64,000 bases of DNA from Siphonodentalium dalli. Lineage: Eukaryota > Mollusca > Scaphopoda > Gadilida > Siphonodentaliidae. This document shows positions 1 through 64,000 of the stretch, piece after piece (position 1 is the stretch's first letter; the number at the start of each line of letters is the position of its first letter). The translations under genes were made by a program, and so were the position numbers. Below the pieces are notes generated by a model, which saw nothing but the letters and a program-made list of their open reading frames with translations, was not told the DNA's origin and ran no database searches. Location: assembly GCA_032622095.1 (NCBI GenBank), contig CP136065.1, forward strand, positions 246,943,474 through 247,007,473. Direction: 5' to 3'.

Positions 1-2453
1 AGTGAGTAATGATGTTAGCTTATTAAGTGAGTAATGATGTTAGTTTATCAAGTGAGTAATGATGTTAGTTTATCAAGTGAGTAATGATGTTAGCTTATCA
101 AGTGAGTAATGATGTTAGCTTATCAAGTGAGTAATGATGTTAGCTTATCAAGTGAGTAATGATGTTAGTTTATCAAGTGAGTAATGATGTGAGCTTATCA
201 AGTGAGTAATGATGTGAGTTTATCAAGTGAGAGTAATGATGTTAGTTTATCAAGTAAGTAATGATGTTAGCTTATCAAGTGAGTAATGATGTTAGCTTAT
301 CAAGTGAGCAATGGTGTTAGTTTATCATGTGAGTAATGATGTTAGTTTATCAAGTGAGTAATGATGTTAGCTTATTAAGTGAGTAATGATGTTAGTTTAT
401 CAACTGAGTAATGATGTTAGCTTATCAAGTGAGTAGTGATGTTAGCTTATCAAGTGAGTAGTGATGTTAGCTTATCAAGTGAGTAATGATGTTAGCTTAT
501 CAAGTGAGTAATGATATTAGTTTATCAACTGAGTAATGATGTTAGTTTATCAAGTGAGTAATGATGTTAGCTTATCAAGTGAGTAAAGTTAGCTTATCAA
601 GTGAGTAATGATGTTAGCTTATCAAGTGAGTAATGATGTTAGTTTATCAAGTGAGTAATGATGTTAGCTTATCAAGTGAGTAATGATGTTAGTTTATCAA
701 GTGAGTAATGATGTGAGCTTATCAAGTGAGTAATGATGTGAGTTTATCAAGTGAGAGTAATGATGTTAGTTTATCAAGTAAGTAATGATGTTAGCTTATC
801 AAGTGAGTAATGATGTTAGCTTATCAAGTGAGCAATGGTGTTAGTTTATCATGTGAGTAATGATGTTAGTTTATCAAGTGAGTAATGATGTTAGCTTATT
901 AAGTGAGTAATGATGTTAGTTTATCAACTGAGTAATGATGTTAGCTTATCAAGTGAGTAGTGATGTTAGCTTATCAAGTGAGTAGTGATGTTAGCTTATC
1001 AAGTGAGTAATGATGTTAGCTTATCAAGTGAGTAATGATATTAGTTTATCAACTGAGTAATGATGTTAGTTTATCAAGTGAGTAATGATGTTAGCTTATC
1101 AAGTGAGTAAAGTTAGCTTATCAAGTGAGTAATGATGTTAGCTTATCAAGTGAGTAATGATGTTAGTTTATCAAGTGAGTAATGATGTTAGCTTATCAAG
1201 TGAGTAATGATGTTAGTTTATCAAGTGAGTAATGATGTTAGCTTATTAAGTGAGTAATGATGTTAGTTTATCAAGTGAGTAATGATGTTATCTTATCAAG
1301 TGAGTAATGATGTTAGTTTATCAAGTGAGTAATGATGTTAGCTTATCAAGTGAGTAATGATGTTAGTTTATCAAGTGAGTAATGATGTTAGCTTATCAAG
1401 TGAGTAATGATGTTAGTTTATCAAGTGAGTAATGATGTTAGTTTATCAAGTGAGTAATGATGTTAGCCTATCAAGTGAGTAATGATGTTAGTTTATCAAG
1501 TGAGTAATGATGTTAGCTTATCAAGTGAGTAATGTTAGCTTATCAAGTGAGTAATGATGTTAGTTTATCAAGTGAGTAATGTTAGCTTATCAAGTGAGTA
1601 ATGATGTTAGTTTATCAAGTGAGTAATGTTGTTAGCTTATTAAGTGAGTAATGATGTTAGTTTATCAAGTGAGTAATGATGTTAGCTTATCAAGTGAGTA
1701 ATGATGTTAGCTTATCAAGTGAGTAATGATGTTAGCTTATCAAGTGAGTAATGATGTTAGTTTATCAAGTGAGTAATGATGTTAGCTTATCAAGTGAGTA
1801 ATGTTAGCTTATCAAGTGAGTAATGATGTTAGTTTATCAAGTGAGTAATGGTGTTAGCTTATTAAGTGAGTAATGATGTTAGTTTATCAAGTGAGTAATG
1901 ATGTTAGCTTATCAAGTGAGTAATGATGTTAGTTTATCAAGTGAGTAATGCTGTTAGCTTATCAAGTGAGTAATGATGTTAGTTTATCAAGTGAGTAATG
2001 GTGTTCGTTTATCAAGTGAGTAATGATGTTAGCTTATCAAGTGAATAATGATGTTAGCTTATCAAGTGAGTAATGATATTAGCTTATCAAGTGAGTAATG
2101 ATGTTAGCTTATCAAGTGAGTAATGATGTTAGCTTATCAAGTGAGTAATGATATTAGCTTATCAAGTGAGTAATGATGTTAGCTTATTAAGCGAGTAATG
2201 ATGTTAGCTTATTAAGCGAGTAATGATGTTAGCTTATCAAGTGAGTAATGCTGTTAGCTTATCAGTGGGTAATGATGTTAGCTTATCAAGTGAGTAATGA
2301 TGTTAGCTTATCAAGTGAGTAATGATGTTAGCTTATTAAGTGAGTAATGATGTTAGCTTATCAAGTGGGTAATGATGTTAGCTTATCAAGTGGGTAATGA
2401 TGTTAGCTTATCAAGTGAGTAATGGTGTTAGCTTATCAAGTGAGTAATGATGA
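1..2453. repeat. 25-bp minisatellite array, about 98 units
   Basis: The unit is close to agtgagtaatgatgttagct plus tatca. Units differ at a few recurrent positions (c/t in tagYttat, caagt/taagt/caact). A block of about 526 bp occurs twice inside the array: the rare variants 'gtgagagtaatg' and 'gagtaaagttag' recur at 227 and 754, and at 583 and 1109. All frames contain stops, so it is not coding. The array continues beyond the window start. Confidence 0.97.
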
Positions 2454-2583
2454 TGGCAGAAACAACTTTTACTTTATTAACTACTACAGATAAGAATTAT
2501 GAACAGCTAATTGTAGTCTCTGCTCAGTTGGCAAGATACTTTTAGCAGATATATATTTTACTTATTTAGAAAAATATTGTATT

Positions 2584-3153
2584 TGTGATTATACCTGTAT
2601 ATGTTTGATGATACCTCTATATGTGTGATGATACCTGCATATGTGTGATGATACCTGCATATGTGTGATGATATATTTATATGTGTGATGATACCTGCAT
2701 ATGTGTGATGATACCTGCATATATATGTGTGATGATACCTGCATATATGTGATGATGCCTCTATATGTGTGATGATACCTCTATATGTGTGATGATACCT
2801 CTATATGTGTGATGATACCTGCATATGTGTGATGATACCTGCATATGTGTGATGATGCCTCTATATATGTGATGATACCTCTATATATGTGATGATACCT
2901 CTATATGTGTGATGATACCTCTATATATGTGATGATACCTCTATATGTGTGATGATACCTCTATATGTGTGATTATACCTCTATACGTGTGATGATACCT
3001 CTATATGTGTGATGATACCTCTATATGTGTGATGATACCTCTATATGTGTGATTATACCCCTATATGTGTGATGATACCTCTATATGTGTGATGATACCT
3101 CTATATATGTGATGATACCTCTATATGTGTGATGATACCTCTATATGTGTGTG
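2584..3153. repeat. 20-bp minisatellite array, about 28 units
   Basis: The unit is ctatatgtgtgatgatacct with c/t and g/a variants. It ends about 45 bp before the splice acceptor of the exon at 3200. The stretch 2454-2583 between the two arrays holds nothing I recognise. Confidence 0.95.
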
Positions 3154-3199
3154 AAATCTATGTTCGGTCTCATTAAATTGGTGATTTTATTTAATACAG

Positions 3200-3325
3200 T
3201 CTTTAAAGGAGCAAATTACAAAGGATTTGAACACTCGGAAGAATGACAACAATGAGAAGAGGAAGGAGCTCTTTGATTACCTCGCTCAGCTTGCTTACAA
3301 TGGCGGCAGGGCGCTCCATTACTGG
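3200..3325 (+). CDS. gene L exon 1 of those visible (internal, phase 0-0)
   Basis: The acceptor is ttaatacag|TCT and the donor TACTGG|gtgtgt, giving 42 open codons in phase 0 at both ends. The peptide is charged and helical (for example KDLNTRKNDNNEKRKELFDY) and ends in LAYNGGRALHYW. It has no start codon, so the gene begins upstream of the window. Phase, strand and order link it to 4769-4969, 13792-13946 and the exons up to 28189. I do not recognise the protein. The last 30-odd bases of this exon and its donor are the founder of the tandem repeat that follows. Confidence 0.7.
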
Positions 3326-3650
3326 GTGTGTATAGTGTATACCTAGCTTACAATGGTGGCAGGGCATTCAACTACTTGGTGTGTATTCTTAGCTTACGAT
3401 GGCGGTAGGGCGCTCAATTACTGGGTGTGTATTCCTAGCTTACGATGGCGGCAGGGCGCTCAATTACTGGGTGTGTATTCCTAGCTTACGGTTGCGACAG
3501 GGTGCTCAATTACATGATGTGTGTTACTAGCTTATGATGGTGGCGTGTCACTCAATTACTTGGTGTGTATTCCTAGTTTACGATGGCGGCAGGGTGCTCA
3601 ATTACTGGGTGTGTATTCCTAACTTACTATGGCAGCAGGGCACTCAATTA
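3287..3650. repeat. ~46-bp tandem array built from an exon end plus its splice donor
   Basis: About seven to eight diverged copies of a unit close to cttacgatggcggcagggcg + ctcaattactgg + gtgtgtattccta. The first copy is the 3' end of the exon at 3200-3325. Each later copy keeps a donor-like TACTGG|gtgtgt, and most keep a preceding attcctag|ctta that resembles an acceptor. A remnant copy (gtgtgtattcctagctta) lies at about 4264-4281, beyond an inserted element. Confidence 0.88.
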
Positions 3651-4260
3651 TTATTATACCCCCCGCAACGAAGTTAGGGGGGTATACTGGAGTCAGCTTG
3701 TCCATCGTCCGTCCGTCCGTCGTCCGTCCGTGGACACAAATTTGTCCGGAGTTTTTCTCAGTCGTTTTTTGATCAATTTCCGTGAAACTTGGTACAGACA
3801 TCAACCACCATGGGAACCTGTGCACCTTCGATTATGACGTCTGTCAAACTTTTTTTGGTGGAGTTATCCCCCATTTTTCGACTTAGAAATTTTTCGCAAC
3901 ATGTAACTTTTGTCCAAGCTTTTATTCCTACATTTTTCGGTCAATTTTTTTAAAACGTGGCACAGATATTTAGTACCATGGGAACTTGTGAACCTGCGAT
4001 TATGACGTCTGTCCAACATGTTTTGGTTGAGTTATCCCCCTTTTTCGACTTATAAACTTTTTTTGCAACATACATAATTTTGTTCAAGCTTTTCCTATAT
4101 TTATCGGTCAATAGGTATAAGATTAGGGTTATGGTTGTACACCTGCAATGGGAACTGTTATTTTATTATTTTAACTAAATGTTTACTGCCATGTGAAACA
4201 TCTTAGTATTTTAAAAACAGGGGGGTATCCGTAGTCCCATTGGGACAGTCACACCTCTAG
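3647..4260. mobile_element. Interspersed repeat of the 'ccccccgcaacgaag' type, inserted in the array
   Basis: It opens with ttattataccccccgcaacg, has a gtccgtccgtccgt tract, and carries internal near-repeats ('aacttggtacagacat', 'atgacgtctgtc'). It ends with ggggggtatccgtagtccca and cacctctag. It interrupts the 46-bp array, whose sequence resumes directly after it. Related copies lie at 7387, 15649, 32190 and 40040. No ORF of note; non-autonomous, class unknown. Confidence 0.7.
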
Positions 4261-4768
4261 TTTAGTGTGTATTCCTAGCTTATTTTATGTGACATCAGCT
4301 GAAAGGTAATGATTGAAATGTGACATGCTCATAGTATGCCACAAAGTCTGCAAACTGCAACTGATGATGATGTTTTGTAAAGGATTACATATGTTTTTCC
4401 CACAGAATTCATAATTCTTCTATAGCGATGAGTGTCAAAGAACTGTCAAAGTATGATTTGAATTTCATTTATATTTGCAACCACTGTTGGGAATAGCTAT
4501 GATTGGCTGTTATTTTGTGCATCAGCCAATCAGATTGTGAGAATCTTAGAAGGCTAAAGCGACAACTACTAAAAAGTATGCAATGATCGAAACCAATTAC
4601 CAGTTAGTAGTAATTAAATGTCTTAGGGGCTAAATTATCGACTGCCAAAAAGTATAGAACAAATTAAACAGATCACGTTCAGGCGTAATTAAATATTTGA
4701 CCCAAAAATAAATCAACGTGCCATATTTCGTGGTGCTATTCCTATTATTTTCTTGTTGGTTTTTTCAG

Positions 4769-4969
4769 AATATGCAAAGTCATGTGAACACGCTCCTTAG
4801 CAAACTAAAAAGTAAAAAAGACAAAGACAAAGTCAAAGATGAGAAGAAATATCTCCGTGATAAAGTGAAGGATCTCGGTACCTTCAAACCGGAGATAGAA
4901 TACAATCAGCAATATGGAAAAACGCTCTTCATGCAGCTTTATGAATGCAACTTTAATAGAGCCAATTTT
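4769..4969 (+). CDS. gene L exon 2 (internal, phase 0-0)
   Basis: The acceptor is ggttttttcag|AAT and the donor GCCAATTTT|gtaagt, giving 67 open codons. The first half is very lysine- and aspartate-rich (SKLKSKKDKDKVKDEKKYLR), the second half mixed (FMQLYECNFNRANF). The phase fits both neighbours. The donor is followed almost at once by the 37-bp array. The exon looks like a charged helical or linker segment N-terminal to the predicted propeller. Between 4282 and 4768 I see only intron. Confidence 0.75.
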
Positions 4970-4972
4970 GTA

Positions 4973-6645
4973 AGTATATATTATTACCACTTCTCAGGGC
5001 GTTACCTATAGTATATATTATTACCACTTCTCAGGGCGTTACCTATAGTATATATTATTACCACTTCTCAGGGCGTTACCTATAGTATATATTATTACCA
5101 CTTCTCAGGGCGTTACCTATAGTATATATTATTACCACTTCTCAGGACGTTACCTATAGTATATATTATTACCACTTCTCAGGGCGTTACCTATAGTATA
5201 TATTATTACCACTTCTCAGGGCGTTACCTATAGTATAAACCCTTTATTATTACCACTTCTCAGGGCGTTACCTATAGTATATATTATTACCACTTCTCAG
5301 GGCGTTACCTATAGTATATATTATTACCACTTCTCAGGGCGTTACCTATAGTATATATTATTACCACTTATCAGGGCATTACCTATAGTATATATTATTA
5401 CCACTTCTCAGGGCGTTACCTATAGTATATATTATTACCACTTCTGAGGGCGTTACCTATAGTATATATTATTACCACTTCTCAGGGCGTTACCTATAGT
5501 ATATATTATTACCACTTCTGAGGGCATTACCTATAGTATATATTATTACCACTTCTCAGGGCATTACCTATAGTATATATTATTACCACTTCTCAGGGCG
5601 TTACCTATAGTATATATTATTACCACTTCTCAGGGCGTTACCTATAGTATATATTATTACCACTTCTCAGGGCGTTACCTATAGTATATATTATTACCAC
5701 TTCTCAGGGCGTTACCTATAGTATATATTATTACCACTTCTCAGGGCGTTACCTATAGTATATATTATTACCACTTCTCAGGGCGTTACCTATAGTATAT
5801 ATTATTACCACTTCTCAGGGCGTTACCTATAGTATATATTATTACCACTTCTCAGGGCGTTACCTATAGTATATATTATTACCACTTCTCAGGGCGTTAC
5901 CTATAGTATATATTATTACCACTTCTCAGGGCGTTACCTATAGTATATATTATTACCACTTCTCAGGGCGTTACCTATAGTATATATTATTACCACTTCT
6001 CAGGGCGTTACCTATAGTATATATTATTACCACTTCTCAGGGCGTTACCTATAGTATATATTATTACCACTTCTCAGGGCGTTACCTATAGTATATATTA
6101 TTACCACTTCTCAGGGCGTTACCTATAGTATATATTATTACCACTTCTCAGGGCGTTACCTATAGTATAAACCCTTTATTATTACCACTTCTCAGGGCGT
6201 TACCTATAGTATATATTATTACCACTTCTCAGGGCGTTACCTATAGTATAAACCCTTTATTATTACCACTTCTGAGGGCGTTACCTATAGTATAAACCCT
6301 TTATAATAGATTACCACTTCTCAGGGCGTTACCTATAGTATAAACCCTCTGAGGGCATTACCTATAGTATAATCCCTTTATAATAGATTACCACTTCTGA
6401 GGGCGTTACCTATAGTATAAACCCTTTATAATAGATTACCACTTCTGAGGGCGTTACCTATAGTATAAACCCTTTCTATACGTTACCTATAGTATAAACC
6501 CTCTGAGGGCGTTACCTATAGTATAAACCCTTTATTATTACCACTTCTGAGGGCGTTACCTATAGTATAAACCCTCTCAGGGCGTTACCTATAGTATAAA
6601 CCCTTTCTATACGTTACCTATAGTATAAACCCTTTCTATACTAAA
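4973..6645. repeat. 37-bp minisatellite array, about 43 units, starting at a splice donor
   Basis: The unit is tatatattattaccacttct + cagggcgttacctatag. The first unit begins four bases into the intron. The last third switches to a variant in which tatatatt is replaced by tataaaccctttattatt or tataaaccctttctata, merging into the foldback element at 6640. Confidence 0.96.
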
Positions 6646-6892
6646 TACTCATTGAGTAGTTGTTATCCTTTAGGAAATGTTCAGATAATAAGTCAACAAG
6701 TGACAATAGGTCGTTTGTTGAACTTATTATCTGAACATTTCCCTCCAATAAATACGACTCCTTCTGCACTTTTATTATCTGTCATATGCTTGATTGTCCC
6801 GAACTCCCCTCCAGATGGATATTAGACCATTCCAATGTATACTTTTATAACTGAGTGGGAGAATCCATTCAGTATAGAAAAGGTTAAAAGTA
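6640..6892. mobile_element. Foldback MITE of the CCCTTTCTATACT family
   Basis: Ends are ccctttctatactaaa and tcagtatagaaaaggttaa. The centre is an inverted repeat (gaaatgttcagataataag against cttattatctgaacatttc) around gtcgtttgttg. The right flank is ttaa; the left end is fused to the 37-bp array. The same family occurs at 33346-34745 and, with a different centre, at 28826-29606. Confidence 0.7.
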
Positions 6893-7249
6893 TTAACAGA
6901 GTTTTACTTTCATGATGAAACCTTATAATGCCCTGCTGTTGCGGGCTGATAATGAAATTATCGCGCAATCACAGCCAATTACCCCCCCCCCCCCACTTTC
7001 ATCATGACATCACTGACTTAAAAACAAACATTATCTCCTTGAAAGGTATGCCGCATCCTGTGTTGTATCACACTTCAATTTTTCATTTGTAAATATCAAA
7101 TGGATTATTTGACCACACATATTTTTTAAGAACGATTAACATGTGTTAGACGTATTTGGGTCATGCTAGATGAATGCTATTAATAGTAATAACATGAATT
7201 TCTCGTGTATTACGATTCTATTCGCAGGCCCTTCAGAAATTATTGGCAT

Positions 7250-7374
7250 CAAGCCTTGAAATAGTGTGCCTGTCATTTGCAGAATGAGGTCCCCAGAGGG
7301 TGAATTTAGTGATGCTACCCCGCATAGCGGGCTAGCATCACCAAATTCACCCTCTAGGAACCTCATTCTGCTAG
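7250..7374. mobile_element. hairpin MITE (CAAGCCTTG family), one end missing
   Basis: It starts CAAGCCTTGAAATAGTGTGC, then cagaatgaggtccccagagg, a palindromic core with ccgcatagcggg, and the inverted return to cctcattctg. The distal terminus is absent. The stem is nearly perfect over about 50 bp. Full-length relatives are at 21071 and 61623. The rest of 6893-7249 shows only a C10 tract and AT-rich sequence. Confidence 0.75.
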
Positions 7375-7386
7375 GATGTTGGGTTG

Positions 7387-7590
7387 TTGATTATACTCCC
7401 CGCAATGTGTTGTGGGGGTTATACTGAAAGCAGCTTGTCCATCCGTCTGTCAGTGCATCCGTCTCTACAAATTGTATTATCTGGGACTCCTACAAATTTA
7501 ATGTATATTGTTTCATTATTAAGGTTCATAAACATGTTATTATTAGATTCAGAAAAAAGTTCCAGTTCCCCATAGACATCTTTTGACATG
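7387..7590. mobile_element. Interspersed repeat, 5' part, interrupted by the 49-bp array
   Basis: It opens ttatactccccgcaatgtgt, with a gtccatccgtctgtc tract like the element at 3647. The 49-bp array follows. The segment after the array (about 13222-13340, 'ggtcaaaatcccagaacata', 'ttgtcaggagttatggccc') looks like the other half of such an element, so the array probably grew inside it. Confidence 0.55.
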
Positions 7591-10500
7591 CACATATTTG
7601 GACATTCCTTGATAGATACCTTATTGTTGTGAGCCTCCTGGACGTCCCATACATTCCTTGATAGATACCTTATTGTTGTGAGCCTCCTGGACGTCCTATA
7701 CATTCCTTGATAGATACCTTATTGTTGTGAGCCTCCTGGAGCCTCCCATACATTCCTTGATAGATACCTTATTGTTGTGAGCCTCCTGGACGTCCCATAC
7801 ATTCCTTGATAGATACCTTATTGTTGTGAGCCTCCTGGATGTCCCATACACTCCTTGATAGATACCTTATTGTTGTGAGCCTCCTGGACGTCCCATACAC
7901 TCCTTGATAGATACCTTATTGTTGTGAGCCTCCTGGAAGTCCCATACATTCCTTGATAGATACCTTATTGTTGTGAGCCTCCTGAAGTCCCATACATTCC
8001 TTGATAGATACCTTATTGTTGTGAGCCTCCTGGACGTCCCATACACTCCTTGATAGATACCTTATTGTTGTGAGCCTCCTGGACGTCCCATACATTCCTT
8101 GATAGATACCTTATTGTTATGAGCCTCCTGGACGTCCCATACATTCCTTGATAGATACCTTATTATTGTGAGCCTCCAGGACGTCCCATACATTCCTTGA
8201 TAGATACCTTATTGTTGTGAGCCTCCTGGACGTCCCATACACTCCTTGATAGATACCTTATTGTTGTGAGCCTCCTGGAAGTCCCATACATTCCTTGATA
8301 GATACCTTATTGTTGTGAGCCTCCTGGACGTCCCATACATTCCTTGATAGATACCTTATTGTTGTGAGCCTCCTGGAAGTCCCATACACTCCTTGATAGA
8401 TACCTTATTGTTGTGAGCCTCCTGGACGTCCCATACACTCCTTGATAGATACCTTATTGTTGTGAGCCTCCTGGAAGTCCCATACACTCCTTGATAGATA
8501 CCTTATTGTTGTGAACCTCCTGGACGTCCCATACACTCCTTGATAGATACCTTATTGTTGTGAGCCTCCTGGAAGTCCCATACACTCCTTGATAGATACC
8601 TTATTGTTGTGAGCCTCCTGGAAGTCCCATACATTCCTTGATAGATACCTTATTGTTGTGAGCCTCCTGGAAGTCCCATACATTCCTTGATAGATACCTT
8701 ATTGTTGTGAGCCTCCTGGACGTCCCATACATTCCTTGATAGATACCTTATTATTGTGAGCCTCCTGGACGTCCCATACATTCCTTGATAGATACCTTAT
8801 TGTTGTGAGCCTCCTTGAAGTCCCATACATTCCTTGATAGATACCTTATTGTTGTGAGCCTCCTGGACGTCCCATACATTCCTTGATAGATACCTTATTG
8901 TTGTGAGCCTCCTGGACGTCCCATACATTCCTTGATAGATACCTTATTGTTGTGAGCCTCCTTGAAGTCCCATACATTCCTTGATAGATACCTTATTGTT
9001 GTGAGCCTCCTGGAGTCCCATACATTCCTTGATAGATACCTTATTGTCGTGAGCCTCCTGGACGTCCCATACACTCCTTGATAGATACCTTATTGTTGTG
9101 AGCCTCCTTGAAGTCCCATACATTCCTTGATAGATACCTTATTGTTGTGAGCCTCCTGGACGTCCCATACACTCCTTGATAGATACCTTATTGTTGTGAG
9201 CCTCCTTGAAGTCCCATACATTCCTTGATAGATACCTTATTGTTGTGAGCCTCCTGGAGTCCCATACATTCCTTGATAGATACCTTATTGTTGTGAGCCT
9301 CCTGTAAGTCCCATACATTCCTTGATAGATACCTTATTGTTGTGAGCCTCCTTGAAGTCCCATACATTCCTTGATAGATACCTTATTGTTGTGAGCCTCC
9401 TGGAGTCCCATACATTCCTTGATAGATACCTTATTGTTGTGAGCCTCCTGGACGTCCCATACACTCCTTGATAGATACCTTATTGTTGTGAGCCTCCTTG
9501 AAGTCCCATACATTCCTTGATAGATACCTTATTGTTGTGAGCCTCCAGGACGTCCCATACATTCCTTGATAGATACCTTATTGTTGTGAGCCTCATGGAC
9601 GTCCCATACACTCCTTGATAGATACCTTATTGTTGTGAGCCTCCTGGAAGTCCCATACATTCCTTGATAGATACCTTATTGTTGTGAGCCTCCTTGAAGT
9701 CCCATACATTCCTTGATAGATACCTTATTGTTGTGAGCCTCCTGGACGTCCCATACATTCCTTGATAGATACCTTATTGTCGTGAGCCTCCTGGACGTCC
9801 CATACACTCCTTGATAGATACCTTATTGTTGTGAGCCTCCTTGAAGTCCCATACATTCCTTGATAGATACCTTATTGTTGTGAGCCTCCTGGACGTCCCA
9901 TACATTCCTTGATAGATACCTTATTGTTGTGAGCCTCCTGTAAGTCCCATACATTCCTTGATAGATACCTTATTGTTGTGAGCCTCCTGGACGTCCCATA
10001 CATTCCTTGATAGATACCTTATTGTTGTGAGCCTCCTGGAGTCCCATACATTCCTTGATAGATACCTTATTGTTGTGAGCCTCCTGGACGTCCCATACAC
10101 TCCTTGATAGATACCTTATTGTTGTGAGCCTCCTTGAAGTCCCATACATTCCTTGATAGATACCTTATTGTTGTGAGCCTCCAGGACGTCCCATACATTC
10201 CTTGATAGATACCTTATTGTTGTGAGCCTCATGGACGTCCCATACACTCCTTGATAGATACCTTATTGTTGTGAGCCTCCTGGAAGTCCCATACATTCCT
10301 TGATAGATACCTTATTGTTGTGAGCCTCCTTGAAGTCCCATACATTCCTTGATAGATACCTTATTGTTGTGAGCCTCCTGGACGTCCCATACATTCCTTG
10401 ATAGATACCTTATTGTTGTGAGCCTCCTGGACGTCCCATACATTCCTTGATAGATACCTTATTGTTGTGAGCCTCCTTGAAGTCCCATACATTCCTTGAT

Positions 10501-13222
10501 AGATACCTTATTATTGTGAGCCTCCAGGACGTCCCATACATTCCTTGATAGATACCTTATTGTTGTGAGCCTCCTGGACGTCCCATACACTCCTTGATAG
10601 ATACCTTATTGTTGTGAGCCTCCTGGACGTCCCATACATTCCTTGATAGATACCTTATTGTTGTGAGCCTCCTGGACGTCCCATACACTCCTTGATAGAT
10701 ACCTTATTGTTGTGAGCCTCCTGGACGTCCCATACATTCCTTGATAGATACTTTATTATTGTGAGCCTCCTGGACGTCCCATACATTCCTTGATAGATAC
10801 CTTATTATTGTGAGCCTCCTGGAGTCCCATACATTCCTTGATAGATACCTTATTATTGTGAGCCTCCTGGACGTCCCATACACTCCTTGATAGATACCTT
10901 ATTGTTGTGAGCCTCCTGGACGTCCCATACATTCCTTGATAGATACCTTATTGTTGTGAGCCTCCTGGAGTCCCATACATTCCTTGATAGATACCTTATT
11001 GTCGTGAGCCTCCTGGACGTCCCATACACTCCTTGATAGATACCTTATTGTTGTGAGCCTCCTTGAAGTCCCATACATTCCTTGATAGATACCTTATTGT
11101 TGTGAGCCTCCTGGACGTCCCATACATTCCTTGATAGATACCTTATTGTTGTGAGCCTCCTGTAAGTCCCATACATTCCTTGATAGATACCTTATTGTTG
11201 TGAGCCTCCTGGACGTCCCATACATTCCTTGATAGATACCTTATTGTTGTGAGCCTCCTGTAAGTCCCATACATTCCTTGATAGATACCTTATTGTTGTG
11301 AGCCTCCTGGAGTCCCATACATTCCTTGATAGATACCTTATTGTTGTGAGCCTCCTTGAAGTCCCATACATTCCTTGATAGATACCTTATTATTGTGAGC
11401 CTCCTGGACGTCCCATACATTCCTTGATAGATACCTTATTGTTGTGAGCCTCCTGGACGTCCCATACACTGCTTGATAGATACCTTATTGTTGTGAGCCT
11501 CCTGTAAGTCCCATACATTCCTTGATAGATACCTTATTGTTGTGAGCCTCCTGGAGTCCCATACATTCCTTGATAGATACCTTATTGTTGTGAGCCTCCT
11601 GGCGTCCCATACATTCCTTGATAGATACCTTATTGTTGTGAGCCTCCTGTAAGTCCCATACATTCCTTGATAGATACCTTATTGTTGTGAGCCTCCTGGA
11701 GTCCCATACATTCCTTGATAGATACCTTATTGTTGTGAGCCTCCTGTAAGTCCCATACATTCCTTGATAGATACCTTATTGTTGTGAGCCTCCTGGAGTC
11801 CCATACATTCCTTGATAGATACCTTATTGTTGTGAGCCTCCTGGACGTCCCATACATACCTTGATAGATACCTTATTATTGTGAGCCTCCTGGACGTCCC
11901 ATACACTCCTTGATAGATACCTTATTGTTGTGAGCCTCCTGTAAGTCCCATACATTCCTTGATAGATACCTTATTATTGTGAGCCTCCTGGACGTCCCAT
12001 ACACTCCTTGATAGATACCTTATTGTTGTGAGCCTCCTGGACGTCCCATACATTCCTTGATAGATACCTTATTGTTGTGAGCCTCCTGGACGTCCCATAC
12101 ACTCCTTGATAGATACCTTATTGTTGTGAGCCTCCTGTAAGTCCCATACAATCCTTGATAGATACCTTATTGTTGTGAGCCTCCTGGAGTCCCATGCATT
12201 CCTTGATAGATACCTTATTGTTGTGAGCCTCCTTGAAGTCCCATACATTCCTTGATAGATACCTTATTATTGTGAGCCTCCTGGACGTCCCATACATTCC
12301 TTGATAGATACCTTATTGTTGTGAGCCTCCTGGACGTCCCATACACTCCTTGATAGATACCTTATTGTTGTGAGCCTCCTGGACGTCCCATACATTCCTT
12401 GATAGATACCTTATTGTTGTGAGCCTCCTGGAGTCCCATACATTCCTTGATAGATACCTTATTATTGTGAGCCTCCTGTAAGTCCCATACATTCCTTGAT
12501 AGATACCTTATTGTTGTGAGCCTCCTGGACGTCCCATACATTCCTTGATAGATACCTTATTGTTGTGAGCCTCCTGGACGTCCCATACATTCCTTGATAG
12601 ATACCTTATTGTTGTGAGCCTCCTTGAAGTCCCATACATTCCTTGATAGATACCTTATTGTTGTGAGCCTCCTGGACGTCCCATACATTCCTTGATAGAT
12701 ACCTTATTGTTGTGAGCCTCCTGGACGTCCCATACATTCCTTGATAGATACCTTATTGTTGTGAGCCTCCTGGACGTCCCATACACTCCTTGATAGATAC
12801 CTTATTGTTGTGAGCCTCCTGAAGTCCCATACATTCCTTGATAGATACCTTATTATTGTGAGCCTCCTGGACGTCCCATACACTCCTTGATAGATACCTT
12901 ATTATTGTGAGCCTCCTGAAGTCCCATACATTCCTTGATAGATACCTTATTGTTGTGAGCCTCCTGGACGTCCCATACACTCCTTGATAGATACCTTATT
13001 GTTGTGAGCCTCCTGAAGTCCCATACATTCCTTGATAGATACCTTATTATTGTGAGCCTCCTGAAGTCCCATACACTCCTTGATAGATACCTTATTGTTG
13101 TGAGCCTCCTGGACGTCCCATACATTCCTTGATAGATACCTTATTGTTGTGAGCCTCCTGGACGTCCTATACATTCCTTGATAGATACCTTATTGTTGTG
13201 AGCCTCCTGGAAGTCCCATACA
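7590..13222. repeat. 49-bp minisatellite array, about 115 units
   Basis: The unit is tccttgatagataccttatt + gttgtgagcctcctggacgt + cccatacat. Variants (gacgtccc, gaagtccc, gagtccc, gtaagtccc; cattcc or cactcc) are interspersed, and some variant blocks recur, which points to repeated segmental duplication. Minus-strand ORFs through it exist only because the unit lacks stops in some registers. Sequence from 13222 to 13791 is intron with nothing else recognised. Confidence 0.97.
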
Positions 13223-13791
13223 CTGGTCAAAATCCCAGAACATACTTGGTCAATTTCAAATTTTCCCCTAAATTGTCAGGAGTTATGGCCCTTATTTTTT
13301 GCACCATTTTTTTGGTTTTTGGTTTCTGGGCGATTAGTTTTGGGTCTTTAGTCAATGAGGCCATGCAGAATGAGGTCCCCACATATCAAGGCACTAAATA
13401 ATCGGTGACTCGAAAATTAAATGGGCCTTTAAATCTCGTTATTTGAGTTAAATTAATTGAAATTAAAATAAAGTCAAATTCAATCTATTTTTTCATGCAC
13501 TTGTTGATAATAGTTGTTTTACAGACTTTGATGTTAATTCGCATGAACCCACTTTGAAGGCCTTGAGTCCCTTTAACATGTTTCTAAGCTTTGGTAGAAG
13601 ATAAATCAACGAGAGTATAATGCAGCTCATCAATGAATAGAATCATAACTGTGGGGACTCACAATCAAAAACGATTCCATCCGTAAGAATGAATAGAGAT
13701 TTGAAATTCAATTTGATTAATCACGAGGCCCTACTCTTCTGCCATGGAGATAAGAAAGGTATCACTAATCTTCTGTTGTTTTTTTCTCCAG

Positions 13792-13946
13792 TTCTTTGAC
13801 TGCAGTTCTGCAGAAAGTTTCCAGAATTACGAACATTTCTCACCATCCACCCCCATTCATGAGATGAGGTCTGTTTGTCCGAACCAAAGGAATAACAGGA
13901 TACCTGGCAGCATGCTATGGATAGCGTATGGGAGCAGTGCCAACAC
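13792..13946 (+). CDS. gene L exon 3 (phase 0-2)
   Basis: The acceptor is tttttttctccag|TTC and the donor CCAACAC|gtgagt, giving 51 codons plus two bases. It encodes FFDCSSAESFQNYEHF... and ends GSMLWIAYGSSANT, where the propeller-like part begins. The phase fits exon 2 upstream and the exon at 16513 downstream. An upstream ATG at 13744 in frame would give MEIRK followed by a hydrophobic run, resembling a signal peptide (see findings). I prefer the spliced reading because phase and acceptor are both good. Confidence 0.75.
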
Positions 13947-14221
13947 GTGAGTGCTTCATCAAAATAGATAGATACAGTAGATACTTTATTGGAAAAATGC
14001 TTCATGTTCAAGATGATTTGGCAGTACACAAATTTGTGATATAATGGTGCTAATATCCAGAAATGATACATAGTAATGCTCAGTCATAAAGCATTTGCCT
14101 GGAATGGACATTGCCACGGTCTCGAATATCTTCCTGCCCATCACAACTACCATCTAGATATAACTATGACCTTTGTAGCAAGCACATGACATTACTCCAA
14201 TGCATACATGTAGTACTAATT

Positions 14222-14780
14222 ATTAGCTCAACTTGAAGTCAAGTTTGAGCTTTTGTGGGTTGGTGTACATCTGTGTGTCCATCTGTCCACAATTTCCTTT
14301 GGCACACCATACAGGCAACTTCCCTTATCCGATCATCACCTTCAGATGGAAGCCATTGATTTTTTCCAAAATTCATAAAAAAACATGGCCCCCTTCAGTC
14401 ATCTTGGATTTAAAATTTGTTTCCACCGGCACACCCTGCAGCCTGCATTTATTGGAGAAATCTTTTGAAATTTTACAGGCATATTTTAGGATCACCTCTA
14501 GAGGGGAGCTATCAAATTTGAAATATTTTCGATAAAAAAAAAAACGTGGCCGTCAGCAATCATCTTGGATGACTAAAATCTTTGGCACACCATACAGGCC
14601 ACATTCCTCATCTGATCATCACCAAACTTCATATGGATCTTCAGCCATCTTTGTTTCAAATTTGAACCCGTTGGCATGCCCTGCCACCAGAATTTATCAG
14701 AGAAATGTTTTGAAAAATGACAGGCATGTTTATGATCCCCTCTTATGCATGTTAGTGGGTTGCTGTTATTCATAAGATAT
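14222..14780. repeat. Dispersed intronic repeat with internal duplication
   Basis: It starts with an inverted repeat (agctcaacttgaagt / caagtttgagct). It contains a doubled segment 'ctttggcacaccatacaggc' (about 14298 and 14580) with following 'ccgatcatcacc' / 'ctgatcatcacc'. No coding potential is seen. Class unknown. Confidence 0.5.
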
Positions 14781-15648
14781 GTGAATTTGTCCTCACTGGC
14801 TAAATGAATTAATCAGTGCACTATAATAACCACGGTTGGCCGATTTAAATAAATGATTTTTTTTCCCCAAAAATTCATTAATTTAAATAAAAAAAATTGA
14901 AATAATGGTAAAAAGTCAAGAAATGCAATAGGTTTTTGTAAACTATAACATGAGTATGATTAAACAATATACAAAATTGGACAAGAGATATGAAATTGTA
15001 CAGTCATTGTCAACCCTATTGAAACTACATGAATGCTGCATGGTACGTTGATTACTGCTCCAGCAACGGCCTGGTCAGCTTGACATTGTTAGCATTATTT
15101 GTAACTTCACTTAAATTCAGCACATCTCATTACACTGTTTAATTTCATTTCCTTTTCTGATTGCCATACATGTAAATACTAACCGAGTAACTCTACCATA
15201 TACTCTGCCATCTAAACTACTCTAGTTGTCTAATGTCTATACTCGGTATACCGGTATGGTGTGATTATGTCCTCAAATCACCTAAGAGTAAACGCGATTG
15301 ATAATAATAAATTTTCAGCTAAAATTTACTGTTTAAGCATAGGTCTACCTATCCATATATCACAACATTTGAACTTACATGGACATAATTAAAGTACATG
15401 GTCGCTATATCTGTACTGCCATGATATTTGAGTTTGATAGGTATACAATAAATAATAATATAATAATAGAATTATGATTAGTCCAGCATTGGATATAATA
15501 GACTACACGTTTTAGAACCTTCATTTATCAAAGACATTGCACAATTACATGTTTTCATAACTGTTAGAAAAAAAATTTAAAAAATCGATTTAAATTAAAA
15601 ATAATCTTATTTAAATCAAATAAATGGATTTTTTTTATATATTTAAAA

Positions 15649-16275
15649 CAAGAGGTGTGCACTCGAGTGCTAGCATACCCCCACTGTGGCAAATTCAACC
15701 CGCATTATCCGTGAACTCAACCAAAAAGATTTTTAACTTTAAAGAAAAATTCGGACTAATAATATCAATATGGTGTCACAAGAAGCTTGTACAGAAAAAA
15801 TTATTCAAATCGGTTCATATTTGTTAAAGTTATTAAGTCAGACAGAATTTTCTAAGTCAAAATAAGTCGAAAATGAGGTGTAATATTACGAAAAACAGTC
15901 TGAGCCAATCCCTAGCCGCATCATGTAGAGAGGGTATTGTGAGAAGCATGTATACCAAAAATTATTGAAATCGGTTCATATTTGTTAAAGTTATTAAGTC
16001 GGACAGAATTTTCTAAGTCAAAATAAGTCGAAAAAGAGGCGTAACTTTAAAATAAAAAGTCGGACCGAACCGCAATTAGCATCATGCGGAGAGACCGTCC
16101 TAAGGAGATTGCATACAAAAAATTATTGAAATCGGTTCATAGTTGTTCGAGTTATGAGGTCGGACGGACGGACCGACGGACGGACGGACGGACGAACGGA
16201 AGGAGAAAACGTGACGGACGGACGGACGCAGTCAATCCAGTATACCCCCCATTTTCTTCGAAAGTGGGGGTATAA
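15649..16275. mobile_element. Interspersed repeat present only in the left arm
   Basis: It begins acaagaggtgtgcactcgag. It has three degenerate internal units (aaattattgaaatcggttca), a ggacggacgg tract, and ends cttcgaaagtgggggtata. The right arm reads straight through (atttaaaaataaaatc in the left sense), which gives the element's limits almost to the base. No long target duplication is evident. Confidence 0.75.
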
Positions 16276-16512
16276 ATAAAATCACCAACCCTGCTTATAA
16301 CAGAGTAAAGGTTGATTCTCTTTTGTATATAAACTGCAGTGTAATATGTTGAGAAATTTCAATTACAGTTGGAAATAACGATTTTGAAAATTGTACAGAA
16401 AATGAGCTTCAAGCATTATTGAATTTCTCTTCAAACTTTCTTGTTATTCCTTCAGAACATAAATCTTTAAAGCACCATTAACCCTCCTCTTATGTTTTTT
16501 TATTAATTTCAG

Positions 16513-16653
16513 AAATAAAGTCTGTGTGTACGATCATAAGGGGAAGGAATTGTTAAATGTGGGTGCGTTGTCACAGAACAACAGTGAACCTCCTATTACA
16601 ACACCCTATATACTGGGAAACCGGATGTTCGGCATACATACAGGCAAAACAAG
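16513..16653 (+). CDS. gene L exon 4 (phase 2-2), left copy
   Basis: The acceptor is ttaatttcag|AAATAAAG and the donor AAAACAAG|gtataa; 141 bp. It encodes NKVCVYDHKGKELLNVG... and ends NRMFGIHTGKTR. Alternating hydrophobic residues and a D-H-K-G turn look like propeller blades. The right-arm partner is 62790-62930, of identical length. Confidence 0.85.
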
Positions 16654-16894
16654 GTATAATTAAGATTTACTCCATGCTGTCCATGTGTCAGATTTGAAGG
16701 GTTGAGAAATGTTATCTGTGATGATGTCACATGTGACAAGACTCCCAACGCTACACCCTGTGTCCTGGGTGAAATGATGTCGGTGCGTTATGATGGATCA
16801 ATATTTAACTGTTTACACACATACGTTGCATTGTACAGAGCTTCGTAGCTGATTAGTTTGATACTGGAATATATAGAGGATCTTCAACGAGTCC

Positions 16895-17605
16895 CCAGTT
16901 TATAGCGGAATTTACGAAACAAGTCCAGACCTAATTTACTTGACAAGTTTTGTAAATTCCACTATAAATTGGGGACGATGTGTAGATTCTATTTATTACA
17001 TGATCCAAAACCTTGATAAACATTCATAAATCAACAAATGGGATGTGAAACATACATCGGCTTCTTTTAGGCCTGCGATGACATTTCACATAACTATGCC
17101 TTATTTGCCCGCGTGAAGAAATAGTCCCAGACAAATAAAGACTCTTTGACATATTTAATGGCATATATTTAATGAAATAACTTTTCAAATTCTTTATTCA
17201 TTGGAGTTTGTCGGAAAATATTCGAAGCCATATTATTTTGAGCTGTAGCATACGGAATGTAAACAGACAACAAACCGGAAGTCAAAGGTCACCTGGCACT
17301 ATTTCCTGTTATGCTACAAATGTTTTCCAACAAACTCTAATGAATAAAGAATTTGAAAAGTTATTTCATTAAATATACGCCATTAAATATGTCAAAGAGT
17401 CTTTATTTGTCTGGGACTATTTCTTCACACGGGCAAATAATGCATAGTTATGTGAAATGACATCGCAGGCCTAAAAGAAGTCGATGTTAGTTTCGCGTCC
17501 CATTTATTGATTAAGAATGTTTATCAAGGTTTTGGATCATGTAATAAATAGAATCTACCCCTCGTCCCCAATTTATAGCGGAATTTACAAAACTTGTCAT
17601 GCAAT
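16895..17605. mobile_element. Large foldback element, arms about 300 bp
   Basis: Outer ends are inverted copies (ggggacgatgtgtagattct against agaatctacccctcgtcccc), and the match continues inward through 'ccaaaaccttgataaacatt', 'aggcctgcgatgacatttca' and 'tttgaaaagttatttcatta' on opposite strands. The centre is near 17250. Smaller inverted pieces of the end (gtttatagcggaatttac) flank it. The right-arm counterpart (about 62050-62545) has lost much of one arm. Confidence 0.8.
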
Positions 17606-17722
17606 AAATACAATATTGGAAACCACTCTTTTCTGTAATAAATTAATTCTACGTTTATGCCAAACCTGTCAAATCCCACCATCTCACATTGTGCTCAAAA
17701 TAGAATCTCTCCAATGGGTGTG

Positions 17723-18127
17723 TTAACCCTTTCAGTGCCAGGTCCGATTTTTGTATCAACCCATATACCCTGCGCCAATGCATTCTCTTATATATGCGAG
17801 TCGACCATAGGTCGCCTCGCATATATAAGAGAATGCATTGGCCTAACAATTTTTCATCATTTGTTATTATTTTTTACAATTTTGATAAATTTTTCTTGTA
17901 TTCTTTAACAGACTTATTTTGTAGGTTTAGTGCCAGGGAATCTTACGTTTTTCATGGGCATCAAAATTATTACTATGAATACTTGGTGATAGTTTTGAGT
18001 TATAACATCCCGCTAAGGTTTTATCCAGTTTGTTTTTAAATTCGCTATAGCATACCCAAAAAAGGGCCGATTTTACAGACCGTAAATTAGGGCCGATGAG
18101 ATCGGCCCCTGGCACTGAAAGGGTTAA
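17723..18127. mobile_element. TTAA-flanked MITE, CCCTTTCAGTGCCAGG termini
   Basis: TTAA at 17723-17726 and 18124-18127 encloses a 397-bp element with ends CCCTTTCAGTGCCAGG and CCTGGCACTGAAAGGG. A TTAA target and a CCC terminus are what piggyBac-type elements show. Inside is a near-perfect hairpin (ccaatgcattctcttatata ... tatataagagaatgcattgg) shared with the CCCTTTACCC family. In the right arm one TTAA near 61572 is empty, and only a half copy survives at about 61950-62038. Confidence 0.82.
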
Positions 18128-18139
18128 CACAACGGATGC

Positions 18140-18520
18140 CAAGCCTGAGAATTAGTGTGCCTATCATTTGCAAAATGAGGTCCCCAGAGGGTGAATTTAG
18201 TGACGCTATCCTGCATAGCGGGCTAGCTTAACTAAATTCACCCTCTGGGGACCTCATTCTGCTTAGGTCTCATCTTCTCTGGATTGTTTCTTTATTATAA
18301 AATTTCTATAGAAACTTCTTCACATAGATTCTATTTCTTTTTTAGTTTAGTTTCTCTATATCCCCAAATTGGCAGACGACACATTGCATAATCAAGGTTC
18401 ACAATGGATGTACATCACAATATTCACCATTTGGGAACTTCTATCTGAGTCTATTTCTCCCATAGCAGATGAGGCCATGCAGAATGAGGTCCCCAGAGGG
18501 TGAATTTGGTGAATTAGAAA
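18140..18520. mobile_element. hairpin MITE complex (CAAGCCTGAG family)
   Basis: One hairpin (cagagggtgaatttagtgac / gaccccaga stem) at 18175-18263 is followed by a spacer that recurs in this family (ctatatccccaaattggcag, cacaatattcaccatttggg). Half of a second hairpin at 18480-18513 ends abruptly. The right-arm partner lies at 61165-61555. Confidence 0.65.
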
Positions 18521-18703
18521 ATTCATGACAAAATGAGAATTTTTTTACAAAGTAGAATTGTTTTCTTGTTATTCTATTTGCACCCAAGATTTATTTTTGG
18601 AGAATAGTATTAATTTTATCTGCATTTTGTTCTGCCAGAATTGGAACACAAAAATGTTAATGCTAAGTAAGCACATAACATAACTTTAATTCTGAATTTG
18701 CAG

Positions 18704-18877
18704 AGTTTTGGTTTCTAATGGTGAGAGTGGAGGTGATGTTGATGAGATCGGTGAGTTTCCAAAGATAGAGGGGATAAATATCGTCGGAAATCTAGTCTTA
18801 CTTCACACCAAAGATGGCATCAGTTTTCTGGATCCAGATACAATGCTGCCAGGTTTAATACTGTTGGACGAGAGATG
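18704..18877 (+). CDS. gene L exon 5 (phase 2-2), left copy
   Basis: The acceptor is gaatttgcag|AGTTTTGG and the donor GAGATG|gtgagt; 174 bp. It encodes RVLVSNGESGGDVDEIG... KDGISFLDPDTMLPGLILL, again strand-turn-strand in character. Against the right copy (60827-61000) the length is the same and changes are conservative (NGESGG against NGDSAP), as expected if both arms stayed under coding constraint. Confidence 0.87.
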
Positions 18878-19024
18878 GTGAGTTAACTCTAAAAGATTGA
18901 GTCACCCACTTTAGTACTGTTGGGACTAGAGATGGTGAGTTAACCAGAAAAGATCGAGTTAACCACTTTAATACTGTCATATTAGAAATTAGCATGTCCA
19001 TTTAGTACTCTTAAATGAGAAGTA

Positions 19025-19510
19025 ATCAGTTAACCTTGCCAATGTTGATACTTGTATATTACTCAATAATGATCGAACCTGCCTATTTAGCTTTCCATTC
19101 CTGTCACTCTATCGCGATTTAATCTATTTATTCAATTCCCAAGTCCAGTAAATAATGATTGAACCTGTTGATTTAACTTTCTATAATGATTGAACCTGTC
19201 TGTTCAATTCACTATACCTGTCAATCTTTTTATTGAATCTGCCAATGTGGAGATACATTCCTGTCAATCTATGATTGAACTTGTCTGTTTAATTCATGAT
19301 AGCTGTCAATAATGATTCAACATGCCAATTTTGCTTTCCTTTCCTCTCAATCTGTAATTATTGAACCTGTCTATTCAATACACTACCTGTCAATAATGAT
19401 TTAACCTGTCTGTTTAATTCATTATAGCAGTCAATAATGATTGAAATTACTTTAGCTTTCTGTTCCTGTCAATCTATTATTGAACCTGTCAGTTTAATTC
19501 AATAATGATT
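19025..19510. repeat. Degenerate tandem repeat in an intron
   Basis: Imperfect units of about 40-60 bp built on 'tcaataatgattgaacctgt' and 'ctgtttaattcattatagct' recur about ten times. The same array is present, inverted, at 60195-60650. Confidence 0.7.
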
Positions 19511-19530
19511 TATTTATCCCGTTGTTTTAG

Positions 19531-19686
19531 CTCACCGTACCTGGCAATCAATGATGACTCCTCCTGTCTGCAGGGAAACTATGAGAAAGTTAAAGTGTTG
19601 GAGGAGAAGAAAGTAAAGAATGTGATTCAGGCGGTGATCAGCTTTGACAACCTTGTCTGTGTCGTCCACTTCCAGGACGAAACAAG
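19531..19686 (+). CDS. gene L exon 6 (phase 2-2), left copy
   Basis: The acceptor is gttgttttag|CTCACC and the donor GAAACAAG|gtaggt; 156 bp. It encodes SPYLAINDDSSCLQGNYEK..., then VIQAVISFDNLVCVVHFQDE. The end of the exon again reads as a propeller strand pair. The right partner is 60019-60174, of equal length. Confidence 0.87.
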
Positions 19687-19734
19687 GTAGGTCAAATCTT
19701 ATACATATTTGCGATTGTCTGTTTGCAATAGAAA

Positions 19735-20043
19735 TTAACCCTTTACCCAACAGAACGGCCCTGTGCCAATGCATTCTCTTATATATGCGAGTCGACCATA
19801 GGTCGCCTCACATATATAAGAGAATGCATTGGCTTAACACATATTAAAAATGATAAAATTGTCAAAGAATGTAGAAAAATATGCATTGGCACAGGGCATA
19901 ACTGTAACCATCACAATGTGGTCAATGAACCGGTTCCAATGATATCCATATTTGTATGGTGTTAGTGAGACAGACCGAAGATATTTTAGGCTGTTGAAGC
20001 TTTATTTGGGCGTTTTTGGCCGTTTTGTTGGGTAAAGGGTTAA
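19735..20043. mobile_element. TTAA-flanked MITE, CCCTTTACCCAACAGAACGG termini, left copy
   Basis: TTAA at 19735 and 20040 bounds a 301-bp element with 20-odd bp terminal inverted repeats. It carries one full internal hairpin (gccaatgcattctcttatat and its complement) and the remains of a second ('tatgcattggcacagggc'). The right-arm copy at 59507-59970 keeps both hairpins. Confidence 0.85.
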
Positions 20044-20179
20044 ATGAGGACCTTGTAGGGGGTTCCAAAGAGATCTAACACAGGTAACTTTTGTCGATAA
20101 AGATAATGGTGCAAAATAAAATATTCTAAAGTGGTGCTGTCGGAGTCAGAGATAAAAAACGGGAGAGGCACCAACAAAT

Positions 20180-20655
20180 TTGATGAAATTTGTTTGTTGC
20201 CCATTCCCACCAAACTGATATTGAATCATCGCAATGTTCTACTAGATAATCTTGTGGTATAGATTCCAGCTAACTTATATAGAATCCGACATCACCCATG
20301 ATATAGGGTCTCTAATTTTGTGGTGAAAATATATCGTTTGGTGCCGTCCATGTCATTGGGGGTCGGGAAGGGCAAAATATTGATAAAAACTTATTTGTCA
20401 TCGATTTCCACCTAACTTATATATAATCCGACATCACCCATGATATAGGGTCTCTAATTTTGTGATGAAAATATATTGTTTGGTGCCGTCCATGTCAATG
20501 GGGGTAGGGAAGGGCAAAATATTGATAAAAACTTATTTGTCACCGATTTCCACCTAACTTATATATAATCCGACATCACCCATGATATATGGTCTCTAAT
20601 TGTGTGATGTAAATATATCGTTTGGTGCCGTCCATGTCAGGGATGGGGTTTGAGA
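20180..20655. repeat. ~142-bp tandem repeat, about 3.5 units
   Basis: Units carry 'aatccgacatcacccatgat', 'gggtctctaattttgtgatg' and 'gtttggtgccgtccatgtca' at about 20286, 20428 and 20570. Present inverted at about 58920-59330. Confidence 0.85.
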
Positions 20656-20689
20656 AGGGGCAAAAAATTTATAAAACATTTATGGAGGC

Positions 20690-20945
20690 CCAGACTCAGT
20701 ATATGTTCATTGCTTCAAATGTGCTGCTTCAGTGAGCGTGAACAACTTCTCATTTCTTATCAACATGGCCATGTATCGTTAATAATGACACACCAATATC
20801 AAGCATGGTATGAAAATCCGTCCCGATTTTTGCCATGACGAGGTTCAAACTCGCGTCAACCTCGTCTAGCCCAGACTGCGATGATCTTATCCATGACCTA
20901 ACCACCTTGGCTATGGGGACATCCTTGAAAAGGAAGCCCTTTCAA
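20690..20945 (-). mobile_element. tRNA-derived SINE, left copy 1
   Basis: On the minus strand, tagccaaggtggttaggtca resembles a pol III A box and gagtttgaacctc a B box. A body shared with the next SINE follows (cgatacatggccat, 'gcttcaaatgtgctg'). It is one of three tRNA-like heads in this stretch; the others have B boxes at about 21350 (ggttcgaactcg) and 21595 (agttcgaagcc). The head is not a functional tRNA gene because the cloverleaf cannot close. Confidence 0.55.
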
Positions 20946-21024
20946 ACAACACAATGCACTTCCTCTGAAATTGTATCAGTGACCATATGATTACAGGTAC
21001 TGGCATATATATATCATATCTATG

Positions 21025-21385
21025 TAGGCATGGACTCATGAGTGTTTTTATTGCTTCATTAAGCATGAACCAAGCCTTGAAATAGGGTGTCTGTCATTTG
21101 CAGAATGAGGTCCCCAAAGGGTGAATTTGGTGATGCTAGTCCGCTATGCGGGGTAGCATCACTAAATTCACCCTCTGGGGACCCCATTCTGCAAATGACA
21201 GACACCCTATTTCAAGGCTTGGCATGAACAAATTCTCATATCTTTTCGAAATGGCCATGTATCGATCAGAATGTCACACCGAGATGTCCCCCAACTCAGA
21301 TCAAGCTTGAAAATCAGTCCAACAATTTGCCCATGTCAGGGTTCGAACTCGCACCAACCAGTGAGGTTGATAATTGATAAATTAA
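21025..21385 (-). mobile_element. tRNA-derived SINE, left copy 2, split by a MITE
   Basis: Its body parallels copy 1 (ggccatgtatcgatcagaat; 'attgcttcattaagcatgaa'), with a B-box-like gttcgaaccct on the minus strand. The MITE at 21071-21221 sits inside it, flanked by gcatgaac on both sides. Confidence 0.5.
21071..21221. mobile_element. hAT-like hairpin MITE, single-hairpin form
   Basis: It is a 151-bp near-perfect palindrome with ends CAAGCCTTGAAATAGGGTGT and its complement. An exact 8-bp duplication, gcatgaac, flanks it at 21063-21070 and 21222-21229. Eight-base duplications are the hAT signature. At the identical site in the right arm (58248-58501) the element is 254 bp with two internal hairpins. 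Confidence 0.9.
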
Positions 21386-21840
21386 TAAAATTAATTTATT
21401 GCCGATTTCCGTAAACTTATAAATAGACATGTCATTTATATAAGAAACCTAATTGTACATGTTAAATGTACTGGAATTAGGACACCAATCGGGTCAGTAA
21501 TAGTGATCAGAGCATCAAAATTGATCAACTATTTATTCCGACGATTTTCCTCCAGACTTTTTCCTACAGATTTATAGAGGAACGGACTCAGTTCGAAGCC
21601 ACACTGACCTTGTTTAGCACTGACTGAAATGATTTTATCCATGACCTAACCACCTCGGCTATGGGAACATCCTTAAAAAGGAAGCTCTTTCACTGAGAGT
21701 TGGGAAGCATATCAGTCTGAACATGGGTTAGAATATTAACACAAAATCCACCATTATATTGGACTCTTTAACGCAGGCTACACTGGGCAACCCTGATTGT
21801 TTCAGTAATGTAAGTCATGTGACCAATGGCTGTTTTTGTT

Positions 21841-24243
21841 TGAATGCAGTGTATTTGAGGCTCAGGTATATGATTGGTTGTTTTTATTTGATTGCAGTGT
21901 ATTTGAAGCTCAGGTATATGATTGGTTGTTTTGTGTGATTGCAGAGTATTTGAGGCTCAGGTATATGATTGGTTGTTTTTGTTAAAATTGCAGTGTATTT
22001 GAAGCTCAGGTATATGATTGGTTGTTTTGTGTGATTGCAGAGTATTTGAGGCTCAGGTATATGATTGTTTGTTTTTGAATAATTGCAGTGTATTTGAGGC
22101 TCAGGTATATGATTGGTTGTTTTTGTTTGATTGCAGTGTATGTGAGGCTGAGGTATACGATTGGTTGTTTTTGTTTGATTGCAGTGTATTTGAGGCTCAG
22201 GTATACGATTGGTTGTTTTTGTTTGATTGCAGTGTATTTGAAGCTCAGGTGTATGATTGGTTGTTTTTGAATAATTGCAGTGTATTTGAGGCTCAGGTAT
22301 ATGATTGATTGTTTTTGTTTGATTGCAGTGTATTTGAGGCTGAGGTATACGATTGGTTGTTTTGTTTGATTGCAGTGTATTTGAGGCTGAGGTATACGAT
22401 TGGTTGTTTTTGTTTGATTGCAGTGTATTTGAAGCTCAGGTATATGATTGGTTGTTTTGTGTGATTGCAGAGTATTTGAGGCTCAGGTATATGATTGTTT
22501 GTTTTTGAATAATTGCAGTGTATTTGAAGCTCAGGTATATGATTGGTTGTTTTTGTTTGATTGCAGTGTATTTGAAGCTCAGGTATATGATTGGTTGTTT
22601 TGTGTGATTGCAGAGTATTTGAGGCTCAGGTATATGATTGGTTGTTTTTGTTTGATTGCAGTGTATTTGAAGCTCGGGTATATGATTGGTTGTTTTGTGT
22701 GATTGCAGTGTATTTGAGGCTCAGGTATATGATTGGTTGTTTTTGTTTGATTGCAGTGTATTTGAGGCTCAGGTATACGATTGGTTGTTTTTGTTTGATT
22801 GCAGTGTATTTGAAGCTCAGGTATATGATTGGTTGTTTTGTTCGATTGCAGTGTATTTGAAGCTCAGGTATATGATTGGTTGTTTTTGTTTGATTGCAGT
22901 GTACTTGAAGCTCCGGTATATGATTGGTTGTTTTTGTTTGATTGCAGTGTATTTGAAGCTCAGGTATATGATTGGTTGTTTTTGTTTGATTGCAGTGTAT
23001 TTGAAGCTCAGGTATATGATTGGTTGTTTTTGTTTGATTGCAGTATTTGAAGCTCAGGTATATGATTGGTTGTTTTTGTTTGATTGCAGTGTATTTGAAG
23101 CTCAGGTATATGATTGGTTGTTTTGTGTGATTGCAGAGTATTTGAGGCTCAGGTATATGATTGTTTGTTTTTGTTTGATTGCAGTGTATTTGAAGCTCAG
23201 GTATATGATTGGTTGTTTTGTGTGATTGCAGTGTATTCGAGGCTCAGGTATTTGATTGGTTGTTTTTGTTTGATTGCAGTGTATTTGAGGCTCAGGTATA
23301 TGATTGTTTGTTTTTGTTTGATTGCAGTGTATTTGAAGCTCGGGTATATGATTGGTTGTTTTGTTTGATTGCAGTGTATTTGCAGCTCAGGTATATGATT
23401 GGTTGTTTTGTGTGATTGCAGTGTATTTGAGGCTCAGGTATATGATTGTTTGTTTTTGAATAATTGCAGTGTATTTGAGGCTCAGTTATATGATTGGTTG
23501 TTTTTGTTTGATTGCAGTGTATTTGATGCTGAGGTATACAATTGGTTGTTTTTGTTTGATTGCAGTGTATTTGAAGCTCAGGTATATGATTGGTTGTTTT
23601 GTGTGATTGCAGAGTATTTGAGGCTCAGGTATATGATTGTTTGTTTTTGAATAATCGCAGTGTATTTGAGGCTCAGGTATATGATTGGTTGTTTTTGTTT
23701 GATTGCAGTGTATTTGAGGCTGAGGTATACGATTGGTTGTTTTTGTTTGATTGCAGTGTATTTGAGGCTCAGGTATATGATTGGTTGTTTTTTTTTGATT
23801 GCAGTGTATTTGAGGCTGATGTATACGATTGGTTGTTTTTGTTTGATTGCAGTGTATTTGAAGCTCAGGTATATGATTGGTTGTTTTGTGTGATTGCAGA
23901 GTATTTGAGGCTCAGGTATATGATTGTTTGTTTTTGTTTGATTGCAGTGTATTTGAAGCTCAGGTATATGATTGTTTGTTTTTGTTTGATTGCAGTGTAT
24001 TTGAGGCTGAGGTATACGATTGGTTGTTTTTGTTTGATTGCAGTGTATTTGAAGCTCAGGTATATGATTGGTTGTTTTGTGTGATTGCAGAGTATTTGAG
24101 GCTCAGGTATATGATTGTTTGTTTTTGAATAATTGCAGTGTATTTGAGGCTCAGGTTGATTGGTTGTTTTTGTTTGATTGCAGTGTATTTGAGGCTGAGG
24201 TATACGATTGTTTGTTTTTGTTTGATTGCAGTGTATTTGAGGT
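21841..24243 (+). repeat. 48-bp minisatellite made of a splice acceptor plus exon start, about 50 units
   Basis: The unit is tgtatttgaggctcag + gtatatgattggttgttttt + gtttgattgcag. Every unit holds a T-rich tract, TTGCAG and the first 14 or so bases of exon 7 of gene L (25360), then CAG|GTATAT, which is donor-like. Variant units with one T fewer (gttttgtgtgattgcag, 47 bp) are scattered through it. The 48-bp period keeps frames open, giving repeated VFEAQVYDWLFLFDCS in translation. That is a consequence of the period and is not evidence for a gene. Confidence 0.95.
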
Positions 24244-25330
24244 AGTGATGCGGACCCGAACGCTTTGGACCGGTCCGCGGTCCAGCGGTGGACCGCGGTC
24301 CGGTCCGGACCGGGTGTCACTGGACCGGACCGGACCGCTTTTTGCCGCCGGTCCGGTACTCTCCGGTCCGGTCCACTATTTTACTTCAGTTATAATAAAC
24401 TATCGTGAATATTATTGCGTATTTGCCGTCATATCAATTAGCAACGATGTATTGACGCATTCAAGTGGTTAATATCTATTAAACATTTGATGCCACAAAA
24501 ACAATGTATAGATGTACTTTGTACATGTCACTTTCCTTAAAATGTATTAGTGTAACACTGGCCAACACTATGTAGCACCCTATCAATGCGACAAACATGC
24601 AACTGAATGAGTATGGAACTATTTGTCATAAACAGTGTAACATGGCATCTATACTAATCAATTTGGATGGATACGAATCGAGTATTCTATTGTTTTTCAC
24701 AGTTATAATTATCGAAGAAACATGCAAACCACATTACATAGTACATACACAAGACAGTCACATTATAATCCAATAGTAGTTGTACTTAGGTATATAACTG
24801 TAAATTGTCAGGACTATATACAATCAGCCATCACAATCTCCAAGACTCCAATATTAATGTAGTAGTCATAATAGTACACATTTGTATAACTGTCATCAGT
24901 ATAGTTATTTAGTTTAAATTTCAATTTAATGAAAATAAGTATGATACGAATCATGCATACGATCAGTTGAGTGCCAGGTTATAACACATTCTGGCCCTAG
25001 CTATATATCTATCCAATACATTTAATTAGTGCATGTTCGCGCATTACTAGAAATACTATTATCGTGCATCGTTCCCAGTATATCCCACCAGAGACAGACA
25101 ATGATGCATACAATCGGCAAACAATGTAAGTTTTAACATATATGGACTCATTGCAATGCACTGAACCCAGTAACCTTATAGTTTGTACTATACTGAGTAA
25201 AAACTTTGAGAAAACAGAGAATTCATTAACACATAGCCTATTATAGGTGAACCGGACCGTTTTGGACCGGTCCAGGCATGTGTACCGGACCGGAATAGCC
25301 TGGACCGGACCGGACTGGACCGCCTTGGTA
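24243..25330. mobile_element. ~1.09-kb insertion with ggaccggaccgg subterminal repeats, left arm only
   Basis: It interrupts the 48-bp array one unit before the true exon. Both ends carry clustered ggaccgg/ccggtcc motifs (24260-24380 and 25240-25320); the inside is AT-rich without ORFs. Ends tagtgatgcggacc and ggaccgccttggta are weakly inverted. Short subterminal repeats near both ends resemble the hAT element at 33369, but no target duplication is visible. The right arm lacks it. Confidence 0.65.
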
Positions 25331-25359
25331 TATGATTGGTTGTTTTTGTTTTATTGCAG

Positions 25360-25439
25360 TGTATTTGAAGCTCCTGTTACTGTCAAATGGTGTGCCGTCG
25401 TTCCGGGTAAACCAGCCGAGGCTCTGGCTATAGAAGCAG
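25360..25439 (+). CDS. gene L exon 7 (phase 2-1), left copy
   Basis: The acceptor is tgttttattgcag|TGTATTTG and the donor AGAAGCAG|gtatgt; 80 bp. It encodes SVFEAPVTVKWCAVVPGKPA and EALAIEAG. It is identical in length to 56799-56878. Its first 14 bases and its acceptor are the founder of the upstream 48-bp array, so this exon lies behind about 50 decoy acceptors in one arm and about 17 in the other. Confidence 0.85.
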
Positions 25440-25651
25440 GTATGTAACTAAATTCATCTAACTAGAAACAATGAAATTGTTATGACAATCAGAAGGGACA
25501 GTGCGCGCAATCATGACCAAATAGGAAACAATGTTTGGTTCTCAGTTAATTTAATTTTCTGGAGTGATGAGCGAGGCACATTTTTATTTCATTTTGTACC
25601 CCATATTTAGCATGAGGGAGGCAGTTTTTTTTTCTTTCTTTTTTAGACTAG

Positions 25652-25775
25652 ACTACAATGGGAATAAGGTACCAAATAAACTGCAAAATTCTGACCTCCC
25701 AGTTAATATGGAAATCATCATATTAGGAAGTTCAGGCGAAAATCAGAAACTTCTGTGCAAGGAGAAATTTCCGTG
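25652..25775 (+). CDS. gene L exon 8 (phase 1-2), left copy
   Basis: The acceptor is ttttttagactag|ACTACAAT; the nearer ttttttag would put a stop in frame. The donor is TTCCGTG|gtaatt; 124 bp. It encodes DYNGNKVPNKLQNSDLPVNM and then EIIILGSSGENQKLLCKEKF. The right copy is 127 bp, with a +2 and a +1 difference that alter about 13 internal residues yet restore the frame. Its donor phase does not fit the next exon recognised here. Confidence 0.75.
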
Positions 25776-25820
25776 GTAATTGATAATTGTGCATTCAGAG
25801 TCAATTGTGAAATAAGTGTA

Positions 25821-27120
25821 CAAGCCTGCAAATAGTGTGTCTGTCATTTGCAGAATGAGGTCCTCAGGGTTAATTTAGTGGTGCTATCATTCACAGCGGG
25901 CTAGCATCACCAAATTCACCCTCTGGGGACCTCATTCTGCTTAGGCCTCATCTTCTGGGAAGTATCTATAGTCTCAAATTAACATTGTTTTAGTTACTTT
26001 TTCCCTTCTGGGAAGGGGGCACCCTGGAACTGAGACTATACCTAAAGATACGTTCCAACAGCTTGACCTGTCGTGGAGATTCCCATATTGGTGCACATCA
26101 ATGGCGGTGGTGGGGAGGTGGAGGCTAACAACTTTGATTTGCTTCCGAGATAATATCAACTGACGAAGTAGTAATATACTTTGAATGAAATTTGCAGAAT
26201 GCTTAACGTGCTTGCATCTTCCACAAAGTCGAGAGAGTAAGTGACGCTATGGTCGATATAACTAGTCTCGGACTTTCAACCTTACTAATTCCTAGCATTC
26301 TGATTGGCTGATATTAGAGAATTGGATACTATGAATAATTTTCATTGGAAGAAATGACGGGAGACAAAGACTTGAGAAAGCCCGGGAATTTAGCTTGACG
26401 TCGGCAGTTAATATTTCTTTCACTCCGATTGGATTAAATATAGTTTCTATTTAACCCTTAGATATTGCCTTCGGAATATACATACCACGGTCTAAAATAG
26501 ATCCGTCGCTCGATATTAAATTGCTTCTTTAGACTAGCAACAATTAATCTTTGACTTGCGACAATTCAGCTTGCTATTGAAATCGCAGTTCACTCGATAT
26601 TTATTAAACCATAACTTATTATGACGCAAAGAATTAAGCCAATCGGACATGCTGGAGGGGGTTCTCAAACTACGAGAAATAACTAGTAGTTTCTTTTCAA
26701 AAGATAAAAAGCATAATCGAGGTGACTAAATAATGGCTGAACATCACCAACTTCAACTGGGGAAATTCAATCTGATCCTAGGTCTCCCATAGCAGTTGAG
26801 GCCTAAGCAGAATGAGGTCCCCAGAGGACTGTGTTGAATAGCATCACTAAATTCACCCTCTGGGGACCTCATTCTGCTTAGGCCCTCAACTGCTATGGCA
26901 GACCTAGGATAAAATTGAAGTTCCCCAGTTGAAGTTGGTGATGTTCACCCATTGGGCGCCTCGATTATGGATGTTATCTTCTGCAAATTAGGGGATATAG
27001 AAACTTCCCAGATGGGAAAACGTAACTAAAAACAATGTTATTTTATGCGGGATAGCATCACTAAATTCGCCCTCTGGGGACCTCATTCTGCAAATGACAG
27101 ACACACTATTTGCAGACTTG
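25821..27120. mobile_element. 1.3-kb composite hAT-like foldback element
   Basis: Ends are CAAGCCTGCAAATAGTGTGT and its complement; flanks are taagtgta (25813) and taagtgtt (27121), seven of eight matching. Each end carries a cagaatgaggtcc hairpin or half hairpin. A further one, with its own outer palindrome (aacttcaactgggga / tccccagttgaagtt), sits at 26750-26950. The interior (26030-26740) has no ORF. The right-arm copy is 54811-56187. Confidence 0.75.
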
Positions 27121-27926
27121 TAAGTGTTTTCCATTGCATTGTAGTGAGATGGAGTAGCTCATGTTCTGCTTTGTAAGAAACAGCGACTTTGATTGGTCAG
27201 AGAGCCACGCAAATGTGGCACAATATATTCCATGTTTTCGTTTAGAGCCGTCAACATAATGGACACCAAGACCACCATTTCATCATCTCACCGTTCTGCT
27301 TTTTTCATGAAGTCATTTACATTGAACAATGTTATGGAGAGACCGATACAAGATCAAAATTGCTATGAATGACCAGGACAGTCGACAGGACATATATGTT
27401 ATTGTGCTTGATTGATGGTGACATGCTGTGACATTGATAGCTTGGAGCCTACAGTAATGCCCTAATTAATCGACTCCTTTAACCACAGGAGAATTATGGG
27501 TAACTTTTCAGGATTTAGTCGGAAATATGGCTTGTTGCCATTCATCGGAAAGCTCTCCCCGAGACTTGTTCAATAAAAGTCAAAATTCTCGTTAGTTTCA
27601 TTGTGAATATCAGATAATTTTTCTTATTTACTTAAGTCTTCGTCTGTTCGACATGCCCATTTCAATTTTGTCAAATTTCCTGAATAAAAAATTATGTTTT
27701 GTTTGCAGTTGTAACTATGCTATTTTTAGATTACTCCGGTCACCAAAAAATTCATTTTTGCCCAGGGTATTTTACCCATTGTAGCCGAGCGTAATGAAAG
27801 GAATCACCATCAATCAACCACAATAAATTATAATGTCACACTCATGCATGAATTTAAAATGCTGGGTGTGAGAGAGGGTCTGTGGCCATTCCGAATTACG
27901 CAATCAGTCTTTAATTTATCTTGCAG

Positions 27927-28189
27927 CGGGACTAATTGTTTCTGCCAATGTGAAAGAAATGGACAAGAATTATCGGGAGAATGTGTACTACTTTAAGAAC
28001 AGAGGGACATTAGCGGGCGTGTTACCGATGGTCGGGCCGGGTCCCCGATCATTCTGTGTGAAGCACCTCATCGAAAACAAAGAGGTTAACATTAAGAACA
28101 AAGATTTCGGATTAGCGGGACAGTATTTATTCATGAATGACGGACACGGATGCATCATGGGAGTTTTACTCCATGCTGATTGGTGTTAA
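27927..28189 (+). CDS. gene L terminal exon (exon 9), left copy
   Basis: The acceptor is taatttatcttgcag|CGGGAC. The frame that stays open gives GLIVSANVKEMDKNYRENVY and so on to MGVLLHADWC and a TAA stop. The right copy has the same length (263 bp) and near-identical protein (I to N and Q to L seen). The family is unknown. Entry into this frame needs a preceding intron of phase 1, whereas exon 8 ends in phase 2, so a small exon is missing from the model or one boundary is wrong. Confidence 0.8.
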
Positions 28190-28337
28190 TGCCTCAGATC
28201 ATCACTGACAGCTGGACCTGGATTATGATCATCCTTTGTGAAATTCTTTAATGAAAATGGAGAGGGTATAACTAAGATACTGGTGTATCAATGGTTGGAG
28301 CAGGTCATTATAATCCTTTGTGAAATAAATTGATGAA

Positions 28338-28776
28338 CAAGCCTGAGTTTAAGGTTTTTTTGCAGAATGACATCCTCAAAGGATGTATTTAGTGACACTA
28401 TCCCGCATAGCGGGCTAGCTTCACCCTCTGGGGACCTCATTTTGCATGGCCTCATCTGCTATGGGAGACAGACTCATTGATTGAAGTTCCCAAATGGTGA
28501 ATATTGTGAAATACACCCATTGGGAACCTCGATTATGCATTGTTGTCTGCCAATTTGGGGATATAGAAAAACTAAAAAAGAAATAGAATCTATGTGAAGA
28601 CGTTTCTATAGAAATTTTATAATATAGAAACTTTCGAGAGAAGATGACGCCTAAGCAGAATGAGGTCCCCCAGATGGTGAATTTGGTGATGCTAGCCCGC
28701 TATGCGGGATAGCGTCACTAAATTCACCCTCTGTGGACCGCAATCTGCAAATGACAGGCACACTAAACTCAGGCTG
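28338..28776. mobile_element. hairpin MITE complex (CAAGCCTGAG ends), left
   Basis: It starts caagcctgagtttaagg and ends cactaaactcaggctg. Two cagaatgaggtcc-type hairpins are separated by the family spacer (ttggggatatagaaaaact). Only the first hairpin is present in the right arm (52590-52686). Confidence 0.65.
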
Positions 28777-28825
28777 GCATGGAATAGATTAAAAAAATAT
28801 ATATATTTCTTCAGTTGGATGTCTT

Positions 28826-29606
28826 TATTTAACCCTTTCTTTACTAATACTACCTATATACGAGCGCCTGCGGCGCATAAGATACTATGGAAGGCAGGAT
28901 GGGATGGTGGGTACTACCTATATACGATGGTGGCGGGATGGGGTGGTGGGTGGGTACTACCTATATACGAGTGCCTGCGGCGCATACGATACTATGGGTG
29001 GCGGGATTGGGTGGTGGGTGGGTACTACCTATATACGAGTGCCTGCAGCGCATAAGATACTATGGGTGGCGGGATGGGGTGGTGGGTGGGTACTACCTAT
29101 ATACGAGCACCTGCGGTGCATAAGATACTATGGGTGGCGGGATGGGGTGGTGGGTGGGTACTACCTATATACGAGTGCCTGCGGCGCATAAGATACTATG
29201 GGTGGCGGGATGGGGTGGTGGGTGGGTACTACCTATATACGAGCACCTGCGGTGCATAAGATACTATGGGTGGCGGGATGGGGTGGTGGATGGGTACTAC
29301 CTACATACGAGCGCCTGCGGCGCATAAGATACTATGGGTGGTGGGATGGGGTGGTGGGTGGGTACTACCTATATACGAGTGCCTGCGGCACAAAAGATAC
29401 TATGGGTGGCAGGATGGGGTGGTGGGTGGGTACTACCTATATACGAGCACCTGCGGCGCATAAGATACTATGGGTGGTGGGTGGGTACTACCTATATACG
29501 AGTGCCTGCGGCACATAAGATACTATGGGTGGCAGGATGGGGTGGTGGGAAATGTATTATAATAAGTTCATTAACTACTCGTCAATAAGTATTTAGTATA
29601 GAAATG
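28826..29606. mobile_element. TIR element of the CCCTTTCT-TACT family enclosing a 68-bp array
   Basis: Left end ttaaccctttctttactaat; right end gtatttagtatagaaatggttaa. These match the ends of the element at 6640. The inside is almost entirely the 68-bp array. Absent from the right arm. Confidence 0.65.
28850..29550. repeat. 68-bp GT-rich minisatellite, about 10 units
   Basis: The unit is tactacctatatacgagtgc + ctgcggcgcataagatacta + tgggtggcgggatggggtgg + tgggtggg. The plus strand is strongly G-rich at the unit end (ggcgggatggggtggtgggtggg), which could form G-quadruplexes. The repeated ORFs here are a by-product. Confidence 0.93.
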
Positions 29607-30270
29607 GTTAAAATATTCTCTTTCCAATAATAGAGATGTGGACTGGAATACCCTGGTTATAATTTAGCACTTATTAGACATTTAATATGTATAGAATAGT
29701 ATATCAATCCACACTCCATTGCAATGTATTTTAATACATTTAATACAGTTTTAATAGATTGTAATTGAATGTGGATTGGAATACTGCTATTTATGAAACT
29801 GATGCCTGATCAGTGTTCATGTATTAATAATGATTGAGAGATTGTGATATTATTGCATGTTGAGGATTTTACATTGTATTACTTGTGATTGAGACATTGT
29901 GATATTTTATTGCTTCTTGAGGATTTCTATAGTGCTTATATTTTTATTGACATTAAAAAGTAAATCATGAAATAATAAACCAGCTATGTGCATTTAATGT
30001 AAACCTTTTAAAAATATGTCATATCCCCTTCTCCCAAAAGGCCTCAACAATAAAAACATGCTTGCTTTTCATCCATTTTTAAAAGACATTTTGTGCATTT
30101 TTGTTTTAGTAAATCAGCATAATAAGTGATCAACAAGGCACTATGCCAAGTGGAAAGCTATGTGAGGCAAGCAGGTGCTATTTTTATTTTAGAATTCCAT
30201 ACATATTGAATGCAAATTCAAAAACACTAAAACAAAACTTGTTAATTTGATAATAAAGATAATTTCCAGA
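29607..30270. other. AT-rich intergenic stretch
   Basis: No exon, array or palindrome is supported. A loose repetition (attgtgatattttattgc) is seen near 29830-29920. The part 29960-30100 matches 52450-52585 inverted. Confidence 0.5.
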
Positions 30271-30274
30271 GAAG

Positions 30275-30372
30275 ATGAGGCCTAGTAGAATGAGGTCCCC
30301 AGAGGGTGAATTTAGTGATGCAAGGGTTGCTTCACTAAATTCACCCTCAAATGACCTCATTTTGCATGAGTC
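30275..30372. mobile_element. Degenerate hairpin MITE fragment
   Basis: gaatgaggtccccagagggt, gaatttagtgatgc and the inverted return to cctcattttgcat, with a shortened loop (aagggttg). It is absent from the equivalent right-arm position near 47855. Confidence 0.7.
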
Positions 30373-31152
30373 CAGCACCATATTTTGAGGCCTGAAGTCT
30401 ACCCATGGTTACAATGATCCCCTAAACATTAGGATACATCATACAGCACGTTATGGACACTCATTCTGTTTGAACAATAGATGAGTTAAAGTCATTTTAA
30501 ACACTAGCATTTCGACTAACATGGAATAAACTTGCTCAAGACAGGTATTTCAATAAATTTTGTATCAAAATTGCTAGAACACATCACCATTCTTTCATAT
30601 AAATTAAATAAAGTGACTCTCATTTTCGAAATCATTCTCATTTGTTGATTGGTGATTTGGTTGGGACGATTGAACGACTGTTTACTATTTTGTGCAGTTC
30701 AGACGTTGTGTTTTACAAAAGGGCACAGCTGATGTCGAATATCTTGTCAATAATAGATTAATAGTTTATTCTTCAAATGTCTATAGTGGCAGAGTCATAA
30801 ATTATCAGTTTGAAAAAAGCACTTATACGTCTTTAAAGTGATGTAAACTATGGAGTGGTATGGTCGATTTGCTTTAGATTTTTGGCGATGTTAGTAGAAT
30901 GCTACTTTCCTCCAGTTGGCATAGCGCCTGGATACTAACTGATCAGTTTCACGCACCCAAACAAGTGCATAATATGTCTTTAAATAGATTGGAGGAGAGC
31001 ACTGTGAGAGGCCACAACATAATCGAGATAAAACTGAGGCAAGACTTAGGTTTTATAGTTTTAATGGGACTCAAGGGTCTTTGAACTGGGTGAAATAACA
31101 CAAAAGTCCATATAACAACTGCCATCAACATTTAGCATACATTTAACAATAT

Positions 31153-31640
31153 TTAAAGGTACTCAATCCGAACAGAGGGTCCCCATCTCAACAGATTCCA
31201 ACAACAACAATCCGATCAGAGGGTCCTATATTACTATTTCTTTGGCTTTGGGGGTAAAAAATATTTGATTCGAGTCGAGGAACCCATCAAACAAAGCTAA
31301 GAGTTATTAGATATTGATTTTTGAAATTTGTTAGTTTCTCGAGATGAGTACTAATAATTGCCGTCAGTTTTGTAACCTGCGCGAGATGTGTACACCAAAA
31401 CACTTTTCAAACAGACAAGGATGGATAACTCTAAAATCAAGTGGTAATAATAACGCAATTTTGACTGAGTTCTGGGCCAGAAAGTATTCCCGATAATGAA
31501 AAATAATAGATTTCTAAAATTGATATCTAACAAATCTGAGCTTTGATGGGTGACTTCCTCGACTCGAATCAAATATTTTTGACCCCCGAAGCCATTAAAA
31601 TAGTAATTGAGAGGAGTTTTATCGGATTGAGTACCTTTAA
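31153..31640. mobile_element. TTAA-flanked foldback MITE, AGGTACTCAATCCG ends, copy 1
   Basis: TTAA|AGGTACTCAATCCG ... CGGATTGAGTACCT|TTAA. Inverted arms of about 150 bp include ttgattcgagtcgaggaacc and its complement. Copy 2 is at 42651-43033. Confidence 0.85.
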
Positions 31641-32189
31641 GTACATGAAAAAATAGATTGACTTTGTTATTATTTTCATCATTCATAATTATCCAATAAA
31701 GTTATTTCGCAGGTCAAGACCGCTATTAAAAGTCTGATAAGACACCAAACTTTAATCAAAAACATTGGAAAAGTTCCAAAGCATTGGAAAAATATCCTGA
31801 AAATGACAAATCACTGTAACAGTTCTGTTTACATAACAATGGTTTCAACATACAAATATTTGTTATTGGAGAACTATCAATCATGAATATTAGAACAAAA
31901 TTTATCTATTTCTCCACAGAGGTGATGTTTTTTATAGACATATATATTTTACAGCTTTACTCATTCCAAGTGCCTTGGGTCCATTTAAAATTCAACTTAA
32001 ATAAAACTCACTTACTTATTCTCACAGTGCATACACAAACACAGTTGAAAGAGTCAAGCGATTAATATCTATACGTTATAGGGTTCAAATATATTTGAAT
32101 CGCTATTCTCTACCTTTTACTGTGTGAAAAAGAACAATGGTTGAAGAAACTTTCAAATTTAACTCTACTGCTATTAAAATTAATCCCAA

Positions 32190-32815
32190 ACATCTTTATT
32201 ATACACCCATGACCGAAGGAAATAGTGGGTATACTGGATTACATGCGTCCGATCCGATCGTCGGTATGTCTGTCCGACACGCATATATTTCAACCAGTTA
32301 TTCATTTTTGTTTAACTGGAAATATTTATTGTCCATCCAAGCAGATATCTCCACCACCAGTTGACGGCTGTCAATGAAATTTGGTACGGATATTCACTAC
32401 TATGACGACTTTCTATGGAGTGTTCAATCTTTATGTTTGGGTTTTCCATTCTAGAGTTATTCATCTTTGTTTATAAGGAAATGTTAGTTTTTTGGCCGTC
32501 ACACCACATATCTCAGCAACAGGTTGTCGAATCTCAATGAAATTTGGTATGGATATTCACTACTATGAGGACATTCAATGTAGTGTTCAATTGTTTTATT
32601 TGGATTTTCAGTTCGAGTCATTTATATTTTTTTACCTGGAAATGTTTTTTTTTTTTACAGTCCGAGTAGATATTTCAACCATCATATGTTGTCGGATCTC
32701 AATGAAATTTGGTAAGGATGTTCACCACTATGAGGACATTCATTGGAGTGTCCAGGTTTTACTTCTAGAGTTATTCATCTTTGTCCATCTATATATATGT
32801 ATGCAGGTGTAGTGT
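32190..32815. mobile_element. Interspersed repeat of the 'gtcggatctcaatgaaattt' type
   Basis: It opens ttattatacacccatgaccg and has a gtccgacacg tract. Three degenerate ~160-bp units each contain 'tcaatgaaatttggtatgga' and 'tattcactactatga'. Non-coding. The region 31641-32189 holds nothing recognised. Confidence 0.6.
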
Positions 32816-32974
32816 TGAATGGGACAAATGTTTTCAACTCAAAGCTGCAAGCAAAATATTGATCATATATATATTATGTTCCAAAAGAATTATGCCATGA
32901 TCATTGCATTATATGTATGATATTCCTTCACATGCAAACAGGTACCGGTACACTATATAGGGTTTCCATAGATG

Positions 32975-33095
32975 AGGGTATCACCCCCCCCCCCCCCCCC
33001 TCCCCCCTGAATCCTGAATACCAGTTAATTTTGGGGGGTGAATCCTGAATACCAGTTAATTTTGGGGGGTGAATCCTGAATACATCTTAAGAAAT
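32975..33095. repeat. Poly-C tract and 36-bp direct repeats
   Basis: A run of about 22 C is followed by two and a half copies of gtgaatcctgaataccagtt + aattttgggg. A related, diverged set lies inverted at 47030-47122 with a G tract. Confidence 0.8.
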
Positions 33096-33368
33096 AATAT
33101 GCGACGAATGACATACAAATTGACTGTTTTAATATCAGACAGATACAAGCAGAAGTTACATAGACAAGCATAAGTTACAGACACATTATGATCCATTATA
33201 CCTGACATGATATTGGAGTTCAGTATTTGTGATACTTTAATTTGACGAGATACAATGACAGGTTAATCTATTAATGGAAGGTTATCCTTAACGGTGTGCG
33301 ATTATTTTTATGTTTCTATAGATTGACAATATAAAAACTTCCTCCTTAACCCTTTCTATACTATGAGT

Positions 33369-34510
33369 TAGGGTCCTGCGAATTGGAGTTTTTGATCAAA
33401 TCGAATATCGAATCGAATTCAGGAAATCGAATATCGAATCGAATTCAGGAAATCGAATCGAATATCGAATCGAATATCGATTCGAATCATATCTGTATGT
33501 TGTATTCTCAATTGGGCATGTTTTGTCAACGACTAGACGATTTGTGAAACGTTCCATGAACTACATGCACGAAGTTCCATCATAACTTATGTGGCGATGA
33601 ACCGTCATTTGCAATACTATTAACTTCAATTGATAATTGATTAAAACGTCCATGCGACCGTCACAACGATTAATATATAACCACTAAACGGATTATTGGA
33701 ACTAAAATCACGCAAAATTTGTACAGATTGCATGTGCATTCAAAATTGCAAATCAACATTCGGAATCACCCGTTGTTATAAACTTGAAGATGCAACAACA
33801 GTCGCAGTGTAGCCTGTTTATGTAGTGCTGGATGCTTCTTGGACATATGATTCCATAGGTGGGTCGTTGTCCCAGATGCTTGCGATTTATACACCATGTT
33901 GCATTCATCACATGTGTAAGCATGCAGCTTTATCATGTTTAAAATAAATATGAATAACGGATGACGTTTTGTCAAGACTTAGTGTTAAAGATCGCTCCGA
34001 AATTGAAAGTAAACTTCAAAAGAAAACACCGCCAAAATTCAGTTTTCGATGCCGGGAACACGTGTTGTTTAAATTCTGAGCTATATTACATAACGCAGAA
34101 TCTGAGACGGATAGACGGCGGATAACGCTAGCGGTTGATCAGTCTCATAGCTATTATAATTTACGCGCGTCGTCGGTCCATCGGCGATCTCCGAGCTTTT
34201 GGCTACCATGTTCAAAGATAGAAATCAGACGTATTTAGTTCTCCTATAGTGGTTAATTGCTGTCTATACTTATATTTAATATATATAATCGCGATGTACA
34301 ATGAGAATTATAAGGTACATATATACATCATTTTCTGTAATTAAATGGCACAAAACAGCTAAGACCGACGTGTGTACCTGCCCGTAAACAGCCTACTTTT
34401 CCATCAGTGTATATTCGAAATTTCGAGTTGGCAATTTCGAATCGAATTCGAATCGAATTTGACTTTCGAATCGAATCTCGAATCGAATATCGAATATTCG
34501 CAGGACCCTA
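33369..34510. mobile_element. Non-autonomous hAT element with 8-bp target duplication
   Basis: Terminal inverted repeats are TAGGGTCCTGCGAAT at both ends; the exact 8-bp duplication ctatgagt lies at 33361-33368 and 34511-34518. Subterminal clusters of tcgaatcgaatatcgaat occur near both ends. A minus-strand BED-type zinc finger fragment is inside (33766-33975). Eight-base duplication, short TIRs, subterminal repeats and BED together identify the hAT superfamily. No transposase catalytic region is left. Confidence 0.93.
33766..33975 (-). pseudogene. hAT transposase N-terminal BED finger fragment
   Basis: This 69-codon ORF contains YTCDECNMVYKS, then GTTTHLWNHMSKKHP. The spacing C-x2-C ... H-x3-H/H-x4-H fits a BED zinc finger, the DNA-binding module at the N-terminus of many hAT transposases. 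The C-terminal RNase-H-like domain and dimerisation region are missing. It is a relic captured in the internally deleted element. Confidence 0.7.
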
Positions 34511-34741
34511 CTATGAGTAGTTATCCCATAGGGAATGTTCATATAATAAGTTCAACAAACGACCAAAGGGTCGTTTGTTGAACTTATTATCTGAACATTT
34601 CCCTCAATACATTTGACTCAATCTTCACTTTTAATGTTTTTCGTCTGCTTATTTTACCTGAACACCCTCAAAATCAATGATAAGCTATTCCATTGTATAC
34701 TTTTATTACTGGATGTGAGAGTTAATTTAGTTGATAAAGGG

Positions 34742-34878
34742 TTAAATAAAGTCCTGGTATATCTTATTAAATTTGACAGCTCTACCACTCCGTGTACGAG
34801 AAGTTGTGGCTGCTGATGCTGCCATTCCTATCATCATGTTGTTGACAACCGCAACCGGCATGTTTTCTTCTGAGTCAT
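34742..34878 (-). CDS. gene M terminal exon
   Basis: The minus-strand acceptor is attgcatttcag|ATGACTCAG, in phase 1 with the exon before. It encodes DDSEENMPVAVVNNMMIGMA, then TTSRTRSGRAVKFNKIYQDF and I before a TAA stop. A basic TRSGR motif at the extreme C-terminus recurs in many transposon-linked proteins, though it is short and not diagnostic. The TAA stop is the last three bases of the TTAA that bounds the MITE at 33346-34745. Confidence 0.72.
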
Positions 34879-35193
34879 CTGAAATGCAATTTTGAAACAA
34901 TAAATATCACTTATGATTCACTTATATTAACTTGATTTTTAAGCTTGTCACATTATTTTTTTGTATTGGGTTTACAGGTCAGACTGAAAATGATTCACTA
35001 ATTGTATGTGTATTGTATATCATCATGTATTGTATAGTGTGTGTCTGGTTGTCTGGCACTTTTAGGATCAATTGAGCTATAATGTGTTACTGTGTTCTAC
35101 TGTGTGATGATTACCATTATTAAGATCTATTAAGTCCAATGAATGTCACATTATAAATTAACAATACCATAATGAGAATACTATAGTATGTAC

Positions 35194-35287
35194 CTTCAGG
35201 TTGTTCATCTTCCCTGTCTCCAAAGTCGCAACACTCGTCCAATATCCTGTCGTACGCCTCCTGGTTTATTTCCAAACTATTACCATC
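35194..35287 (-). CDS. gene M exon 6 (phase 0-1)
   Basis: The acceptor is ctctttaacag|GATGGT and the donor CCTGAAG|gtacat on the minus strand; 94 bp. It encodes DGNSLEINQEAYDRILDECC followed by DFGDREDEQPE, which is acidic. Phases agree with both neighbouring exons. Intron 35288-35990 has no other feature I can support. Confidence 0.75.
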
Positions 35288-35990
35288 CTGTTAAAGAGTT
35301 TAATATGTTTGATCAAATGACATTCATAGACAAATATAGAAAGAGCAAATGAGGAAACGTGAGTCATTTTACCTAAACATTCGACCATCTCTGTTCAACA
35401 ATAATCGGATTACGATACAATAAGACAAGACATGTTACAGAAACAAAATGAGAAATTTATGTTTTTTAATAATATCTGTATGCCCTATTTCAATATATGT
35501 CTTCATTGATAATGATCTATAATGTATGAAGACCAAATAAATTTCATTGGCTAAAATCACAATTGTAATCATCTATATATATACTTTATAAAATCACATG
35601 ACAATTGGTCTGAATTGACGTTCGGTTAAAGGTTTACGTTAAGGAACTTTGTGTTGTTTTACAGCGGTTTGTATTATAAGACTATAATTGTGGTTTATTG
35701 CCGAATATTTCCAATGTGAGCTGATGTGAGATGTTATCATAATTAAGCGTGTTGTAAATAAGATATCATGACATATAAATATTTGTAGGCATGCACAACA
35801 CCAGCATAAGACCAAGTTGGTGTCCAGGTAGTGTAGGTGACAAGATTTCCCATAGCATTATTGGAGTACATGTGCTCACGCCTGACAGGCTCAATCGGAT
35901 ATATATGACATCCACATATAATGTATATTGTCAGTCATGGACATCCCAGGGAACCTGGACAATTTACTGACAAACTAATATTATACTTAC

Positions 35991-38900
35991 AAAGGCTTTA
36001 TCTCCTTCCATTGGCAGCTCACCCAATTCAAGTAGTGACGTCTCATTCACAGTTACATTGTCACCATCATCGTGCACAAACTTCAAACAGTCAGCTGGGG
36101 TATTGGTGAGCAGCATGCAATCATACACAGCTTCATCTGAGTGATTTATACAAATAACTTTCACGATGGAGAAAGGTTGGGCGAATGTTTTGACGGCAAA
36201 CAAACAACCAACATATCGGCAATCGTTCATTCTGTCATGGTTAGTAGCTACTATTTCCTCATGAACGTCAGTGTCCACAACAGCATGCAAGTCTTTGATG
36301 TTTAATGGCTCAATTTGTGGTTCTTGATAGTTTGTGTAGATGTTGAGAGGTAAAGTCCCTGGCTTATCCTTTGAGTAGATACTCCGGACTGTTGATTGTT
36401 TCACTTTTTGACCATGATCCCGTCTCCACTTTCTCATCAAATTTTTCTCTTGTTGTGAAAGGTGAACGGAGATTGGGAGTGTCATTTCTCCTGATAATTT
36501 GAAAGTTTGGAACCCTTCTGGAACATCATAATAAGATTTCTTGTGTGTAAAATAATTAAAGGCGCACGGGCTTAAGACGTTTGATGGTTTCTTGGAGTAA
36601 GTCCGGAAATAAACGACTGACTTCATAACAGTCCGGCATTGGGTTTTTCGATCTCAGCATCGAAAACAGATGCTCACAGACAAGAGTAAGAAGGGAAAAA
36701 GGGTCAATGGTGTAGTCAGGACTAAACTCCTGGAAAAAGTTTGACAATTGTGTCATGGATCATATGGACACTTCTGATAGTCTTTGTTGCTGGAGTACCA
36801 TCCGGTCCTTGTGTGATTGCAGAAACTTGACCATCCGTTTGTACACCAACAACCATATTATCCAGAATTGAAGCAACCATCTGAATATTACTTCCAACTT
36901 CTTCCATTGACAGCAGGGGTTTACAGTCACTTGATAAATGAACTCCGAATGAGTAGTCTAAGAGATATAAGGCTTTCAGGTATGCATCTAACCCTGTTGT
37001 GTCAAGAGTAACCAACTTAACTTGTCCGACAGCAGCATCACACACTATGAGAGTTCCCTTGTAATCAAAAGCCATTGCTGATGGTTGAATGAAGCCAGTC
37101 TGCAATCCGTGACAGGATTTTTTCGAAACCATTCCACAGACTTGCTGAAATCTTGTTTCACCAGTATAAACAATCCCGGATTCGCTATCAGAATACGCAA
37201 GGGTCTGTCCATGACATGCTAATGATAGAACTATGTTTTCATCAGTGTTGTTCAGAAGAATATCCATTTCCCCAGACTGGTTGTCAATTCTGATGAGACC
37301 ACCAGTGCTCCCAGCAGCAGCACACCAGATAAACTCACCATTGCAGCAAATGGAAGTTAGAAACTGGTCAACATTTGTTGCGAATTTTCTGATTAACTGG
37401 CCTGAGATAGAAACTCCATTGCACACAACTGACAGCACATAAATCTCACTTGAAGTAGCATCAGAAACAACCAAATTGGATTTGGAGCTGGGATCACTGC
37501 ACAATAGTCCAGGAAATGTCACAATATTTGAGAAGTCAACTCGATACTTTCGGTATTGTGATTTACCACATAGTATTGGTTTCGGAACATCAATTTGTTT
37601 TCTTTGAAGAACATCTTTGAGACTTTTCTGCAATATCGATTTTTTAGCTGATTTCAGAATACTGGACAAACTGTTGTGTCTGTTCAATTCATCTTTCAAT
37701 TCCTTGACAGTCATACTTTCTATGTGTAACATATTTCCTCCACTGATATCGAATGCAGTAAGCTGTTTCTCCTTTGGTTCTGTAATGAATAGTAAGCCCA
37801 TCTTAATATATGACAATCCAACTGGATGATGTAAACTTGAATCAACCAAAGTAAGGTCAGCTGGATAATGAAGTCTCATGAAAAACACTTTTCCAATCGA
37901 ATCAAGTAGAAAGTATTTTCCTGGTTCCATTTGGGACAGAGCACACGGTTGTTTGATGACACCCGGACGATTGCTTTCCCAGAGTCTATATATCTCCGGA
38001 ACAATGATTTGGCTGATGGTTTTGTATTTCTTTAGAATATTCCTAACCTTTTCAAGGCATGATTGAACATCCATACGATCCTTCTGTCGCACAGAATCTA
38101 ATGAAATTAATTTCCGCAAAATTTCATCCTGGAGCCTCGCCGTTCTCAGAAATGCCATATTGATCCTTGAGTTCTCACAGACAAGCCACCAGTTCCCAAA
38201 AGATCCTTTTAGTCGTTTGGCTGTATGAACTGCTTCTGGAATTGGCAGTATTAGACAACATTGCTGAAGAATTAGTTCCATCGATTTCTTGTTTTTTTCC
38301 TCACAGTCAGCAGAAAATGCTACAACCATTATTCTGATGCACTTCTCATTTTTGTCACAACACTGTTGACATGCTTTGAGTGATCCTAGTGTATCTTCCA
38401 TCGGTTGCTGATTTAAACAAGGACTTTGAGCCAAAATGTTATTGGATACTGTAGTATCATCCAGACAGTTGAGGCATGTCTCAATAATAGATTTCTGTTC
38501 CAATACTTTTTTGGCCATGTCATCTCCGGTTCCTTGTCGGGAATTGTAGTTCATGCCAACCGGGAGCGATACCTTTCCGTCCAGACTGGTTAAGATTATA
38601 CTTTCTACCTCTGTAATGAAAGAATCCTTCATGGCTCTGTAGTCAGGTTCTTCATTCCTCATCACATAATCCAATGTTATCTCTTCTGTTGTACCCAACA
38701 GTTTACCTTGTCTTGCATCGAAAACAAGTCCAGGTGTAATGGCCATTCCATCCATTGCCATTGAGAAAGGATATATTGTTTCACTATTGGTATCAATGAA
38801 TGGCTGGACAGATCTGTTTTGATTTGAATAGCTGATGCACGAATGCAGAAAGGGTTTTATAATTCCACTTTCTGTTGTGTATCCCATAGCATGTCTCTTT

Positions 38901-39218
38901 TTCAATGTGCTTGATGGTAGAGGAATGTTGTAGTTTTTCCAATCAAATGATTTCGATGTTGATTGACCTTGTCGAAGTTGTCCTGGACCGCGGAGTAAAT
39001 TCATTACTTTTGCCTCACCATGAAAGTCTAGCGTATTACAAAAGGAAACAACTGACGTATCCCACTTGAAATGTCCAGTAGCAGATTGATTACCACACAA
39101 ATTTGCATATTCCACACCGTTCTTCACAACTTTATAAAAGATGTGATCCCGTGATAGGCTCCCACTTGATAACTCTCTTTGCAGATTGATAACTAGGGGG
39201 TCCAATTCCTCGAAATAT
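35991..39218 (-). pseudogene. gene M main exon, ~1075 codons with two frameshifts
   Basis: The minus-strand acceptor is tttttttttatag|ATATTTCG and the donor AAGCCTTT|gtaagt. Reading is open from 39218 to about 36740, then moves one base (LFP to QEFSPDY) and again near 36570 (TIKRL to SPCAFNYF). Each shift is one extra base or two missing. The exon length minus two bases is exactly in phase with its neighbours, so the ancestral exon was a single ORF. About residues 430-790 look like NHL-type propeller repeats (HPVGLSYIKMGLLFITEPKE; SAMAFDYKGTLIVCDAAVGQ). The distal part (FSLLTLVCEHLFSMLRSKNP) is helical. From memory it resembles a family of large uncharacterised proteins found in many copies in invertebrate genomes; function unknown. 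Two indels mean either a pseudogene or consensus errors. Confidence 0.8.
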
Positions 39219-40039
39219 CTATAAAAAAAAAATTGAACAAAAGTGTCAGTGACACTGTAACTCAAATTGATTGATCTAGTTCAGTGAAAGCCAGCAAATG
39301 CACACAGGTTTAAAAGTAATGCAAAGAGAACAAAATGGCCATAGATTTCGAAAATATTTATAATAAATTATATTATTAAGGCGATATACCATTCCCTCAA
39401 CATAGTCAAGACGGGTATTTTAGAACCATTTAATGTTACTTTCTGGCGTATTTAGTGGTTGTGTCATATATCAAAATAACCGTATGGGAGTCAGGACTGA
39501 CAATAATGAGTGTTGTCTAATTAGACCCCTCATTTGCGTCAAAATGCGATGCATGATATGCATGTACAATTATGGGCATTCGTACGACGTACACAACTAT
39601 CTTGAGTATAGCACCACACTGAATGTGGATTATAGTTGCAATAACATCTTGCTACAATACTTGATAATTTGCTTCCTTGGTGGCGCAAGGATGAGAGAGT
39701 ATTCCGAACACTCATTTCATAAATTAGCATTTGTTTTTTTCTGTCGTTTGGGATGGACGTCAAAACTATGAAGCAGTGTAGCAAGATGCCTGAGAGAGTA
39801 GACAGGGCATGGTTTGTTTCAAACATGTGCTCACTAGTTGAGTTCTTGTACGAATGCGAACATTGGTAGCGTTTTATGTTCCCCATGTTTTGTGGAAATG
39901 ACGCGCCATATAAGCTAACGCGTTATAATACCATATTCCTGACGTGCATACGGTCATTTTGATATATGACACGACCAGTAACTATGCCACAAAGTGAAAA
40001 GTCAAGATTAGAAGATACCCGTCTTTACTATATCGACTT

Positions 40040-40497
40040 ACTGGTATCGCACATTAATGTCAATGAGGATTGTGGAGTGTGCTGAAGTATTTAGTAATGT
40101 CAAGAATAGAATAAAGTATGGCTTGATCAGACTCAATGGCGCTTTATTATAAAAATTCTGAGTCAAATGGAATTACAACTCTGATAAGCTGAGACACTTT
40201 CATACCAAATTTGGTTTGAATCCGATAACCCAAACTAAAGTTGTCATCCGAAAACGACAAAATTCCAAGTCGCACAGGAAGCATAACTCTGTTAAAACCA
40301 TCGGACCGAACCCATATTCGAAACTGATGTGTAATATAAGCTGAGAAACTCACATACCAAATTTGGTTCCTATCCGATATCCCAAAGTAAATTTATCAAC
40401 CAAAACAAAAGTATGACAGACGGACATGCAGACAGACGGACGCATGTTAGCATGTTGGTGTGTATCCCCCAATTTCTCCAAAAGTGGGGGTATAATG
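40040..40497. mobile_element. Interspersed repeat ending in aaaagtgggggtata
   Basis: It contains degenerate internal copies ('ataccaaatttggtttgaat', 'ataccaaatttggttcctat'), a cagacggacgg tract and the terminal ccaaaagtgggggtata, like the element at 15649. It lies in an intron of gene M. The rest of that intron (39219-40946) shows nothing else. Confidence 0.65.
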
Positions 40498-40946
40498 ACG
40501 ACTAAACATGTTTAAGTTTGCTTAAATAGTAGAGGCAGTCTCCAGTCATAACAACATGTGGAATCCAAGTAGAACGATCAGCTTATATTCCTGTGTGCAT
40601 AGCAGAATAGTATGTGAACTGATTGGGTCCACCGCTGCCATAGTTAAACATATTTATTTACACACATACATGACCATACATATATAAATATAAATAGATA
40701 TATAAATTATACAATGCCATTCAATGTAATAATCCGCAATGGTTCCTCTGGTGTTCCAAAGTTGTTTTTTTTTGGTCATCTGCCCAATCGATACTTAGTA
40801 TGTCTAACCATTTCAATTGTATTTTCTATCTGGAAATCCCAGTCTCAGTTTACTCTGGTGTCCCCATGTTATTATTCCTGAGATAACTGGTCACTACTAA
40901 TTGAACTTGCGTAACCCTTAATAATACCTACTCTATAGTCCTGTAC

Positions 40947-41234
40947 TGATCCTCAATTGGATCTTCATCGTCGGCCATATCCACCAATTCTATTACGGGA
41001 TCCTCGTCGCTGACAATATCATTTCCGCCATCAGATTCATTGACATCCTCAAAGTTCCCAGAGTAGATCGAGTAGGCAGGAGGATATGGATTTGTAGAAC
41101 TACTTTCATTTTCAGGAATATTTTCAGGTTCAATGTACTGACTGGGCTCAATGTCCGTGTCAATGTAAGCTGGTTCACTGTCGTGATAAGCTGACTCGGT
41201 GTCGGTGTAAGCAGGCTCAGCATCAACCCATTCC
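40947..41234 (-). CDS. gene M exon 4, acidic linker (phase 2-2)
   Basis: The acceptor is cctatcaccag|GGAATGG and the donor GAGGATCA|gtacag; 288 bp. Strongly acidic, with imperfect repeats of the type EPAYTDTESAYHDSEPAYID, then DIVSDEDPVIELVDMADDED. An in-frame TAG follows shortly after, so splicing at CA|gtacag is needed to reach the main exon; the phase fits exactly. Probably an unstructured linker or activation-like region. Confidence 0.78.
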
Positions 41235-42650
41235 CTGGTGATAGGAAACCAAGTGTTATTTCTAATGTTTAATTGAACAAAAGTTACTTATAAACTCCAA
41301 ACAGATATGAAAAACATGTGCATCTGGAAACAGGTAATGGAGTGAATAACAAATATATAGTGGACGATATATAGTGGACAATATAAAATATTATTTGAAA
41401 AGAGGAAAAATAATAAACTTTGAACCAAACGTAATGTAACAAAAACATAATGACTAGATATGTGACTTATCAGTGGATTCAAACATGACATCTATCCAAT
41501 TCACATTTATACATGTTATCAGTTGAACACAATACTTGGGCCCTGAAAATCTGTTTGTGGCTCAAATTGAATTTGTTTCCATGTTTGAGCTTAGTATATC
41601 TTCTCCAGATAGACAATCCATTGCAACTGAGTGCTTGGATAAGACCAGACTACGCTAATTTGCTAATTCTTCATTGTACCTCATGAATCGAAGAATCGTG
41701 ACAATTTCGAATTAAATAATCGAAGCTCCACAGGGCCCTACCAAAATACTGACACAATATAATGTTTCTCTATTAATAACTTGATCATGCATTATTATGA
41801 CATATGAAATATGTGATTTATGGAGTAAAATATGCAGCATGTGTAGCGGGTGCCCATATAATGTGATGACGGATTCAATTGTGAATTCCAAGCGGCTGCT
41901 GAAAGCAGATGGGAACGTTATAGTATATTCTTAATTAAGTAGTGAATTAATCATTCTTACATTTTAATGAGGTATGAATACACTTGGGTCTGAAAACTCA
42001 TTTTTCCAGGCACAATCAAAATCAAAGAAACAAATCATTTTCTATATCTACACACCTAACAATCAAATAATTTGACAAGGATTACTTCAATATAGCTGTG
42101 TCTACAGTCACTTTTTATAACCCGGGTTAAGATAACACTGTAAGTTTGTAACGCTATTAACCGGTGTTAAAATTGTCGTAGTGTCTTCATTTACTTTTTT
42201 ATAAACCGGGATAATAAATCATTGGAAGGACGTGACGTCACGTGCAGGCAAATTAAAATTCGCGCGTAAACACTGCATCATTCAATCGGTCATTGTGATC
42301 ACACAAATGAATAAAACAATACCAAGATTCAACTATTGTAATAAACCTGGTGTCTTACGAAAACACTCGTCCAAATAAAATACTCGAAATTTACGGAAAC
42401 ACACGACACGCGAGATGCCAACTAATTTTGTTCCTATTGTATTAGCGATAACAAAATAATCTGACGTTTAGAGTACAGACCACACTTTAAAATGTCCGAT
42501 TTGATTTTATGCAGATATTTCAGTATTTCATATGACACTAGTAAATTCAAATACCAAATAAAAGTTGTGTATCGCTTAAAATAGCTCATCAGCGGTTCCA
42601 TGTTTTTAAATTTCCTCGTCAGGCTGGGTTAGCATTCAGGTTCGTTCTTG

Positions 42651-43033
42651 TTAAAGGTACTCAATCCGATTAAGCACCCCTAAGTTACTATTTCTTTGGC
42701 TTCAGGGGTAAAAAATATTTGATTCGAGTCGAGGAACCCATCCATCAAAGCGCAGAGTTTTTAGATATTGATTTTTGAAGTTTGTAATAACACTTATTCA
42801 AACAGACGAAGATGGATAACTCTAAAATCAGGTGTATTAGTAACGCAATTTTGACTGAGACCATCCTTTTGACGGCGTGTTTCTGGGCCAGAAACAATAA
42901 AAATAACAAAACTTCAAAAAATGATATCTGATCACTCTGAGCGTTGATAGGTAGGTTCCTCGACTCGAATCAATTATTTTTTAACCAAAGAAATAGTAAT
43001 TTATGAGGGCCTGATTGGATTGAGTACCTTTAA
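42651..43033. mobile_element. TTAA-flanked foldback MITE, AGGTACTCAATCCG ends, copy 2
   Basis: TTAA|AGGTACTCAATCCGA ... TTGGATTGAGTACCT|TTAA with inverted arms of about 130 bp. It lies in the gene M intron 41235-43244, which otherwise shows no feature. Confidence 0.85.
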
Positions 43034-43244
43034 TATTTATACGTGACAGGGGATATTTTATCAAACTTTATAATTCCAATTCCTGTGTATAGGTGTGTAA
43101 ATACTGTTTCTTGTAAAGTGTAACAGGCCATGATTCAAATCCCACAGAAAAAACACTTTGAGATAAAATCGACATCTATGATTGCATAACTTGACTCATT
43201 TAAAATAAAAATATAACAAACGAAAATTAAAGGAAGAAAATTAC

Positions 43245-43434
43245 ATTTCTTCTGGACTGTCTCTAACTTCAACCTCAGAATCCGGATTTTTCGAACAGGA
43301 TGCTGCTGGAGTAACTGAGCCACGACTGGCTTGTGTAGATGTTGTGTACGCATCGTCTGCTTTCTTGAATGCTGCCAGAAGGCTCTGCTGGCATAGGTTG
43401 TTTCGATTTCCATAAACGCATTTTTTCAAATGCC
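43245..43434 (-). CDS. gene M exon 3, second half of a zinc finger (phase 1-2)
   Basis: The acceptor is cttatttcttag|GGCATTTG and the donor GAAGAAAT|gtaatt; 190 bp. The split codon makes an arginine, joining ...KNC to RHLKKCVYGNRNN. A Ser/Thr-rich tail follows (YTTSTQASRGSVTPAASC). HLKKC supplies the H-x3-C of a finger whose C-x-C lies in the preceding exon. Confidence 0.78.
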
Positions 43435-43488
43435 CTAAGAAATAAGAAGTTATATACATTATATAGTGACATTGACATATATGCTATA

Positions 43489-43695
43489 TGTCAAGAGTGA
43501 TGTCCAAACAAGGTGACTCATACATGTACTTAGGGCTCTATCAAGATATGTGTTAAGGATATCAAGCCTTTCAAAATTAGCTCAGGTGTGTCAAGAGTGA
43601 TGTCCAAATTTCAACAGGTGACTCATACATGTACTTAGGGCTCTATCAAGATATGTGTTAAGGATCCCAAGCCTTTCAAAATTAGCTCAGGTGTT
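43489..43695. repeat. ~100-bp tandem duplication in an intron
   Basis: Two adjacent copies of tcaagagtgatgtccaaa ... ttcaaaattagctcaggtgt, differing by a short insertion and a few bases. Confidence 0.9.
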
Positions 43696-43739
43696 TATAT
43701 GTATACATATAGCTTAGTGAGCTAAAATATCAAATTTAT

Positions 43740-44060
43740 GAGTTGGTGGGTATTATTATTGTTAAAAAAGGTCAGCCGACCACAGTTTCCCCGAAAATGT
43801 GGCAAGTCGATGGCGCTTTGTTAGAGAAATTAACAAAGTCGAAAAGGGTTAATAATTCCGTCAAAAAAACAAATCTGTCATCTATATACATGTTGCACAT
43901 CTCCAATATATGGGTAACAATATTCTGAAGTTTCAAGTTGCTGCGATCAAAACTGTAGGAGGTGTTGATTACACCATGAAGGTAACCAAAAGTGTGACGA
44001 ACGGACGTACACACAACGGACGGACGGACGCCCCATCATCTGAACGGACGAATGGACCCC
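43740..44060. mobile_element. Interspersed repeat with cggacggacgg tract
   Basis: gtgggtattattattgttaa at the start and gaacggacgtacacacaacg plus gacggacg near the end suggest the same broad class as 15649 and 40040. The limits are uncertain. Confidence 0.4.
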
Positions 44061-44257
44061 ATTGCTATAGTCCAAAAAAACAAACAGATTTATTTCTTAC
44101 CGCTCTTCATTCTTCAACCCCTTTACGAGATGTTTATCATTTGAAGCTTTTTATGTGAAAACGAGACAATTTATTATCAATATGCTGTCTATAAGAGTTC
44201 CTGTATAATGCATGGCTACATCCACTCCAGATTGTACCCTGCATGTAAAATACTTAC

Positions 44258-44380
44258 TGCAGTTCTTTATATAAGACGACTTGCAAGCTTTCGCCAGTGG
44301 CAACTGCAAGGTAATGCCGCAGCGACATTTTACCTCCACTTCTGACAATACAGTCAAATTAGCCTTTAACTCAAGGATGT
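44258..44380 (-). CDS. gene M exon 2, first half of a zinc finger (phase 1-1)
   Basis: The acceptor is attgttttgttgcag|ACATCC and the donor AACTGCA|gtaagt; 123 bp. It encodes DILELKANLTVLSEVEVKCR, CGITLQLPLAKACKSSYIKN and C. The CRC motif (C-x-C) pairs with HLKKC of the next exon, about 28 residues on, as a CCHC-like finger with a long loop. This is by pattern only. Confidence 0.78.
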
Positions 44381-44909
44381 CTGCAACAAAACAATAATAA
44401 TTCCACTATAGCAATGAATGGGTTTATAAAATGCAATGTTCCGCCTCCAACCAATATATTGCGATTCTGATTGGTCGAAGAGACGTGTTAAAAAACTGTT
44501 TTTCTTACATACACTGGTATACACATCTCTTTAGCCTGAAAATATTTCTTATATCATTTACGTAACGCAATATAATTTATGGAATCGGAGACATTCGTCT
44601 TGATTTCCCAGTTCATTCATTTTTGATTAATTGATGGTTTATTAACATTCAAATTTAATAATAGTGATCATCATCAAGCTGTCTGTATAGCATATACATT
44701 TAATATTCTGGTCTATTGATGACAAAATGGTCTGGTGTCCACGGCTTGAAGCTTATATTTAATCTCGACTCTTTGCATCTTGGTTGAATATAGGCTTCAA
44801 GTCGTAGACATGAGACATCCTGTCAATAGCCCATAATAACTTAATTAATAGGTCATACAAGACTATTAATGTATTTCATATTGGCTACATGTTATAAACC
44901 TTCACCAAC

Positions 44910-45128
44910 CTTTCTTGAATTTTTCAAATTTTGTATTTTGCTCTTCGGTCCTGACAACAGCCTCGTTGTTCTTCATCTTTTTTCCCATTTCAATTCGATC
45001 TATGGTAGCTACTGATAACCCCCTGCGACGCTTAGGCGTAGTCTTTTTTGTATTTATCATTTCTGTATCTTCATCCGTTCTCTTCAAAATGGAATTTGAG
45101 CAGAACTTTGAGATCTCAAAGATGTGAA
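44910..45128 (-). CDS. gene M most upstream exon seen
   Basis: The donor is TTCAAGAAAG|gttggt, in phase 1 with exon 2. The 5' limit is unsure: ttattcaacag|TTCACA is a fair acceptor at 45128, but an in-frame ATG at 45144 (MHYSTVHIFEIS) and a later one (MINTKKTTPKRRRG) are possible starts. KKTTPKRRR looks like a nuclear localisation signal, in keeping with the following zinc finger. Confidence 0.65.
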
Positions 45129-45559
45129 CTGTTGAATAATGCATATATTGGAATTAATATAACTTTTCATATGAAAAAGAATCGGTCATAAACAAATTAA
45201 ACAATTAATATGTTCCACGATACAATCATTTCGCAACTAGCTTGTCAACAACTATCACTCCAATATAAAAAAAATAGACACTACTGTGCCAATCTTAAAA
45301 CAAAATCAGGGACCGTACTAGTAGTTTTAAATTTAAAATCAGCACTGCAATAAATTTGAGTTTTTCATCTTTGGATACAATGGTATACAACAGTTGAATG
45401 CATACACAGAATCACACACAGTGGTGACATGCTCGAACGCTTTGGTGAATATGGCACCAGTCGATGACGTCTGAGAGGCACTGAGTGCTAATATGCTGTA
45501 ATCAAGTGCCATATAAACCAAAGCCATCCCACTAGTGTGTGGTTCTGTGTTTATTACGA

Positions 45560-45990
45560 ACCTACTCAAACTCGAGGATATCTTGCCCCACCTACCCATT
45601 CCCAAAACAATTTTCACTGTTTCCTAGGTGCTAGCCAGGATATCTTGCCCCACCAGATTCACACAAAAAAAAGTCAACACCCCCCCCCCCCCCCCCCCCC
45701 CCTCAGAAACAAATTGGACATAATTATGTTCCCTAGGCCCCAGAAAAAACGGACAGAATTCTGTTTCCTAGGCGCTTGCCAGGATATCTTGCCCCACCTG
45801 TTCCCAAACAAAATCACCCCCCCCCCCCCCCCCCCCAGAAAAAAAATTGTACAGAATTCTGTTTCCAAGGCGCTTGCCAGCATATCTTGGCCCACCCATT
45901 CCTTACATTTAATCAACCCTTCCCCACACCAAACAAATTGGACAGCACTCCGCTTCCCAGGATATTTTGCCCCAACCGATTCACCAGAAA
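45560..45990. repeat. Degenerate ~130-bp tandem repeat with poly-C tracts
   Basis: Three to four units share 'ccaggatatcttgccccacc', 'cagaattctgtttcctaggc' and a C-run of 19-26 bases (45680, 45818). The 292-codon minus ORF through here reads G-tract translations and is not a gene. Confidence 0.8.
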
Positions 45991-46019
45991 AAAACCATGG
46001 TTCTATATTCCCGGTATGA

Positions 46020-46900
46020 GAACATTCAGATATATTAACCTGAAACATTGCATAAATCCTAACATCTAGTGGTCTAACTCCATACAAATGTACACGGCTA
46101 TGGACAAGAGACCACGACACCGAGCTGACCATCGTTGTTCGGCCGGTGTAAGAAAATTTTGAAATTTGAACAACAAAAATCGCAAATCCTAGCATCCAGA
46201 CTGGCCTCAACTCAAGCTTTCCTATAGTGTTGGAAATTTCAAACCTCATACTCCCCCTCAGGTTGGAAAATTCTCCAACTGATGACCACAAGTTTGACCA
46301 AATGTAGTAAAATATTGTTAAACTTATTAGCATTTTTGTATTGGCCATAGGGGAGAGACAATGACACACCGGGCCGACCATGCATGGTTCGGCCCGGTGT
46401 GCGAAAATTTTATAATCTGAACAAGAAAATCGCAAAATCCTAGTATCTAGACTAGCGTCAAGCATTCGTAGAGTTGGAAATTTCAAACCTGACACCCCAC
46501 TTAGGTTGGAAAATTTACAACTGATGACAATTCCAATGCCAATGTTGACCAAATGTATGAGAATATTGTTTTTTAAAATTAACTAGCAGTTTTTGACTGG
46601 CCACGGGGGAGGGACCAGGACACAAGATTTCCAAGTGTTGGAAATTTCCAACCTGTCACCCCCTGAGGTTGGAAAATTTCCAACTGATGACCATTTCAGT
46701 CCAAAATTTTGACAAAAAAATAGGAAAATATGCAAATATTGGTCCCAAAACAATTAATTCCCGCCAATAAATTGTTTGAAAATCAACCTACAAGAACATT
46801 TCAACCTATTGTTGGTGTGAAATTTCCAACTAATGTTTTGGCAGGTATGAAATTTCCAACTGTTGAAAATTTTGACCCCCCCCCCTGTCACCACGTCTCT
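46020..46900. repeat. ~200-bp degenerate tandem units with small hairpins
   Basis: 'gttggaaatttcaaacct' followed by 'aggttggaaaatt...caactgatgac' recurs at about 46227, 46468 and 46637. The units also contain a palindrome, accgggccgaccatg / catggttcggcccggt, at 46360-46400. Confidence 0.75.
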
Positions 46901-47029
46901 GTTTATGATGGCATGGTTGTCGAATATGCCCAAGAAGCTATTCTACCCACTCATTCATACAGATAACTAGCACAAAATATTACTTTGCGCCATCAAAACC
47001 TGCGTCCAAGATGTTTTGCTTGAACCCGA

Positions 47030-47122
47030 ATACCAGTTAATTCGGGGGTATGAATCCCGCGTACGGCTTCAAAACACCCTGAATCCCGCGTACCGAAAAG
47101 GGGGGGGGGGGGGGGGGGGTGA
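47030..47122. repeat. Poly-G tract with 'gaatcccgcgtac' repeats
   Basis: Two copies of tgaatcccgcgtac and a run of about 22 G; inverted relative of 32975-33095. Confidence 0.75.
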
Positions 47123-48004
47123 TACCCTCTTTTGTGTCCCATTAAAACTATAAAACCTAAGTCTTGCCTCAGTTTTATCTCGATTATGTTGTGGCCTTTC
47201 ACAGTGCTCTCCTCCAGTCTATTTAAAGACATATTATACACTTGTTCGTGTGCGTGAAACTGATCAGTTAGTATCCAGGCGCTATGCCAACTGGGGGAAT
47301 GTAGCATTCTACTAACATCACCAAAAATCTAAAGCAAATAGACCATACCACTCCATAGTTTACATCACTTTAAAGATGTATAAGTGCTTTTTTCAAACTG
47401 ATAATTTATGACTCTGCCACTCTAGACATTTGAAGAATGCACTACTAATCTATTACTGATAAGATAGTCAACATCAGCTGTGCCCTTTTGTAAAACACAA
47501 CGTCTGAACTGCACAAAATTGTAAACAAACAGCCATTCAATCGTCGCAACCAAATCACCAATCAATAAATGAGAATTATTTCGTCAATGAGAGTCACTTT
47601 ATTTAATTTATCTCAAAGAATGGTGATGTGATCTGGCAATTTTGATACAAACTTTTTTGAAATACCTGCATTGAGCAAGTTTATTCAATGTTAGTCGAAA
47701 TGCTTGTGTTTCAAATGACTTTAACTCATCTATTGTTCAAACAGAGAATGAGTGTTGATGCTGTGCTGTATCATGTATCCTAATGTTTAGGGGATCATTG
47801 TTACCATGGGTAGACTTAAGTTCAGGCCTCAAAATATGGTTCTGGACTCGCTTGCCTCATGCAGCTGAAGTGAATCGGGATGGTTGGCTGGTAAATCCCT
47901 TAGTAGTTGTGATAGATGGCCTAAGTATTCCCAGTTTCCTCGCATTAACTTCAGATAAAGGATTTGTATATCCTTAATAAATTGTGAGATTATTCACAAA
48001 TATA

Positions 48005-50712
48005 TATAACTAGCCGATGAGCCCGACGTTGTCCGGGCTATTCAAAAACCAAATTTCAAGTCGATAGCTCCACCTGTTTCCGAGATCTGGTCTGCGCATG
48101 CGCGAAGCTGGCGTTGCACGGGCTCGGCGACCCGATAAAATTCGTATCCGGGGACAGATACATTCACATAGCAAATTTCAAGTCGATAGCTCCACCCGTT
48201 TCCGAGATCTCGTCTGTGCATGCGCTGCACGGGCGTCGCACAGGCTCGCCAATACGACGTTGACGACCGCCTGGTCAAACTACACACACGTACCAAGTTT
48301 CGTCCCGATCGGTCGAGAATCGTAGATTTGTATAAATGACATACAGACAGACAGAGGTCTTCAAAATATATATGAGACTAGCAGGTTAGCCCGCCACTGG
48401 CGTGCTTGGTCAGAAACATGACAATGTTTTATGTTTTGTTTGTGTTTTTCAATGAGTTAATATTGCGTTTTTCAATATTTTACCCGATTTGACCTTGAAT
48501 TGATAATTTTCAAGGTCAAGGTCATGTCGGGGTCACAATATATAATTTGTGGGTACCCGTTTGAAGGTTAAGACTGACCCGATGAAAAATTCCCCCGTTC
48601 CTAGGAACGACAGACATAAAAATGTTTCACACAATGCGACATCGACGATCCCCGTGTGTTTTTACACTTATATACGAAGTTTGAGCTCACCTAGGGCGGA
48701 AAAACTTACCCGATCCGCGTTCTTAGGAACACAACACGCTCCGCGTTCTTAGGAACACAACACGCTCATGTCTATACACGCCCAGACCCAGAAGAGGTAT
48801 GATTTTTTTTAACCTGCCCGTGGCCATTGAGCAGCCCCTGACAGAGGTTGTCCACCCTTACGAGATGGTCAATAGTCCCCGCAAAGTTAATCCCATCGTG
48901 AACCCCATCCTCGCAAAGAGCGGACAGTCAATTAATCCCGTCGTGAACGCCATCACCAACGCGACGTAATTTTGTTTGGTATCATGTGTTGCATTTTAAA
49001 AATGGAAAGCACTTGTTCCCGTATACGTTTGCGTAAATACGAAATTGTGAGTGTTGGTTTGTAACCGGGATTTCTGAGAAGCATTATGCCTAACTACCCC
49101 CCCCCCAAGCCCTGACCTAAGTGTCATTCATACTATAACAATGATGTTGTAAGAGTACTATGGCATCCAATAAATCTCCCCGCATAGGAAACCACTCAAT
49201 GTTCCCGTATATCTCTCTGCAGATGCTAATAACGTTGAATGGTAAACAGACGCTCTTTATAGCGATGCGTCAAAAACAAACGCTCATTAAATAATCACTT
49301 GATTAACCCACGCCGTGCCTTTGCGGTGATTTGGGAGTGGATAAAGGGTGCTCAGAGCTTCTCCAAAACACGACAACTACGGTGTTCGTGGGTTTTTACC
49401 CTTAGATGGGAAGTTTGAACTCAATCGAGCCAGCCGTTTTCGATTCTATGAAGTACATATATATATATATATATACGGACGTCTCAAAATATATAGTACT
49501 AGAAGGTGACCCGACTTCGTCCGGGCTTTGACCTTGAATTGACCATTTTGAAGGTCAAGGTCAGGTGGGGTCAAACACCAACACCCCAAAAATGGTGGAA
49601 ATCGGCCCAGCGGATACTGGGAAATCGGCCCAGCGGATACCGAGATACCCTATGCATCAAATTTCGTCCGTAAAAATCCGCCAGTTTAACCCGATTTGAT
49701 TTCCACTCAAGTATATAAACGCGCCTCATATACACACGCTCATTACTTATCAAGTTTCCACGTAAAGATAAATTACCATCGGTGTCCGAGATATCGCCAA
49801 GACGTCTGAAACAGTCAAATGCATCGGCCGGTTAAGCGTTAACGTGATCTAACGTTATGACCTCTAACGACGTCATAGAAGTTACGCATTGTTTTTATCC
49901 TGATGGAAAATAGTACCACTTCTTCTTGATAATTGAGGCAGATAACTCAAACGGATACATACGCATTATATATCGTTGGAAAGAGGAAACACCAAAGATT
50001 CTCACAGTGTCATTATTATGACTGGCATTTTATTATTCGCGCTGTTTCGAATCGATTTGTAAGCACCGAACTCAAATGAAAGTCCCGTAACACAGCGTAA
50101 AAACAGATTTGACCTCGGCACGTGAAAAGTTGACCTCGGCCCATGTTCGTTCCCGGGTCGAATTACGTGTCCGTACCAAGTTTGGTCGAAATCGGTCCAG
50201 CCGTGTTCGAGTCCATCGCGAACACACACACACACACACAAACACACAGATCTTCCAAAATATATAATAGATAGACAAGCTGCATGGTGGGCCCGACTTC
50301 GTCCGGGCTGTTTCCCCTCTGCTTTCATCCGGATCTAACATCGAAATCCGTCCGTATTACCCGATTTGACCTTGAATTGACCATTTTGAAGGTCAAGGTC
50401 AGGTCGTGGTCATGATTTGACCCGTCCAAAACACTCTCCGGACAAAAGTACCCCTAGGTAACAAATTTCATCGAAATCAGTCCGTTTTACCCGATTTGAC
50501 CTTGAATTGACCATTTTGAAGGTCAAGGTCGGGGTCACGATTTGACCTGTCCAAAACACTTCCCCGACAAAAGTACCCATAGGTATCAAATTTCGTCGAA
50601 ATCCCGTCAAAAATCATTTTGAAGGTCAAGGTCAGGCCAAAAATTCGTCTGGCAGTTTTCCCGGCCATTGCTAACAGACAAACAGACAGAAGTCCCAAAA
50701 TAGATATTAGAT
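48005..50712. mobile_element. Head-to-tail series of four related short elements
   Basis: Units begin near 48009, 48377, 49497 and 50268 with variants of 'actagcaggttagcccg', 'gtgacccgacttcgtccggg' and 'gtgggcccgacttcgtccgg'. They end in cagacagacagaggtcttca or similar plus aaaatatatat. Several contain the motif gaccttgaattgaccatttt + gaaggtcaaggtca. SINE-like or LINE-tail derived; no ORFs. (AT)n at 49458 and (CA)n at 50221 are included. Right arm only. Confidence 0.6.
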
Positions 50713-51164
50713 TTATTTGTATAACTATAATTAAATGGTATAAACTAATCACTGATCAATTCAATAAAAGTTTAATATGTTTCATGTCTACTCATATATT
50801 TATGACCGCCAAAGTTAAAGTCCAAATTCCTTTCAATATCAATTCCGTTATTTTGATAGCAACGGTACTATGTAAACAACTAAGGCGATGAAAGTTATAG
50901 CTTTATCACTTCAATGTCATCTTCATTCCAAGTGTAACTAAGACCAAATCAAGTTGAAGTTCTGACGATTTACACCAAACAGTGTAAATCCAGTTAAAAA
51001 CGTATGATAAAATGCTCCAAATGCATAAAATGGACTAGTCTCCACGTGGATTCAGTGTATGATAATTAATTAGGTCAGTCAATGTGATTCTTCACCTTTA
51101 TTCCTAATATGGAATTGTAAATAAACAATCTTGGTCGCTACAGGTCTCAATGAGAGTTCCGGAA

Positions 51165-51952
51165 GTTTTTTTTTTTTTTTTTTTATAATTTTTATTGAGA
51201 TCAAAAATACATACTCAATCAGATTAGATATTCAGTTTCAATTATTCTTTTTCTTTCCACATTTCAATGATAGAAAAAATAGAAATGAGAACTTCATATA
51301 AATTTGATTTAGTCTAAGGGAAGCATCTAAGCAGGTATCGAGTCTCTACTACGACTAACCACCCTGACAGTTTGACTTGTGAATAGAGAATTTAAAAGTG
51401 TCTATCTTTCAAAGAAAGTTTTTTCCTTCGTAGTGGAGAAGTGTTTCAATGGTACCTCATCTGTGTTTTTATAATGCTGTATTGTTTCTATTAAGCCCTT
51501 CACTGAAGGTTCACTATTCCTGAATTTACATTTACAGGAATATATATACCTTTTATATAGTAAAATGCAAAGACTAATTATATTATCTCTCTCAGTCTCA
51601 ATTGTATTGCAACCCAAGGTTACCGATTCTGTTGAAATGTCAAAGTTTATATTACATTTTTCCGCTATTTTTTCACGTAATGACAATAGTACTGATTTAG
51701 AAACTGGGCATTCATAGAAAAAGTGAAGCAGTGTTTCCTTTTGTTCTTGACAGAAGCAGCACAACTCAGTTTCTGATAATTTGCATTTAAAAAGCTTTGA
51801 ATTTGTGTATAAGATATCATGATTCATTTTGAATTGGAAAGATAAAAGCCCAGTGTCATTTGTTATTCTGGCAGTGTTATTGTATATTAATTTCCACTGC
51901 TCAGCTGAAAGTATTTTCCCAAGGCGGTCTTGCCATTTTTTCTGAGAGTTTC
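51165..51952 (-). mobile_element. 5'-truncated LINE with poly-A and 14-bp target duplication
   Basis: tgagagttccggaa occurs at 51151-51164 and 51953-51966. The poly-A tail appears as a T-run at 51166-51184. The body carries the C-terminal end of a reverse transcriptase ORF. Poly-A tail, variable-length target duplication and 5' truncation indicate target-primed reverse transcription of an L1-like LINE. Confidence 0.92.
51402..51950 (-). pseudogene. LINE ORF2 C-terminal fragment with RT zinc-binding motif
   Basis: Open from the truncation point: KKWQDRLGKILSAEQWKLIY, later FQFKMNHDILYTNSKLFKC and CCFCQEQKETLLHFFYECP. The last is the C-x2-C ... H-x4-C zinc-binding motif found after the reverse transcriptase in many non-LTR elements. 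The RT and endonuclease domains are absent, so it is inactive. Clade not assigned. Confidence 0.88.
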
Positions 51953-51966
51953 TGAGAGTTCCGGAA

Positions 51967-52449
51967 ATTTGTGTTTCAAAAAGTGACCCAAAACGGCCGA
52001 GAGGGTCAATTTATACTCAGTGACCCCTTGGGGTCAGCAGCCTGGAAACCCCGTCCAGGCGGTCATACGCGTGACCCCTTTAGAAGGAATCAACGGACTG
52101 ACCATTGTAAATAAAAGGCACGTGGCTTCCACGGCAACAAGGCGGAGCGTGCCTGGCTTGTTGACTGGTGACATCACGTGACCTTTGAGAAAACATGGCC
52201 GACATGTTGATACTAACTACTATTTACGCATAAATAAAGTGCAATTATGGAGAATGTGCATAAATATAAACAATGACATGAATATTTGGGTGTGGTGTAA
52301 TGGATTTTAAGTAACGGTAATAATAGTTATAAATTTTTTGAAGATAATAAAAGATAATTATGATGAATAACACTAGTGATTTAGAATTCCCGCCGAAGCG
52401 AGCGATAAATAAAATGTGAAAGGTGAACTCCGTTACACAGCTTTCCAAA
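51967..52449. other. Right-arm-only intergenic stretch
   Basis: No exon, array or element is recognised; CpG-containing sequence (gtgaccccttggggtcag, ggcggagcgtgcctgg) gives way to AT-rich sequence after 52200. Confidence 0.4.
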
Positions 52450-52837
52450 TGTCTTTTAAAAAATGGACGAAAAGCTAGCATGTTTTTATTGTTGAGGTCT
52501 TTTGGGAGAAGGGGAAAAGATATGACATATTTCTAAAAAGTTTCCATTAAATGCACATAGCTGGTTTATTATGTCATGATTTCTTGTTGAAGGGTGAATT
52601 TGGTGAAGCTAGCCCGCTATGCGGGATAGTGTCACTAAATTCATCCTTTGAGGATGTCATTCTGCAAAAAAACCTTAAACTCAGGCTTGTTCATCAATGT
52701 ATTTTACAAAGAATTATCATGACCTGCTCCAACCATTGATACACCAGCACCTTAGTTATGCCTTCTCCATTTTCATTAAAGAATTTCACAAATGATGATC
52801 ATAATCGAGGTCCAGCTGTCGGTGATGATCTGATGTC

Positions 52838-53100
52838 TTAACACCAATCAGCATGGAGTAAAACTCCCATGATGCATCCGTGTCCATCATTCATGAATAA
52901 ATACAGTCCCGCTAATCCAAAATCTTTGTTCTTAATGTTAACCTCTTTGTTTTCGTTGAGGTGCTTCACACAGAATGATCGGGGACCCGGCCCGACCATC
53001 GGTAACACGCCCGCTAATGTCCCTCTGTTCTTAAAGTAGTACACATTCTCCCGATAATTCTTGTCCATTTCTTTCACATTGGCAGAAACAATTAGTCCCG
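52838..53100 (-). CDS. gene L terminal exon, right copy
   Basis: Same 263 bp as 27927-28189: acceptor atcttgcag|CGGGAC on the minus strand, TAA stop at the low-coordinate end. Protein differences from the left copy are few (HLNEN for HLIEN; AGLYL for AGQYL). No stops or frameshifts. The same phase question at its 5' end applies here. Confidence 0.8.
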
Positions 53101-54810
53101 CTGCAAGATAAATTAAAGACTGATTGCGTAATTCGGAATGGCCACAGACCCTCTCTCACACCCAGCATTTTAAATTCATGCATGATTGTGACATTATAAT
53201 TTATTGTGGTTGATTGATGGTGATTCCTTTCATTACGCTCGGCTACAATGGGTAAAATAACCTGGGAAAAAATGAATGGAATGATTTTTAATGGTGACCG
53301 GAGTAATCTAAAAATAGCATAAGTTACAACAAACAAAACGTAATTTTTTATTCAGGAAATTTGACAAAATTCAAATGGGCATGTCGAACAGATGAAGACT
53401 TAAGTAAATAAGAAAAACTATCTGATATTCACAATGAAACTAACTAGAATTTTGTCTTTTATCGAACAAGTGAAATACCTAATTTTAGAACAACCTTGAC
53501 ACTAAGTATCTAAAACTGTGGATAAATAATTTTAACTGTCATTCTATTGAATTATATATTTCTGAATTATATATTAAATATTTATGACAAATTATTAAAA
53601 ATTAAATTCATTTAGTCCATTACATAAATATTTTCCATGTGCTTTCTCAGTTGACAAAACGATCTTTTCGCGGAAAGTGACGTCACATTACAATACTCTA
53701 GAAATTACACCTCCTCGGCCGTAGGTGTAGCCAGGGTACTCGGTGTATTTACGCTGAATTTACGCTCGATCATTCCATTCATTGCCCATTGTAATTTCAT
53801 TACTCGTAGTAGCCGAGCGTAATGAATGGAATCGCCCATTGACTGCGTGAAGTGCATGTTCAACTGAACCACAGAGTGACGAGGTCGAAAAAAACTGAGA
53901 TATTGCATTTCTCAAATAGCTCATGGTTGCTCAGAATTGCTGAAATCGCTCGGTGAGAAGGAGGAGAGGTCCCATCTTTGATCAGTACATTGCTGAGATG
54001 AGACATAAAGAGCGTTTGTATTTCTAAAAGTCGTTACTGGCAAGTTGGAGTGGATTCTCTCGTGTTGGATAGGAATCTGAGTGTCTGGTGTATATATATC
54101 TATACCCGCAGAAAATGACACGAATGTTATTCTATACTCCATCCACAAGAATGCCAACAACAACAACATTTATAAAGAGCGTTTAATTTATTAGTTTCTC
54201 TTAAATGGCCCCAGAATGATGATGATTATTTTATAAAACTCAATGTGCTCAATATACCTTGAAAATAGTGTCTTTAAAAGGCGGAGATGAAGTAAAGAGA
54301 AAATAAATAGTTATAAATACTCATTGACGAGTAGTCCCGAGATTCAGATTAATTCTCAATATATCAGAGATAGAAAGAGAAAATAATGTTATAATTAGTT
54401 CAAAATACTCATCGACGAGTAGTCCCAATATTCAGATAAGTTCTTTGAAAATGACATGAATGTTATTCCATCCACTCCAAGCTGTCAATGTCACAGCATG
54501 TCATCATCAATCAAGCACAATAACGTACATGTTCTGTCGACAGTCCTGGTCATTCATAGCAATTTTGATCTTGTATCGGTCTCTCCATAACATTGTTCAA
54601 TGTAAATGACTTCATGAAAAAATCAGAACAGTGAGATGATGAAATGATGGTCTTGGTTTCCATTATGTTGACGGCTCTAAACAAAAACATGGAATATATT
54701 GTCCCGCATTTGCGCGGCTCTCTGACCAATCAAAGTCGCTGTTTCTTACGAAGCAGAACAAGAACTACTCCGTCTCACTAGTCTCAATACAATGCAATGG
54801 AAAACATTTA
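53101..54810. other. Right-arm intron, no coding feature
   Basis: It matches 27128-27926 inverted in pieces, plus right-only sequence at about 53480-54480. A small inverted repeat (attccattcattgc / cgtaatgaatggaat) is seen at 53772-53832. The duplicated acceptor-like ttttgtttgcag of the left arm (27711) is mutated here. Confidence 0.5.
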
Positions 54811-56187
54811 CAAGTCTGCAAATAGTGTGTCTGTCATTTGCAGAATGAGGTCCCCAGAGGGCGAATTTAGTGATGCTATCCCGCATAGCGGGCTAGCATC
54901 ACCAAATTCACCCTCTGGGGACCTCATTCTGCTTAGGCCTCATATTCTGGGAAGTATCTATGGTATTAAATTAACATAGTTTTTAGTACGTTTTCCCCAT
55001 CTGGGAAGTTTCTATATCCCCTAATTTGCAGAAGATAACATCCATAATCGAGGCGCCCAATGGGTGAACATCACCAACTTCAACTGGGGAACTTCAATTT
55101 GATCCTAGGTCTGCCATAGCAGTTGAGGGCCTAAGCAGAATGAGGTCCCAAGAGGGTGAATTTAGTGATGCTATCCAACACAGCCCTCTGGGGACCTCAT
55201 TCTGCTTAGGCCTCAACTGCTATGGGAGACCTAGGATCAGATTGAATTTCCCCAGTTGAAGTTGGTGATGTTCAGCCATTATTTAGTCACCTCGATTATG
55301 CTTTTTATCTTTTGAAAAGAAACTACTAGTTATTTCTCGTAGTTTGAGAACCCCCTCCAGCATGTCCGATTGGCTTAATTCTTTGCGTCATAATAAGTTA
55401 CGGTTTAATAAATATCGAGTGAACTGCGATTTCAATAGCAAGCTGAATTGTCGCAAGTCACAGATTAATTGTTGCTAGTCTAAAGAATCAATTTAATATC
55501 GAGCGACGATCTATTTTAGACCGCGGTATGTATATTCCGAAGGCAATATCTAAGGGTTAAATAGAAACTATATTTAATCCACTCGGAGTGAAAGAAAAAT
55601 TAATTGCCAACGTCAAGCTAAATTCCCGGGCTTTCTCAAGTCCTTTGTCTCCAGTCATTTCTTCCAATGAAAATTATTCATAGTATTCAATTCTCTAATA
55701 TCAGCCAATCAGAATGCTAGGAATTAGTAAGATTGAAAGTCCGAGACTAGTTATATCGACCATAGCGTCACTTACTCTCTCGACATTGTGGAAGATGCAA
55801 GCACGTTAAGCATTCTGCAAATTTCATTCAAAGTATATTACTATTTTGTCAATTGATATTATCTCGGAAGCGAATCAAAGTTGTTAGCCTCCACCTCCCC
55901 ACCATTGATGTGCACCAATATGGGAATCTCTACGACAGGCCAAGCTGTTGGAACGTATCTTTAGGTATAGTCTCAGTTCCAGGGTGCCCCCTTCCCAGAA
56001 GGGAAAAAGTTACTAAAACAATGTTAATTTGAGACTATAGATACTTCCCAGAAGATGAGGCCTAAGCAGAATGAGGTCCCCAGAGGGTGAATTTGGTGAT
56101 GCTAGCCCACTGTGCATGATAGCACCACTAAATTAACCCTCTGAGGACCTCATTCTGCAAATGACAGACACACTATTTGCAGGCTTG
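54811..56187. mobile_element. Composite hAT-like foldback element, right copy
   Basis: Counterpart of 25821-27120 with ends caagtctgcaaatagtgtgt and ctatttgcaggcttg and three cagaatgaggtcc hairpins. It is longer (1377 bp), partly because hairpins shortened in the left copy are fuller here. Confidence 0.75.
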
Positions 56188-56199
56188 TACACTGGCTTG

Positions 56200-56412
56200 T
56201 ACACCTACAGTAATGCTCTAATTAATCGACCTCTTAACCAAAGCAGAATTATGGGTAACTTTTCAGGATTTAGTCGGAAATATGGCTTGTTGCCATTCAT
56301 CGGAAAGCTCTCGGGGAGAGCTTTCCGAAGAATGGCAACAAGCCATATTTCCGACTAAATCCTGAAAAGTTACCCATAATTCTGCTTTGGTTAAGAGGTT
56401 GATTAATTAGAG
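56200..56412. mobile_element. ~190-bp near-perfect palindrome, right arm
   Basis: ctctaattaatcgacctctt ... cggaaagctctc | ggggagagctttccg ... and back. Each arm is about 95 bp with very few mismatches. In the left arm a single half is found at another place (27452-27548), so this is a mobile foldback sequence. Confidence 0.8.
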
Positions 56413-56459
56413 CATTACTGTACTTCACAATTGACTCTGAAAGCACAATTATCAATTAC

Positions 56460-56586
56460 CACGAAAATTTCTCCTTGCACAGAAGTTTCTGATTTTCTCC
56501 TGAACTTCCTAATATGATGATTTCCCATATTAACTGGGAGGTCAGAATTTTGAAAAGTTTATTTGGTACCTTATTCCCATTGTAGT
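56460..56586 (-). CDS. gene L exon 8, right copy
   Basis: The acceptor is ttttttagactag|ACTACAAT and the donor TTTTCGTG|gtaatt; 127 bp. It starts DYNGNKVPNKL and ends EIIILGSSGENQKLLCKEKF as the left copy does, but the middle reads FKILTSQLIW in place of QNSDLPVNM because of a +2 and a later +1 difference. Confidence 0.75.
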
Positions 56587-56798
56587 CTAGTCTAAAAAAG
56601 AAAGAAAAAAAAACTGCCTCCCTCATGCTAAATATGGGGTACAAAATGAAATAAAAATGTGCCTCGCTCATCACTCCAGAAAATTAAATTAACTGAGAAC
56701 CAAACATTGTTTCCTATTTGGTCATGATTGAGCGCACTGTCCCTTCTGATTGTCATAACAATTTCATTTTTTCTAGTTAGATGAATTTAGTTACATAC

Positions 56799-56878
56799 CT
56801 GCTTCTATAGCCAGAGCCTCGGCCGGTTTACCCGGAACGACGGCACACCATTTGACAGTAACAGGAGCTTCAAATACA
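56799..56878 (-). CDS. gene L exon 7, right copy
   Basis: 80 bp with the same acceptor (ttattgcag|TGTATTTG) and donor (GAAGCAG|gtatgt) as 25360-25439 and the same protein. The 48-bp array lies directly upstream in transcript sense. Confidence 0.85.
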
Positions 56879-57716
56879 CTGCAATAAAACAAAAACAACC
56901 AATCATATACCTGCGCCTCAAATACACTGCAATCAAACAAAAACAACCAATCATATACCTGAGCTTCAAATACACTGCAATCAAACAAAAACATCCAATC
57001 ATATTACTGAGTCTCAAATACACTGCAATCAAACAAAAACAACCAATCATATACCTGCGCCTCAAATACACTGCAATCAAACAAAAACATCCAATCATAT
57101 TACTGAGTCTCAAATACACTGCAATCAAACAAAAACAACCAATCATATACCTGCGCCTCAAATACACTGCAATCAAACAAAAACATCCAATCATATTACT
57201 GAGTCTCAAATACACTGCAATCAAACAAAAACAACCAATCATATACCTGCGCCTCAAATACACTGCAATCAAACAAAAACAACCAATCATATACCTGCGC
57301 CTCAAATACACTGCAATCAAACAAAAACAACCAATCATATACCTGCGCCTCAAATACACTGCAATCAAACAAAAACATCCAATCATATTACTGAGTCTCA
57401 AATACACTGCAATCAAACAAAAACAACCAATCATATTACTGAGTCTCAAATACACTGGAATCACACAAAAACAACCAATCATATACCTGAGCTTCAAATA
57501 CACTGCAGTCAAACAAAAATAACCAATCATATATACCTGCGCCTCAAACACACTGCAATCAAACAAAAACAACCAATCAGATACCTGAGTCTCAAATACA
57601 CTGTAATCAAACAAAAACAACCAATTATATACCTGAGCCTCAAATACACTGTAACAAAAACCATTCATATTACTGAGCCTCAAATACACTGCAATCATAC
57701 AAAAACAGCCATTGGT
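56879..57716 (-). repeat. 48-bp splice-acceptor minisatellite, right copy, about 17 units
   Basis: Same unit as 21841-24243, on the minus strand, but with its own variant set: units alternate between ...cgcaggtatatg... and ...gactcagtaatatg... forms. The arrays in the two arms have therefore diverged in both copy number and sequence. Confidence 0.93.
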
Positions 57717-57834
57717 CACATGACTTACATTACTGAAACAATCAGTGTAGCCTGCGTTAAAGAGTCCAATATAATGGTAGATTTTGTGTCAAATATTCGA
57801 ACCCATGTTCAGACTGATACGCTTCCCAACTCTC

Positions 57835-57940
57835 GGTGAAAGAGCTTCCTTTTTAAGGATGTTCCCATAGCCGAGGTGGTTAGGTCATGGATAAAATCAT
57901 TTCAGTCAGTGCTAGACAAGGTCAGTGTGGCTTCGAACTG
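57835..57940 (+). mobile_element. tRNA-like SINE head, right arm
   Basis: catagccgaggtggttaggt matches a pol III A box (TAGCCGAGGTGG), and gtggcttcgaactgag a B box. The left counterpart is inverted at about 21590-21690. Confidence 0.5.
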
Positions 57941-58099
57941 AGTCCGTTCCTCAATAAATCTGTAGGAAAAAGTCTGGAGGAAAATCGTCGGAATAAATAG
58001 TTTTTAACATGTACAATTAGGTTTCTTATATAAATGACATGTCTATTTATAAGTTTAAGGAAATCGGCAATAAATTAATTTTATTAATTTATCAATTAT

Positions 58100-58545
58100 C
58101 AACCTCCCTGGTTGGTGCGAGTTCGAACCCTGACATGGGCAAATTGTTGGACTGATTTTCAAGCTTGATCTGAGTTGGGGGACATCTCGGTGTGACATTC
58201 TGATCGATACATGGCCATTTCGAAAAGATATGAGAATTTGTTCATGCCAAGCCTTGAAATAGGGTGTCTGTCATTTGCAGAATGGGGTCCCCAGAGGGTG
58301 AATTTAGTGATGCTACCCCGCATAGCGGGCTAGCATCACCAAATTCACCCTTTGGGGACCTCATTCTGCTGAGGTGTAAGCAGAATGAGGTCCCCAGAGA
58401 GTGAATTTGGTGATGCTAGCCCGATATGCGGGGTAGCATCACTAAATTCACCCTCTGGGGACCTCATTCTGCAAATGACAGACACCCTATTTCAAGGCTT
58501 GGTTCATGCTTAATGAAGCAATAAACACTCATGAGTCCATGCCTA
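58100..58545 (+). mobile_element. tRNA-derived SINE, right copy 2, split by a MITE
   Basis: B-box-like gcgagttcgaaccct, the body shared with copy 1 (cgatacatggccat), then the MITE 58248-58501 and the remainder (ttaatgaagcaataaacact). Confidence 0.5.
58248..58501. mobile_element. hAT-like hairpin MITE, double-hairpin form
   Basis: Same ends and same site as 21071-21221, with gttcatgc duplicated at 58240-58247 and 58502-58509. It is 254 bp: two tandem hairpins (each cagaatgaggtcc to ggacctcattctg) separated by ctgaggtgtaag and enclosed by the outer inverted ends. Confidence 0.9.
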
Positions 58546-58624
58546 CATAGATATGATATATATATATCAGTACCTGTAATCATATGGTCACTGATACAAT
58601 TTCAGAGGAAGTGCATTGTGTTGT

Positions 58625-58890
58625 TTGAAAGGGCTTCCTTTTCAAGGATGTCCCCATAGCCAAGGTGGTTAGGTCATGGATAAGATCATCGCAGTCTGGG
58701 CTAGACGAGGTTGACGCGAGTTTGAACCTCGTCATGGCAAAAATCGGGACGGATTTTCATACCATGCTTGATATTGGTGTGCCATTCTTAACGATACATG
58801 GCCATGTTGATAAGAAATGAGAAGTTGTTCACGCTCACTGAAGCAGCACATTTGAAGCAATGAACATATACTGAGTCTGGGCCTCCATAA
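58625..58890 (+). mobile_element. tRNA-derived SINE, right copy 1
   Basis: tagccaaggtggttaggtca (A box) and gcgagtttgaacctcg (B box) are followed by the body cggattttcataccatgctt and gaagcaatgaacatatactg. Matches 20690-20945 inverted. Confidence 0.55.
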
Positions 58891-58919
58891 ATGTTTTATA
58901 ATTTTTTTGCCCCTTCTCA

Positions 58920-59330
58920 AACCCCATCCCTGACATGGACGGCACCAAACGATATATTTACATCACACAATTAGAGACCCTATATCATGGGTGATGTCGG
59001 ATTATATATAAGTTAGGTGGAAATCAGTGACAAATAAGTTTTTATCAATATTTTGCCCTTCCCTACCCCCATTGACATGGACGGCACCAAACAATATATT
59101 TTCATCACAAAATTAGAGACCCTATATCATGGGTGATGTCGGATTATATATAAGTTAGGTGGAAATCGATGACAAATAATTTTTATCAATATTTTGCCCT
59201 TCCCGACCCCCAATGACATGGACGGCACCAAACGATATATTTTCATCACAAAATTAGAGACCCTATATCATGGGTGATGTCGGATTCTATATAAGTTAGC
59301 TGGAATCTATACCACAAGATTATCTAGTAG
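58920..59330. repeat. ~142-bp tandem repeat, right copy
   Basis: Inverted counterpart of 20180-20655 with three units, each containing atcatgggtgatgtcggatt. Confidence 0.85.
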
Positions 59331-59506
59331 AACATTGCGATGACTCAATATCAGTTTGGTGGGAATGGGCATTTGTTGGTGCCTCTCCCGTTTTTTATCT
59401 CTGACTCAGACAGCACCACTTTAGAATATTTTATTTTGCACCATTATCTTTATCGACAAAAGTTACCTGTGTTAGATCTCTTTGGAACCCCCTACAATGT
59501 CCTCCT

Positions 59507-59970
59507 TTAACCCTTTACCCAACAAAACGGCCAAAAACGCCCAAATAAAGCTTCAACAGCCTAAAATATCTTCGGTCTGTCTCACTAACACCATACAAAT
59601 ATGGATATCATTGGAACCGGTTCATTGACCACATTGTGATGGTTACAGTTATGCCCTGTGCCAATGCATTCTCTTATATATGCGAGTCGACCATAGGTCG
59701 CCTCGCATATATAAGAGAATGCATTGGCCTAAAAACATTTTTTTTTAACACTTTTTACCATTTTTTCTTACATTCTTTAACAATTTTATAATTTTTTCTT
59801 ATATTTTTTAACAATTTTTATAATATTTTTCTACATTCTTTGACAATTTTATCATTTTTAATATGTGTTAAGCCAATGCATTCTCTTATATATGCGAGGC
59901 GACCTATGGTCGACTCGCATATATAAGAGAATGCATTGGCACAGGGCCGTTCTGTTGGGTAAAGGGTTAA
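59507..59970. mobile_element. TTAA-flanked MITE, CCCTTTACCC family, two-hairpin form
   Basis: TTAA-bounded, 456 bp between target sites. Two complete internal hairpins (gccaatgcattctcttatat type) lie at 59661-59728 and 59873-59941. The left-arm copy at the same site retains only one. Confidence 0.87.
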
Positions 59971-60018
59971 TTTCTATTGCAAACAGACAATCGCAAATAT
60001 GTATAAGATTTGACCTAC

Positions 60019-60174
60019 CTCGTTTCGTCCTGGAAGTGGACGACACAGACAAGGTTGTCAAAGCTGATTACCGCCTGAATCACATTCTTTACTTTCTTCT
60101 CCTCCAACACTTTAACTTTCTCATAGTTTCCCTGCAGACAGGAGGAGTCATCATTGATTGCCAGGTACGGTGAG
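60019..60174 (-). CDS. gene L exon 6, right copy
   Basis: 156 bp; acceptor tgttttag|CTCACC and donor GAAACGAG|gtaggt on the minus strand. The protein is the same as 19531-19686 over the stretch compared. Confidence 0.87.
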
Positions 60175-60194
60175 CTAAAACAACAGGATAAATA

Positions 60195-60650
60195 AATCAT
60201 TATTGAATTAAACTGACAGGTTCAATAATAGATTGACAGGAACAGAAAGCTAAAGTAATTTCAATCATTATTGACCGCTATAATGAATTAAACAGACAGG
60301 TTAAATCATTATTGACAGGTAGTGTATTGAATAGACAGGTTCAATAATTACAGATTGAGAGGAAAGGAAAGCAAAATTGGCATGTTGAATCATTATTGAC
60401 AGCTATCATGACTTAAACAGACATGTTCAATCATAGATTGACAGGAATGTATCTCCACATTGGCAGATTCAATAAAAGATTGACAGGTATAGTGAATTGA
60501 ACAGACAGGTTCAATCATTATAGAAAGTTAAATCAGCAGGTTCAATCATTATTTACTGGACTTGGGAATTGAATAAATAGATTAAATCGCGATAGAGTGA
60601 CAGGAATGGAAAGCTAAATAGGCAGGTTCGATCATTATTGAGTAATATAC
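60195..60650. repeat. Degenerate tandem repeat in an intron, right copy
   Basis: Inverted counterpart of 19025-19510 (gacaggttcaatcattattg units). Confidence 0.7.
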
Positions 60651-60826
60651 AAGTATCAACCTTGGCAAGGTTAACTGATTACTTCTCATTTAAGAGTACT
60701 AAATGGACATGCTAATTTCGAATCTGACAGTATTAAAGTGGTTAACTCGATCTTTTCTAGTTAACTCACCATCTCTAGTCCCAACAGTACTAAAGTGGGT
60801 GACTCAATCTTTTAGAGTTAACTCAC

Positions 60827-61000
60827 CATTTCTCGTCCAATAGTATTAGACCTGGCAGCATCGTATCAGGATCCATAAAACTGATGCCATCTTTGGTGTG
60901 AAGTAAGACTAGATTCCCGACGATATTTATCCCCTCTATCTTCGGAAACTCACCAATCTCATCAACATCAGGTGCACTGTCGCCATTAGTAACCAAAACT
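60827..61000 (-). CDS. gene L exon 5, right copy
   Basis: 174 bp; acceptor gaatttgcag|AGTTTTGG and donor GAGAAATG|gtgagt. It encodes RVLVTNGDSAPDVDEIGEFP and onward. Most differences from the left copy are silent or conservative. Confidence 0.87.
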
Positions 61001-61164
61001 CTGCAAATTCAGAATTAAAGTTATGTTATGTGCTTACTTAGCATTAACATTTTTGTGTTCCAATTCTGGCAGAACAAAATGCAGATAAAATTAATACTAT
61101 TCTCCAAAAATAAGCCTTGGGTGCAAACTAGATTAACATGAAAACAATTCTACTTTGTAACAAA

Positions 61165-61555
61165 ATTCTCATTTTGTCACCAAATTCACCCTCTGGGGAC
61201 CTCATTCTGCATGGCCTCATCTGCTATGTGAGATATAGACTCAGATAGAAGTTGCCAAATGGTGAATATTGTGATGTACACCTATTGGGAACCTCGATAA
61301 TTCAATGTGTCGTCTGCCAATTTGGGGATATAGAGAAACTAAACTAAAAAATAAATAGAATCTATGTGAAGAAGTTTCTATAGAAATTTTATAATAAAGA
61401 AACTATCCAGAGAAGATGAGGCCTAAGCAGAATGAGGTCCGCAGAGGGTGAACTTAGTGATGCTAGCCCGCTATGCAGGATAGCGTCACTAAATTCACCC
61501 TCTGGGGACCTCATTTTGCAAATGATAGGCACACTAATTCTCAGGCTTGGCATCC
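61165..61555. mobile_element. hairpin MITE complex, right copy
   Basis: Counterpart of 18140-18520: half hairpin, spacer (gccaatttggggatatagag), full hairpin, end ctaattctcaggcttgg. Confidence 0.65.
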
Positions 61556-61622
61556 GTTATGTTATATCAGTTAACACACCCAGTGGAGAGATTCTATTTT
61601 CAGCACAATGTAAGGTGGTGGG

Positions 61623-61876
61623 CAAGCCTTGAAATAGTGTGTCTGTCATTTGCAGAATGAGGTCCCCAGAGGGTGAATTTAGTGATGCTACCCCGCATAG
61701 CGGGCTAGCATCACCAAATTCAACCTCTGGGGACCTCATTCTGCTTACATCTCAGCAGAATGAGGTCCCCAGAGGGTGAATTTGGTGATGCTAGCCCGTT
61801 ATGCGGGGTAGCATCACTAAATTCACCCTCTGGGGACCTCATTCTGCAAATGACAGACACACTATTTCAAGGCTTG
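61623..61876. mobile_element. hAT-like hairpin MITE, double-hairpin form, right arm only
   Basis: 254 bp with CAAGCCTTGAAATAGTGTGT ends and the exact duplication gtggtggg at 61615-61622 and 61877-61884. The left arm has one uninterrupted atggtggg near 17688, the empty site. Confidence 0.93.
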
Positions 61877-61949
61877 GTGGTGGGATTTGACAGGTTTGGC
61901 ACAATCGTAGAATTAATTTATTACAGAAAAGTTTGATTTCCAATATTGT

Positions 61950-62042
61950 ATTTATGGTCGACTCGCATATATAAGAGAATGAATTGGCACAGGGTATATG
62001 GGTCGATACAAAAATCGGACCTGGCACTGAAAGGGTTAACAC
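61950..62042. mobile_element. Half of a CCCTTTCAGTGCCAGG MITE
   Basis: ggtcgactcgcatatataag, gagaatgaattggc, then the terminal cctggcactgaaagggttaa. The following flank acacacccagtggagagatt repeats the sequence at 61577, so this region was rearranged. Confidence 0.7.
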
Positions 62043-62789
62043 ACCCAGTGGAGAGATTCTATTTGGCGTATATTTAATGAAATAATTCTTTATTCATTAG
62101 AGTTTGTTGGAAAATATTTGTACCATAACAGGAAATAGTGCCAGGTGCCAGGTGACCTTTGACTTCCGGTTTGTCGTCTGTTTACATTCCGTATGCTACA
62201 TCTCAAAATAATATGGCTTCGAATATTTTCCAACAAACTCCAATGAATAAAGAATTTGAAAAGTTATTTCATTAAATATATGCCATTAAATATGTCAGAG
62301 TCTTTATTTGTCTGGGACTATTTCTTCACATGGGCAAATAAGGCATAGTTATGTGAAATGTCATTGCAGGCCTAAAAGAAGCCAATGTTAGTTTCACATC
62401 CCATTTGTTGATTTATGAAAGTTTATCAAGGTTTTGGATCATGTAATAAATAGAATCTACACATCGTCCCCAATTTATAGTGGAATTTACAAAACTTGTC
62501 AAGTAAATTAGGTCTGGACTTGTTTCGTAAATTCCGCTATAAACTGGGGACTCGTTGAAGATCCTCTATATATTCCAGTATCAAAACTAATCAGCTACGA
62601 AGCTCTGTACAATGCAACGTATGTGTGTAAACAGTTAAATATTGATCCATCATAACGCACCGACATCATTTCACCCAGGACACAGGGTGTAGCGTTGGGA
62701 GTCTTGTCACATGTGACATCATCACAGATAACATTTCTCAACCCTTCAAATCTAACACATGGACAGCATGGAGTAAATCTTAATTATAC

Positions 62790-62930
62790 CTTGTTTTGCC
62801 TGTATGTATGCCGAACATCCGGTTTCCCAGTATATAGGGTGTTGTAATAGGAGGTTCACTGTTGTTCTGTGACAACGCATCCACATTTAACAATTCCTTC
62901 CCCTTATGATCGTACACACAGACTTTATTT
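62790..62930 (-). CDS. gene L exon 4, right copy
   Basis: 141 bp; acceptor aatttcag|AAATAAAG and donor AAAACAAG|gtataa on the minus strand. One visible amino-acid change against the left copy (VGALSQ to VDALSQ). Further upstream exons of this copy lie beyond the window. Confidence 0.85.
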
Positions 62931-62973
62931 CTGAAATTAATAAAAAAAACATAAGAGGAGGGTTAATGGTGCT

Positions 62974-63373
62974 TTAACCCTTTACCCAACAAACCGGCCA
63001 AAACCGGCCAAATAAAGCTTCAACAGCCTAAAATATCTTCGGACTGTCTCAATAGAACCATACAAATATGGATATCATTGGAACCGGCTCCTTGACCACA
63101 TTGTGATAGTTACAGTTATGCCCTGTGCCAATGCATTCTCTTATATATGCGAGTCGACCATAGGTCGCCTCGCATATATAAGAGAATGCATTGGCCTAAA
63201 AAAAATCTTTTTTTAACACTTTTTACCATTTTTTCTTACATTCTTTAACAATTTTATAATTTTTAATGTGTTAAGCCAATGCATTATCTTATATATGCGA
63301 GGCGACCTATGGTCGACTCGCATATATAAGAGAATGCATTGGCACAGGGCCGTTCTGTTGGGTATAGGGTTAA
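62974..63373. mobile_element. TTAA-flanked MITE, CCCTTTACCC family, right arm only
   Basis: 392 bp between TTAA copies, with two internal hairpins. The left arm has a single TTAA (16467-16470, aaatctttaaagcacc) at the matching point. This is a precise insertion at TTAA, as piggyBac-type transposases make. Confidence 0.92.
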
Positions 63374-64000
63374 AGATTTATGTTCTGAAGGAATAACAAG
63401 AAAGTTTGAAGATAAATTCAATAATGCTTGAAGCTCATTTTCTGTACAATTTTCAAAAACGTTATTTCCAACTGTAATTGAAATTTCTCAACATATTACA
63501 CTGCAGTTTATATACAAAAGAGAATCAACCTTTACTCTGTTATAAGCAGGGTTGGTGATTTTATTTTTAAATATATAAAAAAAATCCATTTATTTGATTT
63601 AAATAAGATTATTTTAAATTTAAATCGATTTTTTTAATTTTGTTTCTAACAGCTATGAAAACATGTAATTGTGCAATGTCTTTGATAAATGAAGGTTCTA
63701 AAAGGTGTAGTCTATTATATCCAATGCTGGATTAATCATAATTCTATTATTATATTATTATTTATTGTATACCTATCAAACTCAAATATCATGGCAGTAC
63801 AGATATAGCGACCATGTACTTTAATTATGTCCATGTAAGTTCAAATGTTGTGATATATGGATAGGTAGACCTATGCTTAAACAGTAAATTTTAGCTGAAA
63901 ATTTATTATTATCAATCGCGTTTACTCTTCGGTGATTTGAGGACATAATCACACCATACCGGTATACCGAGTATAGACATTAGACAACTAGAGTAGTTTA

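Follow-up and report, generated by a model that had tools for sequence, protein, structure and literature searches.

A 48-bp intronic minisatellite spanning copies of a 3' splice junction at six paralogous loci

Minisatellite-like tandem duplications that take in the 3' end of an intron together with the 5' part of the following exon have been described from amphioxus, where they were termed "mirages", with the globin gene BflGb6 carrying 6 units in one haplotype and 3 in another, and with further cases in BflGb9 and Adh (PMC3087553). Troponin C is another amphioxus case, and PGBD5 has been likened to mirages (PMC3902484). In the globin study, RT-PCR suggests that mirages leave splicing undisturbed though many of their units carry AG and GT, the edges of the arrays are said to escape homogenisation, and both boundaries of an exon can be duplicated (PMC3087553). 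The minisatellite presented here is built in the same way as the mirages described in that study, with a tandem unit placed over an intron-exon boundary and comprising the 3' end of an intron and the 5' part of an exon at all six loci where it occurs.

The window, that is, the whole stretch of DNA analysed, is 64 kb long and corresponds to positions 246943474-247007473 of one contig, in an assembly of 2.2 Gb and 9 contigs. Searching the whole assembly with two units located the array at six loci, all on the contig that holds the window (repeat counts from this search being lower bounds). A search with the 80-bp exon downstream of the array led to those six loci as well, and the protein of the last exon likewise gave six matches in the assembly. 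No gene copy free of the array was found in the assembly by either exon DNA or last-exon protein. The loci are labelled A to F, with C being the array under study, D the second copy in the window, on the minus strand, and A, B, E, and F lying outside the window. Exon borders were assigned by visual inspection, with phase as a check, and the features of the two window copies are as follows.

16513..16653, plus strand: upstream coding exon (AG/GT borders and phase; 91% protein identity to paralogue E)
18704..18877, plus strand: coding exon with a tandemly duplicated 3' boundary (borders and phase; protein identity 98% to F and 89% to E)
18854..18977, plus strand: tandem duplication, 57 bp x 2.2, over the end and donor of the preceding exon (Tandem Repeats Finder)
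19531..19686, plus strand: coding exon preceding the array-bearing intron (TTTTAG/CTCACC ... ACAAG/GTAGGT, phase 2 to 2)
21827..24242, plus strand: 48-bp minisatellite, copies of the intron 3' end and exon start (50 complete units)
24243-25326, unstranded: dispersed repeat of 1,084 bp, within a unit, replacing the unit bases CTCA (genome search)
25327..25359, plus strand: terminal part-unit of 33 bases, the T-rich tract and the acceptor into the exon (sequence, unit analysis)
25360..25439, plus strand: 80-bp exon, "exon 7" of the earlier note (AG before, GT after; the array units repeat its first 14 bases)
27927..28189, plus strand: last coding exon with stop codon (in-frame continuation from the 80-bp exon)
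56799..56878, minus strand: 80-bp exon of gene copy D (exon alignment, frame)
56879..57711, minus strand: array of the inverted gene copy D, 17 complete units (56865-57711 in Tandem Repeats Finder)

The 80-bp exon, named in an earlier note on this DNA, is preceded by AG, followed by GT, and continues in frame into the next exon. The exon at 19531..19686 joins it in frame, with the array inside a phase-2 intron; the name "exon 7" is a label only, as further upstream exons may exist. Both the acceptor AG and the donor GT of the 80-bp exon are retained at 6/6 loci, and the reading frame passes uninterrupted from this exon to the last one in all five copies read (A, B, C, D, and F), with the stop codon of A and F lying two codons earlier than that of B, C, and D. 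Over the 111-113 codons of these two exons, dN/dS among the five copies ranges from 0 (B-C) to 0.27, so that in these copies the coding sequence on either side of the real junction is under constraint. Searches of Pfam and of Protein Data Bank sequences yielded no convincing relative of the gene product. Matches to designed pentatricopeptide proteins (best E 1.4e-14, 26 residues) contained no stretch passing on its own, and were discounted because the joined 270-residue protein including the 80-bp exon gave no match with an E value of 10 or below. Transferrin was likewise dropped as the identity of the gene, with the 14 matches of the transferrin family lying on other contigs.

The two window copies belong to a large inverted duplication (14000-31000 against 47000-64000), in which the genes are opposed and the long arms are 94-99% alike. 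Between them lies an open frame of 852 residues on the minus strand (36722-39280), for which no Pfam family scored above the cut-off. The 57-bp duplication of the exon boundary is also present in the second window copy (60727-60845), and has a full-length match at three loci, about one unit at two more, and none at the sixth. A micro-exon at the duplicated donor (18854-18977) was considered since the phases of the exons first mismatched, and was dropped because the following exon proved to start at 19531 in a fitting phase. In addition, the repeat's second copy is altered in length in C and missing in E and F.

With a reporting threshold of 50, Tandem Repeats Finder places a repeat of period 48 at 21827-24242 (50.7 copies, 90% matches, score 3934), and wrap-around alignment divides the same interval into 50 complete units, in agreement with the roughly 50 tandem 48-bp units of the earlier note. 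The unit is also composed as described there, with the consensus TGTATTTGAGGCTCAG/GTATATGATTGGTTGTTTTTGTTTGATTGCAG, and spans 33-34 intron bases and the first 14-15 exon bases at 6/6 loci. Each consensus unit thus reads as 16 nt bounded by an acceptor and a donor, with pseudo-introns of 32 nt between units. Derivation of the units from the 3' splice site of this very exon is supported by the six loci which array and exon share, and by the array ending in the real junction. Not every unit carries the motifs ascribed to it, however; TTGCAG is present in 48/50 units of array C, CAG/GTAT in only 36/50, and 16/50 units are 47 bp long. Nor is 21841-25439 one array, as had been claimed, with about 30% of that interval (24243-25326) being the dispersed element, which had been overlooked together with the inverted second gene copy and its 17-unit array. 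The size of the 48-bp array is not exceptional in the window, since tandem arrays of period >=10 make up 29.7% of its 64 kb and a 49-bp minisatellite of 115 copies at 7602-13222 is larger. Other minisatellites of the window are a 25-bp repeat of 98 copies at 1-2452 and a 37-bp repeat of 35 copies at 4973-6294.

From the six loci 215 pieces were cut, with the omission of 12 edge fragments (two per locus) leaving 203 complete units: 7 in A, 84 in B, 50 in C, 17 in D, 30 in E, and 15 in F. The unit with the real acceptor is included in this count for A, D, E, and F, whilst the terminal part-unit of B and C is not. The flanks of B and C are 98-99.8% identical and those of C and D ~97-99%, with the best pieces after the exon reaching 99.8% for B-C, 97-98% for C-D, 98% for E-F, and 84% for C-E. 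Downstream of the exon, B, C, and D share only 77-85% identity with E and F, and the flank of A matches none of the others. Despite these close flanks, B and C differ by 84 to 50 units and C and D by 50 to 17, with only 1 of the 17 units of D found verbatim in C. Within array B, part of the sequence recurs 26 units further along, including nine identical units in a run. These arrays undergo fast turnover in multi-unit blocks. Divergence from the consensus shows no trend with distance from the exon at five loci, and in A, with its 7 units, rho is -0.76 (P 0.046).

Across the 203 units the bare splice dinucleotides persist. The acceptor AG is present in 200/203 under a strict count and in 201 on inspection, one miss in C being an effect of alignment. 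The donor GT stands at its exact place in 178/203; of the 25 remaining, 18 read CAGTAAT and 2 CAGTTAT, with GT one base earlier, and 2 more contain a gap and still have GT after CAG. GT is thus found at the donor place or one base before it in 200/203 units, which argues against regarding the donor as lost. The longer motifs are kept less well, with TTGCAG intact in 175/203 units and CAGGTAT in 146/203. According to the earlier note, arrays in relatives that drift without keeping TTGCAG and GTATAT would speak against a function, and such drift is largely what is seen in E (TTGCAG 14/30, CAGGTAT 18/30) and partly in D (13/17 and 11/17), with TTGCAG also in 4/7 units of A, whereas the acceptor motif has held in B (83/84) and C (48/50).

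The 90 distinct units were connected in minimum spanning trees (50 trees with random tie-breaking), and the substitution steps of each column group were compared with those of random columns. The trees hold ~118 steps, a mean of 2.45 per column. The acceptor AG columns lie below this mean (0.5 steps per column, P 0.08) and the donor GT columns above it (4.18, P 0.12 for a value that high), with the exon-derived columns 1-14 at 2.23 (P 0.32). Columns 19-27, a possible branch point region, are slower than average (1.44, P 0.037), however nine overlapping groups of columns were tested and none stands after correction. Column 24, situated 25 bases before the exon start, is A in 203/203 units and is a possible branch point, with columns 20 and 26 equally constant. 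There is no firm evidence for selection on the units, and at most a hint of it for the acceptor half. Coding use of the units is disfavoured by in-frame stops in 30/203 (read per unit with inserted bases omitted) and by lengths not divisible by three in 59/203 (57 if insertions are ignored). Steps by codon position (35.6, 31.5, and 50.8) show no clear coding pattern. The second full codon of the exon, which lies within the repeated part (window 25360-25374), is TTT, TAT, or TGT depending on the gene copy, and nearly all array units read TTT at that position; the array may preserve an older, ancestral version of the exon start.

The edge of the array next to the exon differs from its body. The acceptor into the exon is TTTTATTGCAG in B, C, D, and E and TTTCTTGCAG in A, with the array form TTTGATTGCAG retained in F, and T at column 41 is found in only 3/199 interior units. 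Counted over positions -5 to -20, purines number 3 in the last unit of five loci and 4 in that of F, compared with interior means of 4.4 to 5.3. The terminal acceptor thereby departs from the array consensus at 5/6 loci, toward fewer purines. Either the array edge evolves apart from the body, as in amphioxus mirages, or selection keeps the terminal acceptor strong; the form shared by four loci may represent one inherited change, which is compatible with both.

In B and C alone among the six loci, the last units are further separated from the exon by the 1,084-bp element, which places the nearest array acceptor of C more than 1.1 kb from the 80-bp exon. A genome search with the element gave 1,317 first-look candidates, and among the 40 of these that were scored, copies of full or almost full length show 91-96% identity to it, besides the element itself and the copy at paralogue B, which is 99% identical. 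The ends of the element are rich in GGACC/GGTCC.

These observations are best explained, with a probability of about 0.8, by an intronic minisatellite which arose by tandem duplication of the splice junction, as in mirages, and which is tolerated as only the last acceptor defines the exon. A slip or unequal exchange would have duplicated a 48-bp stretch over the exon's 3' splice junction, presumably before the six gene copies separated, since the array is present in all six. The array would then have grown, shrunk, and been homogenised as other minisatellites are; comparison of the paralogues demonstrates the turnover itself, with unequal exchange and segment duplication as its probable mechanisms. 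The acceptor and donor look-alikes of the units would be inherited from the copied junction rather than selected. Exon definition would pick the last acceptor, and the array copies would most likely be ignored in splicing because only the last acceptor has a proper downstream donor, at 80 nt. The units themselves would define no exon because their 16-nt spans sit between pseudo-introns of 32 nt, a length below the minimum known for animal introns. Three observations count against this explanation. AG and GT persist in or next to their places in nearly all units (each 200/203), columns 19-27 are slow, albeit as one of nine overlapping groups, and the less purine-rich terminal acceptor of 5/6 loci could have been selected for an advantage over the copies.

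The earlier note had proposed that the units force use of the distal site, support recursive splicing, or yield many minor isoforms, and the column tests, in which no constraint is significant, lend these ideas no support, so far as sequence can speak to function. Were the array a selected set of decoy acceptors, slowing or adjusting how the exon is spliced in, each unit should keep its acceptor half (branch point, T-rich tract, AG) while the exact donor drifts, as is suggested by the contrast between AG (200/203) or the A of column 24 (203/203) and the exact-place GT (178/203), and by the 0.5 against 4.18 steps per column of acceptor and donor. This contrast is overstated, however, as 22 of the 25 off-place units keep GT at its place or one base before, and constraint on the acceptor falls short of significance (P 0.08), with columns 20 and 26 as constant as column 24. 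Moreover, the number of units ranges from 7 to 84 although all five copies compared retain a constrained coding frame, and the units of B and C are now set apart from the exon by a 1.08-kb element, rendering selected decoys unlikely. A related and distinctly unlikely proposal is that the array could act as a tunable brake, with dozens of complete 3' splice sites binding early splicing factors without forming exons, copy number setting the speed of intron removal in each of the six gene copies, and the real acceptor strengthened in response; it draws on the candidate branch-point A in 203/203 units and on AG in at least 200/203. Use of the array acceptors as alternative 3' splice sites, with each 48-bp unit adding 16 codons, is very unlikely. 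Read in the exon's frame, the consensus unit has no stop, and in D the next upstream acceptor would give a 128-bp exon with the frame open for about two units, but the in-frame stops and unit lengths given above count against such use, the steps by codon position lack a clear coding pattern, and an exon starting at the nearest array acceptor of B or C would take in the 1,084-bp element.

Least probable of all is recursive splicing, or a series of 16-nt micro-exons, through the array. In each consensus unit 16 nt do lie between an acceptor and a donor, and GT is all but universal at the donor position or beside it, but the 32-nt pseudo-introns are below the lengths known for animal introns and the donor columns evolve faster than average, though not significantly. 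By eye, the consensus bases preceding CAG/GT are TGTATTTGAGGCT, comprising six purines and an AG with no pyrimidine tract, and the unit is unlike a recursive splice site because this stretch before AG/GT is not a polypyrimidine tract. The inverted pair formed by the window copies, with long arms 94-99% alike, could also point to an assembly artefact of collapsed or falsely duplicated haplotypes. This is highly improbable given six separate loci with differing copy numbers and unit variants, the 77-85% identity of post-exon flanks between B-C-D and E-F, and the unmatched flank of A. The duplicated junction with a single effective acceptor remains our preferred reading, and under it the six sister genes, each with one exon behind 7 to 84 acceptor copies, provide a natural test of the reliance of splicing on exon definition.

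Amphioxus genomes are smaller than the 2.2 Gb assembly of this host, and if the host is not a lancelet, mirage-type boundary arrays would extend beyond the group for which they were named. Tandem duplication of AGGT-containing exon sequence, the Rogers model of intron gain, likewise supplies splice-site look-alikes. The potato RdRp gene (PMC4974935) is one such case of intron gain, whereas the present array lies within an existing phase-2 intron and no new intron position is apparent. Human paralogues in segmental duplications resemble the present loci in that minisatellite copy number varies among recent paralogues, sometimes at an exon-intron boundary, however the internal tandem repeats reported there have a mean of 30 bp x ~4 with half in coding sequence (PMC2812944), while the repeat described here is nearly all intronic. 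A literature search found no array of such size described, which is weak evidence, as most subscription papers lay outside the search.

The closest likeness is to the amphioxus mirages. Many units carry AG and GT in both systems (here AG in 200/203 and exact GT in 178/203), both are unstable in length (here between paralogues, with 7 to 84 complete units), and in both the edge stands apart from the body, as evident here from TTTTATTGCAG at 4/6 loci and from column 41 T in 3/199 interior units. The 57-bp duplication at the donor (18854-18977) fits the remark on duplication of both boundaries in amphioxus. Splicing was followed by RT-PCR there, and the junction was assessed here through its open frame and dN/dS. 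In contrast to BflGb6, with 3 and 6 units, there are up to 84 units here and six paralogous genes. The array is of a kind already known from amphioxus mirages, and what is notable is its copy number and the six parallel arrays.
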